In this document: positions 1 through 64,000 of the stretch, one piece after another | How the letters are laid out: every line of letters starts with the position of its first letter | Numbering within the stretch: the stretch's first letter is position 1 | Assembly (NCBI RefSeq): GCF_003289965.1 | Contig: NZ_QMBQ01000009.1 | Location: 62,001-126,000 of the forward strand | Origin: Mesorhizobium atlanticum | GTDB taxonomy: Bacteria > Pseudomonadota > Alphaproteobacteria > Rhizobiales > Rhizobiaceae | Direction: 5' to 3' | DNA length: 64,000 bases | Notes under the pieces: model-generated | Database searches by the model: none | What the model saw: only the letters and a program-made list of their open reading frames with translations | Told to the model about the DNA's origin: nothing | Translations under genes and position numbers: made by a program

Positions 1-1173
1 GCCGTCGGGCGTCGGTTGTGTCGCCTCGCCCTTGCCGATGTCGATGTAACTGGTGCTGCCGTCGATGCCGTCCACAATCAGATAGTGACGGTCGCTGATC
101 TCGTCGGCGAGGCCGCGGGCGACCACGCGACCGACAATAGGCTGAGCCTCCTGTCCTCCCGATCGATCGTGGACAATGTAATCTGCGGCACTGCGCGTAA
201 GCCCCTTACCGGTCAGCTCGCGGTGCATGGTCTTGATGATATCGCCGCGCTCGCCGATGCGACGGAGCGTTGCTTCAAGTTCATTGTCCAGGCGCCAGCG
301 ACCCGGACCGACCTCCTCAGCCAGGCCCATCCGCTCGAGCTTGCGCAGTCGACCCTGGTGCAGCGTCTGCCGAAACGCGTCGCGGCTGGCCGGCAAGACA
401 TGCCCCTCCTCGTCGCGCATGCTGAGCAGACGCCGGTCGATGCCGGTGAAGCGTTCCTGTTCCATCTCGTGCCGCAAGCGCTGCTCGATCTCGCGGTCGG
501 TGCGCGGGCCGAGGTCGAGGCTGACCAGTTCGGCCGCGCGCTCCCGCAAACCCGATGAGATGTAGTCCCGAGCGATGACCAGATTTTCGCCGCGATCATC
601 CTTGCCGCGGACGATGATATGGGTGTGCGGATGGCCGGTGTTGAAATGGTCGACGGCGACCCAGTCGAGCTTCGTGCCGATGTCTTTTTCCATCTGCGCC
701 ATGAGGCGACGGGTCAGCGGCTTGAGGTCGTCATACTCGATGCCGTCCTCGGGTGCGACGATGAAGCGGAACTGATGCCGGTCGCCTCCCGCACGTTCGA
801 GGAAGGCCTTGCCGTCGACCCGGTCACTATCGACCCCGTAGAGGGCGCCAGGCTCGCCCTCGCGGGTGACGCCGTCGCGCTGGAGATAGCGCAGGTGCGC
901 ACGCGCCCCGTCGACGCCCTTTCCGGCCAGCTTGACGACGCGCGCCTTAACGACGACGCGACGCTGACGGAAGGCCGCATGGCGATCGCGCGATCCGAGG
1001 ATCGCGGCAGCCGCGCCGCCGCGCCCGGTCCGGCTTCCTGTGAAGCGGCCACGCGGGACCTTGCCGCCGGCGCGATTGATGGCGGCACGGATCTGGCCGA
1101 CATAGCGCTTGCCGGCCTTCGAACCGCGGGATCCGATCTTGCCGAGTCTCGGTCTGAATTCATCATCTTGCAT
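1..1173 (-). CDS. rlxS: Conjugative relaxase RlxS (DUF3363 family), 5' part only
   Basis: The minus-strand frame is open from an ATG at 1173 to the window edge (391 codons, no stop), so the 3' end lies outside. The product should nick oriT and pilot the strand during transfer of the ICE. Visible: a basic N-terminus (residues 15-75), a relaxase fold, and a HPHTH metal-binding histidine cluster at residues 181-185 after the segment VAVDHFNTG. A DUF3363-type region follows. The downstream position relative to traF and the HTH gene matches the M. loti R7A symbiosis island. Assignment to the relaxase family is secure; the name rlxS rests on the motif and context. Confidence 0.88.
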   Translation of the reverse strand, partial: MQDDEFRPRLGKIGSRGSKAGKRYVGQIRAAINRAGGKVPRGRFTGSRTGRGGAAAAILGSRDRHAAFRQRRVVVKARVVKLAGKGVDGARAHLRYLQRDGVTREGEPGALYGVDSDRVDGKAFLERAGGDRHQFRFIVAPEDGIEYDDLKPLTRRLMAQMEKDIGTKLDWVAVDHFNTGHPHTHIIVRGKDDRGENLVIARDYISSGLRERAAELVSLDLGPRTDREIEQRLRHEMEQERFTGIDRRLLSMRDEEGHVLPASRDAFRQTLHQGRLRKLERMGLAEEVGPGRWRLDNELEATLRRIGERGDIIKTMHRELTGKGLTRSAADYIVHDRSGGQEAQPIVGRVVARGLADEISDRHYLIVDGIDGSTSYIDIGKGEATQPTPDG

Positions 1174-1534
1174 CGGAGCCTCTAAGGGATTTGCAGCAAA
1201 ATCAGAGGCTTGCGCGAATAAGCGCTCCAAGGACTGGAAGGAGCCTCCGGAAGAAACGATGTGCAGACAAAGACTTAGCCGCCTCTTGGAGGCGGCACCT
1301 TTATCTTGCCTTCCCCATTTTACACCTATCTACCTGCAACAATTCATCAATATCAACCGTTCAAATCCGGCTCGATCGCAGTAAAGACGGCATGATTCAT
1401 TTCAGTCGTAGATAAGCCAAGCCTACGGGCGGATTGTTGCCTCCGGCGATCCATGCGCTAGTTCGAGCTCGGCGCCTAACGCCGGGCAACGCGCCGCCGA
1501 GATGCGCGATCGGAATTCCGCGGTGGCGACATAG
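1174..1534. other. Intergenic region upstream of rlxS
   Basis: About 360 bases with no convincing gene. It separates the rlxS start from a strong hairpin. It must hold the rlxS leader, and oriT is a possibility because it abuts the relaxase gene, but I see no clear nick-region signature. Confidence 0.4.
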
Positions 1535-1564
1535 GACGAGAGGCGGCGGATGCCGCCTCTCGTC
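1535..1564 (-). terminator. Strong hairpin, probable terminator
   Basis: Perfect 13-bp stem GACGAGAGGCGGC / GCCGCCTCTCGTC with loop GGAT, seven bases beyond the stop of the small minus-strand gene that begins at 1894. A short T run lies on the plus-strand side, so it could also work in the other direction. Confidence 0.7.
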
Positions 1565-1570
1565 TCGATT

Positions 1571-1894
1571 TTAGCGGCGATCCTTAAGCTCGCGGATCAC
1601 CGCCTTGACCTCATAGTCGCCGATCTTGGTGCGGCGTTGCGCCACTAGGATGCTGACAGCCGTTTGGTTCGCCTCGATCGCCTGGATCGCCTCCTCCATG
1701 TCGGCATACGGCCGGAGGTTTTCGATGGCGATGACGTCGCCGTTCTCGTCATAGCCGCCGTGGAGATACATCGGCGCCCGCTCCAGGCGCGAAAGCGCCC
1801 ATTCCGCCTCATGGATGAGAAGGAAGCCCAGCTTGCGCTGCCGCCAGTATTCTGTGCTGCCGCCATCGATGGTGACGATGTTGCGATGTGTCAT
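1571..1894 (-). CDS. Conserved ICE-associated hypothetical protein
   Basis: 107 residues starting MTHRNIVTIDGGSTEYWRQR. The ATG at 1894 was chosen over an upstream ATG at 1933 because AAGGAGA sits just upstream of it. The protein is soluble and mixed alpha/beta, with a central YLHGGYDENGDV stretch and a charged C-terminus; I recognise no catalytic motif. It lies between the lytic transglycosylase and rlxS, in the same orientation as the transfer block, and ends at a strong hairpin. Function unknown. Confidence 0.65.
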   Translation of the reverse strand: MTHRNIVTIDGGSTEYWRQRKLGFLLIHEAEWALSRLERAPMYLHGGYDENGDVIAIENLRPYADMEEAIQAIEANQTAVSILVAQRRTKIGDYEVKAVIRELKDRR

Positions 1895-2087
1895 GGAAAT
1901 CTCCTTTCGTTCTCTGACGGAAGGAGCCCGCACCGGCGCATCGAGGGGTCAAGGATCGCTTTAGCGACCGCAACGCGGCGAGCGGGGGAGCCGATTTTGT
2001 CGGCGGGCGCCGGCAAAATTGGGGGGACCGCTCGTCCTTGACGCCGCAGAGGCGGTGCCACAATGGGCAGTCAGAGAGAGATAGCCC

Positions 2088-2107
2088 ACGGCCCCGACCG
2101 GGGCCGT
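2088..2107 (-). terminator. Palindromic hairpin downstream of the lytic transglycosylase gene
   Basis: Stem ACGGCCCC / GGGGCCGT with loop GACC, about 45 bases past the stop of the transglycosylase gene. There is no T run, so it may be an attenuator or mRNA-stability hairpin rather than a strict intrinsic terminator. Confidence 0.5.
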
Positions 2108-2150
2108 GTCCGTATCCGGCGACCAGCCGGCGCAGTGCCCTCCCACCACG

Positions 2151-2840
2151 TCAATGGCTGCCGTCCGGCCGCGCTGATCCCCCTGGCGGAGACCCGAGCG
2201 GCACCAGAATTTCGTCGCTCGAACCACCCGCAGAGGCGCCATCTTTCAGGAAAAACAATTCGCGCCCGGAGGAGATTTTCGGCGCTTTTGGCAGGCGATG
2301 TTTGCCCTTGAACGCATCCATGTCGGCCGCCGAGACACCCGCCGCCTTAAGCTGTTTGAGATACAAAACCGTCTCTTTGGGCAGCGGCTTGCGACGCCGC
2401 AGATGGTAAGCGTAGCGATCCGGCCCGGCGTTGTAGGCTGCGAACAGGCCGGGAAAACCGAAGCGGTCATACATGGCGCGCAGATAGGCTGTGCCGGCCA
2501 GAATGTTATCGCGCGGATCGTGCGGATCGGCTCCGAGCCCATGCTCAGCGCGCAGTTCCTCATAGGTGTCGGGCATGACCTGCATCAGCCCGATCGCACC
2601 GGCGCGGGAGGTAATCGGCCGGCCGTTGAGCATCGTCTGCCCACGGCTTTCGGCATTCATGACGGCATAAATCCAAGCCTCAGGAACACTGAAGCGCCGG
2701 CTTGCCTCGGCAACAAACTCTTGCCATCTTGCCAACTGCGGACCTTGGGAGATGACGGCCGGCTGCGCACCGGTCGCGGCGGAACAGGCGCATGGTGCGA
2801 TCGACACCATGCTCAGGATCAGGAGGGTTACTCGGTCCAT
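2151..2840 (-). CDS. Lytic transglycosylase, conjugation-associated
   Basis: 229 residues. An N-terminal signal sequence (residues 1-22, hydrophobic core LTLLILSMVSIAPCACS-like, with a possible lipobox Cys) is followed by an SLT/goose-lysozyme-type domain. The catalytic Glu is in AESRGQ (about residue 64), with GLMQVMP at 84-90 and AAYNAGP at 134-140. It should open peptidoglycan locally in the periplasm so that the mating apparatus can assemble, like VirB1. Its start overlaps the end of traF by 13 bases, indicating translational coupling. The C-terminal 60 residues are low-complexity and probably disordered. Confidence 0.85.
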   Translation of the reverse strand: MDRVTLLILSMVSIAPCACSAATGAQPAVISQGPQLARWQEFVAEASRRFSVPEAWIYAVMNAESRGQTMLNGRPITSRAGAIGLMQVMPDTYEELRAEHGLGADPHDPRDNILAGTAYLRAMYDRFGFPGLFAAYNAGPDRYAYHLRRRKPLPKETVLYLKQLKAAGVSAADMDAFKGKHRLPKAPKISSGRELFFLKDGASAGGSSDEILVPLGSPPGGSARPDGSH

Positions 2841-3376
2841 AGCGGCACGAGCCTCCCGATGATATTGGCGGCCGGCACCGGCCCGAAATACCGGCTGTCG
2901 AACGAGCCGGGAGCTTGGCCATTGATCAGAAAGACCTCGTCACGGCCGAGCGCGCGGCATTCGTTCCACCACGGCAAGGTTCGGCCTTGCGTGTCGACCG
3001 GAACGCGGCGGGCGACGATCTCGCCGCCGACGATGATGGCGTCATTGAATGCGCAGACTTGCTCGCCAGGCAGTGCCGCGATGCGCTTCACCAGCGGCAC
3101 ATTGCGGGGCAGATAACCGCGTTGGTCGGCGAGTTGAGCGACCATTTTCGGCAAGCGGGCCAGCACGAAATCGCCGGTGCGAGGTCCACTAAGGCCAAGG
3201 CCGTAGAGCCCGATTGGCGCGCTGGCCGAACCATTCCAGACCAGTACGGGCGCCGGCTTGGCGAAAGCGGCGAAGCCGATCAGGCCAAGGCCGATGCTTG
3301 CCGCGGCAAGCGTCTTGCGGGCGCGGATGCGCCGCAAACGGCTGCCGATCGGATGGAGGGAAGGCCGTGCGATCAT
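2828..3376 (-). CDS. traF: TraF-type S26 signal peptidase
   Basis: 182 residues. An N-terminal membrane segment (residues 22-40) is followed by the S26 peptidase core: catalytic Ser in SAPIG (residue 52) and general-base Lys in LVKRIAALPGE (residue 97), then DSRYFGPV near the C-terminus. In RP4-type systems TraF processes and cyclises the pilin. The gene starts inside the stop codon of the upstream HTH gene (ATGA) and overlaps the transglycosylase gene, so the three form one unit. Length and motif order are normal for the family. Confidence 0.88.
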   Translation of the reverse strand: MIARPSLHPIGSRLRRIRARKTLAAASIGLGLIGFAAFAKPAPVLVWNGSASAPIGLYGLGLSGPRTGDFVLARLPKMVAQLADQRGYLPRNVPLVKRIAALPGEQVCAFNDAIIVGGEIVARRVPVDTQGRTLPWWNECRALGRDEVFLINGQAPGSFDSRYFGPVPAANIIGRLVPLWTE

Positions 3377-3618
3377 GACCGGCCCCCGCGATTGTCATCG
3401 GCGTCGGAGCCCTGCGGCCGGCCTTTCGACCAGGCGTCGAGCTCGTCGATGTGGTAGCGGACGAAGCGGCCGTGCTTGCGAAATTGCGGGCCGCCGCCCT
3501 TGAGCCGCATCTTTTCCAGCGTGCGCTGGGACAGCCCGACATAGAAAGCCGCCTGCGCTGTGTTGAGGAACGGGCTGCCCTTCTTGGCGCGGGCGGCGCG
3601 TTCGTTTTCGTCGTCCAT
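3373..3618 (-). CDS. rdfS: Small HTH protein, probable RdfS recombination directionality factor
   Basis: 81 residues with a MerR/AlpA-like winged HTH: residues 17-60 contain LNTAQAAFYVGLSQRTLEKM and FVRYHIDELDAW. This is the fold of phage and ICE excisionases. In M. loti R7A the excisionase RdfS sits directly upstream of traF and shares control with the transfer genes. The same position here (stop overlapping the traF start, ATGA) is the basis for the name. RdfS would bend DNA at attL/attR and push the integrase towards excision. It could instead be only a transcription factor of the operon. Confidence 0.7.
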   Translation of the reverse strand: MDDENERAARAKKGSPFLNTAQAAFYVGLSQRTLEKMRLKGGGPQFRKHGRFVRYHIDELDAWSKGRPQGSDADDNRGGRS

Positions 3619-3729
3619 GATGATCCTCGTTTCGTCGGCTGAAGACGGCGGCGAGGATCGGCGAGCGGGAGCGCTTGCGGGACGGGCGAAGAGTCAACGG
3701 CGAGTTTTCGCCGCCCTTGGGGACGGGGA

Positions 3730-3754
3730 GCCCCCGCGCCGGTGGCGCGGGGGC
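3730..3754 (-). terminator. GC-rich hairpin downstream of the DUF736 gene
   Basis: Perfect stem GCCCCCGCGCC / GGCGCGGGGGC with loop GGT, eight bases past the DUF736 stop. It lacks a T run but is very stable. Confidence 0.55.
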
Positions 3755-3762
3755 CTGTTGCG

Positions 3763-4086
3763 TCAGTCGGCCGGGTTCCAGATGATGGCGAAGGTGTCGT
3801 CGTCATCCTGGCCGGCGGCGCGGCCGAGATTGGCGTAGAGTTTTCTCGGGCCAAACTCGGGGGCTGCGATCGACAGGCTCACATAGTCCTTGCCGGAAGC
3901 CTCGCCGATCCGGGTCCAGCCCGCACCCACCTCGACGCCTTGCGTCAGCACCCGGAAGTCGGGGTGGTTGTCGGCGCTCTTTGACTGATTGGGCACGATG
4001 GCGATGTCGGCGCGGACGCTGAGCGTCTTGAGCTGGCCCTTGTAACCGCCATTGTCCTGCTTGGTGACGTATCCGATCGCGGTCAT
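3763..4086 (-). CDS. DUF736 family protein
   Basis: 107 residues beginning MTAIGYVTKQDNGGYKGQL and containing GWTRIGEASGKDYVSLSIAAP; this is the typical DUF736 pattern. The ATG at 4086 is preceded by AAGGAGACTAAC; the longer frame from 4119 has no such site. DUF736 proteins are small and are found almost only on alphaproteobacterial plasmids and ICEs near ParB-like and ArdC genes. Their function is unknown. A very large inverted repeat starts just upstream of the ribosome-binding site. Confidence 0.82.
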   Translation of the reverse strand: MTAIGYVTKQDNGGYKGQLKTLSVRADIAIVPNQSKSADNHPDFRVLTQGVEVGAGWTRIGEASGKDYVSLSIAAPEFGPRKLYANLGRAAGQDDDDTFAIIWNPAD

Positions 4087-4091
4087 GTTAG

Positions 4092-4353
4092 TCTCCTTTT
4101 GCTTGTCGCCGGGGACCATTCCCCTGCGATGGCGGACCGTGATGGGCGCGTCCGGCCCGCCCGAACCTCAAAAGGCCGCAGCGACAGCGGAGGACCCGAG
4201 CGGGCAGCTTTTTTGAAGCGAAGCGGGCGCGAGGAGCCGCCGCAGGCGGCGGGGAAAAAAGCTGCTGGCCGAGGGTTTCGGGCGGGCCGGATCCGCCCAT
4301 AGGTCATCAAGCCAGCGGCAGGGGAATGGTCTTGGGCACCAAGCAAAAGGAGA
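4092..4353. repeat. Large imperfect palindrome (about 260 bp)
   Basis: The left arm starts TCTCCTTTTGCTTG and continues ACCATTCCCCTGC and GTCCGGCCCGCCCGAA. The right arm is its reverse complement in the same order, ending CAAGCAAAAGGAGA. Nearer the centre, GCAGCTTTTTT (4204-4214) pairs with AAAAAAGCTGC (4255-4265). The left arm contains the DUF736 ribosome-binding site; the right arm carries a mirrored copy with no DUF736 gene behind it. It could be the scar of an inverted duplication, an origin-type structure or a long RNA hairpin. Confidence 0.75.
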
Positions 4354-4624
4354 TGTCGCCAAGACGCGGTCGCGGCAGCCAGGCGGAAGCTAGGCGAGGA
4401 CAGGTTTGCGGACGCTCCAGCGCCGTGCCAGCGCTATCGTGCTTAAGCACAAAGCGCCAGATTGCCGCCACGGGCGGTGCTTTCGGAAGTCCGGTCGGGC
4501 GATGCGTGTGGCTGAAACCGGACCGGCGTTGCGGTCTCGCAGCAGACGTTGCCGAGGCTCGATGCAGCACATTTATGCGGACGAGCGACGACGCCGGGAA
4601 CGTCGCCGCCCGCATTGCCAAGGA

Positions 4625-6355
4625 TCATTCTGACACAAACAGCGTCTGGACCTTCGCCCACTGATCGGCGGTGCGGAAACCGCCGCGGTTGGTGTAGCTC
4701 GACACCGGGAATGCCATCCAGCGCGGCAGCCAGCCGTCGACTTTCTGCCTGCCGTTTTCGCCGGCGAGGAAGTCGCGAATGATCTTCTTTTGCGTCTTCA
4801 CCTTCTCCGAAGAATTGCCATCGGCGACGACCCTGCCGCCGATATCGGCGAGGATTTCGTTGGCGACATGCCTGTCGCGCAACAGATCGAAGAAGGCATC
4901 GTCCGGCTGCCACCAGCCGTGCATATCGAGACCAAGATGGTTGCCGAGCGCCTCGACGATGGCGCTGCCTGCGCTGAGCGTTTCTGCCATGACGAGAGCC
5001 AGGACGCGGAGCACATCGTCATCCGGGAGCGCCAGCAGGCGAGCGAAGACGCTGGCCAGCGCGAAGTCGTCGCCATTGCCACCGGTCACCGGACCATCCT
5101 CATCCAGCGTGCCGAGCAAGGCCAAAACCGTGCGCTGCTTCTCTGCGAAAGCGGCTTGCGCCTTGCAAGCGGCGACGCTGGCGGCCACCGCCTCGTTGGC
5201 GGCGCGCTGCGGCTCGACACGCACGGTCCACAGGCTCGACCCGACGATGGCGTGGGCCAGCATCAGCCGCAGCGCGACGCCCGGATGATCGAGCAGCGCG
5301 GTGCGGACGGCGGCGTGGCGGTGCAGATCGACATAGTTCTGCAGCGGCCCGGTCAACTCGGGCCGTGACGGTTTGGCCGGCGGTTCGGCTTCATCTGCCG
5401 TCTCACCTTCTGCGCGGGCGCGGCGCGCTTCCTTGCGCGACAGATAGCCTTCGTGCGCCTCGACCTCGCCGCGCTGCGAGACGGTGATGATCACCTTGCC
5501 GCCCTTCTTCTTCGGCGTCTTTTCATAGTCCCACGAATGGAAATATTGGCCGGGTTCGAGCGCGACTACTTGCGCCCAACCGGCTTCCAGATAAGCCTCG
5601 CGCGTGGCGGCAATCGCCTCGTTCTGCTTTTGCCAGAAGAGGTCGGCATCGGCGAAATAGCTCTCCTCGCCGAACAGGTCCGACACGATCAGGCCGGGAT
5701 AGTCTGCGATCGGGAACAGCGCCACCTTGGTCGCGATCGACTGGCCGCCGAACAGCCATTGCTTCAACTGCCAGCCGCGCGGGGCTCGGCTGTCGGGATC
5801 GGCAAACAGCGCCAGCCAGTCCTTCTGCTGTGCTTTTGAGGCCATGGTCAGATAGCGCACAGTCTCTTTGTCGATCTCCTCGCGGCGATAGGCTTCGCGG
5901 ATCTTGGGCAAGAGATCGCCGAGCGCCAGAATGCGCTTCACTTGAGGCTCGGTAAGGCCGAAAGTGGCGGCGATATCGGCAATGCTGCGCCCCTCCTTGA
6001 TGAGGCGGGTGAACGTTTCCCATTGCGAGACTTCGTCGGGGTCCTCACGGGCGATGTTCTCGATCAGCGAGGCTTCGAGCGCATCGGCGTCGTCGCCGTC
6101 TTCCATGATGGCGCAGGGCAGCGGTTCGGCCTCGCCGCGCTCGTCGGCGACTGTTTTGGCCGCGAAATAGCGCCGCCGTCCGGCGACGATTTCGAAGGTA
6201 TCGGGTGTGCCGTTGGGCCGGATCAGAAGCGGCACCAGCACGCCGCGCGCCCTGACCGACGGCAGGATGTCGGATATGTCGGGCGCGCGCTTGGAATGTC
6301 GCATGTTGATGGCGGACACGCTCAACTGGTCGATGGAAACGTGGGCAAGCTGCAT
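4625..6355 (-). CDS. ParB/RepB/Spo0J-like partition protein, ICE type
   Basis: 576 residues starting MQLAHVSIDQLSVSAINMRH. The ATG at 6355 has AAGGAGAAGAG upstream; the frame extends further but without support. An N-terminal ParB nuclease-like domain (residues 1-95) holds the VAGRRRYFA box. The ENIAREDPDEVSQWETF region and a helix-turn-helix (IADIAATFGLTEPQVKRIL, about 140-160) follow. The long C-terminal half is alpha-helical and typical of the alphaproteobacterial ICE/plasmid version. Probable role: element maintenance or DNA-bound regulation. No parA neighbours it, so classical partitioning is not shown. Confidence 0.82.
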   Translation of the reverse strand: MQLAHVSIDQLSVSAINMRHSKRAPDISDILPSVRARGVLVPLLIRPNGTPDTFEIVAGRRRYFAAKTVADERGEAEPLPCAIMEDGDDADALEASLIENIAREDPDEVSQWETFTRLIKEGRSIADIAATFGLTEPQVKRILALGDLLPKIREAYRREEIDKETVRYLTMASKAQQKDWLALFADPDSRAPRGWQLKQWLFGGQSIATKVALFPIADYPGLIVSDLFGEESYFADADLFWQKQNEAIAATREAYLEAGWAQVVALEPGQYFHSWDYEKTPKKKGGKVIITVSQRGEVEAHEGYLSRKEARRARAEGETADEAEPPAKPSRPELTGPLQNYVDLHRHAAVRTALLDHPGVALRLMLAHAIVGSSLWTVRVEPQRAANEAVAASVAACKAQAAFAEKQRTVLALLGTLDEDGPVTGGNGDDFALASVFARLLALPDDDVLRVLALVMAETLSAGSAIVEALGNHLGLDMHGWWQPDDAFFDLLRDRHVANEILADIGGRVVADGNSSEKVKTQKKIIRDFLAGENGRQKVDGWLPRWMAFPVSSYTNRGGFRTADQWAKVQTLFVSE

Positions 6356-6443
6356 TTCTCTTCTCCTTTGTCTGGGCTTGAAAAGCCCCACCGCGAGGCC
6401 GAAGGCCGAGCGGCGGGCGGTTTTTGCGCCAAAGCGGCGCGGG

Positions 6444-6851
6444 TCATTCCGCCTCCTCGGGCGGAAGCTCTGGCGTTGGGATCTCGAGAGCGGCGGCAGC
6501 CTGCCGCAAAAGGCGTTCGGCCTCGGTGATGTGGCCGGAAGCCCTAGCGGCTTCGGCGTAGACCGAGAGCGGAAACCGCGCACGAAAATAGAGATCGCGT
6601 TCGATGCCGAGGCCAAGCGGTCCCTTGACCGCTTGCAGTTCGGCGAGGCTGACGCTGCCCAATTCCGGGAAGCCGAAGCCGAGATCGCAAAGCCCGAACA
6701 GCGTGTCGCCGTCGGCGTCGAGTTCGCTCAGAAGCCAAGTCGCCGCACCTGTCGGATTGAAGAGCTTCACGACCGGGACATGGTCGGTTTCGATTTCGGC
6801 GGCACCATTGGCGAGCAGGCGGGCGCGCAATTCGTCGGTGATCAGGATCAT
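6444..6851 (-). CDS. DUF2958 family protein
   Basis: 135 residues starting MILITDELRARLLANGAA, with the family features DHVPVVKLFNPTGAATWLL and LFGLCDLGFGFPELG. The start at 6851 lies behind AGGAAGC; an in-frame ATG at 6899 is not supported. DUF2958 proteins of unknown function travel with ArdC and ParB-like genes on plasmids and ICEs, as here. The C-terminus ends in an acidic Pro-rich tail. Confidence 0.8.
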   Translation of the reverse strand: MILITDELRARLLANGAAEIETDHVPVVKLFNPTGAATWLLSELDADGDTLFGLCDLGFGFPELGSVSLAELQAVKGPLGLGIERDLYFRARFPLSVYAEAARASGHITEAERLLRQAAAALEIPTPELPPEEAE

Positions 6852-6885
6852 GGCAAAGCTTCCTTTCAGGATAGGTTGGACCGGG

Positions 6886-6999
6886 TCAGAACAGCTCAAG
6901 CCGGTCGCGCGTTGTGGTCGGGCGGACGCCTGGAACCAGCATCTGCTCGCCTTCTGGCGTCGGCTCGCTTTGCAGCGGAATGGGATCGGGAGCGCTCAT
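6886..6999 (-). CDS. Small ICE protein of 37 residues
   Basis: A short frame starting ATGAGCGCTCCCG at 6999 inside the ardC stop (ATGA overlap) and ending LELF. The product, MSAPDPIPLQSEPTPEGEQM then LVPGVRPTTTRDRLELF, is Pro-rich and probably disordered. The coupling to ardC and the in-frame gap to the DUF2958 gene argue that it is translated. No function is recognised. Confidence 0.5.
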   Translation of the reverse strand: MSAPDPIPLQSEPTPEGEQMLVPGVRPTTTRDRLELF

Positions 7000-7958
7000 G
7001 CCGCGACCCCTTCCGGGCTCTCGCTCTCGGCGTAAGCCTGAAAGGCGAGCAGGAAATCGGCGGCTTTCGAGGCAAGGCTTGCAGCACGAAAAATCGCGCG
7101 GTTGTCCTCGCGCAAAACCTCCAGCCAAGAGGCGATGTAGTCGGCATGGCGCACGGTCGGGGTGATGCCGAGGCTCGAGCAGGTGAAGGCAGCCGTGATC
7201 TCGGCGACCAGTTCCTCGCGCGCATAAAGTTTGGTGCCGAATGAGCCGGAGAGATCACGCGCAAGCCGCGTGGGGTGCCCGGTCCAGTGGCCAAGTTCGT
7301 GGAAGCAGGTTCGGTAATAATTGATCTGCTCGAAGAAAGCGGGCTGCGGCGGCAGCTGAACGAAGTCGGCAGACGGCATGTAAAAAGCACGGTCGCCGCC
7401 GATGCGGATATCAGCGCCAGACGCTCGAACAAGCGCCTCGGCCTGCGGGATGATCTGGCGTTCGGGCAGCGGTTCGGGCTGGCTGTAAAGATGCTCGGGC
7501 AATCCCTCGCATTGCGCGACATTGAAGACGGTGAAGCGCTTGAGAAACGGCACCGCCTGCGGCTCGGTATCCTCGGCTAAAGCGCGCTCCTTCTCGGTCT
7601 TCGGTATGAAGCGGTCGGCATGCACGATGGTCGTGCCGTGCTCGCCTTTCCTGACGTTGCCACCAAGGGAAAGCGCCTGCCGGAAGGTGAGCCAGCTCTG
7701 GCCCGGATAGCCATTCTCGATGACCGCGCCCCACAGGATCAGGATATTGATGCCGGAATAGCCGCGCCCCGTGGCGGCATTCTTCGGCAGCCCAAGGCTG
7801 GCCTTGGCGCTGCCCCAAGGCTTCACCCAAGGCACGCAACCCCGCTCCAGATCGGCGATGATGCGGTCCGTGATCTCGGAATAAAGGCTGGCCCTTTGCG
7901 GCTCGCTCTTCTTGTCGCCAACTTCTCCGCTAGCGCTATGTTTGCCGGTTTTGCGCAT
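6996..7958 (-). CDS. ardC: ArdC-like antirestriction protein
   Basis: 320 residues from the ATG at 7958 (GGAGGTCAAG immediately upstream). The N-terminal ssDNA-binding part includes VPWVKPW and GYSGINILIL. The C-terminal zincin-like metallopeptidase part holds HELGHWTGH (about residues 220-228) with a downstream acidic ligand in REELVAEITAAF. ArdC proteins coat or protect incoming single-stranded DNA against host restriction during conjugation. The gene is first in the ardC - small ORF - DUF2958 - ParB-like - DUF736 series. All key residues are present. Confidence 0.85.
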   Translation of the reverse strand: MRKTGKHSASGEVGDKKSEPQRASLYSEITDRIIADLERGCVPWVKPWGSAKASLGLPKNAATGRGYSGINILILWGAVIENGYPGQSWLTFRQALSLGGNVRKGEHGTTIVHADRFIPKTEKERALAEDTEPQAVPFLKRFTVFNVAQCEGLPEHLYSQPEPLPERQIIPQAEALVRASGADIRIGGDRAFYMPSADFVQLPPQPAFFEQINYYRTCFHELGHWTGHPTRLARDLSGSFGTKLYAREELVAEITAAFTCSSLGITPTVRHADYIASWLEVLREDNRAIFRAASLASKAADFLLAFQAYAESESPEGVAA

Positions 7959-8556
7959 GACTTGACCTCCGCTCGCCAATCTCGCCGCGCCCTTCCCCGG
8001 AAAGCGGGGTGGGCGGCGAAAAACGACCGGAAAGGCCCGCCGTCAGAGGTGGCCTGCATCCGCAGGACCGGAACGCGAGTGGAGGACCCTGAGCGGAACG
8101 CGAAGGGTTGCGGGCCGCCGCGGCGGGCCTAGAAGGGAGAGCCGCCCACACCGCGCCGCCGGGAAGGCCAACTAAAAAGGACAGCGCCGCCCAAAGGGCG
8201 GCGGCCGTCTCAGCCCGTAAGGGCTGCCCGCGCCAGGGGGCGAAGCCGAATGGCCGAGACCGCCTGAGCTTGCCGAAGACAAGCGGGCTCGGTTCACGAG
8301 CACCCGGCGCGCGCCATAGGCGCGCGGGCGCCGCGATTGCTCCTGGTCGGAACGAAACCGATGGTCCGCACAGCGGCTGCGATGCTGTCGGGCGGCCACA
8401 GCGATCCTTGCGATCGGCCTTGACGCGTCCGGTCAGTACTTGAGGCGAATGCGGGATCAGGCCCGGAAGCGATCGAAGCGCCGCGGAACGCCGCGCGATG
8501 AAGCCAAAGAAGTCGCGCTCAACATCGGGCTCTCAGGCACTCGAGCGAAACTGGAC
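7959..8556. other. Intergenic region between ardC and the omptin gene
   Basis: About 600 bases, very GC-rich with several hairpins and one copy of a dispersed repeat (8211-8345). I see no gene here. It should contain the promoter of the ardC operon. Confidence 0.5.
8211..8345 (+). repeat. Dispersed repeat, copy A
   Basis: Homologous to 15257-15385 over about 130 bases (shared AGGGCTGCCCGCGCCAGGGG). The core, ATGGCCGAGAC to CGAGC (8250-8301), is also found at 32319-32372. The core holds a small dyad GCTCG-N5-CGAGC. Function unknown; the copies lie in ICE regulatory regions. Confidence 0.6.
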
Positions 8557-9651
8557 TCAAAAGGCAGCCTTGAGGCCGAAGGACACCGACATGACCTGGA
8601 AAGCCGACGCGACGGTGTTTTCCCACTGGCCGTTGAACTTGCCATTGAACTTGCCGGGGACGGTGGCGTAGCTCCTTTCGTCGCCGCGGGTTTGGAACAC
8701 CCGGTCGAAGGACCCGCGCAGGTACAGCGAGGCAGATGGCGTGACCGCGTAGCTGACCGCGACATCGGCTCCCATGGTCGGCGCTGTGTATAAGTCGTGG
8801 TAAATACGACGTTCGCCCCAGTGATCGTCGATGTCTTCAAAGCCGATTGTCAGGCCGGCTCGAATGCCGCCGCTGACGGAAAGGTCGCCGATCACATGCT
8901 GGCCGCTCAGGCTAAGGAATCCGATCGGAATCTTTTGGCGATTGCTCACGACCTTACGATCGCCGGGCCAGATTGGATGGCGGTCGCGAAATAGGGGATC
9001 GCCGCTCGATTCGATGCCGTACCCCCCATAGGCCGTCCATTTGACGTCGGTATAACGAAAGCCCGCGCCGATGGCGAAACTGCTGGTGCCGGTGCTAGCG
9101 ACGATCCGGTCAAGTTGGATGGAGCCGCTGAAATAGTGGTTCAGGTTGGTGTCGGGCATAACCGCACGGCCGCTCCAATCGCTGTGGAGCTTGCTGGCCC
9201 AGTCGCGATCGAGCATGTGCCCGTCGCCGCCCGCACCGATATCGAACCTGCTCTTCACGCTCCAGTCCTGGTCGATGTACGCGTCGAGACCGATCGTAAG
9301 CAGAGTGACCTCTATACTCTTCCAGTCGAGTTGGCTGGCCTTGTGATTGTGCCACTCACCGGAGTTCCAGTAGAGAAATTCCTGGCCCCTGATATCGGCA
9401 AGACCGATTTCGCCGGAAAGGACGACGTTACCATAGTTGAAGTGAAAGGGACCATTGCCTGCGAGAGCGTTGCAGGGCATCAACGACAACAGGCAGGATG
9501 TAACAAAGGCTTTAACGCTGCAGATGCGATTTGCGCACTGCCGCTCGTGCGGTTCGCACCTCCAGGCCGCTGCGGTTGAAGTACCGCTGAGGCTTGCGCA
9601 TAGCGAAGCAGGCGGCGTTTTCCTGTCCAGCGGCGTTTGAGGATGCAGCAT
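8557..9651 (-). CDS. Omptin-family outer-membrane protease
   Basis: 364 residues. After a hydrophobic export signal (about 46-64, ending NALAG) comes a ten-strand barrel pattern. Omptin catalytic residues are all visible: Asp148 and Asp150 in MLDRDW, and Asp275 with His277 in DIDDHW. The structural DTNLN motif and the C-terminal Phe typical of barrels are present. Omptins cleave peptides between basic residues at the cell surface. AAGGAGAAAAG precedes the ATG, yet about 45 residues lie before the signal core, which is unusually long. In a symbiosis island it might destroy plant antimicrobial peptides or process surface proteins (inference). Confidence 0.82.
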   Translation of the reverse strand: MLHPQTPLDRKTPPASLCASLSGTSTAAAWRCEPHERQCANRICSVKAFVTSCLLSLMPCNALAGNGPFHFNYGNVVLSGEIGLADIRGQEFLYWNSGEWHNHKASQLDWKSIEVTLLTIGLDAYIDQDWSVKSRFDIGAGGDGHMLDRDWASKLHSDWSGRAVMPDTNLNHYFSGSIQLDRIVASTGTSSFAIGAGFRYTDVKWTAYGGYGIESSGDPLFRDRHPIWPGDRKVVSNRQKIPIGFLSLSGQHVIGDLSVSGGIRAGLTIGFEDIDDHWGERRIYHDLYTAPTMGADVAVSYAVTPSASLYLRGSFDRVFQTRGDERSYATVPGKFNGKFNGQWENTVASAFQVMSVSFGLKAAF

Positions 9652-10378
9652 CGTTTCTTTTCTCCTTTTTTGATAGGTTCAAGGTCGCTCACCAACCTGA
9701 AATCCGTGGCGCGAACGCACCTGGTTGGCCGGAGGCAAGGGCGGGAAAGCAATAGCGATGCGGCATCCGCCACGTTAACGGGATCGGGAAGGGAGCATGG
9801 TCGGTTCGCAGCGGTTTGGATGGGCTACGCAATTGCCAGGCCAAATCCGAAACGGCTCCTGACAGCGTGGTCACTCGGACAAGTGAAGTTTCAGTTGTCC
9901 GGAAAGGAACAAACGCCACATTCCGAGAGGCAATGGGAGGGCTTTTGTTTACATTCGCGCGTCTTGCCGTCTGCCACGAGCCCAATGCGGACCGGATAGG
10001 AGGATCGCTTCGCTCGCTCGCGCGATACGGTCACGGCCCGGTTGTCGATAGCGCTATGAACCGCCCCGGCAATGTCAAATCGGGGATAGGCGGGCCGGGG
10101 AAACGAGAGAAGCTGTCCGTTCGACAAAGCGCATTCAGGCAGCTGGGTGCCGGCAGGCACTGTTCGAAGGCCCGGCCACCTTGAACGCGTTGCGCCATGG
10201 CGAGGTATATGTATGCCGGGCCAGACCACGGGACAGGCGATCGTCGGCACCTTCTGTGGCAAGCAAACCTCGGCGTGGGGTGAAACGCGCAGAAAATGGC
10301 TCTGCGAGTTCACGTCCGTGGAGCAGAGCCTCGGTTTCCAGATCGAAAATTGTCTCGCTTGCTTGGAGCTCGTGCCTG
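9652..10378. other. Intergenic region, no gene seen
   Basis: About 730 bases between the ExoX-like gene and the omptin gene. Open frames here lack ribosome-binding sites and family resemblance. Confidence 0.4.
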
Positions 10379-10651
10379 TTATGATCGACCGTGTTCCACG
10401 GGTTCAAGGGTGGTATCACCGTCAAGGGGAGTGCAACGAGCTGATGAGCTGTGTGGATCGTGGCTTACTGCCCCAAGCCCTCGCTTCCAGACGATACAAA
10501 GCACAGCCGCCGAGTACACGATCTGCATAAACAAAGTGCACAGTCCCGCTTGCACCAGGATAGCGGTGAAAGAGCCAGTTAGACAGAATGTGGCAATCGC
10601 GAAAACGGCCAAAGTCCCGATCATGCCGGTTAAAAGGCGAGCCGCGCGCAT
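10379..10651 (-). CDS. ExoX/PsiA-like exopolysaccharide production repressor
   Basis: 90 residues with two predicted membrane helices (about 8-28 and 33-55) and a short cytoplasmic tail: RLLTGMIGTLAVFAIATFCL, then LCTLFMQIVYSAAVLCIVWK. The size, the ALAVFA-type first helix and the VWK ending of the second helix match rhizobial ExoX/PsiA inner-membrane proteins. Those lower exopolysaccharide synthesis, probably by acting on the ExoY-type glycosyltransferase. GGGGATTG lies upstream of the ATG. A nod box begins about 93 bases upstream on the same strand, so flavonoid/NodD induction is likely. Family assignment is by pattern only. Confidence 0.65.
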   Translation of the reverse strand: MRAARLLTGMIGTLAVFAIATFCLTGSFTAILVQAGLCTLFMQIVYSAAVLCIVWKRGLGAVSHDPHSSSARCTPLDGDTTLEPVEHGRS

Positions 10652-10744
10652 TGATCAATCCCCATCGCCCAGATGCAACGCGACCGCGCTCTCTAACCTG
10701 TTGGCCGCAAAGTCTGATCTCATTGTTCTAATGGAGAAGCGCGC

Positions 10745-10791
10745 GGTTCGAACAATGGATTGTTTCGATGCGAGCCATCGATGCGATGGAT
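10745..10791 (-). promoter_or_regulatory. nod box (NodD binding site)
   Basis: Read on the minus strand: ATCCAT, six bases, GATG, four bases, GCATC, GAAACAATC, then CATTGTTCGAACC. That is 47 bases matching the nod-box consensus spacing ATCCAY-N6-RATG-N4-YNATC-NAAACAATC-RATTTTACCAATC, with the central AAACAATC exact. It points at the ExoX-like gene. Confidence 0.82.
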
Positions 10792-10996
10792 GACCGTCCT
10801 GCCAACTGGTGCGTCCGGGCGCGAGCCTGAACGCGCCCGCAACGCTGCGCGCGCCCACCTGCGAACAGGATGTTGACGACAGGCTACAGGGAAATTGTTA
10901 CCAGCCGAGAGCGGTCCCAGGAGTTGGAGGGAATGCAAGGATGCAGGGACGCGGCTCGCCTCACCCCGCCTGTTGCGCTGGCTGCGTCTATCCCGG

Positions 10997-12709
10997 TCAG
11001 CGCCGCGAGATAAATGGCGGCCATTGATCCCGCTTCAGGGTCGGCCGGGCCGGCCGCTCGATCGAAAGCGTGGTGCGCGGTGGAAGGTCTCCAACGTGGA
11101 GTTCCAGCAGCCGCCGATCCAAGTCCTTGTCCGCCGCCGTAAGGCGATGGTTCAGCCGAAGATAGTCCATCCATGTCGGCGTGCGGAAGGTCTCTATCCA
11201 GTGCGACGGCTCCTGCAGATCGCGCTGGAGATTCCAGCGCCGGGCACCAACGCGGCTTTGCACTCTGCGTCGTTCCTGCATACCATCGAGGAAAGCATCG
11301 ATGTCCGCCTCCGGTATCGAATACTCGATCTTGACGACGATCGGGCCGCTTCTCGGCTTCAGGTCCAAGGAAAGGTCTGGCGTTTCGAAGCCAATCGAGT
11401 CCTGGTCGGAATCCTTCCACTGGCGAATGGGCAACAGCAACCCGGCGCCGGCGACCAAGAGCAGGGCGCCGGCGGCGCTTTCCAGCGCCATCGTCAGCGA
11501 ATAGCTCTCAGCCACTGTTCCCCAGAGCCAGCTGCCGGCCGCGATGCCGCCCGATGAAAGCGCCGAATAGATCGAGAGCGTGCGACCGACGACCCATCGC
11601 GGGCTCGACAACTGCACGCTCACGTCAAGCCCCGTCCAGGTGACGACCCAGCCCGCGCCGCCCAGCGCCAAGGCCACGCTCGCCACGGCCAGGGAAGGCG
11701 TAAGCGCCAGCGACAGACAACACGCCGCACATGCTATGGAGGCGAGCGTCGTCAGCCGCTCCTGAGAGAGGGAACGTCTCAGGGCGTTGTTGCCAATGCC
11801 GGCGCACAGGGCGCCAACGCCGAAGCCGGCCATCAGGATGCCGTAGGCGATCGGGCCTCCTCCCAGCTGGTCGCGGGCGACCAGAGGCATCAGCGCCAGC
11901 ATCGCGATGCTCGTCAGGCCGAAAAGCGCTCCGCGCGCAATCGCAGCCTTGATCTCAGTCGAGAGGGCGGTGAAGCGCGCCCCGTCATGGATGGCGGTGG
12001 CCAATAGCTCGCGCGGCAGGGGCGAGGAGCGGACGCTCCATTTGCAGCGGGCGATGGTCCAAAGCATCATCAGGTATGTCAGCGTCGCAAGGGCGAACGC
12101 AGTCAGCGGTCCGAAAGAGGCGACGACGATGCCGCCGAACGCCGGACCGATGCTTCGCATGGCGTTGTAGCCGACCGAGATCAGCGTGACCGCGGCTGGG
12201 ACCTCGCGTTTGCGCAGGATGTCGCCGACCGAGGCGTGCCAGGCAGGATCGGTGAAGGCGGCGCCGCATCCAGCCAGGCAGCTGAAGGCGAGAATCATCC
12301 AGGGATTGAAAAAACCGAGGCCCGCGACTGCGGTAAGCAGGATCGCGGACAACGCTATCACGCACCAGCCCAGTATCATCACAGTCCGGCGGCTGAAATT
12401 GTCGGCGACGGCGCCGGCGACGATCGACAGAACGAAGACTGGCAGCGTGGTGGAAGCCTGGACCAGGGCGACCATCACATCGGACGTCGAAATGGTCGCC
12501 ATCAGCCAGCTGACGGCGACGGTCTGAATCAGCCAGCCCAGGCTGGACACCTGTGCGCCAACCCAGATCGCACGAAAGGTCGCATTCCCGAGCGGCGCGA
12601 AAGTCGCCGACGAAACTGGATTCGACTCTGCGCAAGCCGCCCCGCTCATTGGCCGAGCCTTTCTCTTGTATAGATCCGGGAAGGTTTTCTCGGTCGCGAC
12701 CGTACTCAT
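10997..12709 (-). CDS. MFS transporter with C-terminal ABM-like domain
   Basis: 570 residues. About residues 35-430 form 11-12 membrane helices of the MFS_3 / EntS-like effector-export family (starts FRAIWVGAQVSSLGWLIQTV; DNFSRRTVM loop). The last 130 residues are soluble and resemble the monooxygenase-like domain often fused to these exporters (SHWIETFRTPTWMDYLRLNH). It should export small molecules across the inner membrane; the substrate is unknown. No good Shine-Dalgarno precedes the ATG at 12709; an ATG at 12649 is an alternative start. It stands alone upstream of the nod box. Confidence 0.78.
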   Translation of the reverse strand: MSTVATEKTFPDLYKRKARPMSGAACAESNPVSSATFAPLGNATFRAIWVGAQVSSLGWLIQTVAVSWLMATISTSDVMVALVQASTTLPVFVLSIVAGAVADNFSRRTVMILGWCVIALSAILLTAVAGLGFFNPWMILAFSCLAGCGAAFTDPAWHASVGDILRKREVPAAVTLISVGYNAMRSIGPAFGGIVVASFGPLTAFALATLTYLMMLWTIARCKWSVRSSPLPRELLATAIHDGARFTALSTEIKAAIARGALFGLTSIAMLALMPLVARDQLGGGPIAYGILMAGFGVGALCAGIGNNALRRSLSQERLTTLASIACAACCLSLALTPSLAVASVALALGGAGWVVTWTGLDVSVQLSSPRWVVGRTLSIYSALSSGGIAAGSWLWGTVAESYSLTMALESAAGALLLVAGAGLLLPIRQWKDSDQDSIGFETPDLSLDLKPRSGPIVVKIEYSIPEADIDAFLDGMQERRRVQSRVGARRWNLQRDLQEPSHWIETFRTPTWMDYLRLNHRLTAADKDLDRRLLELHVGDLPPRTTLSIERPARPTLKRDQWPPFISRR

Positions 12710-13039
12710 GGAGAAGTGGCAGCATCAGGGCATTTTGGTCTCTGCCACAAGTAATTTTCGGCGGCTCGTAAGGGGCGAAACTCAAGTCCTCTTTCGGGAA
12801 AATGACTATTCATCAGTGAGTTGAAGCGCCCTTGGCCCCCGCCCGTGAGATCGTTTCCAGAAGCTTGAACGAGTGCAGAACCACTCTTCCTACCGACGCG
12901 CCATTCATGTGCGTTGCAGCGTGCCGCACTTAGGAAGATGACGCTGACGAAGACTGCCGGGAATTTTATTGCTTTCTGCCGCCGCCTTCACTAATGAGGC
13001 GAAACTTCGCCGAAGAATTTATCAAATCAGGAGCATCCC
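12710..13039. other. Divergent intergenic region, MFS gene / mucR
   Basis: 330 bases that must contain both promoters. No gene and no recognisable operator were seen. Confidence 0.4.
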
Positions 13040-13501
13040 GTGGCAGAAGAAGCCGAGAACAAAACTGACGCCCTCATTGAGCTTACTGCTGACGTCGTGT
13101 CGGCCTATGTCTCGAACAATCCGGTCCCGCTGAGCGAGCTTGCGGCGCTGATCGGCCAAGTGCATGTCGCGCTGAAGGCTACGCTGGGAGCAGCCCCTGA
13201 AACGGCGGAGCCCCTCACGCCCGCGGTTCCCATCAAGAAGTCCGTCACGCCCGACTACATCATCAGCCTCGAGGACGGAAAGAAGTTCAAGTCGCTGAAG
13301 CGGCATCTTGCTACCCATTACGGTCTGACGCCCGACGAATACCGCGCCAAGTGGGGCCTGCCGGCAGATTATCCAATGGTCGCCCCCAACTATGCCGCAA
13401 CCCGATCCGCCTTGGCCAAGTCGTTGGGGCTTGGCAGAAAGCCTGCTCCGGCTGAACAAGCCGCACCTGCGAAGAAGGCACGCAAAAAAGCCGCGGCCTG
13501 A
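13040..13501 (+). CDS. mucR: MucR/Ros-family transcriptional regulator, zinc-ligand variant
   Basis: 153 residues from a GTG start with AGGAGCATCCC upstream. The family core is SVTPDYIISLEDGKKFKSLK followed by RHLATHYGLTP (about 72-100). The C-terminal tail is Ala/Lys-rich. MucR proteins bind AT-rich DNA and control exopolysaccharide, motility and symbiosis genes. The usual zinc-ligand Cys before LEDG is Ser here, while both His remain; zinc-independent MucR paralogues are known in M. loti. It is likely an island-borne paralogue of a chromosomal mucR. Confidence 0.85.
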   Translation: MAEEAENKTDALIELTADVVSAYVSNNPVPLSELAALIGQVHVALKATLGAAPETAEPLTPAVPIKKSVTPDYIISLEDGKKFKSLKRHLATHYGLTPDEYRAKWGLPADYPMVAPNYAATRSALAKSLGLGRKPAPAEQAAPAKKARKKAAA

Positions 13502-13855
13502 GAATTCGTTCTGGCGCGCAGTTGAAGGGCGGGAGGATCCTGCCTTTCGCTGCCGCGCGGCGTGCAGCAATTTGCGCAGGCTTTCGTTTACTCCAACTCC
13601 CGCGTCATTCCCTCCGCGTCACCCCAAAAAGCGCCTGCCTCGCGGTCCAGTCTGACGGGAGCGCAAGGCATGCCCAGCGCACGTTGCCAAGCCGACGCGG
13701 GACGCCGCTCAGCAGAATAGGACTTCTTTGAATGCACTCGAAAATGTTCGATTTTAATTGACATATCCCGGCAGCGCTGAAGTAGCCTTTCGCATCTCGG
13801 AGAGCCCCTACGAGCGGACGGACCTTAATTTTGTCCCTGGGTTTGACCAATCAGA

Positions 13856-14095
13856 ATGTCATCGCCGGAGCGTGCGGTTCTGGAAGCTATGGCGAACGTT
13901 CCGAACACCGTTAGCTTTCACGCAAATCCCCTTCGAGGCCTTGGTGAGCCTGCGGCCGCGGCTCTTGCCGCAATTGCTCGTAAATGCCGCGGTGTGAAGG
14001 TGAAGCACCTGTTCTTCGTCTATGTCGACAAGCATGGGCATCCTTGGCGCAAGCACGTCAATGCAGCCGAGTTGAATTGTCGGCCGCGGAGATAA
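13856..14095 (+). pseudogene. C-terminal fragment of an AbiEi-type antitoxin
   Basis: 79 codons starting MSSPERAVLEAMANVPNTVS and ending KVKHLFFVYVDKHGHPWRKH plus a basic tail. The SSPERA and VKxLFF signatures resemble the C-terminal part of type IV (AbiEi) antitoxins. The N-terminal wHTH and the partner toxin gene are absent, so this is a remnant. Confidence 0.45.
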
Positions 14096-15111
14096 GAGCC
14101 TCCTGGCCGACGGCCAGCTTCATCCGACTTATCGCAGAACCGTGCCGGCTGACCTCTTATCCCAAGAGGCGTCCGATGCACGAATCCTACAGGCGGGAAG
14201 TGGAACTTCTGGTGTTTTCGGGCCAAGGGCATTCATGTCCTCTTCTGGCAACCTGGCGAAAAGTCTTTAGCTTCGGTTGGGCATTTTTGGTCCGCTTGTC
14301 ACAATGCTCGCAGTCATCGGCAGCTAGAATGGCAGTCGAGAGGTTGGACGACCGGCAATGAGTTTCGTGCAGCTCGGCGCGACAGAGAGCCGGGCGGTAA
14401 CGTCCATGCGCTGATGTCGTACAAGTGATCAACAAGAAAACAGTTCTCCAGAGGAAACATACTGACTTGGCGATCGGGAGGGTTCGGCGGACTGAACGAG
14501 GACGAGGGCAAATGGTGCGGCCTGGAGAACACTCCGTGATTGAACGCATGCAGAAATGGCGGGCAGGTCCTGGAATATTGCCGCCGCCGCGACGTTTTCG
14601 CGGTGGCAAATTCGATCTTCGAGGGCCGCCAGGCGAACTGCCCAGCAGATGAGAGCCTGCTCGAAGCGTGAGCTGTTCGGGTCGCAATTGCATGACTGCC
14701 GTTGCGGGCGGGAGCACGGTTCAGCATTGTTGCTGGGGGCTATTCAGATATCCTGCCCCTACTCTCAACCTGTCTGAGCGGTGTCTCGCGTTCAGGGGCG
14801 GACATGGGCACTGAGGAACTGCTTCCATATACATTGCAGACAGAAACCAGTCGCCTCACAAATCTCCAGCCATTCTGCGTGCACACACATCAGCAGAGGT
14901 GGACGAAGAAGAGCGGACGTCCGGCGGACTCCTGGCCGGCGCCGACGCATACTCTTGGGGCGGAGGTTACATGAAAGCGTCGGTCGCCGGCACTAGGCGA
15001 AGTGCGTCAGCAATGACGCGCGGCAAGGCTCCGGAGGAGCCTGCACGACCATCCCCCATTATGGTAAAGAAGCTGTTAGCATCGCCTTTTTTCTCGCACG
15101 TGACCGGATAC
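14096..15111. other. Non-coding or decayed region
   Basis: About 1 kb without a gene I can support. Frames on both strands look like noise (rich in Arg, Ser, Cys, no ribosome-binding sites). Confidence 0.4.
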
Positions 15112-15183
15112 GTCACTGTCCTGGGGCGCATCGCAAAGGCGTCAAATGTGGATCCGTGCGACCTAATCAGGCCGTCCTCCTGA
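15112..15183 (+). pseudogene. 3' remnant of a qseC-like gene
   Basis: The last 23 codons read VTVLGRIAKASNVDPCDLIR plus PSS and a stop. They match the C-terminus of the intact QseC-like protein encoded at 32470-32682 (VLGRLAKALNVDPCELIKPLR) much better than the neighbouring one at 15403-15615. The upstream part is not recognisable. Confidence 0.6.
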
Positions 15184-15256
15184 TCCGCAGATCGCATTCT
15201 GCAGGCGAGTAGTCAGCAACTTGCACGCTAGCGTAGCCTACAGCGATGCCGCCAGC

Positions 15257-15385
15257 CCGCAAGGGCTGCCCGCGCCAGGGGCGGAGCCGAACGGCGCGAG
15301 ACCCATCTGAGGTTCCCCGAAGAAAAGCGAGCTCGGTTAACAAGCCCCCGCCGGAGCGCCTTCAGGCGCGCAGGCGCCCAGCAAT
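15257..15385 (+). repeat. Dispersed repeat, copy B
   Basis: Shares AGGGCTGCCCGCGCCAGGGG and a hairpin-rich stretch with copy A (8211-8345), and a 55-bp core (15291-15345) with copy C. It lies directly downstream of qseC on the minus strand. Confidence 0.6.
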
Positions 15386-15402
15386 TTCCGCGCAGAGTCC
15401 GA

Positions 15403-15615
15403 TTATTTGTCCGGACGAACCAGATCCATGTGGCTGACGCCAAGCGCCAATGCCAGTTCGTAGATGGTGACGATCGTCGGATTGCGGCGGCCCTTCTCCA
15501 GCCCGCTGATATACTGCTGACTAAAGCCGGAAATTTCGGCGAGCCGTTCCTGCGTCAGACCTTTCTTCAGCCTGATCCTTATCACATTCCGACCCACCAA
15601 CTGACGCATGTCCAT
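15403..15615 (-). CDS. qseC: QseC-type XRE regulator, module 1
   Basis: 70 residues that are almost entirely an XRE/Cro-type HTH (LTQERLAEISGFSQQYISGL, about 20-40). In M. loti R7A, QseC is a small repressor divergent from qseM that controls both genes and so sets a bistable transfer switch. The arrangement here is the same: divergent from a QseM-like gene with 121 bases between starts. In-frame ATGs at 15615 and 15609 are both possible; neither has a strong Shine-Dalgarno. Confidence 0.75.
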   Translation of the reverse strand: MDMRQLVGRNVIRIRLKKGLTQERLAEISGFSQQYISGLEKGRRNPTIVTIYELALALGVSHMDLVRPDK

Positions 15616-15645
15616 GCATCAGAAGTCAGCGGATCAGGCTCCTTG

Positions 15646-15669
15646 AGTTTATCAACTATAATATGTATT
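15646..15669. promoter_or_regulatory. Candidate QseC operators, module 1
   Basis: Two small dyads in the qseC-qseM gap: AGTT-TATC-AACT (15646-15657) and AATA-TG-TATT (15660-15669). TATAAT (15657-15662) overlaps them on the plus strand. Weak by themselves; supported by the matching position of much clearer operators in module 2. Confidence 0.4.
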
Positions 15670-15736
15670 CCACACCAAGCGTCTCAATCCGATCGGGGAC
15701 GGGTTTGCTAGACCGCTCTTGGAGATAGGATCAGCG

Positions 15737-16003
15737 ATGTTGCAGCCTGAATCGAACGTGCCGATAGCGGATGAAGCGCCATGGTCTGACAGCCTCACGG
15801 CTTACGACAAGGACCACTTCACCATCTATATGCGCTTCCTCGATGCCGCCGCCGATGACGCCAGCTACGAGGAGATGGCCGATCTGATCCTCGGCATCGA
15901 TCCGGAGCGCGAACCAGAACGCGCCCGCAATGCGGCCCGCAGCCATCTCGACCGGGCGAACTGGATGGTGACAACGGGCTACAGGGAGCTGTTCACCGGC
16001 TGA
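15737..16003 (+). CDS. qseM: QseM antiactivator (DUF2285 family), module 1
   Basis: 88 residues from the ATG at 15737 (GGAGATAGG upstream). The core from PWSDSLTAYDK to NWMVTTGYRELF is the small DUF2285-type domain also present at the end of FseA (ARVLMNGGYLDFLA). In R7A, QseM binds TraR and FseA and blocks both, keeping the ICE silent in most cells. The gene converges with fseA, 24 bases apart. A second copy at 32809-33060 is nearly identical from residue 15 onward. Confidence 0.82.
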   Translation: MLQPESNVPIADEAPWSDSLTAYDKDHFTIYMRFLDAAADDASYEEMADLILGIDPEREPERARNAARSHLDRANWMVTTGYRELFTG

Positions 16004-16027
16004 CGCATTTGCACGGTGCGAGACACA

Positions 16028-16606
16028 TCAGGCAAGAAAGTCGAGATAGCCGCCATTCATGAGCACCCGAGCCCGTGTCACGGCACGTCGGGTGCGATCG
16101 CGGAGATGGTCGCGAGGATCTGTCCAGTCGGCCCGGACACGCGTGTGACCAATCAGCACTTCGGCGATGTCCCGGTACGAGGCGCCCGCAACTGAGCCGT
16201 CAAGGGCCCGCAGAACAAAGCGCAGGCGACGACCGCGTGTGTCTGGCGCAAACAGTCTTTTCGGCCAGTGTTGCCGTGTAATGACACTGTGGAGGCATTC
16301 GAGCGCCCAGAGGCGTTGCCGCAACTCACCGGCCGGCCAGATCGCATCCGTGCTCAGCCGAACGGGGTCGACGATACTCAACCCCGAAACGGCGAGCTGA
16401 AGCTGCCGGCCGGCGCTGTGCAGGAGGAGATGCTGGCCGCCGTCAACCAGCCTGAGGACAATCGCACGGTAGGGCAGACTAGCCGGTTCGAACGCCGGCA
16501 TCGCCGGCGAGGAGGACACCGGTTCGGCGACGACCGGCAACACCTGAGAGCATCGGCTCGGACACCAGAACGTAGCTGCGTCACGGTGCGTTGAGGAGGC
16601 GAAACA
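16028..16606 (-). CDS. fseA: FseA, C-terminal part (DUF2285; msi171-like), read after +1 frameshift
   Basis: The frame has no good start of its own. Read after a +1 shift, it continues the upstream DUF6499 frame as CFASSTHRDAATFW, then DUF2285 to a stop at 16028 (192 residues). The shifted join restores the natural W-G-L-x-F-A...FW.P pattern of DUF6499-DUF2285 fusions, which neither frame alone gives. In R7A, FseA (msi172-msi171 joined by programmed frameshifting) activates rdfS and hence excision. The C-terminal end LMNGGYLDFLA resembles QseM, as expected for proteins that interact. Confidence 0.8.
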   Translation of the reverse strand, partial: CFASSTHRDAATFWCPSRCSQVLPVVAEPVSSSPAMPAFEPASLPYRAIVLRLVDGGQHLLLHSAGRQLQLAVSGLSIVDPVRLSTDAIWPAGELRQRLWALECLHSVITRQHWPKRLFAPDTRGRRLRFVLRALDGSVAGASYRDIAEVLIGHTRVRADWTDPRDHLRDRTRRAVTRARVLMNGGYLDFLA

Positions 16607-16832
16607 AAAGCCCCCAGCGCGACAGGTCGGCGGAGGAGGCAATCACGTCGAGCGACGGCCGCTGATCGACAAACCTGGCCTGTTCCAATGCGTGGGACAG
16701 ATCATGCCGGAAGGCCGAATTGCGCCGCAGGAATTCCCAGGCCCACCCGCGCCGCGTCAGCTCAAGGGTGTAGTCATAGGACCGCTCATCGCGCCAGTCC
16801 GGCCGATCGGCTTCAGGTTCCGGCAGGCTCAT
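16581..16832 (-). CDS. fseA: FseA, N-terminal part (DUF6499; msi172-like)
   Basis: 83 codons starting at an ATG that overlaps the traI1 stop (ATGA). The product begins MSLPEPEADRPDWRDERSYD and includes RRGWAWEFLRRNSAFRHDL, the DUF6499 signature. In zero frame it ends at TGA 16581, giving a short product. A +1 shift near 16610 joins it to the DUF2285 frame, giving about 267 residues. The operon order traR-traI1-fseA is that of the M. loti R7A island. Confidence 0.82.
   Translation of the reverse strand: MSLPEPEADRPDWRDERSYDYTLELTRRGWAWEFLRRNSAFRHDLSHALEQARFVDQRPSLDVIASSADLSRWGLLFRLLNAP
16604..16620 (-). other. Predicted +1 ribosomal frameshift site in fseA
   Basis: On the minus strand the zero frame reads TGG GGG CTT TTG TTT. 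A peptidyl-tRNA on CTT (16610-16608) can re-pair on TTT after a +1 slip, exactly as on CTT in prfB; the next codon is then TGT. A run of five G lies directly upstream and could act as a Shine-Dalgarno-like stimulator. The site is inferred from frame continuity and not from protein data. Confidence 0.6.
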
Positions 16833-17500
16833 CAGGCATCTCCGCCCGCAGCACGAAGCGAAGCCATCGTGCGACCTCGTGGATTGACGGGTGCCCACAG
16901 CACCGGACCGGCAAGACCGCCATTGCGGCGAACGGCATCGAGGCGCTCGTTTGAGACCTCGAGGTAGCCGGCCACTGCCCGGGTGGGGCCGATCGCGCGC
17001 GGCTCGCCGAGCCGCTCGAGCGGCCAATCGGCCCGGCGCAGGATGCGCTCCATGCGCAGGTCGGTGACGGTGACGATGCAGCTCAGACCTCGCCATAGCC
17101 CGAACTCGATCATGCCTGCGAAGAGCGCGTAGGTGCCGGCAGCGATGCCGCCTGCCCCCTTGGCGGCCGACGGCGACAGGTCGAGCGCGAAACGACTGCT
17201 TTCCCAGATTCTTGGATCCTGCGGCGCCGGCTGCCCGTCCAGCAGGGCCGGAAAGACATCGCCAAGCATGGTCGGCCCGGTCGAGGCAAGCAGGCGGATG
17301 CAGCCGTCGACGCTGCCAGTTGAGCCGCGCAGCAAAAGATAGTGGGGTTTCAGCGCGTCGAAGCGATCGATCTCGTAGCCGCCGCTGGTGCTGACGTCCC
17401 AGTCCAGCCGCTCCTTGAAGACACGATGGCGCAGACGGTGCATTTCGTGGAGCTCGTCGGCGAAGTCGCCGTACCATTCGGGAGCAATGAGCTGCAGCAT
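16832..17500 (-). CDS. traI1: TraI1 acyl-homoserine-lactone synthase
   Basis: 222 residues, LuxI family. Conserved N-terminal residues are visible: MHRLRHRVFKERLDW (Arg and Phe, Trp of the SAM pocket), YEIDRFDALKPHYLL (FD), GCIRLLAST, then WESSRFALD and VTDLRMERILRRADW. It makes an acyl-HSL from SAM and acyl-ACP; the chain length cannot be read from sequence. GGAGGCCGATAATC precedes the ATG. A tra box lies 63-80 bases upstream, so TraR autoinduces it. The stop overlaps the fseA start. Confidence 0.9.
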   Translation of the reverse strand: MLQLIAPEWYGDFADELHEMHRLRHRVFKERLDWDVSTSGGYEIDRFDALKPHYLLLRGSTGSVDGCIRLLASTGPTMLGDVFPALLDGQPAPQDPRIWESSRFALDLSPSAAKGAGGIAAGTYALFAGMIEFGLWRGLSCIVTVTDLRMERILRRADWPLERLGEPRAIGPTRAVAGYLEVSNERLDAVRRNGGLAGPVLWAPVNPRGRTMASLRAAGGDA

Positions 17501-17562
17501 GATTATCGGCCTCCAGGCGGGATTGACCCTGCCATTGGAGGCCGAGCGTCAGGCCGAAGCAG

Positions 17563-17580
17563 CCTGTACAGCGGTACAGG
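17563..17580 (-). promoter_or_regulatory. tra box (TraR binding site)
   Basis: Perfect 18-bp dyad CCTGTACAGCGGTACAGG (arms CCTGTAC / GTACAGG, 4-base centre), between the traR stop and the traI1 start. Size, symmetry and place fit a TraR-AHL operator upstream of traI1-fseA. Confidence 0.85.
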
Positions 17581-17587
17581 TGCCTGG

Positions 17588-18313
17588 TCAGCCGAGACCC
17601 GTTCTGGCGGCTGAGAATTGCGCCACGGCCTGCACGCGGGTGCGCAGCCCAAGCTTCTTCCTGGCGTTCTCCAGGTGAAAGGCGGCGGTGCGGCGCCTGA
17701 TGCCAATAATGCAGGCGATGTCGCGTGCGGATTTGCCCTGCGCCGCCCATTCCAGGCATTCATATTCGCGCGGCGTCAGTTGCACGCCGTTGACCACCCG
17801 GTCGGCCGAGAGCTTGCGGCGGACGCAGATATGAAAGCAGGTCGCCATGAAGCGAAATGCCTCTTGGTAGCGCTCGGTCACCCGCAGGAGGGCCGGATTG
17901 AGCTCGTCTGCGGCAAAGCTCATGGCAGCGACGTTGCCCCGCTTGTCGAGGATCGGGATCGTCAAACCGCAGCGGATGCCGAACACGGCCGCCTCGTCGA
18001 AGAGCTTGTGCTCGAAATCCGATAGCCCGGTTCGGCTGTAGTGAAGTCCCCACAGAAACGGGCATTGGCTGCCTTGCGCCCGCGCGATCACCGGATCGAT
18101 GGCGTGATAATGGTTGCTCAGGTAATGAGCGGTCCAGCGCGGCGGATAGTTCGAGATCAGCCTTGGCTTTCCCGGCGCTCGTGGCGGCAGGCACAGATAG
18201 GCGAATTGGACGAGATCGAATGCCGCGGCCGCACGCGCCATCGCGTCGCGGAAATCGGTCTCATCGACGCTTTCCGACAGCTGCTCCAGGAAGGTCTCGA
18301 AGACAAATTGCAT
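17588..18313 (-). CDS. traR: TraR quorum-sensing activator (LuxR family)
   Basis: 241 residues from the ATG at 18313. The N-terminal autoinducer-binding domain shows YLSNHYHAIDPVI (Tyr and Asp of the AHL pocket) and PFLW. The C-terminal LuxR HTH runs from LTPREYECLEWAAQGKSARD through HLENARKKLG. It binds AHL made by TraI1, then the tra box. In the R7A model its output is fseA, and QseM antagonises it. First gene of the traR-traI1-fseA unit. Confidence 0.9.
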   Translation of the reverse strand: MQFVFETFLEQLSESVDETDFRDAMARAAAAFDLVQFAYLCLPPRAPGKPRLISNYPPRWTAHYLSNHYHAIDPVIARAQGSQCPFLWGLHYSRTGLSDFEHKLFDEAAVFGIRCGLTIPILDKRGNVAAMSFAADELNPALLRVTERYQEAFRFMATCFHICVRRKLSADRVVNGVQLTPREYECLEWAAQGKSARDIACIIGIRRRTAAFHLENARKKLGLRTRVQAVAQFSAARTGLG

Positions 18314-18619
18314 GCCTAGTCGTCCCCAGACCCTTCCGCCGCGCGGCATTCTCCGAAGTCGGCGGGCAGCTTGCCAAGGTGGATGGCCAAGTTCGCCGGC
18401 ACAGAGCGTTACGCGATCGCCAGTGCGCCACCTTCGGGCTGGCATTCCAACGATCGGAGAATGGCGATTGAAGTCTCTTCAGCATCCAATTCGAACTGAC
18501 AGGCGATGACACCGGATCCGCGGCACGCGCCATTCAACAAGTCGTGCAGCCGCGACAGATTTTCAGCCGTTTCGCCATCCGGCTGATAGCGCTTGCGCCA
18601 CGCGACATTTGGCCGACGC

Positions 18620-18868
18620 TCAAGCCGAGGCTTCGCCAAGCATCTTGAGCATGGCCAGCCGGATCCTGACGAGCTTGCGCACCGGCGCGTGATAATTTTG
18701 AGGAGCAGCGTCCACCACAAACACCAAGGTCATCAGATCCAGCAAGAATTGATGGATCGCGTCGGCAGTCATGACCGACTCGAACTGATGCAGCATCGAG
18801 CGCGCCTCGTTGACCGATTCAGCGCCGGGCGCATCGATCAACGCTTCGAGCCTTTCGAAAATCTCCAA
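18620..18868 (-). CDS. Hypothetical 82-residue protein
   Basis: The frame starts with TTG at 18868 behind GGAGGATTC and encodes a helical protein (EIFERLEALIDAP..., MTADAIHQFLLDLMTLVFVV). I recognise no family. It lies upstream of traR on the same strand. The adjacent +1 frame continues with protein-like sequence to 18409 (see findings), so the gene may be longer than annotated or frameshifted. Confidence 0.45.
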   Translation of the reverse strand: MEIFERLEALIDAPGAESVNEARSMLHQFESVMTADAIHQFLLDLMTLVFVVDAAPQNYHAPVRKLVRIRLAMLKMLGEASA

Positions 18869-19357
18869 TTCGGCGAATCCTCCATTGCATCAATTGCCGT
18901 ACGGCAGATTGCTATTGGCGTTACGCGAAAAATACCGCGCCAAGAGACGGCTACGCCACGACCCACGGGGGACCAGTCCGGAAACAGACCTCACCCCCTC
19001 GATGGAAGACACAAAAACTTGCTCGCAAGCCATCGAAAAATCCGTTTGCTCGCGGAACAAGCGGTGGCCTGCCACTGCGTCCGCATCGCGGTGACAACTC
19101 AAAGCCAGCTTCCCTCATACGCCCTGGCCTGCCTCAGGCCTCCGCCTCACCGAGCCCGGCGATAGCGCCTCAGTCCGGGCGACGAGGAGGACGTCTGCGT
19201 CTGTGCGAGTCACTATGGCCACATGGATTTTTCCCGCGAACTCCTGCATCCGGATGTTTTCTCGGCGACCATCTGCGATCAGGCTCGTTGCCTTTGGAAA
19301 AGCTTGTCCTCAACAACGACCTCCCCGGCATCTGTACGCTTCTAACGATGGCATAGA
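18869..19357. other. Intergenic region, no gene seen
   Basis: About 490 bases between the hypothetical gene and the phosphodiesterase gene. No supported gene; both flanking genes are on the minus strand. Confidence 0.4.
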
Positions 19358-20887
19358 TCACGTTGTTGGCGTTGCCGACAAAGAGGCGATGCTCGCGGAC
19401 AAGGCATCACGGATATCGGCGGATTCAAGATAAACTGCTCCACCGACCCTCACACGCTGAAGGCGCTGCAGGTATTCGCCGGTGCCCGTTTCATAGACCG
19501 TCTTGATCGTCGGCGGCCCATCCCCAGGGTTCTGGATAAAAACTTCGGCGAGAACCCGGCCGGTCATCGTCGAGGGTCGCGAGATGCCAAGCAGATCGAG
19601 CACTGTCGGCGCGAAGTCGCAAACACCTGAGGGCACGTGTGAGACGACCCCGCTCTTGATCCGTGGACCAGCCAGGATGGCGACCGATGCCATCTCCTTG
19701 GCATGCAGCCCCCCGTGCACACCAAAGCCGATAGGGGAATCCGCGCTCCAACTGCGGCCTAAGAGACCAAAGCGATCGAGACCGTCATCCGCCCGGAACG
19801 AGAACAGGATGTCCGCCGAACGGGCATGATCGGCGAAGACCAGGTGGCGTGCGAAGCTTCCCGGAGCCACCCCCTCCGACTCGCTTCGGCCAGTGGTAAA
19901 AACCGGGCCGCACCAAGGCCGTTCGGTCATCGCCGCGACTGCGCGGCGGATAATCGGCTCAGATGGCTCGGCCAGGTATATCGCTCCGACCTGCCCCGGC
20001 ATCACGGTTGCGTCGATACCTCGCGCTGGCGCTTGGCCGCAACGCAGCCCGGTCGCCTCAAGCGTTTCGAGCAGATCGGCTCGTGCATGAACTGTGACAT
20101 GACCATGATCGGAGGCGGCAATCAAGTGCACGTTCTGGGAAACACCCTCGGCCTCCCACCAATCGAACACCCGGCCGAATTGGCTATCGATGAAGCGAAT
20201 TGCTTCCAGTGTCTGCGGCGCACCAGTTCCGGAATAGTGGGAGGAAATGTCGGGCTCGCCAAAGGACAGGATCGCGACATCGGGCCGGATCTGCGGCCAG
20301 ATCACCTCGAGGAATGCGGAGGTCAAGAAGGCTTGAGCCGCGAGATCGGCGGTGCCCTGGGGCGCCGGCGCCGGCGTGGGTCCTAGCAGAGCTTCGACCC
20401 GCTGGAGCATCTCGTACGAAGTTGCGACACGGGGAAAGTGACCCGACAGCGTCAGTTGGCCGAGCGTCCGAGCCTTGTGATTCAGCATGCGGGTCGCCCC
20501 GGCGGAGTTCGAGGCCAGGACCGAGTATGTCCTACTGTTTGCCGCGAGTATCTCACCGAGACAGGGCACGCCGAGGAAATGGCCGCCGCTTGCAGTGTCG
20601 AGTTCCTCGATAAGGCGGTCGTCGCTGGTATCGACATAGCGCGGCATCCCGGACAGCCGATCAAGATACTTGTTGCCGACGATGCCGTGACGATCCGGCG
20701 TCGTGCCGGTGACGAGGCTAGTCAAGGCAATCCGCGTCTCGCTTGGATAGACCGTGCGATGTCGCGACAGTGTCGCGCCACGGCGCTTGAGCCTTTCCAA
20801 GTTCGGGGTCAGCCATGGGCTGATGAGATCGGGCCGAAGCCCGTCAAACAGCACGATGAGAACGTGAGTCGGCATGAAGCGGCTCAT
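19358..20887 (-). CDS. Alkaline-phosphatase-superfamily phosphodiesterase (NPP/phosphonate-hydrolase-like)
   Basis: 509 residues from the ATG at 20887, which overlaps the permease stop (ATGA). Superfamily metal and nucleophile regions: LIVLFDGLRPDLI (metal Asp), YPSETRIALTSLVTG with HGIVGN (nucleophile Ser/Thr), FGEPDISSHYSG (Asp/His) and AASDHGH (Asp-His-x-His), with a C-terminal HGG. No signal peptide is seen, so it is likely cytoplasmic. Relatives hydrolyse phosphodiesters, nucleotides or phosphonoacetate. As the last gene of a transport operon it should cleave the imported substrate. Substrate not known. Confidence 0.75.
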   Translation of the reverse strand: MSRFMPTHVLIVLFDGLRPDLISPWLTPNLERLKRRGATLSRHRTVYPSETRIALTSLVTGTTPDRHGIVGNKYLDRLSGMPRYVDTSDDRLIEELDTASGGHFLGVPCLGEILAANSRTYSVLASNSAGATRMLNHKARTLGQLTLSGHFPRVATSYEMLQRVEALLGPTPAPAPQGTADLAAQAFLTSAFLEVIWPQIRPDVAILSFGEPDISSHYSGTGAPQTLEAIRFIDSQFGRVFDWWEAEGVSQNVHLIAASDHGHVTVHARADLLETLEATGLRCGQAPARGIDATVMPGQVGAIYLAEPSEPIIRRAVAAMTERPWCGPVFTTGRSESEGVAPGSFARHLVFADHARSADILFSFRADDGLDRFGLLGRSWSADSPIGFGVHGGLHAKEMASVAILAGPRIKSGVVSHVPSGVCDFAPTVLDLLGISRPSTMTGRVLAEVFIQNPGDGPPTIKTVYETGTGEYLQRLQRVRVGGAVYLESADIRDALSASIASLSATPTT

Positions 20888-21756
20888 TGGAGTGCCTTGT
20901 CCATTCGGTCGCGCAGACAATCGCCAATTAGGCAAACCGACATTGTGCTTAAGGCGATGACAAGCGATGGTGCGATGAGGATCCATGGCGCGCGGGTCAG
21001 ATAGTCGCGGCCGTAGCCGACCATGTTGCCGAGCGAGGTCTGCGGCGGTTGCACGCCAAGTCCGAGGAAACTCAGCCCGCATTCCAACAGGATCACCTCG
21101 GGAAAGGCGAGCGTCAGGGTGACGATTAGGCTGGAGGCAATGTTGGGTAGGACATGGCGAATATAAAGCCGCCAGGGTTCCGCACCGAGCTGGCGCGCGG
21201 CAATGGCGTAGCCTTGCGCCCCGGCACTAATGGCCAGTACGCGGGTGATGCGGGCATAGCGCTCCCAGCCATGTAGTCCGAGAAGGGCGATGAACAGGGC
21301 AAGCGAGTTGCCAAAGAAGGCCAGGACGGCGAGTGCCAGAATGAGGAAAGGCATGCTGGCCTGGAAGTCGACGAATGCGAGCACGATCTGCTCGGCCCAG
21401 CGGCGGAAATGGGCAGCGAGAAGGCCGAGCGCTATCCCGAGTACGGCGCCGAGACAGGTGGCCTCGAAGGCGATCAGCAGGCTCATGCGGATCGACGCGA
21501 TGAGACGCGAGAGTACGTCCCGGCCTAGTTCGTCTGTCCCTAACGGATGCAGGACCGTGCCACCCAATCCAGCGGGCGGGGACAACCGATGGTGCAGGTC
21601 CAGCGCAGCATAGTCGTAGGGGGCCAATACGTCTGCCAGCAGCGCGATGGCGAGCATTAACGCGAGCCAGACTACCGCCGCGACGACCAGCGGCGGGATC
21701 GCGGTCCGCGCCGCCGACCTCGGCGGCGCAGCGCCTTCATGTGAGGCATTCAGCAT
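20884..21756 (-). CDS. ABC transporter permease, DppC/OppC type
   Basis: 290 residues. One N-terminal helix, then a periplasmic loop with LGTDELGRDVLSRLI, the family hallmark of the second peptide-type permease, then the BPD_transp_1 domain with an EAA-like loop (GAQGYAIAARQLGAEPWRLY). It pairs with the DppB-type permease, whose stop it overlaps by 7 bases. The family carries peptides, opines, nickel and phosphodiester sugars, so the specificity is open. Confidence 0.85.
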   Translation of the reverse strand: MLNASHEGAAPPRSAARTAIPPLVVAAVVWLALMLAIALLADVLAPYDYAALDLHHRLSPPAGLGGTVLHPLGTDELGRDVLSRLIASIRMSLLIAFEATCLGAVLGIALGLLAAHFRRWAEQIVLAFVDFQASMPFLILALAVLAFFGNSLALFIALLGLHGWERYARITRVLAISAGAQGYAIAARQLGAEPWRLYIRHVLPNIASSLIVTLTLAFPEVILLECGLSFLGLGVQPPQTSLGNMVGYGRDYLTRAPWILIAPSLVIALSTMSVCLIGDCLRDRMDKALQ

Positions 21757-22694
21757 CTGCCGGCTCCCGCGCAGAGCGGTGCTGTGCGGATGCGTGGGTC
21801 GAGCACACCGTAAAGCAGATCGACGGTGACATTGGCACCAATCATGACAGCGGCGATGAGAAGCAGGATGCACTGCACCACGGCGAGATCGCGACTGACC
21901 ACTGAGACGACGAGCAATCGGCCGAGGCCCGGCCACGAGAACACATTCTCGACCAAGACCGCACCGGCGATTAGGTTTCCGACCATGAAGCCTACAATGG
22001 TGAGCGTGGGGATTGCCGCATTGGGCAATGCGTGAGACACGATCACCCTTCGCCAGGGCAGACCCCTGGCGCTGCCGGCTCGGATATAAGGCTGGCCGAG
22101 CACTTCGAGCATGGCGCCGCGGGCGAAGCGGGCCAGCACCGCGGCGCCGCCAACGCCCAGGGTGACGATCGGTAGGATGCAATGGCCCAGTCCCCCGATG
22201 CCGCCCGACGGCAGCCATCCGAGTCTGATCGAAAACACCAGAACCAGTAAAAGCCCGAAAACGAAGGAGGGAACAGTGAAGCCCGCGATCGCTGCGACCA
22301 TCACTGCCCGATCGGTTCGACTGTTGCGTTGAAGGGCCGCATAGACGCCTGCCGGAATCCCGACTGCTAGACTAAAGAGCAGCGCCGGCACGGTGAGTTC
22401 CAGCGTCGCGGGGATGCGCTCGGCGACGACGACAACGGCTTCGCGCCCGTCGCGCATCGACTGGCCGAGATCGCCGTGCAGGATAGCCAGCAGATATCGC
22501 GCGTACTGAATCCACAGCGGCGCATCCAGGCCCCAGGCCTTGCGGAAGGCGGCGATGGCCTCGGGTGGCGCATCGACAGACATAATCTCCAAGGCCGGAT
22601 CGCCCGACACACGCAGCACGATGAAGGCGAAGGTCACAACCAGCGCGATGGTGATGAGCGCGCGCAACAGGCGCACGGCGAAAAAGCGCAGCAT
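21750..22694 (-). CDS. ABC transporter permease, DppB/OppB type
   Basis: 314 residues and six helices. Family hallmarks: the N-terminal MLRFFAVRLLRALITIALVV, DLGQSMRDG, the EAA loop YIRAGSARGLPWRRVIVSHA and the C-terminal LLYGVLDPRIR. It forms the inner-membrane channel with the DppC-type permease. Its start overlaps the stop of the upstream ATPase gene by one base. Confidence 0.86.
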   Translation of the reverse strand: MLRFFAVRLLRALITIALVVTFAFIVLRVSGDPALEIMSVDAPPEAIAAFRKAWGLDAPLWIQYARYLLAILHGDLGQSMRDGREAVVVVAERIPATLELTVPALLFSLAVGIPAGVYAALQRNSRTDRAVMVAAIAGFTVPSFVFGLLLVLVFSIRLGWLPSGGIGGLGHCILPIVTLGVGGAAVLARFARGAMLEVLGQPYIRAGSARGLPWRRVIVSHALPNAAIPTLTIVGFMVGNLIAGAVLVENVFSWPGLGRLLVVSVVSRDLAVVQCILLLIAAVMIGANVTVDLLYGVLDPRIRTAPLCAGAGRC

Positions 22695-23692
22695 CAGGCA
22701 AGCCTCCTGATGGCCGGGCCCCCGGTGGTGCCATGGACCGCGTGGCAGGCGACGCTACGACTCTCTTTGACGGGTTCAAGCGCCGGCAATTGCAGCTTGC
22801 ATGCCGATCCTGCGATGGGGCAGCGCGGGTGGAAAGCACAGCCTTTCGGCCGGTTCATGGGATTTGGCGGATCGCCTGGGAGCAGAATCCGTTCGGTCCG
22901 GCGTCTTCTCGGGTGCGGAATCGCCGAGACGAGCGCCTGCGTATAGGGGTGCAACGGCGCGCCGAAGACCTCATCGGGTGGTCCCTCCTCGACGATGCGG
23001 CCGAGATACATTACCGCTACGCGATGGCTGACCTGCCGGACGGCCCGGAGATCGTGACTTATGAACAGCATCGCAGTGCCGAGTTCTGCCTGCAGGTCGG
23101 CCAGGAGGTTAATGATCTGAGCCTGGATCGACACGTCGAGGGCCGACATAGGCTCGTCGCAGACGATTAGGTCGGGCCGTGGCGCCAGTGCCCGGGCTAG
23201 CACGGCACGTTGGCGCTGCCCGCCCGAGAGTTCGTGCGGATACCGAGTCGCATGATCGGTGCCGAGGCCAACGGCCGAGAGCAGTGCAGCCACACGCTCT
23301 GCTCGCTCGGACGGCGAACCGAAACGGTGGATGTCGAGCGGCTCGCGGATCTGTTCGCGGATGGTCAAGTGCCGGTCGAGCGCGGCCAGCGGATCCTGGA
23401 ACACCATCTGCATGCGCGCGCGGGAGGATCGCCAGCCCGGCTCGTGGGGCATCGGCAACACCGTGCCGTCGAAAGAGATTGCGCCGGCGTCCGCGGGCTC
23501 GAGGCCGATCAGGAGACGTCCAGTGGTCGATTTCCCGCAGCCGGATTCGCCGACCAGGGCAAGGGTTTCGCCGCGACGGATCGTCAGGGAGACGTCGTCG
23601 ACCGCATGGACGGTGGATTTTCGGCCGAAGAAGCCATGGCGCACGCCATAGCGACGAACCAGCCGTTCCGCCTTGAGGAGTGGGACGGTCAT
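22694..23692 (-). CDS. ABC transporter ATPase, DppF/OppF type
   Basis: 332 residues from the ATG at 23692 (which overlaps the upstream ATPase stop, ATGA). Walker A GESGCGKST, signature LSGGQRQR, Walker B LIVCDEP and the H-loop ISHD are all present. The C-terminal oligopeptide-transporter domain includes GCAFHPRCP. It energises the dipeptide-type importer encoded by the same operon. Confidence 0.86.
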   Translation of the reverse strand: MTVPLLKAERLVRRYGVRHGFFGRKSTVHAVDDVSLTIRRGETLALVGESGCGKSTTGRLLIGLEPADAGAISFDGTVLPMPHEPGWRSSRARMQMVFQDPLAALDRHLTIREQIREPLDIHRFGSPSERAERVAALLSAVGLGTDHATRYPHELSGGQRQRAVLARALAPRPDLIVCDEPMSALDVSIQAQIINLLADLQAELGTAMLFISHDLRAVRQVSHRVAVMYLGRIVEEGPPDEVFGAPLHPYTQALVSAIPHPRRRRTERILLPGDPPNPMNRPKGCAFHPRCPIAGSACKLQLPALEPVKESRSVACHAVHGTTGGPAIRRLA

Positions 23693-24696
23693 GCGAGTAC
23701 GACCTCCTTGTGTTCGGGCGCGCGGGCGTGTGCAAAGGACGAATGAAAGCATGCCGCCCGACGCCCAGGATGTTCCGCATCGACGGAAGCCAGTGCCGGT
23801 TCGGCGGCATCGCAGGCCGAGGTGTGACGTCTACAGCGGGGCCCAAAGGGACAACCTGGCGGCAGGCGGACGAGATCGGGGACCGAGCCCGGAATGGCGG
23901 TCACGCGACGTCTCGGGCCATCGACGTTAGGCAAAGCCGCGAGCAGAGCCGCAGTATAAGGATGGATCGGCCGCTCCAGCAGATCGTCTACCGGAGCCTC
24001 CTCGACGACGCGGCCGGCATACATGACCGCGACGCGCGAACAGGTTTCGGCGATAATGCCAAGATCGTGCGAGATGATCACGAGTCCCATGCCTGTCTCG
24101 GTCCGAACCTCGCGGAGCAGATCGAGAATCTGGGCCTGTATGGTGACGTCCAATGCGGTGGTCGGCTCGTCGGCGACGAGCAAGTCGGGTTCGCCGGCAA
24201 GGGCCGCAGCGATCATCACGCGCTGATTCTGGCCCCCCGACAGCTCGTGCGGGTACGCGTCGAGCCGCCGTCCCGCATCGGATATGCCGACCGCATCGAA
24301 CAAGCGCCTCGCCTCGGCTCGCGCCGCACGGCGGTCCATGCCACGGTGGAGCCTCAGCACTTCCGAGACCTGATCGCCGACCTTGTGTACTGGATTGAGT
24401 GAGCTCGCCGGATCCTGGAAGATCATAGCGATGCGCGCCCCGCGCACCCGGTCCAGGAATGGCGCGGGCATATGCAGAATATCCTCGCCTTGGAGCCGAA
24501 CTCTTCCGGCGACCCGGGCCTTTCGCCCCAGCAGCCCAAGAGCGGCAAGCCATGTCACCGATTTGCCGGATCCGCTTTCACCGACGATGCCAACCGCTTC
24601 ACCGCGCGCGACCATGAGATTCACGCCGCGCAAAACCGAAATGCCGCCGATCGAGACGCAGAGATCCGTCAATTCCAGGAACGGGCGTGTACTCAT
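23689..24696 (-). CDS. ABC transporter ATPase, DppD/OppD type
   Basis: 335 residues. Walker [10 protein letters not shown], signature LSGGQNQRV, Walker B LLVADEP, then the C-terminal oligo_HPY domain with [11 protein letters not shown]. It partners the DppF-type ATPase. The start overlaps the end of the DeoR gene (ATGA), so regulator and transporter are one transcript. Confidence 0.86.
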
Positions 24697-25553
24697 AGCG
24701 CCTGTCCGGACTGCGATCGCGTCGAACTGTTGTGACCGGTCGGGAGCAGAACCCTTACCCCTGCCTCCTCCAGCGCGATTGCCATATCAGGAGGTGCGGC
24801 CCTATCCGTAGCGAGAACTGCGACCCGGCTGAGCGGCAGCACCACATAGGCGTCCGATCGGTTGAACTTGGTGGCATCCGCCACGACGACGAGGCACCGC
24901 GCCCGCTCTGTGAGCTTTGCACCGATTGCGGCATGCCATTCGGACGGGCCGAGGAAGCCATGCACAGCATCAACGCTGCTCGCGCCGCAGACCGCAAGAT
25001 CGAATACCTGGTGGTCCAGCGCGTTAAGTATGTCGGGGCCAATCAGCGTTCGGGTGGTCGGCTTGAGCACGCCCCCGAGCAGCGTCACCTTAAAGCGGAC
25101 CTCCACGGCAAGTCGTGTGGCGATGTCGATCATGTTGGTCGTGACCGACAACGCCGGGCCTTGCCCTGCGAGCGCGTCGGCGAGCAGCAGCATGGTGGAG
25201 CTGCCGCCAAGGAAGATGTTCATTCCTTCCTGAAAAAGCGGCAGCGCGGCCTCGGCTGCCGCCATTTTCGCAGAGCGGTCGAGCTCGAGCCGCTCGGCAA
25301 CCGGACGGCGAGCAGTGAGGTCGACCGGCGCCATGGGCGCCACGCCGCCGTGAACTCGGCGGAGCAGTCCGGCCTGATCGAGCGCGCGGATATCTCTGCG
25401 GATACTCTCCTGCGAAACACCAAAGCGCTCTGCGAGGTCCCCGACAGCGATGATGTCGCCGTTGGAGATGAGCGTCAGGATCTGCTGCTGTCGCGCCGCC
25501 CCAAGTCTGGCACTGCCACGCGGCTGCGGCGCGTCGCGCTCTTGGTCCACCAT
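24693..25553 (-). CDS. DeoR/GlpR-family transcriptional regulator
   Basis: 286 residues from the ATG at 25553, four bases after the binding-protein stop. N-terminal DeoR HTH: RQQQILTLISNGDIIAVGDL with SQESIRRDIRALDQAGLLRR. The C-terminal sugar-phosphate sensor contains FLGGSSTM, TTN and the LGG repeats of the family. DeoR repressors usually respond to phosphorylated sugars or polyols, which fits a phosphodiester importer. It may bind the phased A-tract repeats upstream of the operon (27192-27227). Confidence 0.82.
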   Translation of the reverse strand: MVDQERDAPQPRGSARLGAARQQQILTLISNGDIIAVGDLAERFGVSQESIRRDIRALDQAGLLRRVHGGVAPMAPVDLTARRPVAERLELDRSAKMAAAEAALPLFQEGMNIFLGGSSTMLLLADALAGQGPALSVTTNMIDIATRLAVEVRFKVTLLGGVLKPTTRTLIGPDILNALDHQVFDLAVCGASSVDAVHGFLGPSEWHAAIGAKLTERARCLVVVADATKFNRSDAYVVLPLSRVAVLATDRAAPPDMAIALEEAGVRVLLPTGHNSSTRSQSGQAL

Positions 25554-25557
25554 GACC

Positions 25558-27132
25558 TCAGCTCCGCGCGAAAGCTTGATTTGATGGCCCGAAATTGAGA
25601 TCCAGCATCTGCCCGGGAATCCACGGCACGTCACGGCGCTTGCCGTAGAATTGACCCGAGGCATGCAGCACCACACACGGCGGATCGTCCCGGTCGATGA
25701 TCGTCAGCATGCGGCGAATGATCTTTCGGCGCTCTTCGACATCGACTACGTCCTGCAATCTGGCGCCGAGATGGAAATACTCCTCATTTGACCAGATTCC
25801 GACCTGCTTCGGCAGGGTCCCGTTCGGCCCGAATTCACGCCAAGCATGACCGAGGTGGTCGAGGAAGATCGCTGTCGATGAACTGTCGTAGATCGCGTTG
25901 ACGGGCTTGCGCTGGATTTGTGAGAAGTTCTCCATCATCTGGATCTCGACATTGAGGCCCGCCGTCCGCCACATCTCGACCATCGCCTGCGCGCCGGAGA
26001 CTTGGTTTGTGTAGTAGTTGTTGAGCAAACGGTATGTGATTGGTTCGCCTTTGTAGCCGGCATCCTTGATGAGTTGGCGCGCCAAGTCGGGATCGTAAGC
26101 AAGCGCCGGGAAGTCCTCGATATAACCCGAGCCGAAGCTCGATAACTGGAAGCCGTTCGGTACCGGTACTCGGTTCTCCCACAGGGCTTCGACGAAGAGC
26201 TTCCGATCGATCGCGACGCTGAGCGCGCGGCGGAGCCGGGGGTCTTTGAATATCGGGGCGGTTTGGTCGATAGCGAGGTACCGAACGTTTTGGACCGCAC
26301 CGCCGGCGATCTCGAGTTCAGGCCGCGCGGCGATGTCTCCGAACTGATCGGGCGGCACATCGGTTATGATGTCAAGCTCACCGGCGAGCAGGCCGTTCAC
26401 GCGTGCGGCAAGCTCAGGGATGATACGGTACTCGATGGCACCGAAGGGAGGTTTGCCTCCCCAATAAGCATCGTGCGGAGCGAGAACGATATTGACGTCC
26501 AGGTTCTGACTGACGAGCCGGTAGGGCCCGGTGCCGACCGGCGCAGCGCTCCACTTGTCCCAGGAGCCGGCGGCCTCGAACGCGCGCTTGCCGACAATCT
26601 CCGAAGCCCAGGCCGCCAGGCGTTGCTCGAGAAGGGCATCGTTGCCTTTGGCGCGGATCACTATGGTGTAAGGATCAACGACTTCAACACGCTCGACGCG
26701 ATCAAGTGTCTGCATGGCGATCGACCTGCCGGAGCGGCCCGGTCCTAGAAGATGATCGGGGCTGAAGGAGAAGGCGACATCGTGCGCCGTGAACGGACTG
26801 CCGTCATGAAAGGTTACCCCCTTACGCAACGAGAGGCGGAGCGCCCCACCGTCGAGCCGTTCCCAGCGCTCTGCAAGGGCTGGTTTGAGCGCCATGCCCT
26901 TGCCGTGGTCGAAGGCGATCAGGGTGTCGAAAATCTGTGGTACGACCCGCCGCGTAGCAGTGTGGTTGAAGAGCGCCGGCTCGACCGCCGGCGGAAAGCC
27001 CGACATGCCAATCGTGAGCCGAGGGTGCGTCCCAGCCTGGGCAGCCCAAGCCCTCGACGCCATCGCAGCAAGCAATCCGCTCGCCAAGGCGCCAGCGATT
27101 GTCTGCCGTCTTGTCATTTGAAGCTCAGCCAT
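25558..27132 (-). CDS. Extracellular solute-binding protein, family 5, Tat-exported
   Basis: 524 residues. Twin-Arg signal (TRRQTIAGALASGLLAAMAS, residues 7-31), then a full SBP_bac_5 domain with LAERWERLDGG...FHDGSPFTAHDVAF. This is the periplasmic receptor of the DppBCDF-type importer and the first gene of the operon SBP-deoR-ATPase-ATPase-permease-permease-phosphodiesterase. Family 5 proteins bind peptides but also opines such as agrocinopine. Tat export is a little unusual but known. Substrate not assignable from sequence. Confidence 0.85.
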   Translation of the reverse strand: MAELQMTRRQTIAGALASGLLAAMASRAWAAQAGTHPRLTIGMSGFPPAVEPALFNHTATRRVVPQIFDTLIAFDHGKGMALKPALAERWERLDGGALRLSLRKGVTFHDGSPFTAHDVAFSFSPDHLLGPGRSGRSIAMQTLDRVERVEVVDPYTIVIRAKGNDALLEQRLAAWASEIVGKRAFEAAGSWDKWSAAPVGTGPYRLVSQNLDVNIVLAPHDAYWGGKPPFGAIEYRIIPELAARVNGLLAGELDIITDVPPDQFGDIAARPELEIAGGAVQNVRYLAIDQTAPIFKDPRLRRALSVAIDRKLFVEALWENRVPVPNGFQLSSFGSGYIEDFPALAYDPDLARQLIKDAGYKGEPITYRLLNNYYTNQVSGAQAMVEMWRTAGLNVEIQMMENFSQIQRKPVNAIYDSSSTAIFLDHLGHAWREFGPNGTLPKQVGIWSNEEYFHLGARLQDVVDVEERRKIIRRMLTIIDRDDPPCVVLHASGQFYGKRRDVPWIPGQMLDLNFGPSNQAFARS

Positions 27133-27191
27133 CTCACTCCTCCAGTGGTTTGAAGGGAGACTTAGGTGGCGGACATGAAGCTAATGTGACT

Positions 27192-27227
27192 TTTTGTTGC
27201 GGTTTTGTGAATTTTTGACTGCTTTTG
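27192..27227 (-). promoter_or_regulatory. Four phased TTTTG repeats, candidate DeoR operator
   Basis: On the plus strand TTTTG ends at 27196, 27207, 27217 and 27227, giving spacings of 11, 10 and 10 bases (one helical turn). On the minus strand these are CAAAA repeats 60-95 bases upstream of the binding-protein ATG. DeoR-family repressors often bind such tandem half-sites. Confidence 0.5.
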
Positions 27228-27375
27228 ACCACCCTTGTCCGGTGCGACTGGCGCTTCCGCGTTGCCTTCGCTAAGGCTGAAGCCGATCCAGGACGTCCCG
27301 GCCGCTTCTTCGGGTATAGGTTGCCATGCAAAATGCATTCGTTTTGAATGCGACTGCCATAATCAGGAGAACGCG

Positions 27376-28173
27376 ATGACTGTCCCCATCAAACAGGCGG
27401 CAGAGCAGGAAAGATTTGGCGATTTTACGCACGTGTCACAGAATTATAGATACAGGCCTTATTACTCCTATCCTGTATTCGAATACATAGCCTCTCGCAT
27501 CCGGTTCGCTGCGTTGCCTCTCGTGGCGGCGGACATCGGCGCTGGAAGTGGCAAGCTGGTCGAGATGCTTGCTCGCATGGGCTTTTCCGGCTTTGCCGTC
27601 GAGCCGAACCGGGAAATGCTTAAACACGGTCGGGAAGAGTGTTCATATCTTCGGGGTTTTTCGTGGCTGGAGGCGACGGCTGAAAAAACAGGACTCGATG
27701 ATCGATCAGTCAGCTGGGTCTGCATGGGTTCCATGTTTCACTGGACGATCAGCGACGCCGCACTGGCTGAGTGCCATCGAATTCTTCGCCCAGGAGGATT
27801 TCTTTCGGTCGTCTATGACCTGACGGATATACGATGTGACCCGTTCCAGACAAAGGTGGAAAACCTGATACGGAAAAGGGCACCTGGCGTTAAGCGGGCA
27901 CGCGAGCCTATCGAAGCGATTATGCCGGAACTTGAGACAATCCTGAGCGAAGCGCCAGGCTTCAAAGAATGCGTTTTTGTCGAGGCTGCGCATGTCGAGC
28001 TGATGGACGTAGAGCGGTATATGCGGGTTTGGGATACCGCCCATGATCTCCGAGGGCAGCTATCAATGTCTGAATGGAATGGCTTGAAAGCTTCCATAGT
28101 AGACCTAGCGAGGAGGATGGACGAAATTCCGGCAAGATACCGAACCAGCGCCTGGACGGTTCAACGTGTCTAG
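27376..28173 (+). CDS. Class I SAM-dependent methyltransferase
   Basis: 265 residues from the ATG at 27376 (AGGAGAACGCG upstream; a longer in-frame ORF is not supported). SAM motif I is AADIGAGSGKLVEML (about 56-70), the acidic residue is in AVEPNREM, and motif post-I/II contains SVSWVCMGSMFHW. The N-terminus FTHVSQNYRYRPYYS resembles small-molecule methyltransferases of the UbiE/Tam group. It is divergent from the transport operon and convergent with the phosphonate operon, so it may methylate that pathway's product (inference). Confidence 0.78.
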   Translation: MTVPIKQAAEQERFGDFTHVSQNYRYRPYYSYPVFEYIASRIRFAALPLVAADIGAGSGKLVEMLARMGFSGFAVEPNREMLKHGREECSYLRGFSWLEATAEKTGLDDRSVSWVCMGSMFHWTISDAALAECHRILRPGGFLSVVYDLTDIRCDPFQTKVENLIRKRAPGVKRAREPIEAIMPELETILSEAPGFKECVFVEAAHVELMDVERYMRVWDTAHDLRGQLSMSEWNGLKASIVDLARRMDEIPARYRTSAWTVQRV

Positions 28174-28410
28174 GCTGTCGTTTTCGATCGGCGAACGAAG
28201 GCAACGGCTCCAACACGTTATCTGACGCCAGCCGCAGGCAGCTGATCATTCAGAACCAGCTTTTCACGCGGTCGGCTCCGAACGATCCGCAGTTGAAGGC
28301 GTTGCGGCACCTTTCCCAGGTCCGACCTTAGCTGGCAATCGGTCGACCCGTTTTGCGAAGCGGAAACGTTCATTTTTGGGCTCCTTCGTACAGCATCGGA
28401 TCTACTCAAA

Positions 28411-29010
28411 TCAACAATAACCAAGCAGAACTGCTGACGCGCCAAGGCTAAAAAGCACAATCATGGTATACATCACCTGATTTGGAGCAGGGATCCGGAT
28501 CGGAGCGACATGCAATGCGCCAAGGATCGAAAAACTGATGTTGGTGGTCGTGGCGAGATTGTCCCCGAGCTGACCTCTTCCAAGCAACAACACCGCCAGA
28601 AGCGGGACGTCGTATGACAATGGAATTCCCAAGAATTTTCCGTCCTTGGAAAGGCCGAAATTATTGAAATAGCTGAGGCGAATTACACCTCCCAATAGCA
28701 ATACGGCGCTAACGATAGCCGACATTAAAGAGGCCTTGCTAATCTGGCTGATACAGATCGCGGGAAAGACTGAACCGTAAATTATATCGGCAAATCCATC
28801 CAAGGACTTGCCCATCTTCGCCATTTCCGGAGGACGACTTCTTAGACGCGCGGCAACTATGCCGTCGAGGTGGTCGGCCAACATGGCCCACAGAGCAACA
28901 CCAACTGCCGGCGGTGTGTATCCGGACAAAGCCAAGTGTATTGCTATAGCTGAAAAAGCCACCCCCAGGGCAGTGATCGCGTTCGCGGGATCAACAAGAT
29001 AGCGCAACAT
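28411..29010 (-). CDS. CDP-alcohol phosphatidyltransferase
   Basis: 199 residues, about six membrane helices. A variant CDP-alcohol motif is seen at about residues 46-72: DHLDGIVAAR, eleven residues, GKSLDGFAD (canonical DG-x2-AR-x8-G-x3-D-x3-D). All Asp residues are kept but the spacing is longer. It should transfer a CMP-activated phospho or phosphono group to an alcohol. AGGAGCCAGCCC precedes the ATG. It follows the cytidylyltransferase by ten bases. The pairing suggests a CMP-phosphonate donor. Confidence 0.78.
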   Translation of the reverse strand: MLRYLVDPANAITALGVAFSAIAIHLALSGYTPPAVGVALWAMLADHLDGIVAARLRSRPPEMAKMGKSLDGFADIIYGSVFPAICISQISKASLMSAIVSAVLLLGGVIRLSYFNNFGLSKDGKFLGIPLSYDVPLLAVLLLGRGQLGDNLATTTNISFSILGALHVAPIRIPAPNQVMYTMIVLFSLGASAVLLGYC

Positions 29011-29020
29011 GGGCTGGCTC

Positions 29021-29818
29021 CTATTCCGCCGTGACGACAGACGCGGGCCTAGACGCGGTCGGACCGAAGATACTTTCGGCGATACACAAATCTTCCGTGC
29101 TGTCGATTTCGTATAACTTCAGATCGTCGCAACGCGCGGCCGCTAGTTGAAGGCCACCGGTGCCGATCAAGTGGCCAAAGAGCTCTTCGGTGTATGCGTT
29201 TGTTGCGCCGGAGCCGATTAGATCGTCGAGCGCCGGGATGATGATCGTCCGAAGTTCAGAGCCAGAGAACCGGATGAGGTTCATGGTCTTGAAGAGGACT
29301 GGACCGCCTGACACGAGGTTTGCCCCGGTCTGTTTCAAGAGGACCTCGGCTATGAGACCGCTGGGCGACAAAATGACCGCGGAGCCCTCCATGGAAGCGG
29401 TGAACGGCGCGACGGCCGCGACATTTGCAGCGGCTACCTCTATCAGACAGCGAAGCGTGTCCTCCTCGAAGAAGACGTCGCCTTCGAGAAGATAGCAGTC
29501 TCCGCAGCGGAGTGCGTCACGGGCGAGCCATAGCGAATAGGCACTGCCGGTGCGGTCGAAAACGGTTGACTCGACATACGTGATCTCGACGCCGTAGAGG
29601 CGGCTGCCGCATGCGTATTGAATAGCATCCTTGCGGTAGCCGACGACTATCGTGACTTCTTCCACGCCGATTGCTGCGAGGTTTCGCAGCGCATTGTGGA
29701 GGATCGATGTTCCGTTGACCTCGATCAGGGGCTTCGGCCGCAGATCGGTCAGCGGGCGCAGGCGTGAGCCCATGCCGGCGGCGAGAATGACGGCTTTCTT
29801 GGGCGCGGCGACAGGCAT
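29021..29818 (-). CDS. CTP-dependent nucleotidyltransferase (PntC/LicC-like cytidylyltransferase)
   Basis: 265 residues from the ATG at 29818 (AAAGGGGATCGAC upstream; an ATG at 29845 overlaps the aminotransferase stop). NTP-transferase fold: KAVILAAGMGSRLRPLT, then PKPLIEVNG (catalytic Lys) and LLEGDVFFE (metal Asp). The closest pattern is phosphocholine and 2-aminoethylphosphonate cytidylyltransferases. In a PEP-mutase operon it most likely makes CMP-phosphonate. It lies between aminotransferase and CDP-alcohol transferase. Confidence 0.8.
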   Translation of the reverse strand: MPVAAPKKAVILAAGMGSRLRPLTDLRPKPLIEVNGTSILHNALRNLAAIGVEEVTIVVGYRKDAIQYACGSRLYGVEITYVESTVFDRTGSAYSLWLARDALRCGDCYLLEGDVFFEEDTLRCLIEVAAANVAAVAPFTASMEGSAVILSPSGLIAEVLLKQTGANLVSGGPVLFKTMNLIRFSGSELRTIIIPALDDLIGSGATNAYTEELFGHLIGTGGLQLAAARCDDLKLYEIDSTEDLCIAESIFGPTASRPASVVTAE

Positions 29819-29841
29819 GTCGATCCCCTTTCTTCGTGGTG

Positions 29842-31026
29842 TCATTTCCAGCTGTTAAGGACATCAACCAGCCGGGTTAGCCCGGTTTCGAGTTTTTCGG
29901 GAGGAGTTCCATAGGACAGGCGCAGACCGAGAGGGTCGCCGAAGGCAGTGCCCGATACGGCTGCGACGCCGGCGTCGGCAAGGAGCGAGGTCACAACGTC
30001 ATCGGCGGTCGCCGGGCCATTCTTGAACGCCGGTCCCAACCCGGAAAGATCGAGATAGAAATATATGCCGCCCTGCGCCCGAGGCGCGGGGATCCGCCTC
30101 AGTGAGGAGAGGATGCTGAGACCGAGCTGTCTGGAACTTGCCAGCTGCAAGCCCAGCTTTTTCTCATGGCGACCGTCTCCCCGCTCAAGGTGAGCCAGCA
30201 CCGCATGTTGGGCAATCACATTGGGATTTGAGGTGGTATGGGACTGCAAGGCCCTGACGGCATCAACAACTTCCTTTGGAGCCGCCAGATAGCCGATCCG
30301 CCAGCCCGTCAGGGCCAGCGACTTGCTGAATCCGTTGACGATGATTGTTCGAGACCTGACTTCGGGCACAGCCGAGACGATCGGGTAATGGGCGTGCTGG
30401 CCGTAGACGAAGTTGGCATAGCATTCATCGAAAATAACCCACAGGTCGCGGTTGATCGCCAGCCGGGCGATCGCCGTCAGCGCATCAAAATCGTAGACCG
30501 CACCCGACGGGTTGGCGGGCGTATTGACGACGATCGCGCGGGTCTTTTCGGTCAATGCCGCAGCGATGTCCTGGATGCGCGGGACGTACGCGTTGGAACG
30601 CGTATCGACGAAAACCGGCTTGCCGCCTGCAATTACGACCTGGGCCGAGAACGTCGTCCAGTAGGGTGCCGGGATAATCACCTCATCACCTGGATTCAGC
30701 AGCACCATGGTCGCATTGAAGAGCGCTTGCTTGGCGCCTGTCGTTGCCGCGATCTCGTCGGCTTTCCAGGTTTGGCCCGTATCGAAGGAGACCTTGCGCG
30801 CCAGCGCCTCGCGCAATTCCATCATGCCGAGCGTATCGGTGTAACGATTGACGCCGTTGTTGATAGCATTGATCGCGCCTTCGCGAATGGTCGGGGCGAG
30901 CTCGCTCCAGATCTCGCCAGCGGTCAGATCGATCACCTCCTGGTGGCTGTGGGCTGCCTGTCTTGCGGCGGCCCGCGCCGCGGCGGTTCGAGATGAACCG
31001 AACGAGCTTGTGCGTCGAGCAAGCAT
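29842..31026 (-). CDS. Class I/II PLP aminotransferase (aspartate-aminotransferase-like)
   Basis: 394 residues, fold type I. Visible: YTDTLGMMELREALA, TGAKQALFNA, NTPANPSGAVYD, FDECYANFVY (PLP Asp and Tyr) and NGFSKSLALTGWRIGY with Lys235 as the Schiff-base residue. AAGGAGGCGCCG precedes the ATG. Next to PEP mutase, and with no phosphonopyruvate decarboxylase in the window, it could convert phosphonopyruvate to phosphonoalanine. That assignment is inference; it could instead act on phosphonoacetaldehyde if a decarboxylase is encoded elsewhere. Confidence 0.8.
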   Translation of the reverse strand: MLARRTSSFGSSRTAAARAAARQAAHSHQEVIDLTAGEIWSELAPTIREGAINAINNGVNRYTDTLGMMELREALARKVSFDTGQTWKADEIAATTGAKQALFNATMVLLNPGDEVIIPAPYWTTFSAQVVIAGGKPVFVDTRSNAYVPRIQDIAAALTEKTRAIVVNTPANPSGAVYDFDALTAIARLAINRDLWVIFDECYANFVYGQHAHYPIVSAVPEVRSRTIIVNGFSKSLALTGWRIGYLAAPKEVVDAVRALQSHTTSNPNVIAQHAVLAHLERGDGRHEKKLGLQLASSRQLGLSILSSLRRIPAPRAQGGIYFYLDLSGLGPAFKNGPATADDVVTSLLADAGVAAVSGTAFGDPLGLRLSYGTPPEKLETGLTRLVDVLNSWK

Positions 31027-31064
31027 CGGCGCCTCCTTGCCTTGATTTGGGAAGTCAGGCCCGT

Positions 31065-31994
31065 TTATCGGGCACCGCTCGGCAGATATTTTTGTTCGGC
31101 CGCGGAGAGCTCTTGATATTTGAGCAGATCAAACAGGTCTTCGAGTGTGGCAACATCGCGTTCGATCCCGGCGGTGCTCTCTTCGCGGATGATGCGGTCG
31201 CAAACCTGGCGCATGGCGGAGATCGCGGCACGCATATTATGGTTCGCCCAAATCACGGTTGAGATTTGTGCCGCTCGGTATTGCGCGACCGGTGCGCGGT
31301 AATATTTCGTCGGGACGATCACTACCGGGAGGCGGTTCCTCCAGGCGCGGCTAAAGGCGAGAATTTCCGCTGCGTCGGGTTTGCGCGAATGGATCAGGAT
31401 CGCGTCGGCACCGGCGTCAGCATAAGCATGGGCCCGCGTCAGCGCCTCATCCTGACCATGCCCCGCGATGAGGGCCTCGATCCGCGCGACCACAACGAAT
31501 TCCGGATCTGGCACGTGGTCCCGAATAGCGTGCAGACGGCCGCAGAACTCACCGATCTCAGCGAGTGGGTGCCGATCCCCGACAAAGGAGTTCTTTTTTG
31601 GGAAGCTCTTATCCTCGATGCAGACACCGGCCGCCCCGCGTTGGTGCAGCTTGCGCGCGAACAGACGCGCGTTGTTGAAATTCCCGAATCCGCTGTCGCC
31701 GTCGACAAGAACAGGTATTTGCGTGGCCTCAACGATCCTGTGCACAGCATCGACGATCTCAGTCCACGAGGCTTCGTTCGCATCGCGATAGCCCAGGCAG
31801 GACGAGATCGACAGTCCTGACGCCCACAGGCCTCGAAAGCCGGCGGCCTCCGCGACCGACGCCGACAGGGCGTCGTGAGCTTCCATAAGGAAGGCGATTT
31901 CATTCGAACATACCAGACTCCGCAACGTCGATGCGGCGGATGCTTGACGAGTTCCGTTGTTAGAGTTTGCGGTTATGGCCCCGCCTCCTACCAT
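31065..31994 (-). CDS. pepM: Phosphoenolpyruvate mutase (phosphonate biosynthesis)
   Basis: 309 residues, isocitrate lyase/PEP mutase superfamily. The diagnostic PEP mutase loop EDKSFPKKNS is at about residues 127-136, with LWASGLSISSCLGYRDANE (55-74) and LVDGDSGFG (97-104) forming the Mg/PEP site. It converts PEP to phosphonopyruvate, the first step of nearly all C-P bond biosynthesis. First gene of a four-gene minus-strand operon. The start is uncertain: GGTAGGAGGCGG lies just inside the ATG at 31994 and is well spaced for an ATA codon in frame at residue 7. Confidence 0.85.
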   Translation of the reverse strand: MVGGGAITANSNNGTRQASAASTLRSLVCSNEIAFLMEAHDALSASVAEAAGFRGLWASGLSISSCLGYRDANEASWTEIVDAVHRIVEATQIPVLVDGDSGFGNFNNARLFARKLHQRGAAGVCIEDKSFPKKNSFVGDRHPLAEIGEFCGRLHAIRDHVPDPEFVVVARIEALIAGHGQDEALTRAHAYADAGADAILIHSRKPDAAEILAFSRAWRNRLPVVIVPTKYYRAPVAQYRAAQISTVIWANHNMRAAISAMRQVCDRIIREESTAGIERDVATLEDLFDLLKYQELSAAEQKYLPSGAR

Positions 31995-32469
31995 AGTTAA
32001 TCACTGGTCGCGGTGCCGACCCGAGATCAAAGGGCGCCTGGCCGCCCAATATGTTTCATAATGCCGAGTCGGATGTCCACCGCATCGCATCAAACAAGTC
32101 GACAATCCATCTGCAGATTTCTACAGGATTCGACTAACAATATAAGCCTATTTCTTGTGAAATTTACGTTACATCATTATTTAACGATCACGGAGCTTCG
32201 AAACGATTATTGCACAATCGGCCAGAATCCCATTCCTGGCTGTCAAAACCCTTCACGATATTGGCTCTTTTGCTGTCACGCCGGAAAACGGCTGACTGCG
32301 GCCGTTGGGCCGTATCGCATGGCCGAGACGCGGCTGAGCCTGTCCAAGAAAAAGCCGGCTCGATTCCCGAGCGTTCGGTGAGCGCCGTCTGCGCGCAGGG
32401 CCGCTCAGTTCACGGGTTGACCGCCGCCATCTAAGGAGGTCACGCCGACGGGGAATGTAGATTCCTTGA
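31995..32469. other. Intergenic region between pepM and qseC module 2
   Basis: About 475 bases. An AT-rich part (32080-32230), unusual for this window, probably holds the pepM promoter. Repeat copy C occupies 32319-32372. No gene seen. Confidence 0.5.
32319..32372 (+). repeat. Dispersed repeat, copy C (core only)
   Basis: ATGGCCGAGAC, then CTGAGC, then GGCTCGATTCCCGAGC: the same 52-55 base core as at 8250-8301 and 15291-15345, with the dyad GCTCG-N5-CGAGC intact. It lies about 100 bases downstream of the second qseC gene. Confidence 0.55.
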
Positions 32470-32682
32470 TCACCGGAGCGGTTTGATCAATTCGCAAGGA
32501 TCAACATTAAGAGCTTTTGCGAGTCGACCCAGAACACTTACGCTCGCGGAGACGCGGCCGCGCTCGATTGAGCCCACATAACGCATGCTGAGCTCCGCGA
32601 GGGCCCCCAATTCCTCCTGCGTCAGGTCCTGATGATGGCGCACCCGACGCAGGTTGATCGCCATCACCTCTTTGAGGTCCAT
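32470..32682 (-). CDS. QseC-type XRE regulator, module 2
   Basis: 70 residues, again almost only an XRE HTH (LTQEELGALAELSMRYVGSI). It is clearly diverged from module 1 QseC yet has the same length and the same divergent placement beside a qseM gene. Starts at 32682 or, with an AAAGAGG site, at 32664. It should bind the two 14-bp palindromes in the gap. The remnant at 15112-15183 is closer to this protein than to its own neighbour. Confidence 0.75.
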   Translation of the reverse strand: MDLKEVMAINLRRVRHHQDLTQEELGALAELSMRYVGSIERGRVSASVSVLGRLAKALNVDPCELIKPLR

Positions 32683-32703
32683 GGCGAGATACGGACCAGA
32701 ACC

Positions 32704-32732
32704 GGAACTATCGTTCTAGGAACGATCGTTCC
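32704..32732. promoter_or_regulatory. Tandem operators for QseC module 2
   Basis: GGAACGATCGTTCC (32719-32732) is a perfect 14-bp palindrome; GGAACTATCGTTCT (32704-32717) is an imperfect copy, one base apart (15-bp centre spacing). They sit in the qseC-qseM gap, 22 bases upstream of the qseC ATG. Two adjacent sites of unequal quality are what a Cro/CI-like switch needs. Confidence 0.72.
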
Positions 32733-32808
32733 TATTCGTTATGGTGAGCCGCTCAAAACGCATCTGGGATCGTGGAAGACGCGCCCGAAAGCTGACTCGC
32801 AAAGCCAT

Positions 32809-33060
32809 ATGGACATCGAAATGCAAGATGAAGTTCCCTGGTCGGATAGCCTCACGGCTTACGACAAAGAGCATTTTACGACCTATATGCGGTTCCTGGA
32901 TGCCGCCGCCGACAGTGCCAGTTACGAGGAAATGGCGCAGCTGATCCTCGGCATCGATCCCAAACGCGAACCGGAACGGGCCCGCAATGCGGCCCGCAGC
33001 CATCTCGATCGGGCGAACTGGATGGTGACGACAGGCTACAGGGAATTGTTCGCCGGCTGA
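32809..33060 (+). CDS. qseM: QseM antiactivator (DUF2285 family), module 2
   Basis: 83 residues from the ATG at 32809; a second ATG at 32821 is possible. From PWSDSLTAYDKEHF to the end, only about six of 72 residues differ from module 1 QseM, mostly conservatively. Such close identity suggests selection to keep binding the same TraR/FseA targets, or a recent duplication. It lies 16-17 kb from module 1. Confidence 0.8.
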   Translation: MDIEMQDEVPWSDSLTAYDKEHFTTYMRFLDAAADSASYEEMAQLILGIDPKREPERARNAARSHLDRANWMVTTGYRELFAG

Positions 33061-33385
33061 CTGGCGTTTCGATAAGAAAAAGACGGCAGCCCGACATTGG
33101 GGCGGTGACAGTGGCGAGATGTGGATGGGGCGCTTCGCGCCATCCTAGGGGTGGGAGCATTTGCGCCAGCATACGGCGATGCGGCCTGAGGCAAGATCCG
33201 GCGTAGGTTCAGCCAACGCGACCCCGGGGCCACCGAGAATGTCACCCACGATCTCGAGAACGAAGGAGCTCCACCCGGATTCCCGGCGAATTGTCTGCCA
33301 GGGCTAGCAACTTGTTCGGGGAAGCTTCGCAGCGCACTTCGCAATCCATCCCGCCGTAAGAGCTCGAAATCCGCTGGCAGTTTTT
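33061..33385. other. Intergenic region, no gene seen
   Basis: 325 bases between qseM module 2 and the end of the UbiM-like gene (convergent). No gene or clear terminator recognised. Confidence 0.4.
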
Positions 33386-34567
33386 TCACCGCCCAAGCAC
33401 GTTCGCAATGCCCTGCCGGACGAAGGGAAGATATTGGCCCAGGCGAAGCCCTACATGTCTTGCAAATCGGGCCGCCCGGTGCTCGTCTGAGTAAATCCCG
33501 ACCAATATATTGGTGGCGTGATATAGAGGTGCCGCCCTTAGGCGCAGGCGGCTCTCGTATCTGCGCAACATGTCGGGATCGGCAATGTCGTGACCATTTC
33601 GAATAGCCGTCAGTATGCCGTGGGCGAGTTGCTTTTGGCCGCCGAGGCCGATGTTGAAGCCATGGGCGGTCACCGGGTGCATGCCGATAGCAGCGTCGCC
33701 GACGAGTGCGGCGCTCGGAGCCCAGAAGCTGTGCGCCCAGGTCGTGACCAATGGATAGATATGGCGATTGCTTGCCAGGGTCATTTTTCCGAGGCGCCCT
33801 CGACACCGGTCCATCAATTCGATCAGGAACAGATCGTCATCCAAAGCAAGAAGTCTATTGGCCTCGTTTGTGCGCAATGTGAGAAGCAATGACGACACGC
33901 CTTCCATCAGCGGCAAGACCGCTATGGTCTGATGGTGATCGAACCATTCGATCGCGAGCTGATGGTGGGCGCGCTCGTGCCTCACCCGGCAAATCACCAT
34001 CGAGCTGCCAAGCCGATTGATGTCGGCGGCGATGCCGAGCAGGTCGCGCGTGCGCGACAAACGCGAATCTGCCGCAACGAAAAGTCGAGCGGTCAACCGC
34101 CTGCCGTCGGAAAGCTTTACGACCGCTCCTTTGCGGCCGTTGGTTACAGCAACGACCGAGTGGCCGCATAGCAGCTGGACACGGTGGTGCGAGCGGAGGA
34201 TCTTGAACAGGGCATCGCGGATCCGACAATTTGGGACGAGAAATCCGAGCGGTTCTGCAGACCTCCTTGGAGGATCGAAACACAGAGCGAAAGGGCTCGA
34301 TCCGTTGAGCACGCGCGCGCCTTGCACCGGTGACTTGTGATCAGCGGAGATGGCGTCCCAGGCGCCGAGCTCGCGAAGGATGCTGATCGAGGCGTAGGTC
34401 AGCGCGATCTCGCGACCATCAAAAGGCGGATTCGCCACGCTTTCCAGGGCCTGCTGCTCAACCACGGCAACTTTGAGATCGCTCTTTGCAAGCGATGCGG
34501 CGAATGAAAGTCCGACCGGCCCGGCTCCGGCGACGATGATGTCGAAACTGTCGTCGCAGTTGGCCAT
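33386..34567 (-). CDS. FAD-dependent ubiquinone hydroxylase, UbiM/UbiH-like
   Basis: 393 residues. N-terminal FAD motif DIIVAGAGPVGLSFAASLA (residues 9-27), then FDGREIALTYAS, and the second FAD motif LVGDAAIGMHPVTAHGFNIG (about 288-307), which is the UbiM-like version of the GD motif. It should hydroxylate a ubiquinone precursor ring. Next to fix genes it might support quinone supply in microaerobic bacteroids, but UbiM needs O2, so this is speculative. Its start overlaps the stop of the small upstream ORF (ATGA). Confidence 0.78.
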   Translation of the reverse strand: MANCDDSFDIIVAGAGPVGLSFAASLAKSDLKVAVVEQQALESVANPPFDGREIALTYASISILRELGAWDAISADHKSPVQGARVLNGSSPFALCFDPPRRSAEPLGFLVPNCRIRDALFKILRSHHRVQLLCGHSVVAVTNGRKGAVVKLSDGRRLTARLFVAADSRLSRTRDLLGIAADINRLGSSMVICRVRHERAHHQLAIEWFDHHQTIAVLPLMEGVSSLLLTLRTNEANRLLALDDDLFLIELMDRCRGRLGKMTLASNRHIYPLVTTWAHSFWAPSAALVGDAAIGMHPVTAHGFNIGLGGQKQLAHGILTAIRNGHDIADPDMLRRYESRLRLRAAPLYHATNILVGIYSDEHRAARFARHVGLRLGQYLPFVRQGIANVLGR

Positions 34568-34845
34568 CAGAGCGCTGCCATCGCGTCGGCTATCGGGGTG
34601 AGGTGCTGGTTGCGATGAGTCGCAATCTGCGGACCAATTGCCCTGGCAGCCATTGTGCGCCGCATTGCCTCAAGCCACTGGACACAAATAACCGCATATA
34701 AATCCGCAACGAAGGATGCAGCCAGGAACGCGGCCGACAGAACCAGCCCTTGTGCGTGCCGAGCCAGGCAGATAGCCAGCCAGCAAGGGGGATTCTCACA
34801 CCGGCGGACTGCTGGAGGTGACGACCAGACTGTCCCTCTAGACAT
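34567..34845 (-). CDS. Small hypothetical membrane protein
   Basis: 92 residues with one or two hydrophobic segments (about 33-57, GLVLSAAFLAASFVADLYAV). The stop overlaps the UbiM-like start, which is the main support for translation. No family recognised. The Arg/Cys-rich N-terminus may not be real; an internal start is possible. Confidence 0.4.
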   Translation of the reverse strand: MSRGTVWSSPPAVRRCENPPCWLAICLARHAQGLVLSAAFLAASFVADLYAVICVQWLEAMRRTMAARAIGPQIATHRNQHLTPIADAMAAL

Positions 34846-34884
34846 GCGTTCTCCCTTGAAGGTCGGTCGACGTAACCAGGCCGG

Positions 34885-35168
34885 TCAGGAGATGACCTGA
34901 TCTGGATCAGCCAGACGCCGCAAAAGCTGGCAGCGGCGAGTTTTATGCGGCACCTCACCTTCACGCCACTCACCGACATCCGCTTGGTCGATAGGTTGAC
35001 GCGCGCGCTCTCGACGCGGTCGAGTTTGGCGAGTGCTGCTTCGATCGCCTCCATGCAGCCGCAATGAACCGCCGGCACCGGCAAATCGTCTGCGGTCATC
35101 AGCGACGATGTTCGCGACCGACGCTCGACCACGCGTTCTGGCTGGGGGTCGGGCAACCTTTGCCGCAT
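34885..35168 (-). pseudogene. fixI: fixI (ccoI) remnant, N-terminal heavy-metal domain
   Basis: One frame (35099-34971) reads MTADDLPVPAVHCGCMEAIE, then LDRVESARVNLSTKRMSV, the HMA domain of the FixI copper ATPase. After a frame change the text continues EWREGEVPHK and LLRRLADPDQ to 34885. The Cys pair of the HMA motif is altered to CGC. The membrane ATPase domain is missing. fixG and fixH, normally upstream, are absent. Confidence 0.6.
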
Positions 35169-35221
35169 GGCGGGCAGCGTCGCGTTGAGGAGGTTCAAAC
35201 GCAGACTGCCGCACCGCGGTC

Positions 35222-35245
35222 GAGGCCCGGCTCGCGCCGGGCCTC
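35222..35245. terminator. Hairpin downstream of the fixP remnant
   Basis: Stem GAGGCCCGGC / GCCGGGCCTC with loop TCGC. The same element, with loop TCAC, occurs at 38902-38925 behind the second fixP remnant, so it is the ancestral fixNOQP terminator. Confidence 0.65.
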
Positions 35246-35283
35246 GTCGCTTGGCGGGGGGAGGGTCGAGAATAGGCCGCCGC

Positions 35284-35652
35284 CTATTCTCCGCCGCCAA
35301 GCGAATGGACATAGACAGCCAGTACCTTGACCTCGGTCGTCGAGGCGCTCGATCCAGGCTGGCATCGCGCCTTATTTCGTGGTGCGGGCTTGGGCGGCTA
35401 TGGCCGTCTCGCTTGGTCCATGAAGCCAGATCGCGTCGGTCGGATCGGGTGCGCCGAGTTCTCTGTTGCCCCTCGCGTTCTCACCATGACAAGCGACGAC
35501 GTCCCGTAGCGTTGAGAGGCGAGCAGGGGCGGATGCCGTCGATCTTCTCGATCGTGTTGTGGAGATAAAAGAGCGGCGCAATCTCGACGATGCCGCCAAC
35601 CGTGACGGCCCGAAGGCGCGTTGTTCTTCTCGATGGTCGCGTGCTTGTCCAT
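35284..35652 (-). pseudogene. fixO'-'fixP deletion remnant
   Basis: fixO starts at 35652 ([10 protein letters not shown]). After a frame change come [20 protein letters not shown] and [12 protein letters not shown], still FixO. It then jumps to FixP text, [20 protein letters not shown] and IWLHGP, and after another frame change ends TEVKVLAVYVHSLGGGE at 35284. Most of fixO, all of fixQ and most of fixP are therefore deleted, and the rest is frameshifted. No complete cbb3 oxidase can be made from this locus. Confidence 0.75.
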
Positions 35653-37281
35653 CAAGCCTATTTTCTGGCTCCCGATCGCGCAGGCTGGATGTCGGGGATA
35701 GCTCGGCATCGGATCCTCTTCACGTTGGTAGCCAAAGATGGTCATCGTGATGTTCCAAGCCATGATCAGCGCACCGGAGAAGTACATGGCGCCGCCAATA
35801 GGGCGCATGATGTAGTAGGGATGCATCGCGGCGACGGTCTCGGCGAAGGAGTAGACCAGGAAGCCCTGCTCGTCGTACTCGCGCCACATCAGGCCCTGCA
35901 TGATGCCGGAAACCCACATGACGGCCGCGTAGACGACGATGCCGAGCGTCGCCAGCCAGAAGTGCCAGGTGACGAGGCGCAGCGAATAGAGCCGTTCTCG
36001 GTTCCAGAGCTTCGGCACCATGTAGTAGATCGCGCCGAAGGTGATCATGCCGACCCAGCCGAGCGCGCCGGAATGGACATGGCCGATCGTCCAGTCGGTG
36101 TAGTGCGAAAGCGAGTTGACGGTCTTGATCGACATCATCGGGCCTTCGAAGGTCGACATGCCGTAGAAGGCGACGGCCGCGACCATCATGCGGATGATCG
36201 GATCGGTGCGGATCTTGTCCCATGCGCCGGAGAGCGTCATCAGGCCGTTGATCATGCCGCCCCAGGAAGGCATCCACAGCATGATCGAGAACACCATGCC
36301 GAGGGTCTGCGCCCAGTCGGGCAAGGCGGTGTAGTGGAGGTGGTGCGGCCCGGCCCAGATGTAGAGGAAGATCAGCGCCCAGAAGTGGATGATCGACAGG
36401 CGGTAGGAATAGACCGGCCTGTTCGCCTGCTTGGGCACGAAGTAATACATCATGCCGAGGAAGCCGGCCGTGAGGAAGAAGCCCACGGCATTGTGCCCGT
36501 ACCACCACTGGGTCAGCGCGTCCTGAACGCCGGAGAAGGCGGAGTAGCTCTTCGAGCCGACGAACGAGACGGGCATCGACAGGTTGTTGACCACGTGCAG
36601 CATCGCGATGGTGACGATGAAGGAGAGGTAGAACCAGTTGGCGACGTAGATATGTGGTTCCTTGCGCTTCAAAATGGTGCCGAGGAAAAGGATCAGATAC
36701 GCGACCCACACGATCGTCAGCCAGAGATCGACATACCATTCCGGCTCGGCATATTCGCGACCTTCGGTGATGCCCAGCAGATAGCCCGTCGCAGCCATGA
36801 CGATGAAAAGCTGATACCCCCAGAACACGAACCAGGCGAGATTGCCGCCAAACAACCTCGCGCGGGACGTGCGCTGCACGACATACATGGATGTGCAAAG
36901 TAGCGCATTGCCGCCGAAAGCGAAGATGACCCCGGACGTGTGCAGCGGCCGCAGCCGGCCAAAATTGAACCAGGGCTCGATGTTGAAGTGAGGGTATGCA
37001 AGCTCGAGCGCGATGATCACCCCAACCAGCATGCCGACCACGCCCCAGAACACGGTCGCTATGGCCCCGTACCGGATCGGCCCATCCATATAGGTGGAGG
37101 GGTCGACCGGAGCTGCTGGTTTGAAGTCCGTCTTGCGCATCAGGACCGCGGTGAAGCCAGCCACGGCGAAGAACAAAATCCACATATGCTGGCGAAAGGC
37201 CTCATCTACGCCGGAGCCGGCAGCCACAAGGGCTGCAAAGGCAAACAGGCTTAGAAGGACGATCTCTGTGCCAAATTTCAT
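35398..37281 (-). CDS. fixN: FixN (CcoN), cbb3 oxidase catalytic subunit, reading into fixO remnant
   Basis: The first about 543 codons are a full-length FixN: twelve helices, haem ligands in [10 protein letters not shown] and [12 protein letters not shown], and the YYFVPKQ segment. The natural stop seems lost by a one-base indel after REEDPMP; an alternative frame would end at TAG near 35655. The frame instead runs into the fixO remnant and stops at 35398 (627 codons). The haem-copper core looks intact, but partners FixO and FixP are deleted here. It may be functional only if another fixNOQP copy exists. Confidence 0.8.
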
Positions 37282-37356
37282 CGCAAGTCCCCGATCTGGA
37301 AATTCCGGCGGATGCCAATCCGCAGCGCACTAACTGGCAGTCGCAGCCTGTTTGCC

Positions 37357-37370
37357 CTGATCCATGTCAG
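37357..37370 (-). promoter_or_regulatory. Anaerobox upstream of fixN
   Basis: Dyad CTGATCCATGTCAG, close to the FNR/FixK consensus TTGA-N6-TCAA (one change in each arm), 76 bases upstream of the fixN ATG. The second fixN copy has the same element at the same distance. Confidence 0.6.
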
Positions 37371-37983
37371 AGCCGCGCGATTTTGCCTCCGGCAGCATCG
37401 AGTTCGGTACGATGAGAAGGTTGAGGGAACGCAGCGGCCAAGCTCGCTTACTGGAACAAGTCCGCCGCCCCGGCCGCTCCGGCGTGGTGGCAATCGCGTG
37501 CAATCTGACGACGCGCGTGGGTGTGCGGCGGAGCGCGACCGCCGCGAACGCCGGCCAATTGCGACACCCAGACATGCGGCAACATTGCCGGCCCAAACTT
37601 ATTGGCGATCTGTGCCAAGGCCTTTCGTCGACGAGGCGAGTAGCTCCAATCGGACGGGATCGCTGGTCATCGTCCCCACGACAAGGTCGTCATTCGACCT
37701 GAATTCACGGATTGTGATTGATGCTATGCCATGTTTGCGCGCGGCAGTCGTCGGGCGACTTGCAAGCCAGGCGTAGGCTTGGCTATACGAGGGATCTCGC
37801 GCAATTTCGACAGAGAGATGGTCGGCTGCAAAGCATGAACATGATGTCGTCGGCTGCTCGGATCGAGCTAAAGTGTGGGCACGTGCCAAGCCGGAACAGC
37901 GGTTTTCTCACTGCGGCTCGATCCCACTGAAGCGGCGGCGGACTCCGTTAGATGTTTAAGTTGGAAAAACCGGAGAGAGCAAT
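37371..37983. other. Intergenic region, no gene seen
   Basis: About 610 bases between the divergent fixN and Lrp-like genes. Apart from promoters, nothing recognisable. Confidence 0.4.
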
Positions 37984-38247
37984 TTGACAACCGGTAGCAA
38001 AATCCCGGTCCGGATCGAGTTGGAGGCCATTAGCTCACACACGGTCGAGCGCTTCGAAAATTCTCTTCGAAAGCATCCTGAAATCGAAGAGTGCTACGCG
38101 GTAAGCGGCAAGACCGATTACCTTCTATACGTCTCCGTAAAGGACATCCGGGGCTACGAAGAGATCCACCGGGAAGTCCTTTCGAGACTACCTGGGGTAA
38201 GAAAAATTAGGGCGGATATTCCCCTACGCCGCGTCGTTCCATTTTGA
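37984..38247 (+). CDS. Stand-alone Lrp/AsnC ligand-binding (RAM) domain protein
   Basis: 87 residues from a TTG start (GGAGAGAGCAAT upstream). The sequence IRIELEAISSHTVERFENSL, then EIEECYAVSGKTDYLLYVSV and PGVRKIRADIPLRRVV, is a whole RAM domain. The N-terminal HTH of Lrp is absent and no trace of it is seen upstream. Such proteins may form mixed oligomers with full-length Lrp/AsnC regulators. It could also be a 5'-truncated gene. Confidence 0.65.
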   Translation: MTTGSKIPVRIELEAISSHTVERFENSLRKHPEIEECYAVSGKTDYLLYVSVKDIRGYEEIHREVLSRLPGVRKIRADIPLRRVVPF

Positions 38248-38369
38248 TGGATTGCGCGACCCGAGCGCATCCACGAAATCTTCACAAGGTGGAGGTAGCC
38301 GGGGGGGGCGCTTCTAAATTGCCGAGAGACAGGTAGGCATTGCCGCCGATTGATACGAGAGGAAGATAC

Positions 38370-38672
38370 GTGCTGAGAATGACGCGGGCTGAGCTTTACG
38401 ATCTGGTCTGGTCGAAACCGATGACCGAAATCGCAAGGCAGTATGGCATCAGAGACCAGCATGTGGCGCAGGCCTGCGATGCGTATGAGATTGCTCGGCC
38501 GCGTGCGGGCCATTGGCAAAGAATGGAGCACGGCAAGCCGGTGGAAACCCCTGCCCTTGATAACAAGAATCATTCTCCAGAGACAATCATCGTCATCGAA
38601 CCGGCGCTAGGGAAGCCCGGCCGCTTCCATCCGGGCGACTACCATGACGCAGCTAAGAGACGCGCTGCATGA
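38370..38672 (+). CDS. Hypothetical protein with N-terminal helix-turn-helix-like segment
   Basis: 100 residues. The GTG at 38370 has GAGGAAG upstream; the ATG at 38379 is the alternative. RAELYDLVWSKPMTEIARQY followed by GIRDQHVAQACDAYEI and RPRAGHW is a pattern found in short bacterial proteins of unknown function, probably DNA-binding. The C-terminus looks unstructured. It may be truncated, since homologues I recall are longer. Confidence 0.5.
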   Translation: MLRMTRAELYDLVWSKPMTEIARQYGIRDQHVAQACDAYEIARPRAGHWQRMEHGKPVETPALDNKNHSPETIIVIEPALGKPGRFHPGDYHDAAKRRAA

Positions 38673-38901
38673 TCCATTGAATGCTGATGCGGGGATTGCC
38701 GCTCGAAAATGGCGTCTTGAACGAGGGATCGAGCCTCCGCAGCGAGCATTTCGTGGATCTAGCGGTTGCGGGTACAATCCTCGCCATTTATTACTGCAAA
38801 GCCCTGTTCGCAGCGCTTTACTAGCCGTTGGTCGGGAACCTTGCCGCATGGCGGACACGTCAAATGGAGGAACTAGTATCGCAGACTGTCCAGACGAGGT
38901 T

Positions 38902-38925
38902 GAGGCCCGGCTCACGCCGGGCCTC
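38902..38925. terminator. Hairpin downstream of the fixN'-'fixP chimera
   Basis: Stem GAGGCCCGGC / GCCGGGCCTC, loop TCAC; paralogous to 35222-35245. Confidence 0.65.
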
Positions 38926-38965
38926 GTCGCTTGGCTGGGGGGGGAGGGCAAGAATAGGTCGCCAC

Positions 38966-39397
38966 CTATTCTCCGATGCCAAGCGAATGGACATAACTTG
39001 CAAGTTTCTTGACCTCGATCTCGCCGAGGCGCTCTTTCGGCATCGCGCCTTTTTTCGGGGTGCGGATCTGGGCGGCCATGGGCGTCTCGCCCGGTCCATG
39101 AAGCCAGATCGCATCGATCAGATCGGGCGCGCCGAATTCTCTGTTTTCCTTTGCGCTCTCATTGTGAGGAGCGACGTGGTTGTCCGCGAAGACCTTGACA
39201 CCGGGCACGATCAGGCAGGCATTCGGAGCTGCCGGCTTGAACTCAGTGTTGCGCAGCAGGAAAGCGGTGAACCCAGCCGCCGCGAGGGACAAGACCGACA
39301 TGTGCAGGCGAAAAGCTTCGTCGGCGCCCAAGCTGGCGGCCAGCAAGAGGGCAAAAGCAAATAGGCTTAGCAAGACGATTTCTGTGCCAAATTTCAT
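38966..39397 (-). pseudogene. In-frame fixN'-'fixP chimera
   Basis: 143 codons from the ATG at 39397. Residues 1-58 are the FixN N-terminus ([33 protein letters not shown]), matching the intact fixN downstream. The rest is the FixP C-terminus ([35 protein letters not shown]). The CxxCH haem site of the second FixP domain is lost (NESAKEN in place of CHGEN). The frame is open across the deletion and has its own anaerobox and terminator, so a short membrane peptide could still be made. Confidence 0.72.
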
Positions 39398-39472
39398 CGC
39401 AAGCTCCGATCTGGAATTTCCGACATCCGCCAGTTCGGATCGGATTAATTGCGCCGTCGCGGCCTGTTCGCC

Positions 39473-39486
39473 CTGATCTATGTCAG
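39473..39486 (-). promoter_or_regulatory. Anaerobox upstream of the fixN'-'fixP chimera
   Basis: CTGATCTATGTCAG, 76 bases upstream of the ATG at 39397. Same dyad and distance as at fixN. Confidence 0.55.
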
Positions 39487-39902
39487 AGCAACACGAATTT
39501 GCCTCGGGCAGCATCGAGGTGCGCCCGGCCAGAGTCGCTTATGAAACAAGTCCGCCGCCCCGGGCCGATCCGGCGTGGTGGCGATCGGGGGCAATCAGAT
39601 GACGCCGTGCGCATGCGAAGGATGACCGATACAGTGCGCCGTCACGGCTTCAAAAATGACTTGGGACTTGGGACAGCCGACTACTAATTATCTACTACCC
39701 TTATAGGACCGTTATGGAGAGGGTCAGTTTGCCCGACTGTGAAGTCGCAATTTGAATTGGCCTGCGTCTAATCTGCCGCCGCCACCCCAGGATCAATGTG
39801 TCACCACGAGCTGGCCGAGACGCGGCGATGCATCGCATTCGAACGCGAGCGTGTCCTGCTTGGGTGGGGTAAGCGAGGCAGGAGCTGCCACTCAGGTAAC
39901 GT

Positions 39903-40655
39903 TCAAGGACGTTTGCGCCTCGGCCGCCCCCCACCGCAACGCTGTTCCAAACGGCTCATGTTGTCTACCGTCACACGGCGGTTGTTCTCGATCCGGATCA
40001 CGCCGTCCATCTTCAATCTGGTCAGCTGACGGCTCACCGTCTCGTTTGTAATTCCAAGGAAATCAGAGATGTCGGCACGCGTCAGCGGCAGATCGAAGCG
40101 GGCCGGCGCAATGGCGGAGCCAACATTGGGATTGATGTTACGGGCGATCATGAGAAGAAAACTCGCCACCTTCTCAAGTGCGGTCTTGCAGCCCAGAGTC
40201 ACCATCCATTCGCGTGCCTCTTCGAGTTCGCTCAACGTCTGCTTGAGCAGGCGATGCTCGAGCTCCGGTGATTGTTTCATCATCTGTTCGATTGCCGCCT
40301 TCGGAAACGAGCACAGCGAGACAGTTGTTGCCGCTTCTGCATTAATCGCGCTCTTCACCTGGAAGGGCTGTCCGAGAAAATCCGGCGCAAACTGGAGACC
40401 GACGATCTGCTGACGGCCGTCCGAAAGGCTCTTCGTCAGTTTCACCACACCCGAAAGCACGTTTGAATAGCTGCTGATGTCCTGCGTATCGCCAATCAAC
40501 TCGACGCCCGGTTCGATTCTGCGCCGCGATGAAGTCTTGGCGAGCTTGGCCAAACAATCTGGATCGAGCGCGCCGCAGAGGCCGCGGTGCCTTGCCTGGC
40601 AATAAAGGCAAGTGACGGGAATTCCGGAACTGTGGATCTCCTGCCGTACTGTCAT
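39903..40655 (-). CDS. fnrN: FnrN-type oxygen-sensing regulator (Crp/Fnr family)
   Basis: 250 residues from the ATG at 40655 (GGGAGAG upstream). N-terminal Fe-S cysteines CLYCQARHRGLC (C-x2-C-x7-C, about 17-28) plus the internal Cys in VSLCSF mark the oxygen-sensing FnrN group rather than FixK. A cyclic-nucleotide-like beta roll and the Crp HTH (ADISDFLGITNETVSRQLTR) follow. Under low oxygen it should bind anaeroboxes, including those upstream of fixN and the chimera. No anaerobox was seen upstream of itself. Confidence 0.85.
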   Translation of the reverse strand: MTVRQEIHSSGIPVTCLYCQARHRGLCGALDPDCLAKLAKTSSRRRIEPGVELIGDTQDISSYSNVLSGVVKLTKSLSDGRQQIVGLQFAPDFLGQPFQVKSAINAEAATTVSLCSFPKAAIEQMMKQSPELEHRLLKQTLSELEEAREWMVTLGCKTALEKVASFLLMIARNINPNVGSAIAPARFDLPLTRADISDFLGITNETVSRQLTRLKMDGVIRIENNRRVTVDNMSRLEQRCGGGRPRRKRP

Positions 40656-41244
40656 TTGATTGCTCTCCCGATCCGAGTGCCCTCCGGTCCCAAGCATCGG
40701 CACGATAACAATCGGCGGTAGAAAAATCCTTGCGGCAGTTTGTCGTGCTGGGGGCCCACCTAAATTGGGACTTTAGCGCATCTCGTGCGTCCACAGTGCC
40801 GCGATGATAGCCGAGTGCGACGGCGGCAAGTACTTCGCCGTAAAGGTTGCCGTGGGGTTTGCAGAGCGCAGAGCTTGCATCGCGGACTTGTGGGGGGCGA
40901 CACCACTCTTTCCTCGAATGAATCGAGGTGGGCTCCGAGCCGCGCGAGCTCTGCCATCGCGACGCGTCGGTCTAAACGCGACAACGCTGCCGCAAGCGCC
41001 GTGCCAAACCGCGGTGGCACGAGAAAACATGCACGATCTTTCACTCCTCTGTATGCGGATTTCTGCGTTGGCTTCCGGCGCTTGCCTTTTCGAAATATGG
41101 GCTGGCTGTCAGGGGGTCGCTCTGGGCGCTACACGCTACTTGACAGCGACTGGAAGCCCGTCGCGCTACGAGATTGGGATCTGCATCTTGATTGTCGAAA
41201 TCTTGCCATGCCGCTGCCGACGCTGGCGGCCCGGCGAATGCTGG
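40656..41244. other. Intergenic region, no gene seen
   Basis: About 590 bases between queE and fnrN. No gene is supported. It must contain the fnrN promoter. Confidence 0.4.
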
Positions 41245-41979
41245 CTATACGCCTCGTTTGTTACCCCAGAGCAGAACATGCAGCTGTGGTAGGACGCGGG
41301 CTTCGAACCAATTGTCATGGGTCACGCTATCAACCAGCCACTCCATGCGTTTCATTATTCCGTCAACGTCGACAGAGGCATCTTCATCTCCGGGGCGTGG
41401 CGGCGTGTGATTGCCGGGTTGTAGATAGACTGGAAGCCGCGGAAATCTCGCGGCGGCCTCTTTCGCAAAGGCATAGTCATTTTCATCGAAAACCACGAGC
41501 TTCAGCACGACCTGCGGCTTGTCCTGTGCCGCCTGGAAGCTCGCCTCGATAGCCGCCCATTCAGTCGTCATTTTGCTTGACGGGGGCTTCGGGCTGAGAA
41601 CCAGCACGTCAAGTTCGGCGAACCATTCCTTGACCACGGAACCTTGGGTTTCCAGCGCAAATCGGTAACCCTTATCATGGCCTCGTTTGATGAGAGCACC
41701 GAAAGGCTGGATAGCGGGATTGCCGCCTGACAGCGAAACCGTCAACGGGCGGCCGCCGGAAAGGGCTAGCACTTTTTGCCACACCGCTTCGCAGGACATC
41801 ATCTCCCATTCATGCCGGAATTGCTTGTCCACCGCATGCAAGCTGTCGCACCACGAGCAGCGATAGTCACACCCGCCGGTTCTTATGAAGACCGTCGGCA
41901 GACCGATGAGCACGCCCTCGCCCTGGATCGTCGGCCCGAAAATCTCACTCACACGGATTGCGGAATGCGTATCGGTCAT
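41245..41979 (-). CDS. queE: 7-carboxy-7-deazaguanine synthase QueE
   Basis: 244 residues from the ATG at 41979, which overlaps the queD stop (ATGA). Radical SAM enzyme: [15 protein letters not shown], then [11 protein letters not shown] (CxxxCxxC type cluster), and the SLSGGNPAI segment. It converts 6-carboxytetrahydropterin into CDG in the queuosine/7-deazapurine pathway. Normal length; it ends the queC-queD-queE operon. Confidence 0.9.
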
Positions 41980-42332
41980 GGCCGGCATTCGGCCCATGTT
42001 TTCGGCGTTTCGCTAACCCGCACGGCCGAGGTTTCGGGCAGGCGTTCCTTGCACCATTCAAAAAAGTGCCTGGCCAGGCATTCCGCGGTAACTTTTTCAT
42101 GTCCGAGCACATCGTTGAGATGTCGGTGGTCAAAATTCTCGTCGATATAACGTTTGAGGGGTCCCAGATCGTGATAGTCGCGCACAAAGCCGTGCTCGTT
42201 CAGTTCCTTCGCTGAAAGCTCGACTTCAACGATGTAGTTGTGCCCATGCAGGCGCGCGCACTGGTGGTCAGGCGGCAAGGACGTGAGCTGATGGGACGCC
42301 GAAAAGTGGAATTCCTTGGTGATGCGGAACAT
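41976..42332 (-). CDS. queD: 6-carboxytetrahydropterin synthase QueD
   Basis: 118 residues. Zinc ligands are in FSASHQL and LHGHNY; the catalytic DHRHLND (residues 68-74) and the C-terminal Glu in VRVSETP are present. It makes CPH4 from dihydroneopterin triphosphate. It starts immediately on the queC stop (TAATG). Confidence 0.9.
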
Positions 42333-43030
42333 TACACGCTCCTCCTGCGCAACGCGTCGAGCCAGAAGTCGGCGTCGTCGTAGTCGGTGGGGTCTGGGTG
42401 CCCAGACAGATGAAACGCCTCACGCCGCTCGACGCAGGTCCCGCACCGTCCACAGTGACGGTTGCCGCCCTTGTAGCAGGACCAAGTTTCCGCAAATGGC
42501 GTGCCGTGTCGGGCTCCATCCTCAACTATGTCCGTCTTCGTGAGATTCATGTAAGGCGCATAAAGGCGAATGTTGGCGCAGCCGTCGAGCGCGCGGTCTT
42601 GCATCATCTGGAAGGCGTCGATGAAGTCTGGCCGGCAGTCCGGGTAGATGAAATGATCGCCACCGTGGACAGCCGTCGCCACCGCTTCGAACTTGCGAGC
42701 GGCGGCGAAGCCGAAGGCGATGGCCAACATGATGGCGTTACGGTTCGGAACCACCGTGACCCTCATCGTGTCTTCCGCGTAATGTCCGTTGGGCACCTCC
42801 ACATTGTCGGTCAGTGCGGAGCCGGAAAGGCCGCGGCCGATTTCGCGGATGTCGACGATACGATGGGGGACGTTCAGACGCTCCGCGCAAAGGGCGGCGA
42901 AGTCCAATTCCTTGCTGTGCCTTTGGCCGTAATCGAACGAAACGAGGCCGGTGAGTTCCTGCTCCGCCGCCACCTTGTGAGCAAGGGTAACGGAGTCCAA
43001 TCCGCCGGAGCAGACGACGAGTGTCTTCAT
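42332..43030 (-). CDS. queC: 7-cyano-7-deazaguanine synthase QueC
   Basis: 232 residues. The N-terminal ATP-pyrophosphatase loop is VVCSGGLDSVTLAH and the C-terminal zinc site is CYKGGNRHCGRCGTCVER. It converts CDG to preQ0. ATG at 43030; the AGGAAA site 11-15 bases upstream lies inside the candidate preQ1 aptamer. It is first gene of the que operon. With no queF or tgt here, the host chromosome must supply the later steps. Confidence 0.9.
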   Translation of the reverse strand: MKTLVVCSGGLDSVTLAHKVAAEQELTGLVSFDYGQRHSKELDFAALCAERLNVPHRIVDIREIGRGLSGSALTDNVEVPNGHYAEDTMRVTVVPNRNAIMLAIAFGFAAARKFEAVATAVHGGDHFIYPDCRPDFIDAFQMMQDRALDGCANIRLYAPYMNLTKTDIVEDGARHGTPFAETWSCYKGGNRHCGRCGTCVERREAFHLSGHPDPTDYDDADFWLDALRRRSV

Positions 43031-43040
43031 CTTGGGGTTT

Positions 43041-43069
43041 CCTGTTTTGACCGGGTAGGCTGCGACCGG
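43041..43069 (-). promoter_or_regulatory. Candidate preQ1-I riboswitch upstream of queC
   Basis: Minus-strand RNA: stem CCGG, loop UCGCAGCCUAC, stem CCGG, tail UCAAAACAGG, then AAACCCCAAG-AUG. GGUCGCAG, the C just before the 3' stem, and the A-rich tail ending in a Shine-Dalgarno-like AGG all match the small preQ1-I pseudoknot (compare the T. tengcongensis aptamer). The stem is only 4 bp. It controls a preQ0-synthesis operon, the expected target. Confidence 0.55.
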
Positions 43070-43334
43070 AGATTTCTCTGTTCTCCCAGTACCCCAGGGA
43101 GCCTCGTTTGTGAACGGAGGACGAGCTTGATGCGCTGACGTGCCGCTGTGCTCAAGCGGGCTGAGCGTGCAAGAAACAGAACCTAATGAGAGGCCCACCC
43201 AGGACGAGGCTCGAAGCACGGCGTCAGTCAGTGGCCGACCGGCAACCGAAACGAAACGATGGTCTTGGGCCGACATCTGTGAACAAGCGAGTGCGTCGAT
43301 TGCAATCCCCCCTATATTGCGCGCAATTACCCCC

Positions 43335-43724
43335 ATGGCTGCGGATGAACTGGATTCGCTGGTTTTCCAGATGGCGGTCGAAAGCGTCCGCGCGCTCTCC
43401 TTAGGCTTCACTGAAAAAGCCGCGGCGATAGCCGCCAGGAGCCGTGGTATCCTGCTTTTCGACGTGCGGATCAACGGTGACGCGGCGGTCCAGCGGATTG
43501 CGGCCATCCGGTATCCAAGCGACCGGACCGGCGTGCTGGCTTTGGACATACAAGGCCTTGTTATCCGGCATTGCATTGTCGGTGGAATTTTATCGGGTTT
43601 GACTGCGCCACTAGAGAATTGGACCAGCATGCCCCTGTCAATGCAGGCCAAAGTTAATATCGACCATCATGCCACTCTCTTCCTAGGGGCGTTGCGGAAG
43701 GCCGGACATATGTTGGTCGGCTAG
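43335..43724 (+). CDS. Hypothetical protein
   Basis: 129 residues if started at the ATG at 43335 (MAADELDSLVFQMAVESVRA), within a longer frame from 43140. The sequence LLFDVRINGDAAVQRIAAIR and VLALDIQGLVIRHCIVGGIL looks like a real alpha/beta protein. No family is recognised and no good ribosome-binding site is present. Confidence 0.4.
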   Translation: MAADELDSLVFQMAVESVRALSLGFTEKAAAIAARSRGILLFDVRINGDAAVQRIAAIRYPSDRTGVLALDIQGLVIRHCIVGGILSGLTAPLENWTSMPLSMQAKVNIDHHATLFLGALRKAGHMLVG

Positions 43725-44454
43725 GATTTGACGAGAATGCATGTTGCAGATTTTGGCATCCGGCATCGGTGCCGACATCGCCGGCATGACTGTCGTGCTT
43801 GAAACGGCGCCGCGAGCGCTGCAAAGCGATGGCACGACAAAGGGCATGAGGATATGCCAGGGTCGTCTCTTCTTGCCGTAAATCGAATATCCAGATCCGA
43901 CGCCCGGGAAGACTCGACAACAGCGAAAATGTGAGCGACGAAAGGGATGTGGCGGGCCGCCCTGCCCTCTTTCGATCGGGAGAGCTTCCGGTGCTCACTC
44001 GGCGACCGACAAGTCCTAATGGCAAACACCAAAACCGGCACACCGATGGCAATCGGCTTCGTCGCTGGAGGAAATGCAAGGCCTCGCTTGCCAGGCAGAG
44101 GCGTGCGACGCTTACCCCGTTGCTTGCTCGAGGATCTGATCGACGAATAGTCAGACAAGGAGGCGTTGGGCGCGGCCTACTTCGAGATTCCTAGAAGCGC
44201 GCCGGCAGCCTGGGCGGGGGCTTGGGGCGAGACTGCCGGCGCACGCCACTCACGAAGAGCAGCTCTTTTTGCGGTTCCGACATACGTAGTCAACCCAGCA
44301 GCCTCCGGGTGCCCGCTGTGCTGTTGTAACAGCGGTGCAATCTCGGCCATGGCGGCCGATTGTGGCTGGTGTGTTGGGCCGTTCTCGGCAACCAAGGTGA
44401 GCTCCAGCCAGCATCGTCTCGCCAAGCGCGCCGTTGCTGTCCTAGCCGATGCTA
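43725..44454. other. Intergenic region, no gene seen
   Basis: About 730 bases with only noise-like frames. Downstream of both flanking genes (convergent). Confidence 0.4.
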
Positions 44455-44703
44455 TTATGCAAGCGTCAGAGCACTCCGGGTGGCTATATCGCTCAAGACA
44501 GCATGAAGAAGCGTTCCAACTTCCTGTTCGGCGAGCCTGGGTGCAATCCCTGATTCGGACAGTTGAACGAGAATTTGCTTGGCGGTGTTGCGCCAGAAGG
44601 CATTCGCGTCTTCCCCGTTCTTCGATTCCAGGATTCGAGCGATACCTTCAACCAACTTCCGCCGCCGGTGCAGCGGAAAGGCGCTTATGTTCGAATCAGA
44701 CAT
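44455..44703 (-). CDS. Small hypothetical protein (DUF6074-like)
   Basis: 82 residues starting MSDSNISAFPLHRRRKLVEG, with GAGGTGATGA upstream of the ATG. The pattern SAFPLHRRRKLVE...A..FWR....LG resembles short helical proteins common in Mesorhizobium and Rhizobium, of unknown function. The ILESKNGEDANAFWRNTAKQ segment fits. It stands alone. Confidence 0.6.
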   Translation of the reverse strand: MSDSNISAFPLHRRRKLVEGIARILESKNGEDANAFWRNTAKQILVQLSESGIAPRLAEQEVGTLLHAVLSDIATRSALTLA

Positions 44704-45104
44704 TCATCACCTCACCCGTTAGCCTGCGAGTCTCTATTGGGGGCCCAAAAATCTTGTTAACAGCGTTTTTTTGCCGGTGATCCGCGATGGAATAAGCGTC
44801 GGCCAGGCTCGATGGCCGGTGCCGCGATAGCACTGGACATGGCGACAGGGCGAGTTTCGAGTTCCTGTTCAAGAGGGCCGTCAGCGATGATGAGCCGCTG
44901 GCCATAGGGCGTGATGCGGATACAGCCGACCGGTCCATTCGAGGGCAGGCAGGTTCTGGCTTCGGTGATGGCAGGATTGCAACGGCACCATGTGGAGGAA
45001 GCGCCCGACCGTGGACGCAGATTGTCCGGTATGGTGCCATTGCTTATTTGCCTACAAGGCACTGGTCTTCGGTCTGGGAAACCTTTTTCGGGACTTGTCC
45101 GAAA
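44704..45104. other. Intergenic region, no gene seen
   Basis: About 400 bases with no supported gene. Confidence 0.4.
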
Positions 45105-46079
45105 TCAGCGAATAACCGGCTCGCCGTGAAAGCGTCGGCGCGAGGGCGGCGAAACGCCGAAGCCGACTTCCATCATCAGCCGCGGGCTATGCGCCGGTAC
45201 GGTGCCCATGTGGAAGCCGAACGGATCCTCGACGAAACCAAGCCCTGCTTCTCCTGTAAGAGTGACGGCGCTTTGCTCGCCATAGACGCGCAGAACCTCT
45301 TCTGCGGGATGGCCGACGAGAAGCGTCAGTTGATGCTTGAGCGCGCGTCGCTTGTGGCTGCCGCGGACATAGACATGTGGACCGGTGCCCTCGTCTACCG
45401 GCAGCAGGTAAAAGAAGAACTTCAGCATCCGCCAGTCGTCAAGATCGAAGTGGTATTTGCCGAGCGATGCTAGGTTCTTGTCGGCGTCGGAGACCTGGCT
45501 GGTGGGGAAGCTCCACCAAACGCGCGTGGTGATCAGTTTCGCCTGGCCGCCGAGATAGTGTGCAGCGATATCCATGAGCAACGGATCATTTTGAATGGCG
45601 ACTGCCGCCTTGCAGCCGAGAATGCGCTCGAAATAGTGGCCGCTGAGCAATGGACGGCCGAAGCGAGCTTCAGCCTGTGCATGCTCCGTCGGCATGAATT
45701 CGAAACGGCGATCGAAATTGCCAAAGCAAGGCGTGCACCGGACAAAAGCTGCAATCTCCTCGTGGATAAATTTGGGCAAGACGAGTCCGGAAAAAAGCCC
45801 ATCCGACTGCAGCGCATCGACAACGTCCTGACGATTGACGCCGACAAACATTGTTTCCCCCGCTTTCTGCGACGCGCGAACAGGCTTTGCACCACGCCAG
45901 TGCATTTTCCGTGCAGGCATAGTGCGGGCGAACACGAACATCGGCAGCCACGCTGGATTCTCGCGAAGGTCCGACAGATATGTTGGAATGCGAACGGCCA
46001 TGCGACGTAGCATACTGCCGTTTCGCGCGATCGCCTCGAGACTTGTAGCGCCGGCTTTGTCGGTATTCGTAACGGTCAT
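45105..46079 (-). CDS. Phytanoyl-CoA-dioxygenase-like Fe(II)/2-oxoglutarate oxygenase
   Basis: 324 residues from the ATG at 46079 (TGAGGATCC upstream). A double-stranded beta-helix pattern is visible: an HxD pair in YHFDLDDWR (about residue 220), then FFYLLPVDEGTGPHVYVRGS, the distal metal His in FHMGTVPAHS and Arg in SPRLMMEVGF. It should hydroxylate a small organic substrate. No partner genes. A perfect dyad lies about 115 bases upstream. Confidence 0.65.
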   Translation of the reverse strand: MTVTNTDKAGATSLEAIARNGSMLRRMAVRIPTYLSDLRENPAWLPMFVFARTMPARKMHWRGAKPVRASQKAGETMFVGVNRQDVVDALQSDGLFSGLVLPKFIHEEIAAFVRCTPCFGNFDRRFEFMPTEHAQAEARFGRPLLSGHYFERILGCKAAVAIQNDPLLMDIAAHYLGGQAKLITTRVWWSFPTSQVSDADKNLASLGKYHFDLDDWRMLKFFFYLLPVDEGTGPHVYVRGSHKRRALKHQLTLLVGHPAEEVLRVYGEQSAVTLTGEAGLGFVEDPFGFHMGTVPAHSPRLMMEVGFGVSPPSRRRFHGEPVIR

Positions 46080-46192
46080 TAGGATCCTCAGGTATGAATG
46101 CACTTTCAACGAAGCATTAGTTCCCACTGCTTCGCTTCGGATTACCCAAGCCCGAATCCCGCGGCGGCAGAACGCTAACCGCGCGTCAAATT

Positions 46193-46207
46193 TTGTGCAA
46201 TGCACAA
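46193..46207. promoter_or_regulatory. Perfect palindrome upstream of the dioxygenase gene
   Basis: TTGTGCAATGCACAA, 15 bases with 7-bp arms, about 115 bases upstream of the ATG at 46079. Looks like a dimeric regulator site; the regulator is unknown. Confidence 0.45.
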
Positions 46208-46332
46208 TTGCCTCGCTCTGCAGCACAGTAAGGATTGCGAAGCTGTCGCCGTAATTACCTCAGGAATCGTCTATAGCCGCCGCCCATCAGGTAGCGGCCC
46301 GTTTGGATGCACGATCGCGAAGATGGCCGCCC

Positions 46333-46910
46333 ACGTGTAAACCCATGTTTCAGGAAGCGCTTCCCGCGCTGACGCGCGCCGGTATCGCGCATCTCTATTT
46401 CGAGAGCATTCAACCGTTCGAAGACGGCAATGGCCGCATAGGGCGTACCCTTTGCGAAAAGGCGCTGGCGCAAAACTGGGCGAGCCGAGCCTCATCGCGG
46501 TAGCCTATACGATCGAGCGTTATCGCAAGGCCTACTACGACCGCCTGGAAGCCAGCAACAAGAGCAACGCGATTGCCGACTGGCTGCTCTACTTTGCCAA
46601 CACGATCCTAGACGCGCAGCGCGTAACGCTTGCTCGCGTCGAGTTCTCTGTCGCCAAGGCCAAGTACTACGAGCATCACCGGGGTCAGTTCAACGAGAGC
46701 CAGGAGAAGGTGATCGCTCGAATGTTCCGTGAGGGCATCACCGGTTTCAAGGGCGGTCTCAGCGCCGAGAACTATATCGCCATCACCCAGGCGTCTCGCG
46801 CCACGACGACAAGGGACCTGCAGGATCTGGTTGCCAAGGGTGCGCTGACAAGAACTGGTGAACTCCGACACACGCGTTACACGCTGAACATTCGTGACGA
46901 TCGTGCGTAA
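46333..46910 (+). pseudogene. fic family gene, truncated and frameshifted
   Basis: ESIQPFEDGNGRIGRTLCEK matches the Fic motif HPFxxGNGRxxR, but the catalytic His is Gln. The frame breaks after KALAQ; the following text (KLGEPSLIAVAYTIERYRKA and on to RYTLNIRDDRA at 46910) is in another frame and is the usual C-terminal wHTH region. The N-terminal half is missing. Confidence 0.7.
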
Positions 46911-47289
46911 ATCCCATCGGCGAACGAAGGGACAGGCTGTTAAAGAGCCAGCTTGTCTCAATATCGGTGAGTGGCGAACAGCTACCCGGCAGGAGTTCGT
47001 GGAGTGGGTTACCCGCGACCGGAAGCCTAAGAAAAGGGATGGTGCTGCCATTCTCGCAGTCAGGTCACGGCTCAAAGCCGGCTGCGGACCACGCCATAGC
47101 CTCACCGAGATCGGCAATATCAACGCTTGCAGACAGTTGCTCGCCGAAGTTTTCAAATACGCGATGCATTTTCGCGTTGCCAACCTCCGTGAATGTCGCT
47201 CGATGCCAGCACAGATTTGGACTGAACGATCCCGCACCGATGCCAGGCGCGCGACCCTTTTACCATCATCGCCTCCTGCTGGTGGTCGA
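46911..47289. other. Decayed region, no gene seen
   Basis: About 380 bases between the fic and panB remnants. No recognisable coding sequence. Confidence 0.4.
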
Positions 47290-47460
47290 ACCGCGCAGCA
47301 CCATGCCGACACTGTCGCCGACAAGAACGATGTCGCAATGTCGATCGACCAGCTTTGCAACCGACGTCGCATAGGTCGTCAAGCAGACGAGCGGGGCGCC
47401 ACCTTTACGGGCCCGAATATCGGGCTGTGTAATTTCCTTTGAAAGACCAGCTGCGCTAAC
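47290..47460 (-). pseudogene. panB: 5' fragment of panB
   Basis: 57 codons read [38 protein letters not shown] and [13 protein letters not shown], the N-terminus of ketopantoate hydroxymethyltransferase. The start codon position is GTT, and the text ends abruptly after VLRG. Remnant of a pantothenate gene; panD at 57220 is intact. Confidence 0.65.
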
Positions 47461-47538
47461 GCGAACTGCCTTCCCCCACGTGACCCACCGCGGGTGTCGC
47501 GTTTGACACGATTTTGTGCAGTTGCGAAGAGCTAAAAA

Positions 47539-48591
47539 ATGGCCATGCAGTTGCGCGGTGTTGACGCTGCGTTTAGATTAAATCGATTAAGGCACGCAGG
47601 CCTACCAACCACTTTCGCGACCATGGACAAACAGGCAAAAGGAACCAGGAAAGACCGAGCCGCCTTCAAAGCCGATGAAGTCAAAGTGGACCTGATCGCT
47701 TTTGTCGTCGCTGTAAACGACAACGAACCCTGCGTCCTCACCATCGGCCAGGCGGATACACTACCTTCCGGACCATTTGCGCTTGAGCACCGATCGCTGC
47801 AATCCGGGTTGAGGGGGTGGGTGGAGCAGCAGACCGGCCATCCGCTGGGCTATATTGAGCAGCTCTACACCTTCGCCGATCGAGACCGCATCGGCTCCGA
47901 GCGTCGACAGCGCGCTATCTCAATCAGCTATCTCGCGCTCACGCGCAAGGAACAGGCAGCTGCCTCACGCAAGTGCGGTTGGCGAAGCTGGTATGAATAT
48001 TTTCCATGGGAAGACCACCGTTTCGGGACGCCGCCGGTATTGCTGGATGTCCTGCGACCGCGGCTGATTGAATGGGCAGGCGGCGCTGCCGACGCGGCGA
48101 CGAGACGCGAACGTCGACAGCGGGCAGCGACGGCATTCGGCTTCGACGGCCGCCATTGGAATGAAGACCTTACGCTTCAACGCTACGAGTTAATCTACGA
48201 AGCAGGTCTGGTCCAAGAGGCGGGAAGCGCACGCGACGCGACGCGGCCTTCGCTGGTGCCCAGCAAGTCCATGGTCGCCGATCACCGCCGCATCGTAGCG
48301 ACCGGCATTGCGCGACTGCGCGCCAAGATCAAATACCGGCCGGTCGTCTTTGAACTGATGCCGCAGTCGTTCACTTTGCTACAGCTGCAACGAACCGTCG
48401 AAGCTCTCGCGGGCAGGCTGATCAACAAGCCGAACTTTCGTCGCCTCATAGAGCAGCAGGAGCTGGTCGAGGAGACTGGCGAGACTTCGGTCGATACAGG
48501 CGGGCGACCGGCAAAACTCTATCGCTTCCGCCACGCGGTCCTGGACGAAACGCCCATAGTCGGCACAAAATTGCCCGTCGCGCGGGGTTGA
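47539..48591 (+). CDS. nadQ: NadQ-type regulator of NAD synthesis (NUDIX-like plus wHTH)
   Basis: 350 residues from the ATG at 47539; an ATG at 47623 is possible. The N-terminal NUDIX-like domain ([40 protein letters not shown]) lacks an intact NUDIX box, so it should bind rather than cut nucleotides. The C-terminal winged helix is [20 protein letters not shown] with GRPAKLYRF. Such proteins repress nadABC in alphaproteobacteria. It lies directly upstream of nadABC, and repeated TTATAGTC sites fill the gap. Confidence 0.8.
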
Positions 48592-48630
48592 CACGCTTAT
48601 AGTCGGGATAGATATATACCCCTTATAGTC
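48588..48630 (+). promoter_or_regulatory. nadA promoter with candidate NadQ operators
   Basis: TTGACA (48588-48593), 17 bases, then GATATA (48611-48616) form a sigma-70-like promoter. TTATAGTC occurs twice, at 48597-48604 and 48623-48630, flanking the -10. This is the expected place for a repressor encoded by the preceding gene. Confidence 0.55.
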
Positions 48631-48655
48631 AAATGGATTATAATTGGAGGGGCCG

Positions 48656-49630
48656 ATGAGCGGGGCGTTACCTTCAGCCGCGTCTCTTTATCGGCGCGTC
48701 TGGCGCGTCATCCCGCCGGGGGAATGGGCGGCGTTCAGCGATGACATCGAGGCCATTTTGGCGCTCAAGCGCGAGCGCAATGCAGTCATCCTGGCCCACA
48801 ACTATCAAACACCCGAGATCTTCCACTGCGTAGCCGACATCGTCGGCGACAGCTTGGCGCTCGCCCGCAAGGCTATGACGGTCGAGGCGCAAGTCATCGT
48901 GCTGGCTGGTGTGCATTTCATGGCCGAAACGGCCAAGCTGCTTAATCCGGACAAGACGGTGCTCATTCCCGATCTCGACGCCGGTTGCTCGCTGGCGGAC
49001 TCGATCACGGCACAAGATGTGCGCTTGATGCGCCAGCGCTATCCCGGCGTGCCGATCGTCACCTATGTCAACACCTCAGCCGAAGTCAAAGCCGAGTCGG
49101 ATATCTGCTGTACATCGGGCAACGCCAAGGCGGTCGTCGAATCCCTTGGGGCTTCCCGAGTGATCATGTTGCCGGACGAATATTTGGCCCACAACATCGC
49201 TGCCCAGACCGGTGTTGAGATCATCGCCTGGAAAGGCCATTGCGAGGTGCATGAGCGCTTCACGCCGGCCGATATCCGCGAGCTGCGCGAAAGCCATCCC
49301 GGCGTGACGGTGCTGGCCCATCCCGAATGCCCGCCCGACGTGGTGGCCGAAGCCGACTTTTCCGGCTCGACTGCAGCCATGTGCGACTATGTCGAAATGC
49401 AAAAGCCGCCACGTGTCGTGCTGATGACGGAATGCTCGATGAGCGACAACGTCGCGTTAGCGCACCCAGAGATCGAGTTCATCCGGCCGTGCAATTTGTG
49501 CCCGCACATGAAGCAAATCACGCTTGCCAATATCCGCATGGCGCTCGAGCAAAACCGGCATGTCGTGACTCTTGAGCCGGCGATTGCCGGACGCGCGCGG
49601 CTTGCGGTCGAACGGATGCTTACAATTTGA
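48656..49630 (+). CDS. nadA: Quinolinate synthase NadA
   Basis: 324 residues from the ATG at 48656 (TTGGAGGGGCCG upstream). 4Fe-4S enzyme: [13 protein letters not shown], the first cluster Cys in [15 protein letters not shown] and the final cluster Cys in PCNLCPHMK are present. It condenses iminoaspartate with DHAP to quinolinate. First gene of nadABC; the stop overlaps the nadB start. Confidence 0.92.
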
Positions 49631-51168
49631 CCGCCTCGATCCGCAGCTTCTTCGGGCGGCCTATCATCATCGGCGGCGGCATAGCCGGACTGATGACGGC
49701 ACTGCATCTGGCGCCTGAGCCGGTGCTTGTTCTGTCCAGGGCGCTGTTGGGAGCCGAGGCATCAAGCAGCTCGGCACAAGGGGGCCTGGCTGCTTGTTTC
49801 GGCGAAGACGACGATCCGACCCTTCACTTGGCCGATACGCTCGCCGCCGGCGACGGCCTTTGCGATACAGACATGGCGAGCCGCATCCTCCAAGCCGCGC
49901 CGGGGGCGATCGAGGAACTTGCGCGCTTTGGCGTCTGCTTCGACCGTACGCCGAAAGGATCATTGTGCCTCGGATTGGAGGCTGCACACAGTCAACGTCG
50001 CATCGTTCATGCGCATGGCGATGGTAGCGGGCGTGAGGTCATGCGCGCTCTTGTTGCGGCCGTGCGCTCCTCGCCCTCGATCGTTGTCGTGGAGGGAGTA
50101 GAAGCGCGCCGGCTGGCGGTCAGGGAGAATGCAATCCGAGGCGTCTGGGCGAGCTGTTCGCTAGGACCTGTGTTCTTCGGCTCACGGCGGGTCATCCTTG
50201 CCACCGGTGGAATCGGCGGGCTATTTCTCGACACCACCAATCCTCCTGGCAGTTGCGGACAGGGTCTGGCACTTGCGGCCCGTGCCGGCGCTGTTCTTGC
50301 GGACCTCGAGTTCATCCAATTCCACCCGACCGCGCTTGAGAGCCCCGAACGCCCCATGACGCTGGTCAGCGAGGCCGTCCGAGGCGAAGGCGCTACCCTG
50401 ATCGATGAGACCGGTCGCCGCTTCCTAGATGGAGTGCCGGGCGCCGAACTCGCGCCTCGCGACGTCGTGGCGCGTGCAGTCTGGAGCCATCTGGCAGGCG
50501 GCCATCAGGTCTTCCTCGACGCGCGCAAACGGCCTGGCCCGGAATTTGTTCGACACTTCCCGACAATCGCAGCTGCCTGTCGCGGACTGGGCATTGATCC
50601 CGTGCACGATCCCATTCCCATTCATCCTGCCCAACACTATCACATGGGTGGTGTCGCTGTGGATGGGTTCGGCAGGACGTCGGTCAAGGGCTTGTGGGCC
50701 TGTGGCGAAGCTGCTTCGACCGGACTGCATGGCGCCAACAGGCTCGCCAGCAATTCCTTGACCGAGGCCGTCGTGTGCGCGCGGTGGGTCGCCGAAAGCG
50801 TAGCCGGCACGCCTTCTCGAAGAACAAAGCCAGTGTTTGCGGGCGATTACCCATCGCCAGATCCGATACCGGTGCGTGCGTTCGTCTCGCGCGCACTCGG
50901 AATTGTGCGCAATGGTGACGATTTGAAAGCAGCCGCACGGGCGTTGTTGCCGCTCGCCGAAAGCGAGAACGCGGCCTCGGATCCGGCGGCTGTCGCTCTG
51001 ATGATTGCTATTTGTGCCTTGCGGCGCCGAGAGAGCCGCGGCGCTCATTACCGCGAGGATTTTCCTCGTCATGCGGCTGTTGCGCGACGTTCCGAGATCA
51101 CCCTGGATGCCGCCTTGGCCGCAGCGCGGGAACTGGCACACTCGCCAACCCTTGAAGGCGCCCTTTGA
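49627..51168 (+). CDS. nadB: L-aspartate oxidase NadB
   Basis: 513 residues from a TTG start overlapping the nadA stop (TTGA). FAD motif [29 protein letters not shown], and the substrate region [19 protein letters not shown] with [19 protein letters not shown]. It oxidises aspartate to iminoaspartate for NadA. The length is typical of rhizobial NadB. Confidence 0.92.
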
Positions 51169-52022
51169 TGAGCCTGTCACCGCTTCCCGCAATCGTGCTC
51201 GAGCCGCTGGTGCGGTCAACCCTTCTCGAAGACCTTGGCAGAGCAGGTGACGTCACCACCGAGGCGACGGTCGCGAAGTATCATCACACCACGACTGTGC
51301 TAGCCGCACGCCAGCCCGGGGTTGTCGCCGGGCTCGATCTGGTGAGCCTCGCATTCAGGTTGATCGACCACAATGTCAAGATGGATGTGATCCGGGCGGA
51401 CGGCAGCAGAGTTGCGCGAGGGGAGATAATTGCATCGGTGAGTGGTCCGACCCGGGCCATTCTCACCGCTGAACGGACGGCGCTGAATTTCTTGTGCCAT
51501 CTGAGTGGCATTGCCACGGCAACCGCTTCGATTGTTGCAGCGGTTCGCGGACATCGCGCCAAGATCATCTGTACCAGAAAGACCACGCCCGGGTTGCGAG
51601 CTGTCGAAAAATATGCCGTGCGCGCCGGCGGCGGCGTCAATCACCGCTTCGGCCTCGATGACGCCGTCCTGATCAAGGACAACCACATTGCGGTTGCGGG
51701 CGGTATCCGCCCCGCCATCAAACGCGCGCGAGAGAACGTCGGCCATCTCGTCAAGATCGAAGTCGAGGTCGACACGCTGGCTCAGTTGGAAGAAGCCCTC
51801 TCGCTCGCCCCGGACGCTGTCCTGCTCGACAACATGTCGCTCGATGAGCTTAGCCAGGCGGTGGCCATGGTTGCCGGCCGATCAATCACGGAGGCATCGG
51901 GGCAGATCACCGCTGCAACAGCGCCGGCTATCGCAGCCACAGGCGTCGATCTGATCTCCGTCGGCTGGCTGACCCACAGTGCGCCAATTCTCGATATCGG
52001 ACTGGACTTTTGCTCGCCATGA
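51168..52022 (+). CDS. nadC: Nicotinate-nucleotide pyrophosphorylase NadC
   Basis: 284 residues; the ATG overlaps the nadB stop (TGATG). Family motifs: LLEDLGRAGDVTTEA, ERTALNFLCHLSGIAT, CTRKTTPGLR, GGGVNHRFGLDDAVLIKDNH and IEVEVD. It converts quinolinate to nicotinate mononucleotide, completing de novo synthesis with NadA and NadB. Confidence 0.92.
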   Translation: MSLSPLPAIVLEPLVRSTLLEDLGRAGDVTTEATVAKYHHTTTVLAARQPGVVAGLDLVSLAFRLIDHNVKMDVIRADGSRVARGEIIASVSGPTRAILTAERTALNFLCHLSGIATATASIVAAVRGHRAKIICTRKTTPGLRAVEKYAVRAGGGVNHRFGLDDAVLIKDNHIAVAGGIRPAIKRARENVGHLVKIEVEVDTLAQLEEALSLAPDAVLLDNMSLDELSQAVAMVAGRSITEASGQITAATAPAIAATGVDLISVGWLTHSAPILDIGLDFCSP

Positions 52023-52117
52023 ACGGCCAACGAGGGTTGGGCATCGACAGCATTCGAATCGGCATGGGTCGGACGAAGAAGCCAGGATAGGCGAAGAGCT
52101 AAAAAAACAGGACGGGT

Positions 52118-53116
52118 ATGCGCGACACCAATCCGACTAAGACGATGTCACGGGCGCAATGTGCTGATGACGGGATGTGGACCGTGGAGAAGGCTCGGGC
52201 ACTTCACGACGCACCCTTCAACAATCTGCTCTTCCTGGCGCAAACCGTTCACCGCCAGAATTTCGACCCCAACAAGGTCCAGCTCAGCCGGCTTCTCAGC
52301 ATCAAGACTGGCGGCTGCCCGGAGGATTGCGGCTATTGCAGCCAGTCGGCGCATCACGAGACCGGCTTGAGGGCCTCGAAGCTGATGGAGGTCGAGCGCG
52401 TCATCGCCGAAGCGACCAAGGCACGTGACGCCGGCGCGACCCGTTATTGCATGGGCGCGGCCTGGCGCAATCCCAAGCCGCGCGACATGGATGCGGTGGT
52501 CGCCATGGTTGAAGGCGTCAAGGCGCTCGGCATGGAAACCTGCATGACGCTCGGCATGCTCGATCTCGAGCAAGCCGCGCGACTGAAGCAGGCGGGGCTC
52601 GACTACTACAACCACAACATCGACACGTCGGAACGCTATTACAGCGAGATCATCAGCACGCGCAGCTTTGCCGATCGGCTCGATACGCTCGACAATGTTC
52701 GCCAGTCGGGCATCAAGGTCTGCTGCGGCGGCATTATCGGCATGGGCGAGGAGCCGGCGGACCGGATCGACATGCTGGTCACGCTCGCCAATCTGCCGGA
52801 ACATCCCGAAAGCGTGCCGATCAACATGCTCATCCCGATCGCCGGCACGCCGCTTGCCGAAGCAAGGCCGGTCGAACCGATCGAGTTCGTCCGCTTGATT
52901 GCGCTTGCCCGTATCATGATGCCGAAATCGCATGTCCGCCTTTCGGCCGGCCGCACCGCCATGACCGACGAGATGCAGGCGCTGTGCTTTTTTGCCGGCG
53001 CCAATTCGATCTTCGTCGGCGATACGCTGCTGACGGCGGACAATCCGGGCGAGGATAAGGATACGTTGCTGTTTAGGCGTCTCGGCATCGAGCCGATGGA
53101 ACTCGATGCGCAATGA
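52118..53116 (+). CDS. bioB: Biotin synthase BioB
   Basis: 332 residues. Radical SAM cluster [13 protein letters not shown] and the 2Fe-2S ligands (CMGAAWR, CMTLGM, CCGGI, RLSAGR) are present. Last step of biotin synthesis. A 16-base stretch GCGAAGAGCTAAAAAA lies 12 bases upstream, identical to the one at nadQ. No BioR-type box was seen. First gene of bioBFDAZ; the stop overlaps bioF. Confidence 0.93.
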
Positions 53117-54261
53117 ACGGAGCGCCGCTTGCTCGCTATGAGGCGACCTTGCAGGGGCTAGCGCGCAAGGACCGGCTGCGGACGCTTTCGCCGCGCGCCG
53201 GCCTCGACTTCTCGTCAAACGACTATCTTGGGCTTGCCGACTGCAAGAGGCTTGGCGATGCGGTTATAGCGGCGATCGCACGTGGCACGCCGGTCGGCGC
53301 CATGGGATCGCGGCTGCTGCGCGGCAATGCGCCGGAGCATGAGCAATTGGAAGCTCACGCTGCAGCCTTCTTCGGCGCCGAACGCGCGCTGTTCTTCGGC
53401 GGCGGCTACATGGCCAATTTCGCGCTGCTGACGGCGCTGCCGCAAAAGGGTGATCTGCTTGTTCTCGATGAGCTCGCCCATGCCAGCATGCATGAAGGCG
53501 CGCGCGCCGGCCGCGCGGAGTTCGTGCTGGCCCCGCATAACGAGGTGGACGCCGTCGAGAATGCGATCAAACGCTGGCGCGCCCAAGGCGGCATGGGGTG
53601 CATCTGGATTGCCATCGAAAGCCTCTATAGCATGGATGGCGGCTGCGCGCCTTTGGAGAGCCTTGTCGCGCTCGCCGACCGGCACGAGGCGTTCATCATT
53701 GTCGACGAGGCGCACGCCACCGGGGTGTGGGGACTGGATGGCCGCGGCCTTGCCGTCGCTTTCGAGGGCCGCGACAACATCGTCGCGCTCCACACATGCG
53801 GCAAGGCGCTCGGCGGCTCCGGCGCGCTGGTCACCGGACCAAGAACGCTGTGCGACTATCTCGTCAATCGCTCCCGGCCATTCATTTACGCCACCGCGCC
53901 TTCGCCGCTGATGGCGGTTGCTGCGCGTGAAGCACTCGCCATACTCGCCGACGAGCCAATGCGCCGTGTTCAACTGCATGAACGCATTGCCGTGGCGGGC
54001 CGCCAATTGGCAGAGCGCTGCGGCATAAAGCCCAGTGGAACGCAAATCCAGCCAGTTGTCATCGGCGACAATCGGCGCACCATGGCGGTGGCGGCTCAAC
54101 TGCAGGCGCGCGGCTTTGACATCCGCGGCATTCGTCCGCCGACCGTGCCGGAAGGGACATCGCGCCTGCGCATATCGCTGACACTCAATGTCGACGAAGC
54201 CGCCATCTTTGCGATGATCGACGCGCTGGCAGAAGCGCTGGCCCAGGACGACCAAAGGTGA
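53113..54261 (+). CDS. bioF: 8-amino-7-oxononanoate synthase BioF
   Basis: 382 residues. PLP enzyme: [52 protein letters not shown] and [14 protein letters not shown] with the PLP Lys. It joins pimeloyl-ACP/CoA and alanine. The ATG overlaps the bioB stop (ATGA). Confidence 0.93.
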
Positions 54262-54262
54262 C

Positions 54263-54913
54263 ATGACCGGAGGCGGCATGACCAGAGGCATTGTCATCAC
54301 CGGGACGGACACGGGCATCGGCAAGACGGTGTTTTCAGCGGGCCTCGCCGGCCTGCTTGACGGCTTCTATTGGAAGCCGGTGCAATCGGGCCTCGACGAG
54401 GAAACCGACAGCGAGATTGTTGCCCGGCTTTCCGGCCTGCCGGCCGGGCGCGTGCTGCCGGAAGTCTACCGCCTAAGCATGCCGCTATCGCCGCATCGTT
54501 CGGCCGAAATCGACGGCGTGGCGATCGAGGCGGCAAAACTCTCGCTTCCGGACCTGCCGGGACCGCTCATCATCGAAGGCGCCGGCGGACTGATGGTGCC
54601 GCTCAATCGGCAGACAAAATTCATTGATATATTCACGCAGTGGCAGCTGCCCGTCATCCTTTGCGCGCGCACCGCGCTGGGCACCATCAATCACACGCTG
54701 TTGTCGATCGAGGCCCTGCGGGCGCGGTCAATCCCGCTCGTCGGCGTCGCCTTCATCGGCGAGGAAATGGCGGACAGCCAACGGACGATCGCAGAGTTCG
54801 GCAATGTGCGGGAGCTCGGCCGCCTGCCGCACCTCGATCCGCTGACCTCCGCCACCCTGCGTGACGCGATGGCTGCCAATTTCGACCTTTCGTCAGTCGC
54901 GGGGATCGAATGA
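54263..54913 (+). CDS. bioD: Dethiobiotin synthetase BioD
   Basis: 216 residues. P-loop [31 protein letters not shown] at 54263 (AAAGGTGAC upstream), or at 54278 with a better GGAGG site. Starts one base after the bioF stop. ATP-dependent ring closure to dethiobiotin. Confidence 0.92.
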
Positions 54914-56178
54914 TGTCGCAATCCCGCGTCTGGCATCCCTTCACACAGCACGCGCTGGAACCGGCGATCCCCGCAATCGTCCGGACGGAGGGCGCTTATC
55001 TCCATAAGGCCGACGGCACGCGCATCCTCGACGCCATCTCCTCCTGGTGGGTCGTCACGCACGGCCACCGCCATCCGCGCATCGTCAAGGCGATCGAGAC
55101 GACTGCTGCCAGGCTGGACCAGGTCATTTTCGCCGGCTTCACGCACGAGCCGGCCGAAGATTTGGCCAAGGCCCTGGTGGATCTTGCGCCGGCAGGACTC
55201 GACTGGGTGTTCTATTCCGACAGCGGCTCGACCTCGGTCGAGGTCGCGCTGAAGATGGCGCTCGGCTATTTCCGCAACATCGGCGCGCCGCGCTCGCGCA
55301 TCGTCGTCATGGAGCATAGCTATCATGGCGACACCATCGGCACGATGAGCGTCGGCGCGCGTGGCGTGTTCAACGCCGCCTACGAACCCTTGCTGTTCGA
55401 GGTCGACACCATCCCCTTCCCTGCCGCGGGGCACGAGCAGGAAACGCTCGATCGCTTCGAGGCCGTCTGTCGCGACCGGCGCGCCGCCGCGCTGATCGTC
55501 GAGCCGCTCGTGCTCGGTGCGGGCGGCATGCTGATGTATCCGGCTTCAGTTCTGACCGAGTTCAAGAGGATCGCGGAAACCTCAGGCACGCTGCTGATCG
55601 CCGACGAAGTGATGACCGGCTGGGGACGGACCGGAACCCTGTTCGCCTGCGAGCAGGCGCAGATCACGCCCGACATCCTGTGCACCTCGAAGGGTCTCAC
55701 CGGCGGCACGGTTCCGCTCGCCTCGACGCTCGCGACCGAGGCCATCTTCCAGGCCCATTATTCGACAGACCGAAAAAAGACTTTCTTTCATTCGAGCTCC
55801 TACACGGCCAACCCGATTGCCTGCGCGGCGGCGCTTGCCAATGTCCAGATCTGGCACGATGAACCTGTGGCCGAGCGGATCGCGGCCCTGGGCATGCTGC
55901 AGGCCGCCCGCCTCCGGCGCTTTCGCGAAACTCCCGTCTTCAGCGACTGCCGGGCGACCGGGACGATCGCGGCGCTCGATTTGCGAACGAGTTCCACCGG
56001 CTATCTGGCCGAGATCGGTCCAAAGCTGCGGACGTTCTTCCTCGAGCGGGGACTGCTCATACGCCCGCTCGGTAACGTGCTTTATCTTCTCCCGCCCTAT
56101 TGCATAACCGCCGACGAGCTCGACCGGCTCTATGACGCCATCGAGGAGGCCGGCGACTGCTTCGGCCCGAAAGCATGA
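54910..56178 (+). CDS. bioA: Adenosylmethionine-8-amino-7-oxononanoate transaminase BioA
   Basis: 422 residues. WHPFTQH start, [50 protein letters not shown] and the PLP Lys in SKGLTGG are all seen. The start overlaps the bioD stop and the stop overlaps the bioZ start. Confidence 0.93.
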
Positions 56179-57158
56179 GCAGGTCGTCGCGCATCCTCGG
56201 GCTTGGTCATCACGCGCCTGCGCGCAAGGTCGTGAATGCCGAGATCGAGAACAGTCTCGGCCTCGAGCCGGGCTGGATCGAGCGGCGCACCGGAATTCGC
56301 TCGCGCTTCTGGGCGACCGATGGCGATACGCTGTCCGGCCTTGCCGCGCAGGCCGGTGAGATGGCGCTGGCGAACGCCGATATCGATCGGAACGACATCC
56401 GCCTTCTCTTGCTTGCCACCTCGACCCCCGACCATCTTCTGCCGCCCAGCGCGCCGCTCGTCGCGTATCGGCTTGGCCTCGGCCGGGCCGGCGCCATCGA
56501 TCTGACCGGCGCCTGCGCCGGCTTCATCTATGCGCTGATGTTCGCCGACGGTTTCACCCGCCTCCATGGCAGGCCCGCCCTTGTCATTGCCGCCAACATC
56601 CTGAGCCGTCGCATCAACCCGGCCGAGCGCGCCAGCGCCGTGCTGTTTGCCGATGCCGCCGGCGCCGTGGTGATCGGCCCCAGCGAGGATGCCGATAGCG
56701 GCATTCTCGGCGCCGCGGTGGACTCGGACGGTTCGCACTATGGGCTGATCCAGATTCCGGCGGGCGGCAGCAGTAGGCCATTCCATGATGAACTAGACAT
56801 CGAACAAACCAGGATGACGATCATCGACGGCCGCGAAGTCTTCAGCAAGGCGGTGGAGATGATGACCGCTTGCTCGAAAGATGCGTTGGCCGCGGCCGGG
56901 CTGCAGCCGCAGGACATCAGCCGCTTCGTGCCGCATCAGGCGAATGCCCGCATATTCGACGCGGTCGGCAGGAACCTCGGCATTGCCGGCCACGCGGTCG
57001 TCAAGACGATCGCCGAATACGGCAATTCCTCCGCCGCGACGATCCCGCTGTCCCTGTCGCTTGCCAGTCAGGCCGAGCCGTTTCGGCCGGGCGAAAAACT
57101 GCTCCTGGCAGCGGCAGGTGCCGGGCTCACCGGCGGCGCGCTCGTGGTCGGAATTTAG
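56175..57158 (+). CDS. bioZ: BioZ, KAS III-like enzyme for pimeloyl precursor synthesis
   Basis: 327 residues. FabH-like thiolase fold with the catalytic triad Cys in DLTGACAGF, His in VPHQANARI and Asn in YGNSSAAT. In M. loti R7A and Agrobacterium, BioZ replaces BioC/BioH and makes the pimeloyl precursor by condensing a glutaryl unit with malonyl-ACP. Placed at the end of bioBFDAZ, as in R7A. Confidence 0.9.
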
Positions 57159-57219
57159 CCGACCAGCGGCCGCCGACAAGACATCAAGCCTGATCATGGA
57201 CCAAAAGGACAACAGCCCA

Positions 57220-57672
57220 ATGCGGAAAATAGTCGCCGGCAAGCTTCACGGCATCCACGTCACCGAAGCAAACCTCAATTACCACGGGTCGATAACGCTC
57301 GATCCTGATCACTGCGAGGCAGCCGGGATCCTGCCCATGGAGTTCGTGGAGATATGGAATAAGAATTCCGGCGCGCGCATTTCGACCTATGTCATTCTCG
57401 GCGAGCGCGGATCACGATGCTGTATCCTCAATGGCGCTGCCGCCCGCACCTGCCAACCTGGTGACCCGATCATCGTGTGCAACTCCATCTACGTGAACGA
57501 AACGCATCTCACAGCGCTGAAGCCGCGGATCGTCACGTTCGACCAGGACAACCACATACGCGACCGCCTGAGCTACTCGGTCGATCTCGACGCATCTGGC
57601 CGCTATAGTTTCTCCATACTTGATGAGGCCAATGAAGCTTTGGCGATTTCTGCGGCCGTTTCCCGGGCGTGA
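57220..57672 (+). CDS. panD: Aspartate 1-decarboxylase PanD
   Basis: 150 residues from the ATG at 57220 (AAAAGGAC upstream; ATG 57196 is also in frame). MRKIVAGKLHGIHVTEANLN then YHGS, the Gly-Ser self-cleavage site that makes the pyruvoyl cofactor, and NGAAARTCQPGD. It provides beta-alanine for pantothenate. The C-terminus is about 25 residues longer than in E. coli. It follows bioZ by 61 bases, probably in one transcript. Confidence 0.9.
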   Translation: MRKIVAGKLHGIHVTEANLNYHGSITLDPDHCEAAGILPMEFVEIWNKNSGARISTYVILGERGSRCCILNGAAARTCQPGDPIIVCNSIYVNETHLTALKPRIVTFDQDNHIRDRLSYSVDLDASGRYSFSILDEANEALAISAAVSRA

Positions 57673-57891
57673 CTTTCCCTTTCCGCTCGCGTGAACCAAC
57701 GCGCCGTTTGCTGCCCCGGAATCTGCGCGAGGTCGTGTCTTGATCGGCGCGCCATTTTCTGCGGCGTGCGAAGTATGACGAACCGCGAGGCCATCCCAAG
57801 GCGGGTGCTGAGCGTGCAGCGGCTGAGGCTAGCCTTAGAGCCGGACGACAGACCGCAATGATCTCGCGACCAGAAGATATGGAGCAAAATC

Positions 57892-58924
57892 ATGATTTTC
57901 CGTCAGCTCTTCGATTCCGTTTCGAGCACCTACTCCTATCTGCTCGCCAGCCGCGAAGGCGGCGAGGCCCTGATTATCGATCCGGTTCTGGACAAGGTCG
58001 ATCGCTATCTATCTACAGCTCATGCGCGAGCTCGATCTCAAGCTGGTCAAGGCGGTCGACACGCATCTTCATGCTGACCACATCACCGGTCTCGGTGCAT
58101 TGCGCGACAAGACGCGGTGCATCACGGTGATGGGCGAGCAGACCAAGGCCGACGTGGTATCGATCCGGCTTGCCGACGGCGACAGGCTGACCATTGAAGG
58201 ACTCGCTCTGGACGTCGTCCACACGCCTGGCCATACCGACGATTCGTATAGTTTCGTCCTGCCGGATCGGGTCTTCACCGGCGACACGCTGCTCATTCGC
58301 GGCACAGGCCGCACTGACTTCCAGAACGGCGATGCGCGACACCAGTACCAGTCGATCTTCGGCCGGCTGCTCAAGCTGCCGGACTCCACGCTGGTCTACC
58401 CGGCACACGACTACAAGGGCAACACTGTCTCCACCATCGGCGAGGAGAAGGCCTTCAACCCGCGCCTGCAGGTGAACTCGGTCGACGAGTATGTCGCGAT
58501 CATGAATAATCTGAAGCTCGCCAACCCGAAAATGATGGATGTCGCCGTGCTCGCCAATAGGAAGATCGGGCTCAGCCAGGACGAAATCGCGCGGCGCGGC
58601 TGGGCGGCCAATGCCAACGAAGCGTTGGCGCTGGTCCATGTCGCGCTGATCGACTTGCGCGAGCGCTCGGAGCGCGAACGCCACGGCACAATTGCGGGTG
58701 CGCTGTATGTACCTTACCCGGAGCTGCAAGAAAATATCATGCCCGGCGGCGTGCTGCACGAGCTCGCCCGCTCGACCGGCAAGCGGCTTGTGCTTTACTG
58801 CGCCTTCGGTGAGCGTTCGGCCATGGCGGTGCAGGCCGCCCAGGACCAGGGCCTCACATCAGCCTGCCACATCGAGGGCGGAATCCACGCCTGGAAGAGG
58901 GCGAATGGACCTCTGGTAAGCTAG
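57892..58924 (+). pseudogene. Metallo-beta-lactamase/rhodanese fusion gene with 4-bp frameshift
   Basis: Frame 1 starts [20 protein letters not shown] at 57892 (GGAGCAAAATC upstream) and runs to VDRYL. The true frame resumes at 58022 with [20 protein letters not shown] and continues through HTPGHTDDS, FTGDTLLIRGTGRTDFQ to a C-terminal rhodanese domain (LYCAFGERSA). The break is a TATC duplication at 58006-58013. Without it the protein would be a persulfide-dioxygenase-like (Blh) enzyme of about 342 residues. As written it is broken; an internal start at 58022 could give a shortened product. Confidence 0.8.
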
Positions 58925-58959
58925 TCCCGCCCTCTCCCCAGAAAAGAAGGATGCCCTCG

Positions 58960-60955
<1,996 letters not shown>

Positions 60956-62478
60956 GTCGTTCTCCTTCAGGATCAACAGATTGCGAAAGCTTCCCCGACT
61001 GGGCTGTCAGGACCAGATTGGGGTTCGCGCGAGCTTTGCGGCGTCGCGCGCACGCCGAACTGGTTTTGCTACCTTCTCATTCAAGAGGTGGACGGACCGG
61101 GGAATTCCGAATGCCATGGGCTCCTGCGCCATAAGGCGATTGAGGTTTGTCGCGTGAGTGCGAGGCCACGGTTCGGACCGGAACCATGCTGTGTACTGCG
61201 AAATAGGGTATTTGGCGCATATTGCATTGGGCACGCATAGATGGGTGCGCATCACATCAGGCAGGACGGGTTCAACTTGCGGCAGCGATATGAAATGAAA
61301 GAAGCGTCCACTTTCCCATTCGAAACAGGAAGCGGGCGTCTTTTGGCGGCTGCCAGTAGGTATTGATATCCCCAGCTATACGGCGCATGAAAGCTCGGCA
61401 AACCACCAGCTTCCTTTATCTCCGATACGAAAGCCAACGTGGAAACAAACAGCAAAGCTGTTATCGCTGTACATGTCACTTGAGTTCTCCGATCCTACTA
61501 GACAATGTTATCTGTTCTGCGCCTTTGAAAAGTGCACAGACCACTTAACATTTCACGCTCCACCTCCTCACAGACCACCAGCAAAACTCGTGCCACGCGC
61601 AGCGCCGACTTAAATTTCAATTATTTATCAAATGATGACGCCTCGTCGGTGAAAGTGGTGTCCCTATTTTGTCGAATTCCTTGCAGGAATTTGAATGAAA
61701 GCGTCGATGTTCCTTAACCCGTTAACTGAGGGCACGCCGAAGAGGCGAGATGCTCGTTGAGCGTTCGCCAGCGAGAAGCCATCGATTGTCGCGCAAGCGA
61801 ACAACAGCCATGCTCAAAGCATGGCGGCAGACGTGACTGAACCGGATCAACACAAACCCAATGCGCGATTCAGCGGCGTTTGAATAATCGAGTGCAGCGC
61901 CTGCCCGGTCGACACATGACTGGTCAGGGCCGCGAGCCCGCCAGAAGCCGCTGGTCGCGCCCGGCGGGCATTTTTCACAGTAGGAGGCACGGATTAGCGC
62001 GAGAGCCTTCCCGCCGTGGGTCCGACCTCGAGAGTTTGCCCGCATCGCGAAGCCGGCGGATTTTGAAATTCATCACTCCTCACAAATTGAAGAGCTTCAT
62101 GCCTCCAACCTTGTGACCGAGAATCGCGACATTGTCCGAAGCATGACAGATGTCCGACACACGCGGCATCTCAATTTTCATGCGGGTAAAGGTTTTCTTT
62201 GTTTGGCACGCATGTTGCGTCGGATGTCGCTAAACGCGTCTCGCGGAGAGTGTCGCAATGTTCGCACAATGCCGTCCCCGCCGGGATCAGGTCGTCCAAT
62301 CGCGGAATCCCGGTGCCGAAGAAGCAAGCGGCCCCCTGGCAGCCATAGCCGGGGATGCACAGGGTCTTCGGCGAGGTGATCCTCTCGCCTGGAGATCAAC
62401 TCTGAAGTTGGTCCAACCCGGTGAACTTCCGGATGTCTCCGACAGAACCCTCAAATCAACACAAAGGAGAATCTGGTG
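60956..62478. other. Long intergenic region with at most one small gene
   Basis: About 1.5 kb between groES and the outer-membrane protein gene. A weak candidate lies at 61252-61479 on the minus strand; the rest shows no supported gene. Confidence 0.4.
61252..61479 (-). CDS. Possible small secreted protein
   Basis: 75 codons. The N-terminus MTCTAITALLFVSTLAFVSE could be a signal peptide; then GLPSFHAPYSWGYQYLLAAA and two Cys near the C-terminus. GGAG lies 12 bases upstream of the ATG. No family recognised; may be spurious. Confidence 0.28.
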   Translation of the reverse strand: MTCTAITALLFVSTLAFVSEIKEAGGLPSFHAPYSWGYQYLLAAAKRRPLPVSNGKVDASFISYRCRKLNPSCLM

Positions 62479-63435
62479 ATGCGGCGAGTGGTTTTGACAT
62501 GTGTCGTGCTATGCGGTCTGTCGGCGGGTGCGGCCGCTGCCGACGGACCGGTGGTTGCCGAAGCGGCGGTGCGAGGCGACGCGGTGGCCCCGGTCTTTTC
62601 GTTCGAAGGCGGGCTACGCTACTGGTACAGTAGCGGCGAAGCATCGAAGGATCTCTACGACAGCCGCGGCACGGTGATGGTGTCGCGCCTCACATATAAC
62701 GACGTCGTTGCGAGTTCTGGCGAAGTCTTCTTCGACGCGACCCACAACCCGACTGGCATCTTCATCAAGGGCTTCCTCGGTGCGGGCGGGATTCCCAAGG
62801 GTTCTCTTAACGACGAGGATTTCGCGCAACCCCATTCGTTCGTGGAAATCTATTCCAACACGTTGTCCGGCCAACGCGGCGGCCGCCTCTCCTATTTCAC
62901 CGCCGATGTTGGATACAATTTCTGGACGACACCACGCTCCCGCATCGGTGCGCTTGTGGGATACAATTTCTGGAACGAGAGCTACCACACCTTCCATTGC
63001 GCGCAGCAGGCGGCTAACCCGAGAATCTGCGTACCGGCCATAACGACCAATGTGGGCGTCATCAGCCAGGAGAACGATTGGCATTCGCTGCGACTCGGCC
63101 TGGCCGGGCAGACGCAAATCACCGAACGGCTGAGCCTTTCTGGTGACGTCGCGGTGCTGTTCACGCGGCTTGATGGCAAAGACCAGCACCATCTGCGCCC
63201 AGAGATCAATCCGATTCCCGAAGACGGCAACGGGCATGGCATCCAGCTCGAGGCAATGTTGAACTACAACGTCACGGATTTGTTCAACATCGGCATCGGC
63301 GGTCGTTACTGGCGCGCGGTATCTGCTGGCTATGAACATTTCGAGGAGACGCCGGGCGGTGGCCGACCGCAGGTCCTGCATTGGGAGGCTGAGCGCTACG
63401 GCGTGTTCGGGCAAGCGAGCATCAAATTCAACTGA
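62479..63435 (+). CDS. Outer-membrane beta-barrel protein
   Basis: 318 residues from the ATG at 62479 (AGGAGA upstream; a GTG three bases earlier is possible). Signal peptide of about 21 residues ([18 protein letters not shown]), then alternating amphipathic strands ([52 protein letters not shown]). The C-terminal Asn after IKF is slightly atypical. No omptin catalytic residues are seen. Function unknown; surface location is likely. Confidence 0.72.
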
Positions 63436-63590
63436 AAGACGCCGCCAGCGCCAAGTTGCGGTTGGACAACAGCCCGAGCGTTTTGGACTCAACTTTCCCG
63501 GGTCGGCTGAGGCGGCGAGTCGGTGCAGCAGCCTTAAAGCTCGCGCGCAACGCGTCCCCTTCCCTTTTTATCTTTGAACGGAGAGCAAGA

Positions 63591-64000
63591 ATGAACATCA
63601 CGAGCCTTCTTCTCGGCTCAGCTGCGGCCCTGTTTGGAGCCTCCGACGCTCGCGCCGGCGTGATCGCCGCCGCGGAGCCAGACCCGACCGAGTATGTCAA
63701 GATCTGCGATGTCTATGGCGCGGGCTACTTCTATATCCCAGGCACCGAGACCTGCCTGCGCATCGGCGGCTATGTTCGCTACGACATCGGCCTGGGTGAT
63801 GTCGGCGCGTTCGATGGCGCAAAGGCAACCGAGCAAGAGGACGGCAGCACCAATGCTACTTGGCACAAGAATGCCCGCTTCACGCTCAAGAGCTGGACGA
63901 ACCAGGAAACCGAATTCGGAACGTTGAAGACCTATAGCGAAACCCGGATGAACTTTGGTAACCTCAACGCTTATTCAGATGGAGATGGTCTTCGAAACTA
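63591..64000 (+). CDS. Alphaproteobacterial porin, 5' part only
   Basis: 136 codons before the window end, from the ATG at 63591 (GGAGAGC upstream). Signal peptide [20 protein letters not shown] plus RA, then [39 protein letters not shown]: the typical start of the Omp2b/RopA porin family, with the conserved Cys pair. Trimeric general porin. Its 3' end is outside the window. Confidence 0.88.

Follow-up and report, generated by a model that had tools for sequence, protein, structure and literature searches.

The four genes of a phosphonate biosynthesis cassette in Mesorhizobium atlanticum are followed downstream, on the same strand, by genes for an AccA-type ABC importer and an NPP-type phosphodiesterase that the initial annotation of this DNA had overlooked. 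The gene content of the window (the whole 64,000-nucleotide stretch analysed) supports a locus encoding an opine- or rhizopine-like phosphonoalanine ester that would be made, exported, re-imported and degraded, a reading to which we give an even chance of being right. The new part is the adjoining importer and phosphodiesterase, not the cassette. Enzyme families, gene linkage, retained phosphate-contact residues and the lack of a gene for the decarboxylase Ppd above cut-off are read directly from the sequence.

A phosphonate cassette without Ppd

The cassette comprises four consecutive open reading frames on the minus strand, as the initial annotation had claimed, and all look intact. The gene pepM (31065..31994, 309 aa, motif EDKSFPKKNS) encodes PEP mutase, which converts PEP to phosphonopyruvate. 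It is followed by genes for an AspAT-superfamily PLP aminotransferase (29842..31026, 394 aa) predicted to convert phosphonopyruvate to phosphonoalanine, a LicC/PntC-like cytidylyltransferase (29021..29845, 274 aa) that would synthesize CMP-phosphonoalanine, and a CDP-alcohol phosphatidyltransferase (28411..29010, 199 aa) that would transfer the phosphonate to an alcohol. Intergenic gaps of 38, -4 and 10 bases, from pepM through the CDP-alcohol transferase gene, make it likely that the four genes form one operon.

The pepM product scores 346.1 bits against TIGR02320 (PEP mutase, cut-off 319.55), and its top match in the PDB is PEP mutase 1m1b (E 5e-97). Phosphonopyruvate hydrolase was rejected as its identity on the basis of the TIGR02321 score (214.6 against a cut-off of 374.4) and the NS motif. 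The other three products exceed the Pfam cut-offs of Aminotran_1_2 (207.7 bits), NTP_transferase and CDP-OH_P_transf (PF01066, 30.6 bits), respectively. K235 of the aminotransferase, which we take to be the PLP lysine, is invariant across nine aligned sequences. A conserved additional arginine (SRT) in the pocket of the aminotransferase was considered as a phosphonate reader and discarded: the window and L034 have it, whereas the other aligned cassette copies read SGT or PGT. The cytidylyltransferase finds CTP:phosphocholine cytidylyltransferase 1jyk (LicC) as its top PDB match (E 2.6e-14), and its homologues carry the annotation “phosphocholine cytidylyltransferase family”. For the CDP-alcohol transferase, a sequence search of solved structures gave no match. 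Its four aspartates D46, D49, D71 and D75, the catalytic Asp set, are invariant in 27 sequences, and its folded model (pLDDT 94.6) lies closest to phosphatidylserine synthase 7pow (E 3e-7), a fold match that does not settle the acceptor. The top NCBIfam model, TIGR00473 of the phosphatidylserine synthase family, reaches 59.4 bits, under its cut-off of 107. A weak fold match (E 0.04) is to IPCT-DIPPS (4mnd), a member of the same fold family that makes a soluble diester. The families of the last two enzymes fit the earlier proposal of CMP activation followed by transfer to an alcohol.

PEP is favoured over phosphonopyruvate more than 500-fold at equilibrium (PMC12871164). A search of the whole M. 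atlanticum genome returned a best Ppd score of 34.1 bits against a cut-off of 312.5; a Ppd gene elsewhere in the genome, which would have told against the earlier proposal, was not found above cut-off, and Ppd was rejected as the source of the pull. The best-supported alternative is aminotransfer, by which phosphonopyruvate would be drawn off to phosphonoalanine. The Streptomyces phosphonoalamide pathway (PnaD PepM and PnaA) likewise pairs PepM with an AspAT-superfamily transaminase and has no Ppd, a likeness of family rather than of PnaA sequence. The window contains the same elements: a genuine PEP mutase, an adjacent AspAT-superfamily transaminase and no Ppd above cut-off. Whereas the Streptomyces pathway goes on to peptides through ATP-grasp ligases, the window has a cytidylyltransferase and a CDP-alcohol transferase instead. 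Phosphonoalanine is reportedly named in one inventory as a common branch point. The LicC-like cytidylyltransferase beside PepM and the logic of CMP activation are shared with Pnt/PntC phosphonyl tailoring (Rice et al. 2019, PMC6697681). In the PntC examples, however, the compound activated is AEP, a product of Ppd and AEPT, whereas the predicted substrate in the window, with no Ppd above cut-off, is phosphonoalanine. A Bradyrhizobium with both pepM and ppd has been reported and represents a different route (PMC10708946).

An AccA-type importer and a phosphodiesterase

The downstream genes, all on the minus strand, encode an AccA-type periplasmic binding protein (25558..27132), a DeoR-family regulator of AccR's family (24693..25676; DeoRC, 117.6 bits), two Opp-type ABC ATPases (23689..24696 and 22694..23752; ABC_tran and oligo_HPY), two ABC permeases (21750..22694 and 20884..22218; BPD_transp_1) and an NPP-type phosphodiesterase of the alkaline phosphatase superfamily (19358..21082; Phosphodiest PF01663, 122.7 bits), the putative cleaver of the imported ester. 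The true starts of the regulator and the second permease probably lie within their frames. When the phosphodiesterase is aligned to NPP 2gsn, the Thr and Asp/His positions, presumably catalytic, coincide in two short matched stretches. An AccF-type enzyme was considered and rejected: the window gene belongs to PF01663, and AccF is not among the kept matches in 80 loci. The regulator is 30% identical to AccR of pAtK84b, a value without a control against other DeoR proteins and one at which we do not claim orthology. A traR-like gene lies next door across a gap of 912 bases, and this adjacency raises the idea that the importer regulator may control it.

In a search of solved structures, the binding protein matches AccA at E 1.9e-91, while the first chain outside the AccA group follows at 2.2e-32. 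A set of 65 binding proteins was reduced to 57 by dropping identical C-termini, with three that are not AccA-type (L037, L070 and L118) placed in the outgroup. An AccA clade of 32 proteins (3 AccA, 28 cassette-linked and 1 from Roseibium) separates from the 25 outgroup proteins with a support of 1.0. By alignment, Y373, Y374 and S418 of the window protein correspond to the AccA phosphate contacts Y375, Y376 and S419. These contacts are mostly retained in the cassette-linked proteins (Y376 in 28/28, S419 in 27/27 and Y375 in 24/28, with Trp in the other four); among 22 paralogues in the M. atlanticum genome, Y376 occurs in three, S419 in three and Y375 in one, and none has all three. Of the AccA residues that bind pyranose-2-phosphate, the window protein keeps the equivalents of W178, N284, Y375, Y376, S419 and E434. 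N54 (Thr in the window), Y145, M372 and T430 are not kept, and the sugar contacts differ; E510 aligns to a Leu close to the end of the alignment, and E504 is unplaceable. Across 12 loci, reduced from 24 by removing near-identical ones, divergence of the binding protein follows that of the CDP-alcohol transferase and not that of pepM (partial Mantel 0.53, p 0.0015, versus -0.25).

The agrocinopine acc locus of Agrobacterium (AccR-AccABCDEFG) shares with the window an AccA-clade protein with most of the phosphate contacts, Opp-type ABC genes, a DeoR-family regulator and a phosphodiesterase. Unlike it, the window has adjacent phosphonate synthesis genes, an NPP rather than an AccF phosphodiesterase, and changes at N54 and the sugar contacts.

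Distribution, breakdown genes and nodule expression

The cassette is common in rhizobia, with 121 encoding relatives in one scan, and the 80 loci kept among them are all from rhizobial-order organisms by record titles. All four genes occur together in 8 of 13 annotated plasmid stretches around pepM or transferase matches, in some cases with insertions or a displaced gene, which argues that the cassette is no chance reading. The initial annotation had considered such a phosphonoalanine ester new; since the cassette is widespread and PnaA already exemplifies an aminotransferase pull to phosphonoalanine (PMC11867202), that novelty fails, and the proposed pull itself stands as the best supported. 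The aminotransferase is present at 52 of the 80 loci. Two Bradyrhizobium loci (L101 and L157) have EDS in place of EDK, and in neither does an aminotransferase gene separate pepM from the cytidylyltransferase gene; the EDS variant occurs in 43 of 111 pepM copies. In A. vitis pAvCG78a, pepM instead adjoins a citrate synthase-like gene. Neighbouring tailoring genes also differ among loci, with asparagine synthase-like and formyltransferase genes beside some cassettes and methyltransferase genes 3' of the cassette in some relatives. The window has a class I SAM methyltransferase gene (27235..28173, plus strand, convergent with the operon; Methyltransf_11, 55.3 bits) whose product is a possible tailoring enzyme.

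Importer and pepM co-occur. Among 149 relatives, 25 carry pepM, a count that excludes G129 (pepM identity 55%) and weaker matches, and pepM is found in 17 of the 20 importer genomes (Fisher 1.1e-13), although these counts are not independent, the genomes being akin and the collections overlapping. Importer and pepM share a contig in 14 of the 17 genomes having both and lie within 13 kb in 13 of the 17, and the linkage holds across rearranged gene orders and in both orientations. At E 1e-90, 8 of the 25 pepM relatives are without the importer, and three of the 20 importer genomes are without pepM. In the wide scan, an importer-type binding protein lies within about 10 kb at 20 of 80 loci, one of these proteins being not AccA-type (L118) and two unclassified (L108 and L147). 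In G078, which is among the 25 pepM relatives, a Ppd gene lies 5 kb from pepM and an importer protein is encoded 11 kb away; no cassette gene other than pepM was found in its fetched stretch.

The Variovorax Pal2 cluster (PalA/PalB) degrades phosphonoalanine, and relatives resemble it in carrying a gene for a phosphonopyruvate hydrolase-like protein, frequently next to one for an aminotransferase. This hydrolase-like gene occurs in 15 of the 25 pepM relatives versus 2 of 124 others and adjoins an aminotransferase gene in 12 of 18 fetched stretches, an arrangement that fits phosphonoalanine breakdown and so supports the aminotransfer pull. Two of four hydrolase-like proteins pass TIGR02321 and two fall narrowly under its cut-off; the aminotransferase beside one of them has aspartate transaminase as its best model, with a score under cut-off. 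Whereas Pal2 is a degradation cluster, the hydrolase-like genes of relatives adjoin synthesis and importer genes. No such hydrolase was found in the M. atlanticum genome, which has phnJ elsewhere.

The window probably lies on a symbiosis island. A fixN-type oxidase gene (COX1 family) adjoins the locus, and in 10 relatives pepM and nifH are 17-37 kb apart; nifH was not found in four pepM genomes among the relatives, and in the M. atlanticum draft it sits on another contig than the cassette. In M. loti R7A, pepM, aatA and asnB are expressed in nodules (827, 2456 and 862 Miller units) versus below 20 in broth, and the 8-22 units measured without nifA2 make them nifA2-dependent (PMC3538637). Insertion mutants in all three genes, already in print, are symbiotically fully effective, so the genes are dispensable (PMC3538637). 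Sullivan et al. describe pepM as without a NifA/RpoN promoter (PMC3538637). A NifA site with a -24/-12 box (at most one mismatch) was found in 6 of 81 non-redundant pepM upstream regions (111 before removal of near-identical ones), versus none in 40 shuffles and none on the opposite strand; the upstream region of the window pepM yielded no NifA-type promoter. RNA-seq of NGR234 bacteroids reports induced phosphonate transporters (PMC3732241).

A proposed private nutrient and its rivals

PepM would produce phosphonopyruvate, the aminotransferase would draw it to phosphonoalanine, and the cytidylyltransferase would yield CMP-phosphonoalanine. The CDP-alcohol transferase would then place the phosphonate on an alcohol, most likely a sugar or polyol, giving a soluble ester for export. 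The AccA-type importer next to the cassette would recapture this ester and the NPP-type phosphodiesterase would cleave it, after which many relatives could consume the phosphonoalanine with an aminotransferase and phosphonopyruvate hydrolase, and others by way of C-P lyase. We infer every chemical step, the alcohol, the export and the role as a private nutrient. A lipid, polyol or glycan acceptor had been suggested; the importer, the phosphodiesterase and the finding, published for M. loti, that pepM and aatA are switched on in nodules, none of them considered in the initial annotation, favour a small re-imported compound over a membrane lipid or glycan.

Were the transferase to put phosphonoalanine on diacylglycerol or a surface glycan, the product would be a phosphatidylserine-like phosphonolipid or surface phosphonate, and the importer an unrelated neighbour. 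This would suit the fold and family matches to phosphatidylserine synthase, the intact Asp set and the view that bacterial phosphonate capacity is mostly surface-directed (PMC6697681). We consider it unlikely: importer, phosphodiesterase and hydrolase would be superfluous for a membrane lipid, yet they co-occur with pepM. The match to 4mnd, albeit weak, also points to a soluble product. A secreted inhibitor is decidedly unlikely. Like agrocin 84, which AccA imports (PMC4526662), the ester could be a Trojan-horse antibiotic entering competitors through AccA-type importers, with a warhead built by the tailoring genes that vary among loci; the route from PEP to phosphonoalanine has, moreover, been described as the shortest that leads to a bioactive phosphonate (PMC11867202). 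The window operon, however, has no obvious warhead genes, and importer, phosphodiesterase and relatives' degradation genes beside the synthesis genes would supply the producer with its own toxin.

There is a slim chance that the importer takes up sugar phosphodiesters from plants or bacteria (true agrocinopines) and is simply carried along with the cassette. Cargo does accumulate on islands and plasmids, some genomes have only one of importer and pepM, and G078 has the importer near pepM without the cassette; against this stand the linkage that survives rearrangement and the importer divergence that tracks the transferase (n=12). We give hardly any credence to a salvage operon in which PepM and the aminotransferase run in reverse, from imported phosphonoalanine to PEP. 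The equilibrium and the adjoining importer would accommodate it, but the cytidylyltransferase and CDP-alcohol transferase would then have nothing to do, and for breakdown many relatives keep a distinct hydrolase-like gene.

Only a few rhizopines are known, and a minority of strains have them. The phosphonoalanine ester proposed here would resemble them (L-3-O-methyl-scyllo-inosamine, mos/moc) in having its synthesis linked to putative uptake and use genes on symbiotic replicons, and in that M. loti expresses pepM and aatA specifically in nodules and under nifA2 but can do without them for symbiosis (PMC3538637). It would differ in being a phosphonate rather than an inosamine. Importer and degradation-type genes are linked in relatives, and free-living kin may catabolise it. 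More tentatively, and with some doubt, modular phospho(no)ester opines may make up a large family that has gone unnoticed on rhizobial symbiosis islands and agrobacterial plasmids, each joining a fixed phosphonoalanine head module (pepM with an aminotransferase or, in Roseibium, a GHMP kinase) to a variable activation and transfer module and a co-diversifying AccA-type importer. Such esters might form a lineage-private currency of P and N in nodules, edible only to kin with the matching importer and possibly tied to island transfer through the adjacent traR-like gene.

If true, a phosphonate opine would span Mesorhizobium, Bradyrhizobium, Sinorhizobium, Rhizobium and Agrobacterium, and would explain nodule-specific genes without a fixation phenotype. 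It would tie phosphonate biosynthesis to the opine concept, as a private nutrient like the crown-gall opines, and would provide private goods for direct tests of kin selection and cheating in nodules.

Identity of the cassette enzymes and the proposed route to phosphonoalanine

Four consecutive genes on the minus strand of the window (28411 to 31994), spaced by 38, -4, and 10 bases, encode a PEP mutase (PepM), an AspAT-type aminotransferase, a LicC-like cytidylyltransferase, and a CDP-alcohol transferase, in agreement with the initial annotation. The mutase scores 346.1 bits against TIGR02320 (cut-off 319.55) and 214.6 bits against the phosphonopyruvate hydrolase model, below its cut-off of 374.4; the nearest solved structure is PEP mutase 1m1b. 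The remaining three products match Aminotran_1_2, NTP_transferase, and CDP-OH_P_transf over the Pfam cut-offs. The CDP-alcohol transferase keeps four Asp residues in 27/27 aligned copies, and the canonical AR arginine is displaced. Its structure model (pLDDT 94.6) matches phosphatidylserine synthase in fold (E 3e-7); IPCT-DIPPS, whose product is a soluble diester, ranks second among families at a non-significant E of 0.04.

The initial annotation further held that the operon lacks phosphonopyruvate decarboxylase (Ppd) and that transamination would instead drive synthesis toward a phosphonoalanine ester. The absence extends genome-wide: a profile search found no Ppd over the cut-off in the window's genome (best 34.1 bits versus 312.5), and only two of 150 genomes, the window's included, exceed it (G129 and G078). 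Phosphonoalanine was reportedly described as a common branch point by Li and Horsman in 2022. The aminotransferase pull has biochemical precedent because PnaA, an AspAT-family transaminase of Streptomyces, is described as able to pull PepM toward phosphonoalanine (PMC11867202). LicC-like enzymes that make CMP-2-aminoethylphosphonate (CMP-AEP) have also been described (PMC6697681). The chemistry proposed in the initial annotation is for the most part right, though of a kind already known.

Distribution and modularity among rhizobia

One scan of genome contigs gave 121 coding relatives of the cytidylyltransferase, and the 80 kept all come, judging by titles, from genera of the rhizobial order, the rarer genera included. 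Within about 10 kb of this gene, a distance at which many loci end, we found pepM in 78/80 loci, a CDP-alcohol transferase in 64, an aminotransferase in 52, an NPP-type phosphodiesterase in 23, an importer-type binding protein in 20 (L118 not AccA-type; L108 and L147 unclassified), and phosphonopyruvate hydrolase in eight. When annotated plasmid regions surrounding matches to pepM or the transferase were retrieved, 8 of the 13 contained the complete four-gene cassette; these eight are from Mesorhizobium, Rhizobium, and Sinorhizobium. Of the others, L040 has pepM plus an aminotransferase remnant, whereas in L038 and L164 the transferase is present but the retrieved region lacks pepM. Agrobacterium pAt2 (L037, 14976 to 21074) carries the first three genes and then a different, 400-aa CDP-alcohol transferase, followed by genes like those of diaminopropionate synthesis, presumably SbnA/SbnB-like. 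On Agrobacterium vitis pAvCG78a (L168, 15076 to 17150), a 71% identical pepM precedes a citrate/2-methylcitrate synthase gene, and the phosphonate route differs from that of the cassette.

The closest pepM and aminotransferase genes (93-97% identical; L084, L130, L139, L154, L156, and L161) adjoin cytidylyltransferases of 70-73% and CDP-alcohol transferases of 39-41% identity. In these six loci, a pepM-aminotransferase head module is thus coupled to differing tail modules.

Across 111 pepM copies, relatives included, the motif begins EDK in 47, EDS in 43, and EDT in 20, with one unread. FPKxNS is intact in EDS or EDT copies at L101 (8551 to 9564), L157 (8717 to 9688), and L097 (7827 to 8735). 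Surveys filtered on EDKxxxxxNS would overlook copies with EDS or EDT. Elsewhere in the window lie nadA, an FAD-binding (aspartate-oxidase-like) gene, nadC, and class I and III aminotransferase genes (48644 to 56178), and an omptin-family outer-membrane protease gene (8557 to 9651); on M. japonicum pMLa, pepM likewise has nad and bio genes on either side.

An AccA-type importer and putative degradation genes

Downstream of the cassette, the same strand encodes an ABC importer, made up of a binding protein, two permeases, and a pair of Opp-type ATPases, along with a DeoR regulator and an NPP-type phosphodiesterase. Among solved structures, the seven closest to the binding protein (E 1.9e-91 to 3.5e-88) comprise six named AccA, the agrocinopine receptor, and one unnamed (8cke); the eighth-ranked chain follows only at E 2.2e-32. 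A tree that included 22 family-5 binding proteins from the window's genome and three others as outgroup unites all 32 AccA-type proteins in one group with support 1.0: three AccA of pAtK84b, 28 cassette-linked proteins (one, L072, on a draft contig without pepM), and one from Roseibium. A Roseibium plasmid (L164, 13977 to 16387), with no pepM in its stretch, encodes a CDP-alcohol transferase, an NTP transferase (the cytidylyltransferase), and a GHMP kinase, adjoined by genes for an AccA-type importer and a phosphodiesterase; this gene content would be expected were the phosphonate replaced by a phosphate ester.

AccA is described as contacting phosphate through N54, Y375, Y376, and S419 (El Sahili et al., PMC4526662). 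The linked proteins keep the equivalents of Y376 in 28/28, S419 in 27/27 (the 28th is truncated), and Y375 in 24/28, with Trp in four; the N54 position is Thr in the window's protein, and sugar-reading residues vary. The 22 paralogues, the distant ones aligning less surely, have Y376 in three, S419 in three, and Y375 in one, never combined. Such a pattern would fit a phospho(no)ester site that is conserved while its alcohol partners change. Binding-protein distance tracks the CDP-alcohol transferase (Mantel r 0.60; partial 0.53, p 0.0015, pepM controlled) and not pepM (partial -0.25), which at n = 12 is only suggestive of importer divergence following the transferase.

Among 149 relatives, 20 encode the importer protein at E no higher than 1e-90, 25 have pepM (at least 69% identity), and 17 have both (Fisher 1.1e-13, which overstates independence because the genomes are related). 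The two share a contig in 14 of the 17, where they are no more than 13 kb apart in 13 genomes and 41 kb apart in the remaining one; in three they lie on separate draft contigs. Gene order and orientation vary among loci. Some relatives have MFS or DMT transporter genes close to the cassette.

In relatives, a second pepM-like gene 12-23 kb from pepM resembles phosphonopyruvate hydrolase; hydrolase-like genes of this kind are present in 15/25 pepM relatives versus 2/124 others. Against TIGR02321 (cut-off 374.4), two of four tested pass (377.2 and 407.1) and two fall narrowly below (367.3 and 369.9). An aminotransferase adjoins it in 12/18 fetched stretches, and likewise in M. loti 582; the single such aminotransferase that was scored came closest to the aspartate transaminases, under the cut-off of that model. 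Because the hydrolase acts on phosphonopyruvate, these genes independently support phosphonoalanine as the phosphonate. No such hydrolase was found in the window's genome, which has phnJ away from the cassette; in S. meliloti AK83 and S. chiapasense, the importer has phnF and a gene of the C-P lyase pathway nearby in place of the hydrolase. An association of C-P lyase genes with rhizobia has been reported (PMC7363004). Hydrolase-like genes without a cassette-type pepM (genomes G021 and G148; loci L069 and L070) possibly mark consumer-only genotypes.

Nodule expression and the opine reading

Contig L097, which probably carries the M. loti R7A island, has the order pepM, aminotransferase, cytidylyltransferase, CDP-alcohol transferase, methyltransferase, asnB; going by names and gene order, R7A msi327 is a probable homologue of the cassette pepM. 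As described in PMC3538637, the nodule activities of R7A fusions to pepM (msi327), aatA (msi326), and asnB (msi323) were 827, 2456, and 862 Miller units, against values below 20 in broth and of 8-22 when nifA2 was mutated; mutants in these genes were fully effective, and the authors state that they found no NifA/RpoN promoter for them. Of 81 non-redundant pepM upstream regions, six carry a promoter box that has one mismatch, together with a NifA site lying 81-89 bases upstream (none on the opposite strand or in 40 shuffles); the region upstream of the window's pepM has no NifA-type promoter. nifH was detected in 21/25 pepM relatives versus 47/124 others (Fisher 4e-5) and not found in four pepM genomes.

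Several observations count against an opine. No importer-type protein lies within 10 kb in 60/80 loci, and Bradyrhizobium L101 and L157 have no aminotransferase between pepM and the cytidylyltransferase, with EDS replacing EDK. G078, one of the 13 genomes with importer and pepM within 13 kb, also argues against a simple picture, because an over-cut-off Ppd lies 5 kb from pepM (AccA-like binding protein 11 kb off) and no further cassette gene was found in its 20-kb stretch (L046; C126, 59427 to 78810). Among open-licence papers, the best 15-20 per search, of up to 3,824 matching, included none linking phosphonate synthesis to opines or rhizopines; agrocinopine genes have been reported in S. meliloti M270 (PMC5994717).

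On the same strand, 0.9 kb downstream of the phosphodiesterase (16581 to 18445), are genes for a LuxR/TraR-type protein and for a regulator of family PF20109, presumably FseA-like. Because an opine regulator is described as controlling quorum sensing and Ti transfer in Agrobacterium (PMC4526662), the locus may, by analogy, be tied to island transfer through its LuxR/TraR-type neighbor. In view of the AccA-type importer next to the cassette and of published M. loti data on expression in nodules, we consider a phosphonoalanine-ester opine the best explanation of the locus, with roughly even chances of being correct.
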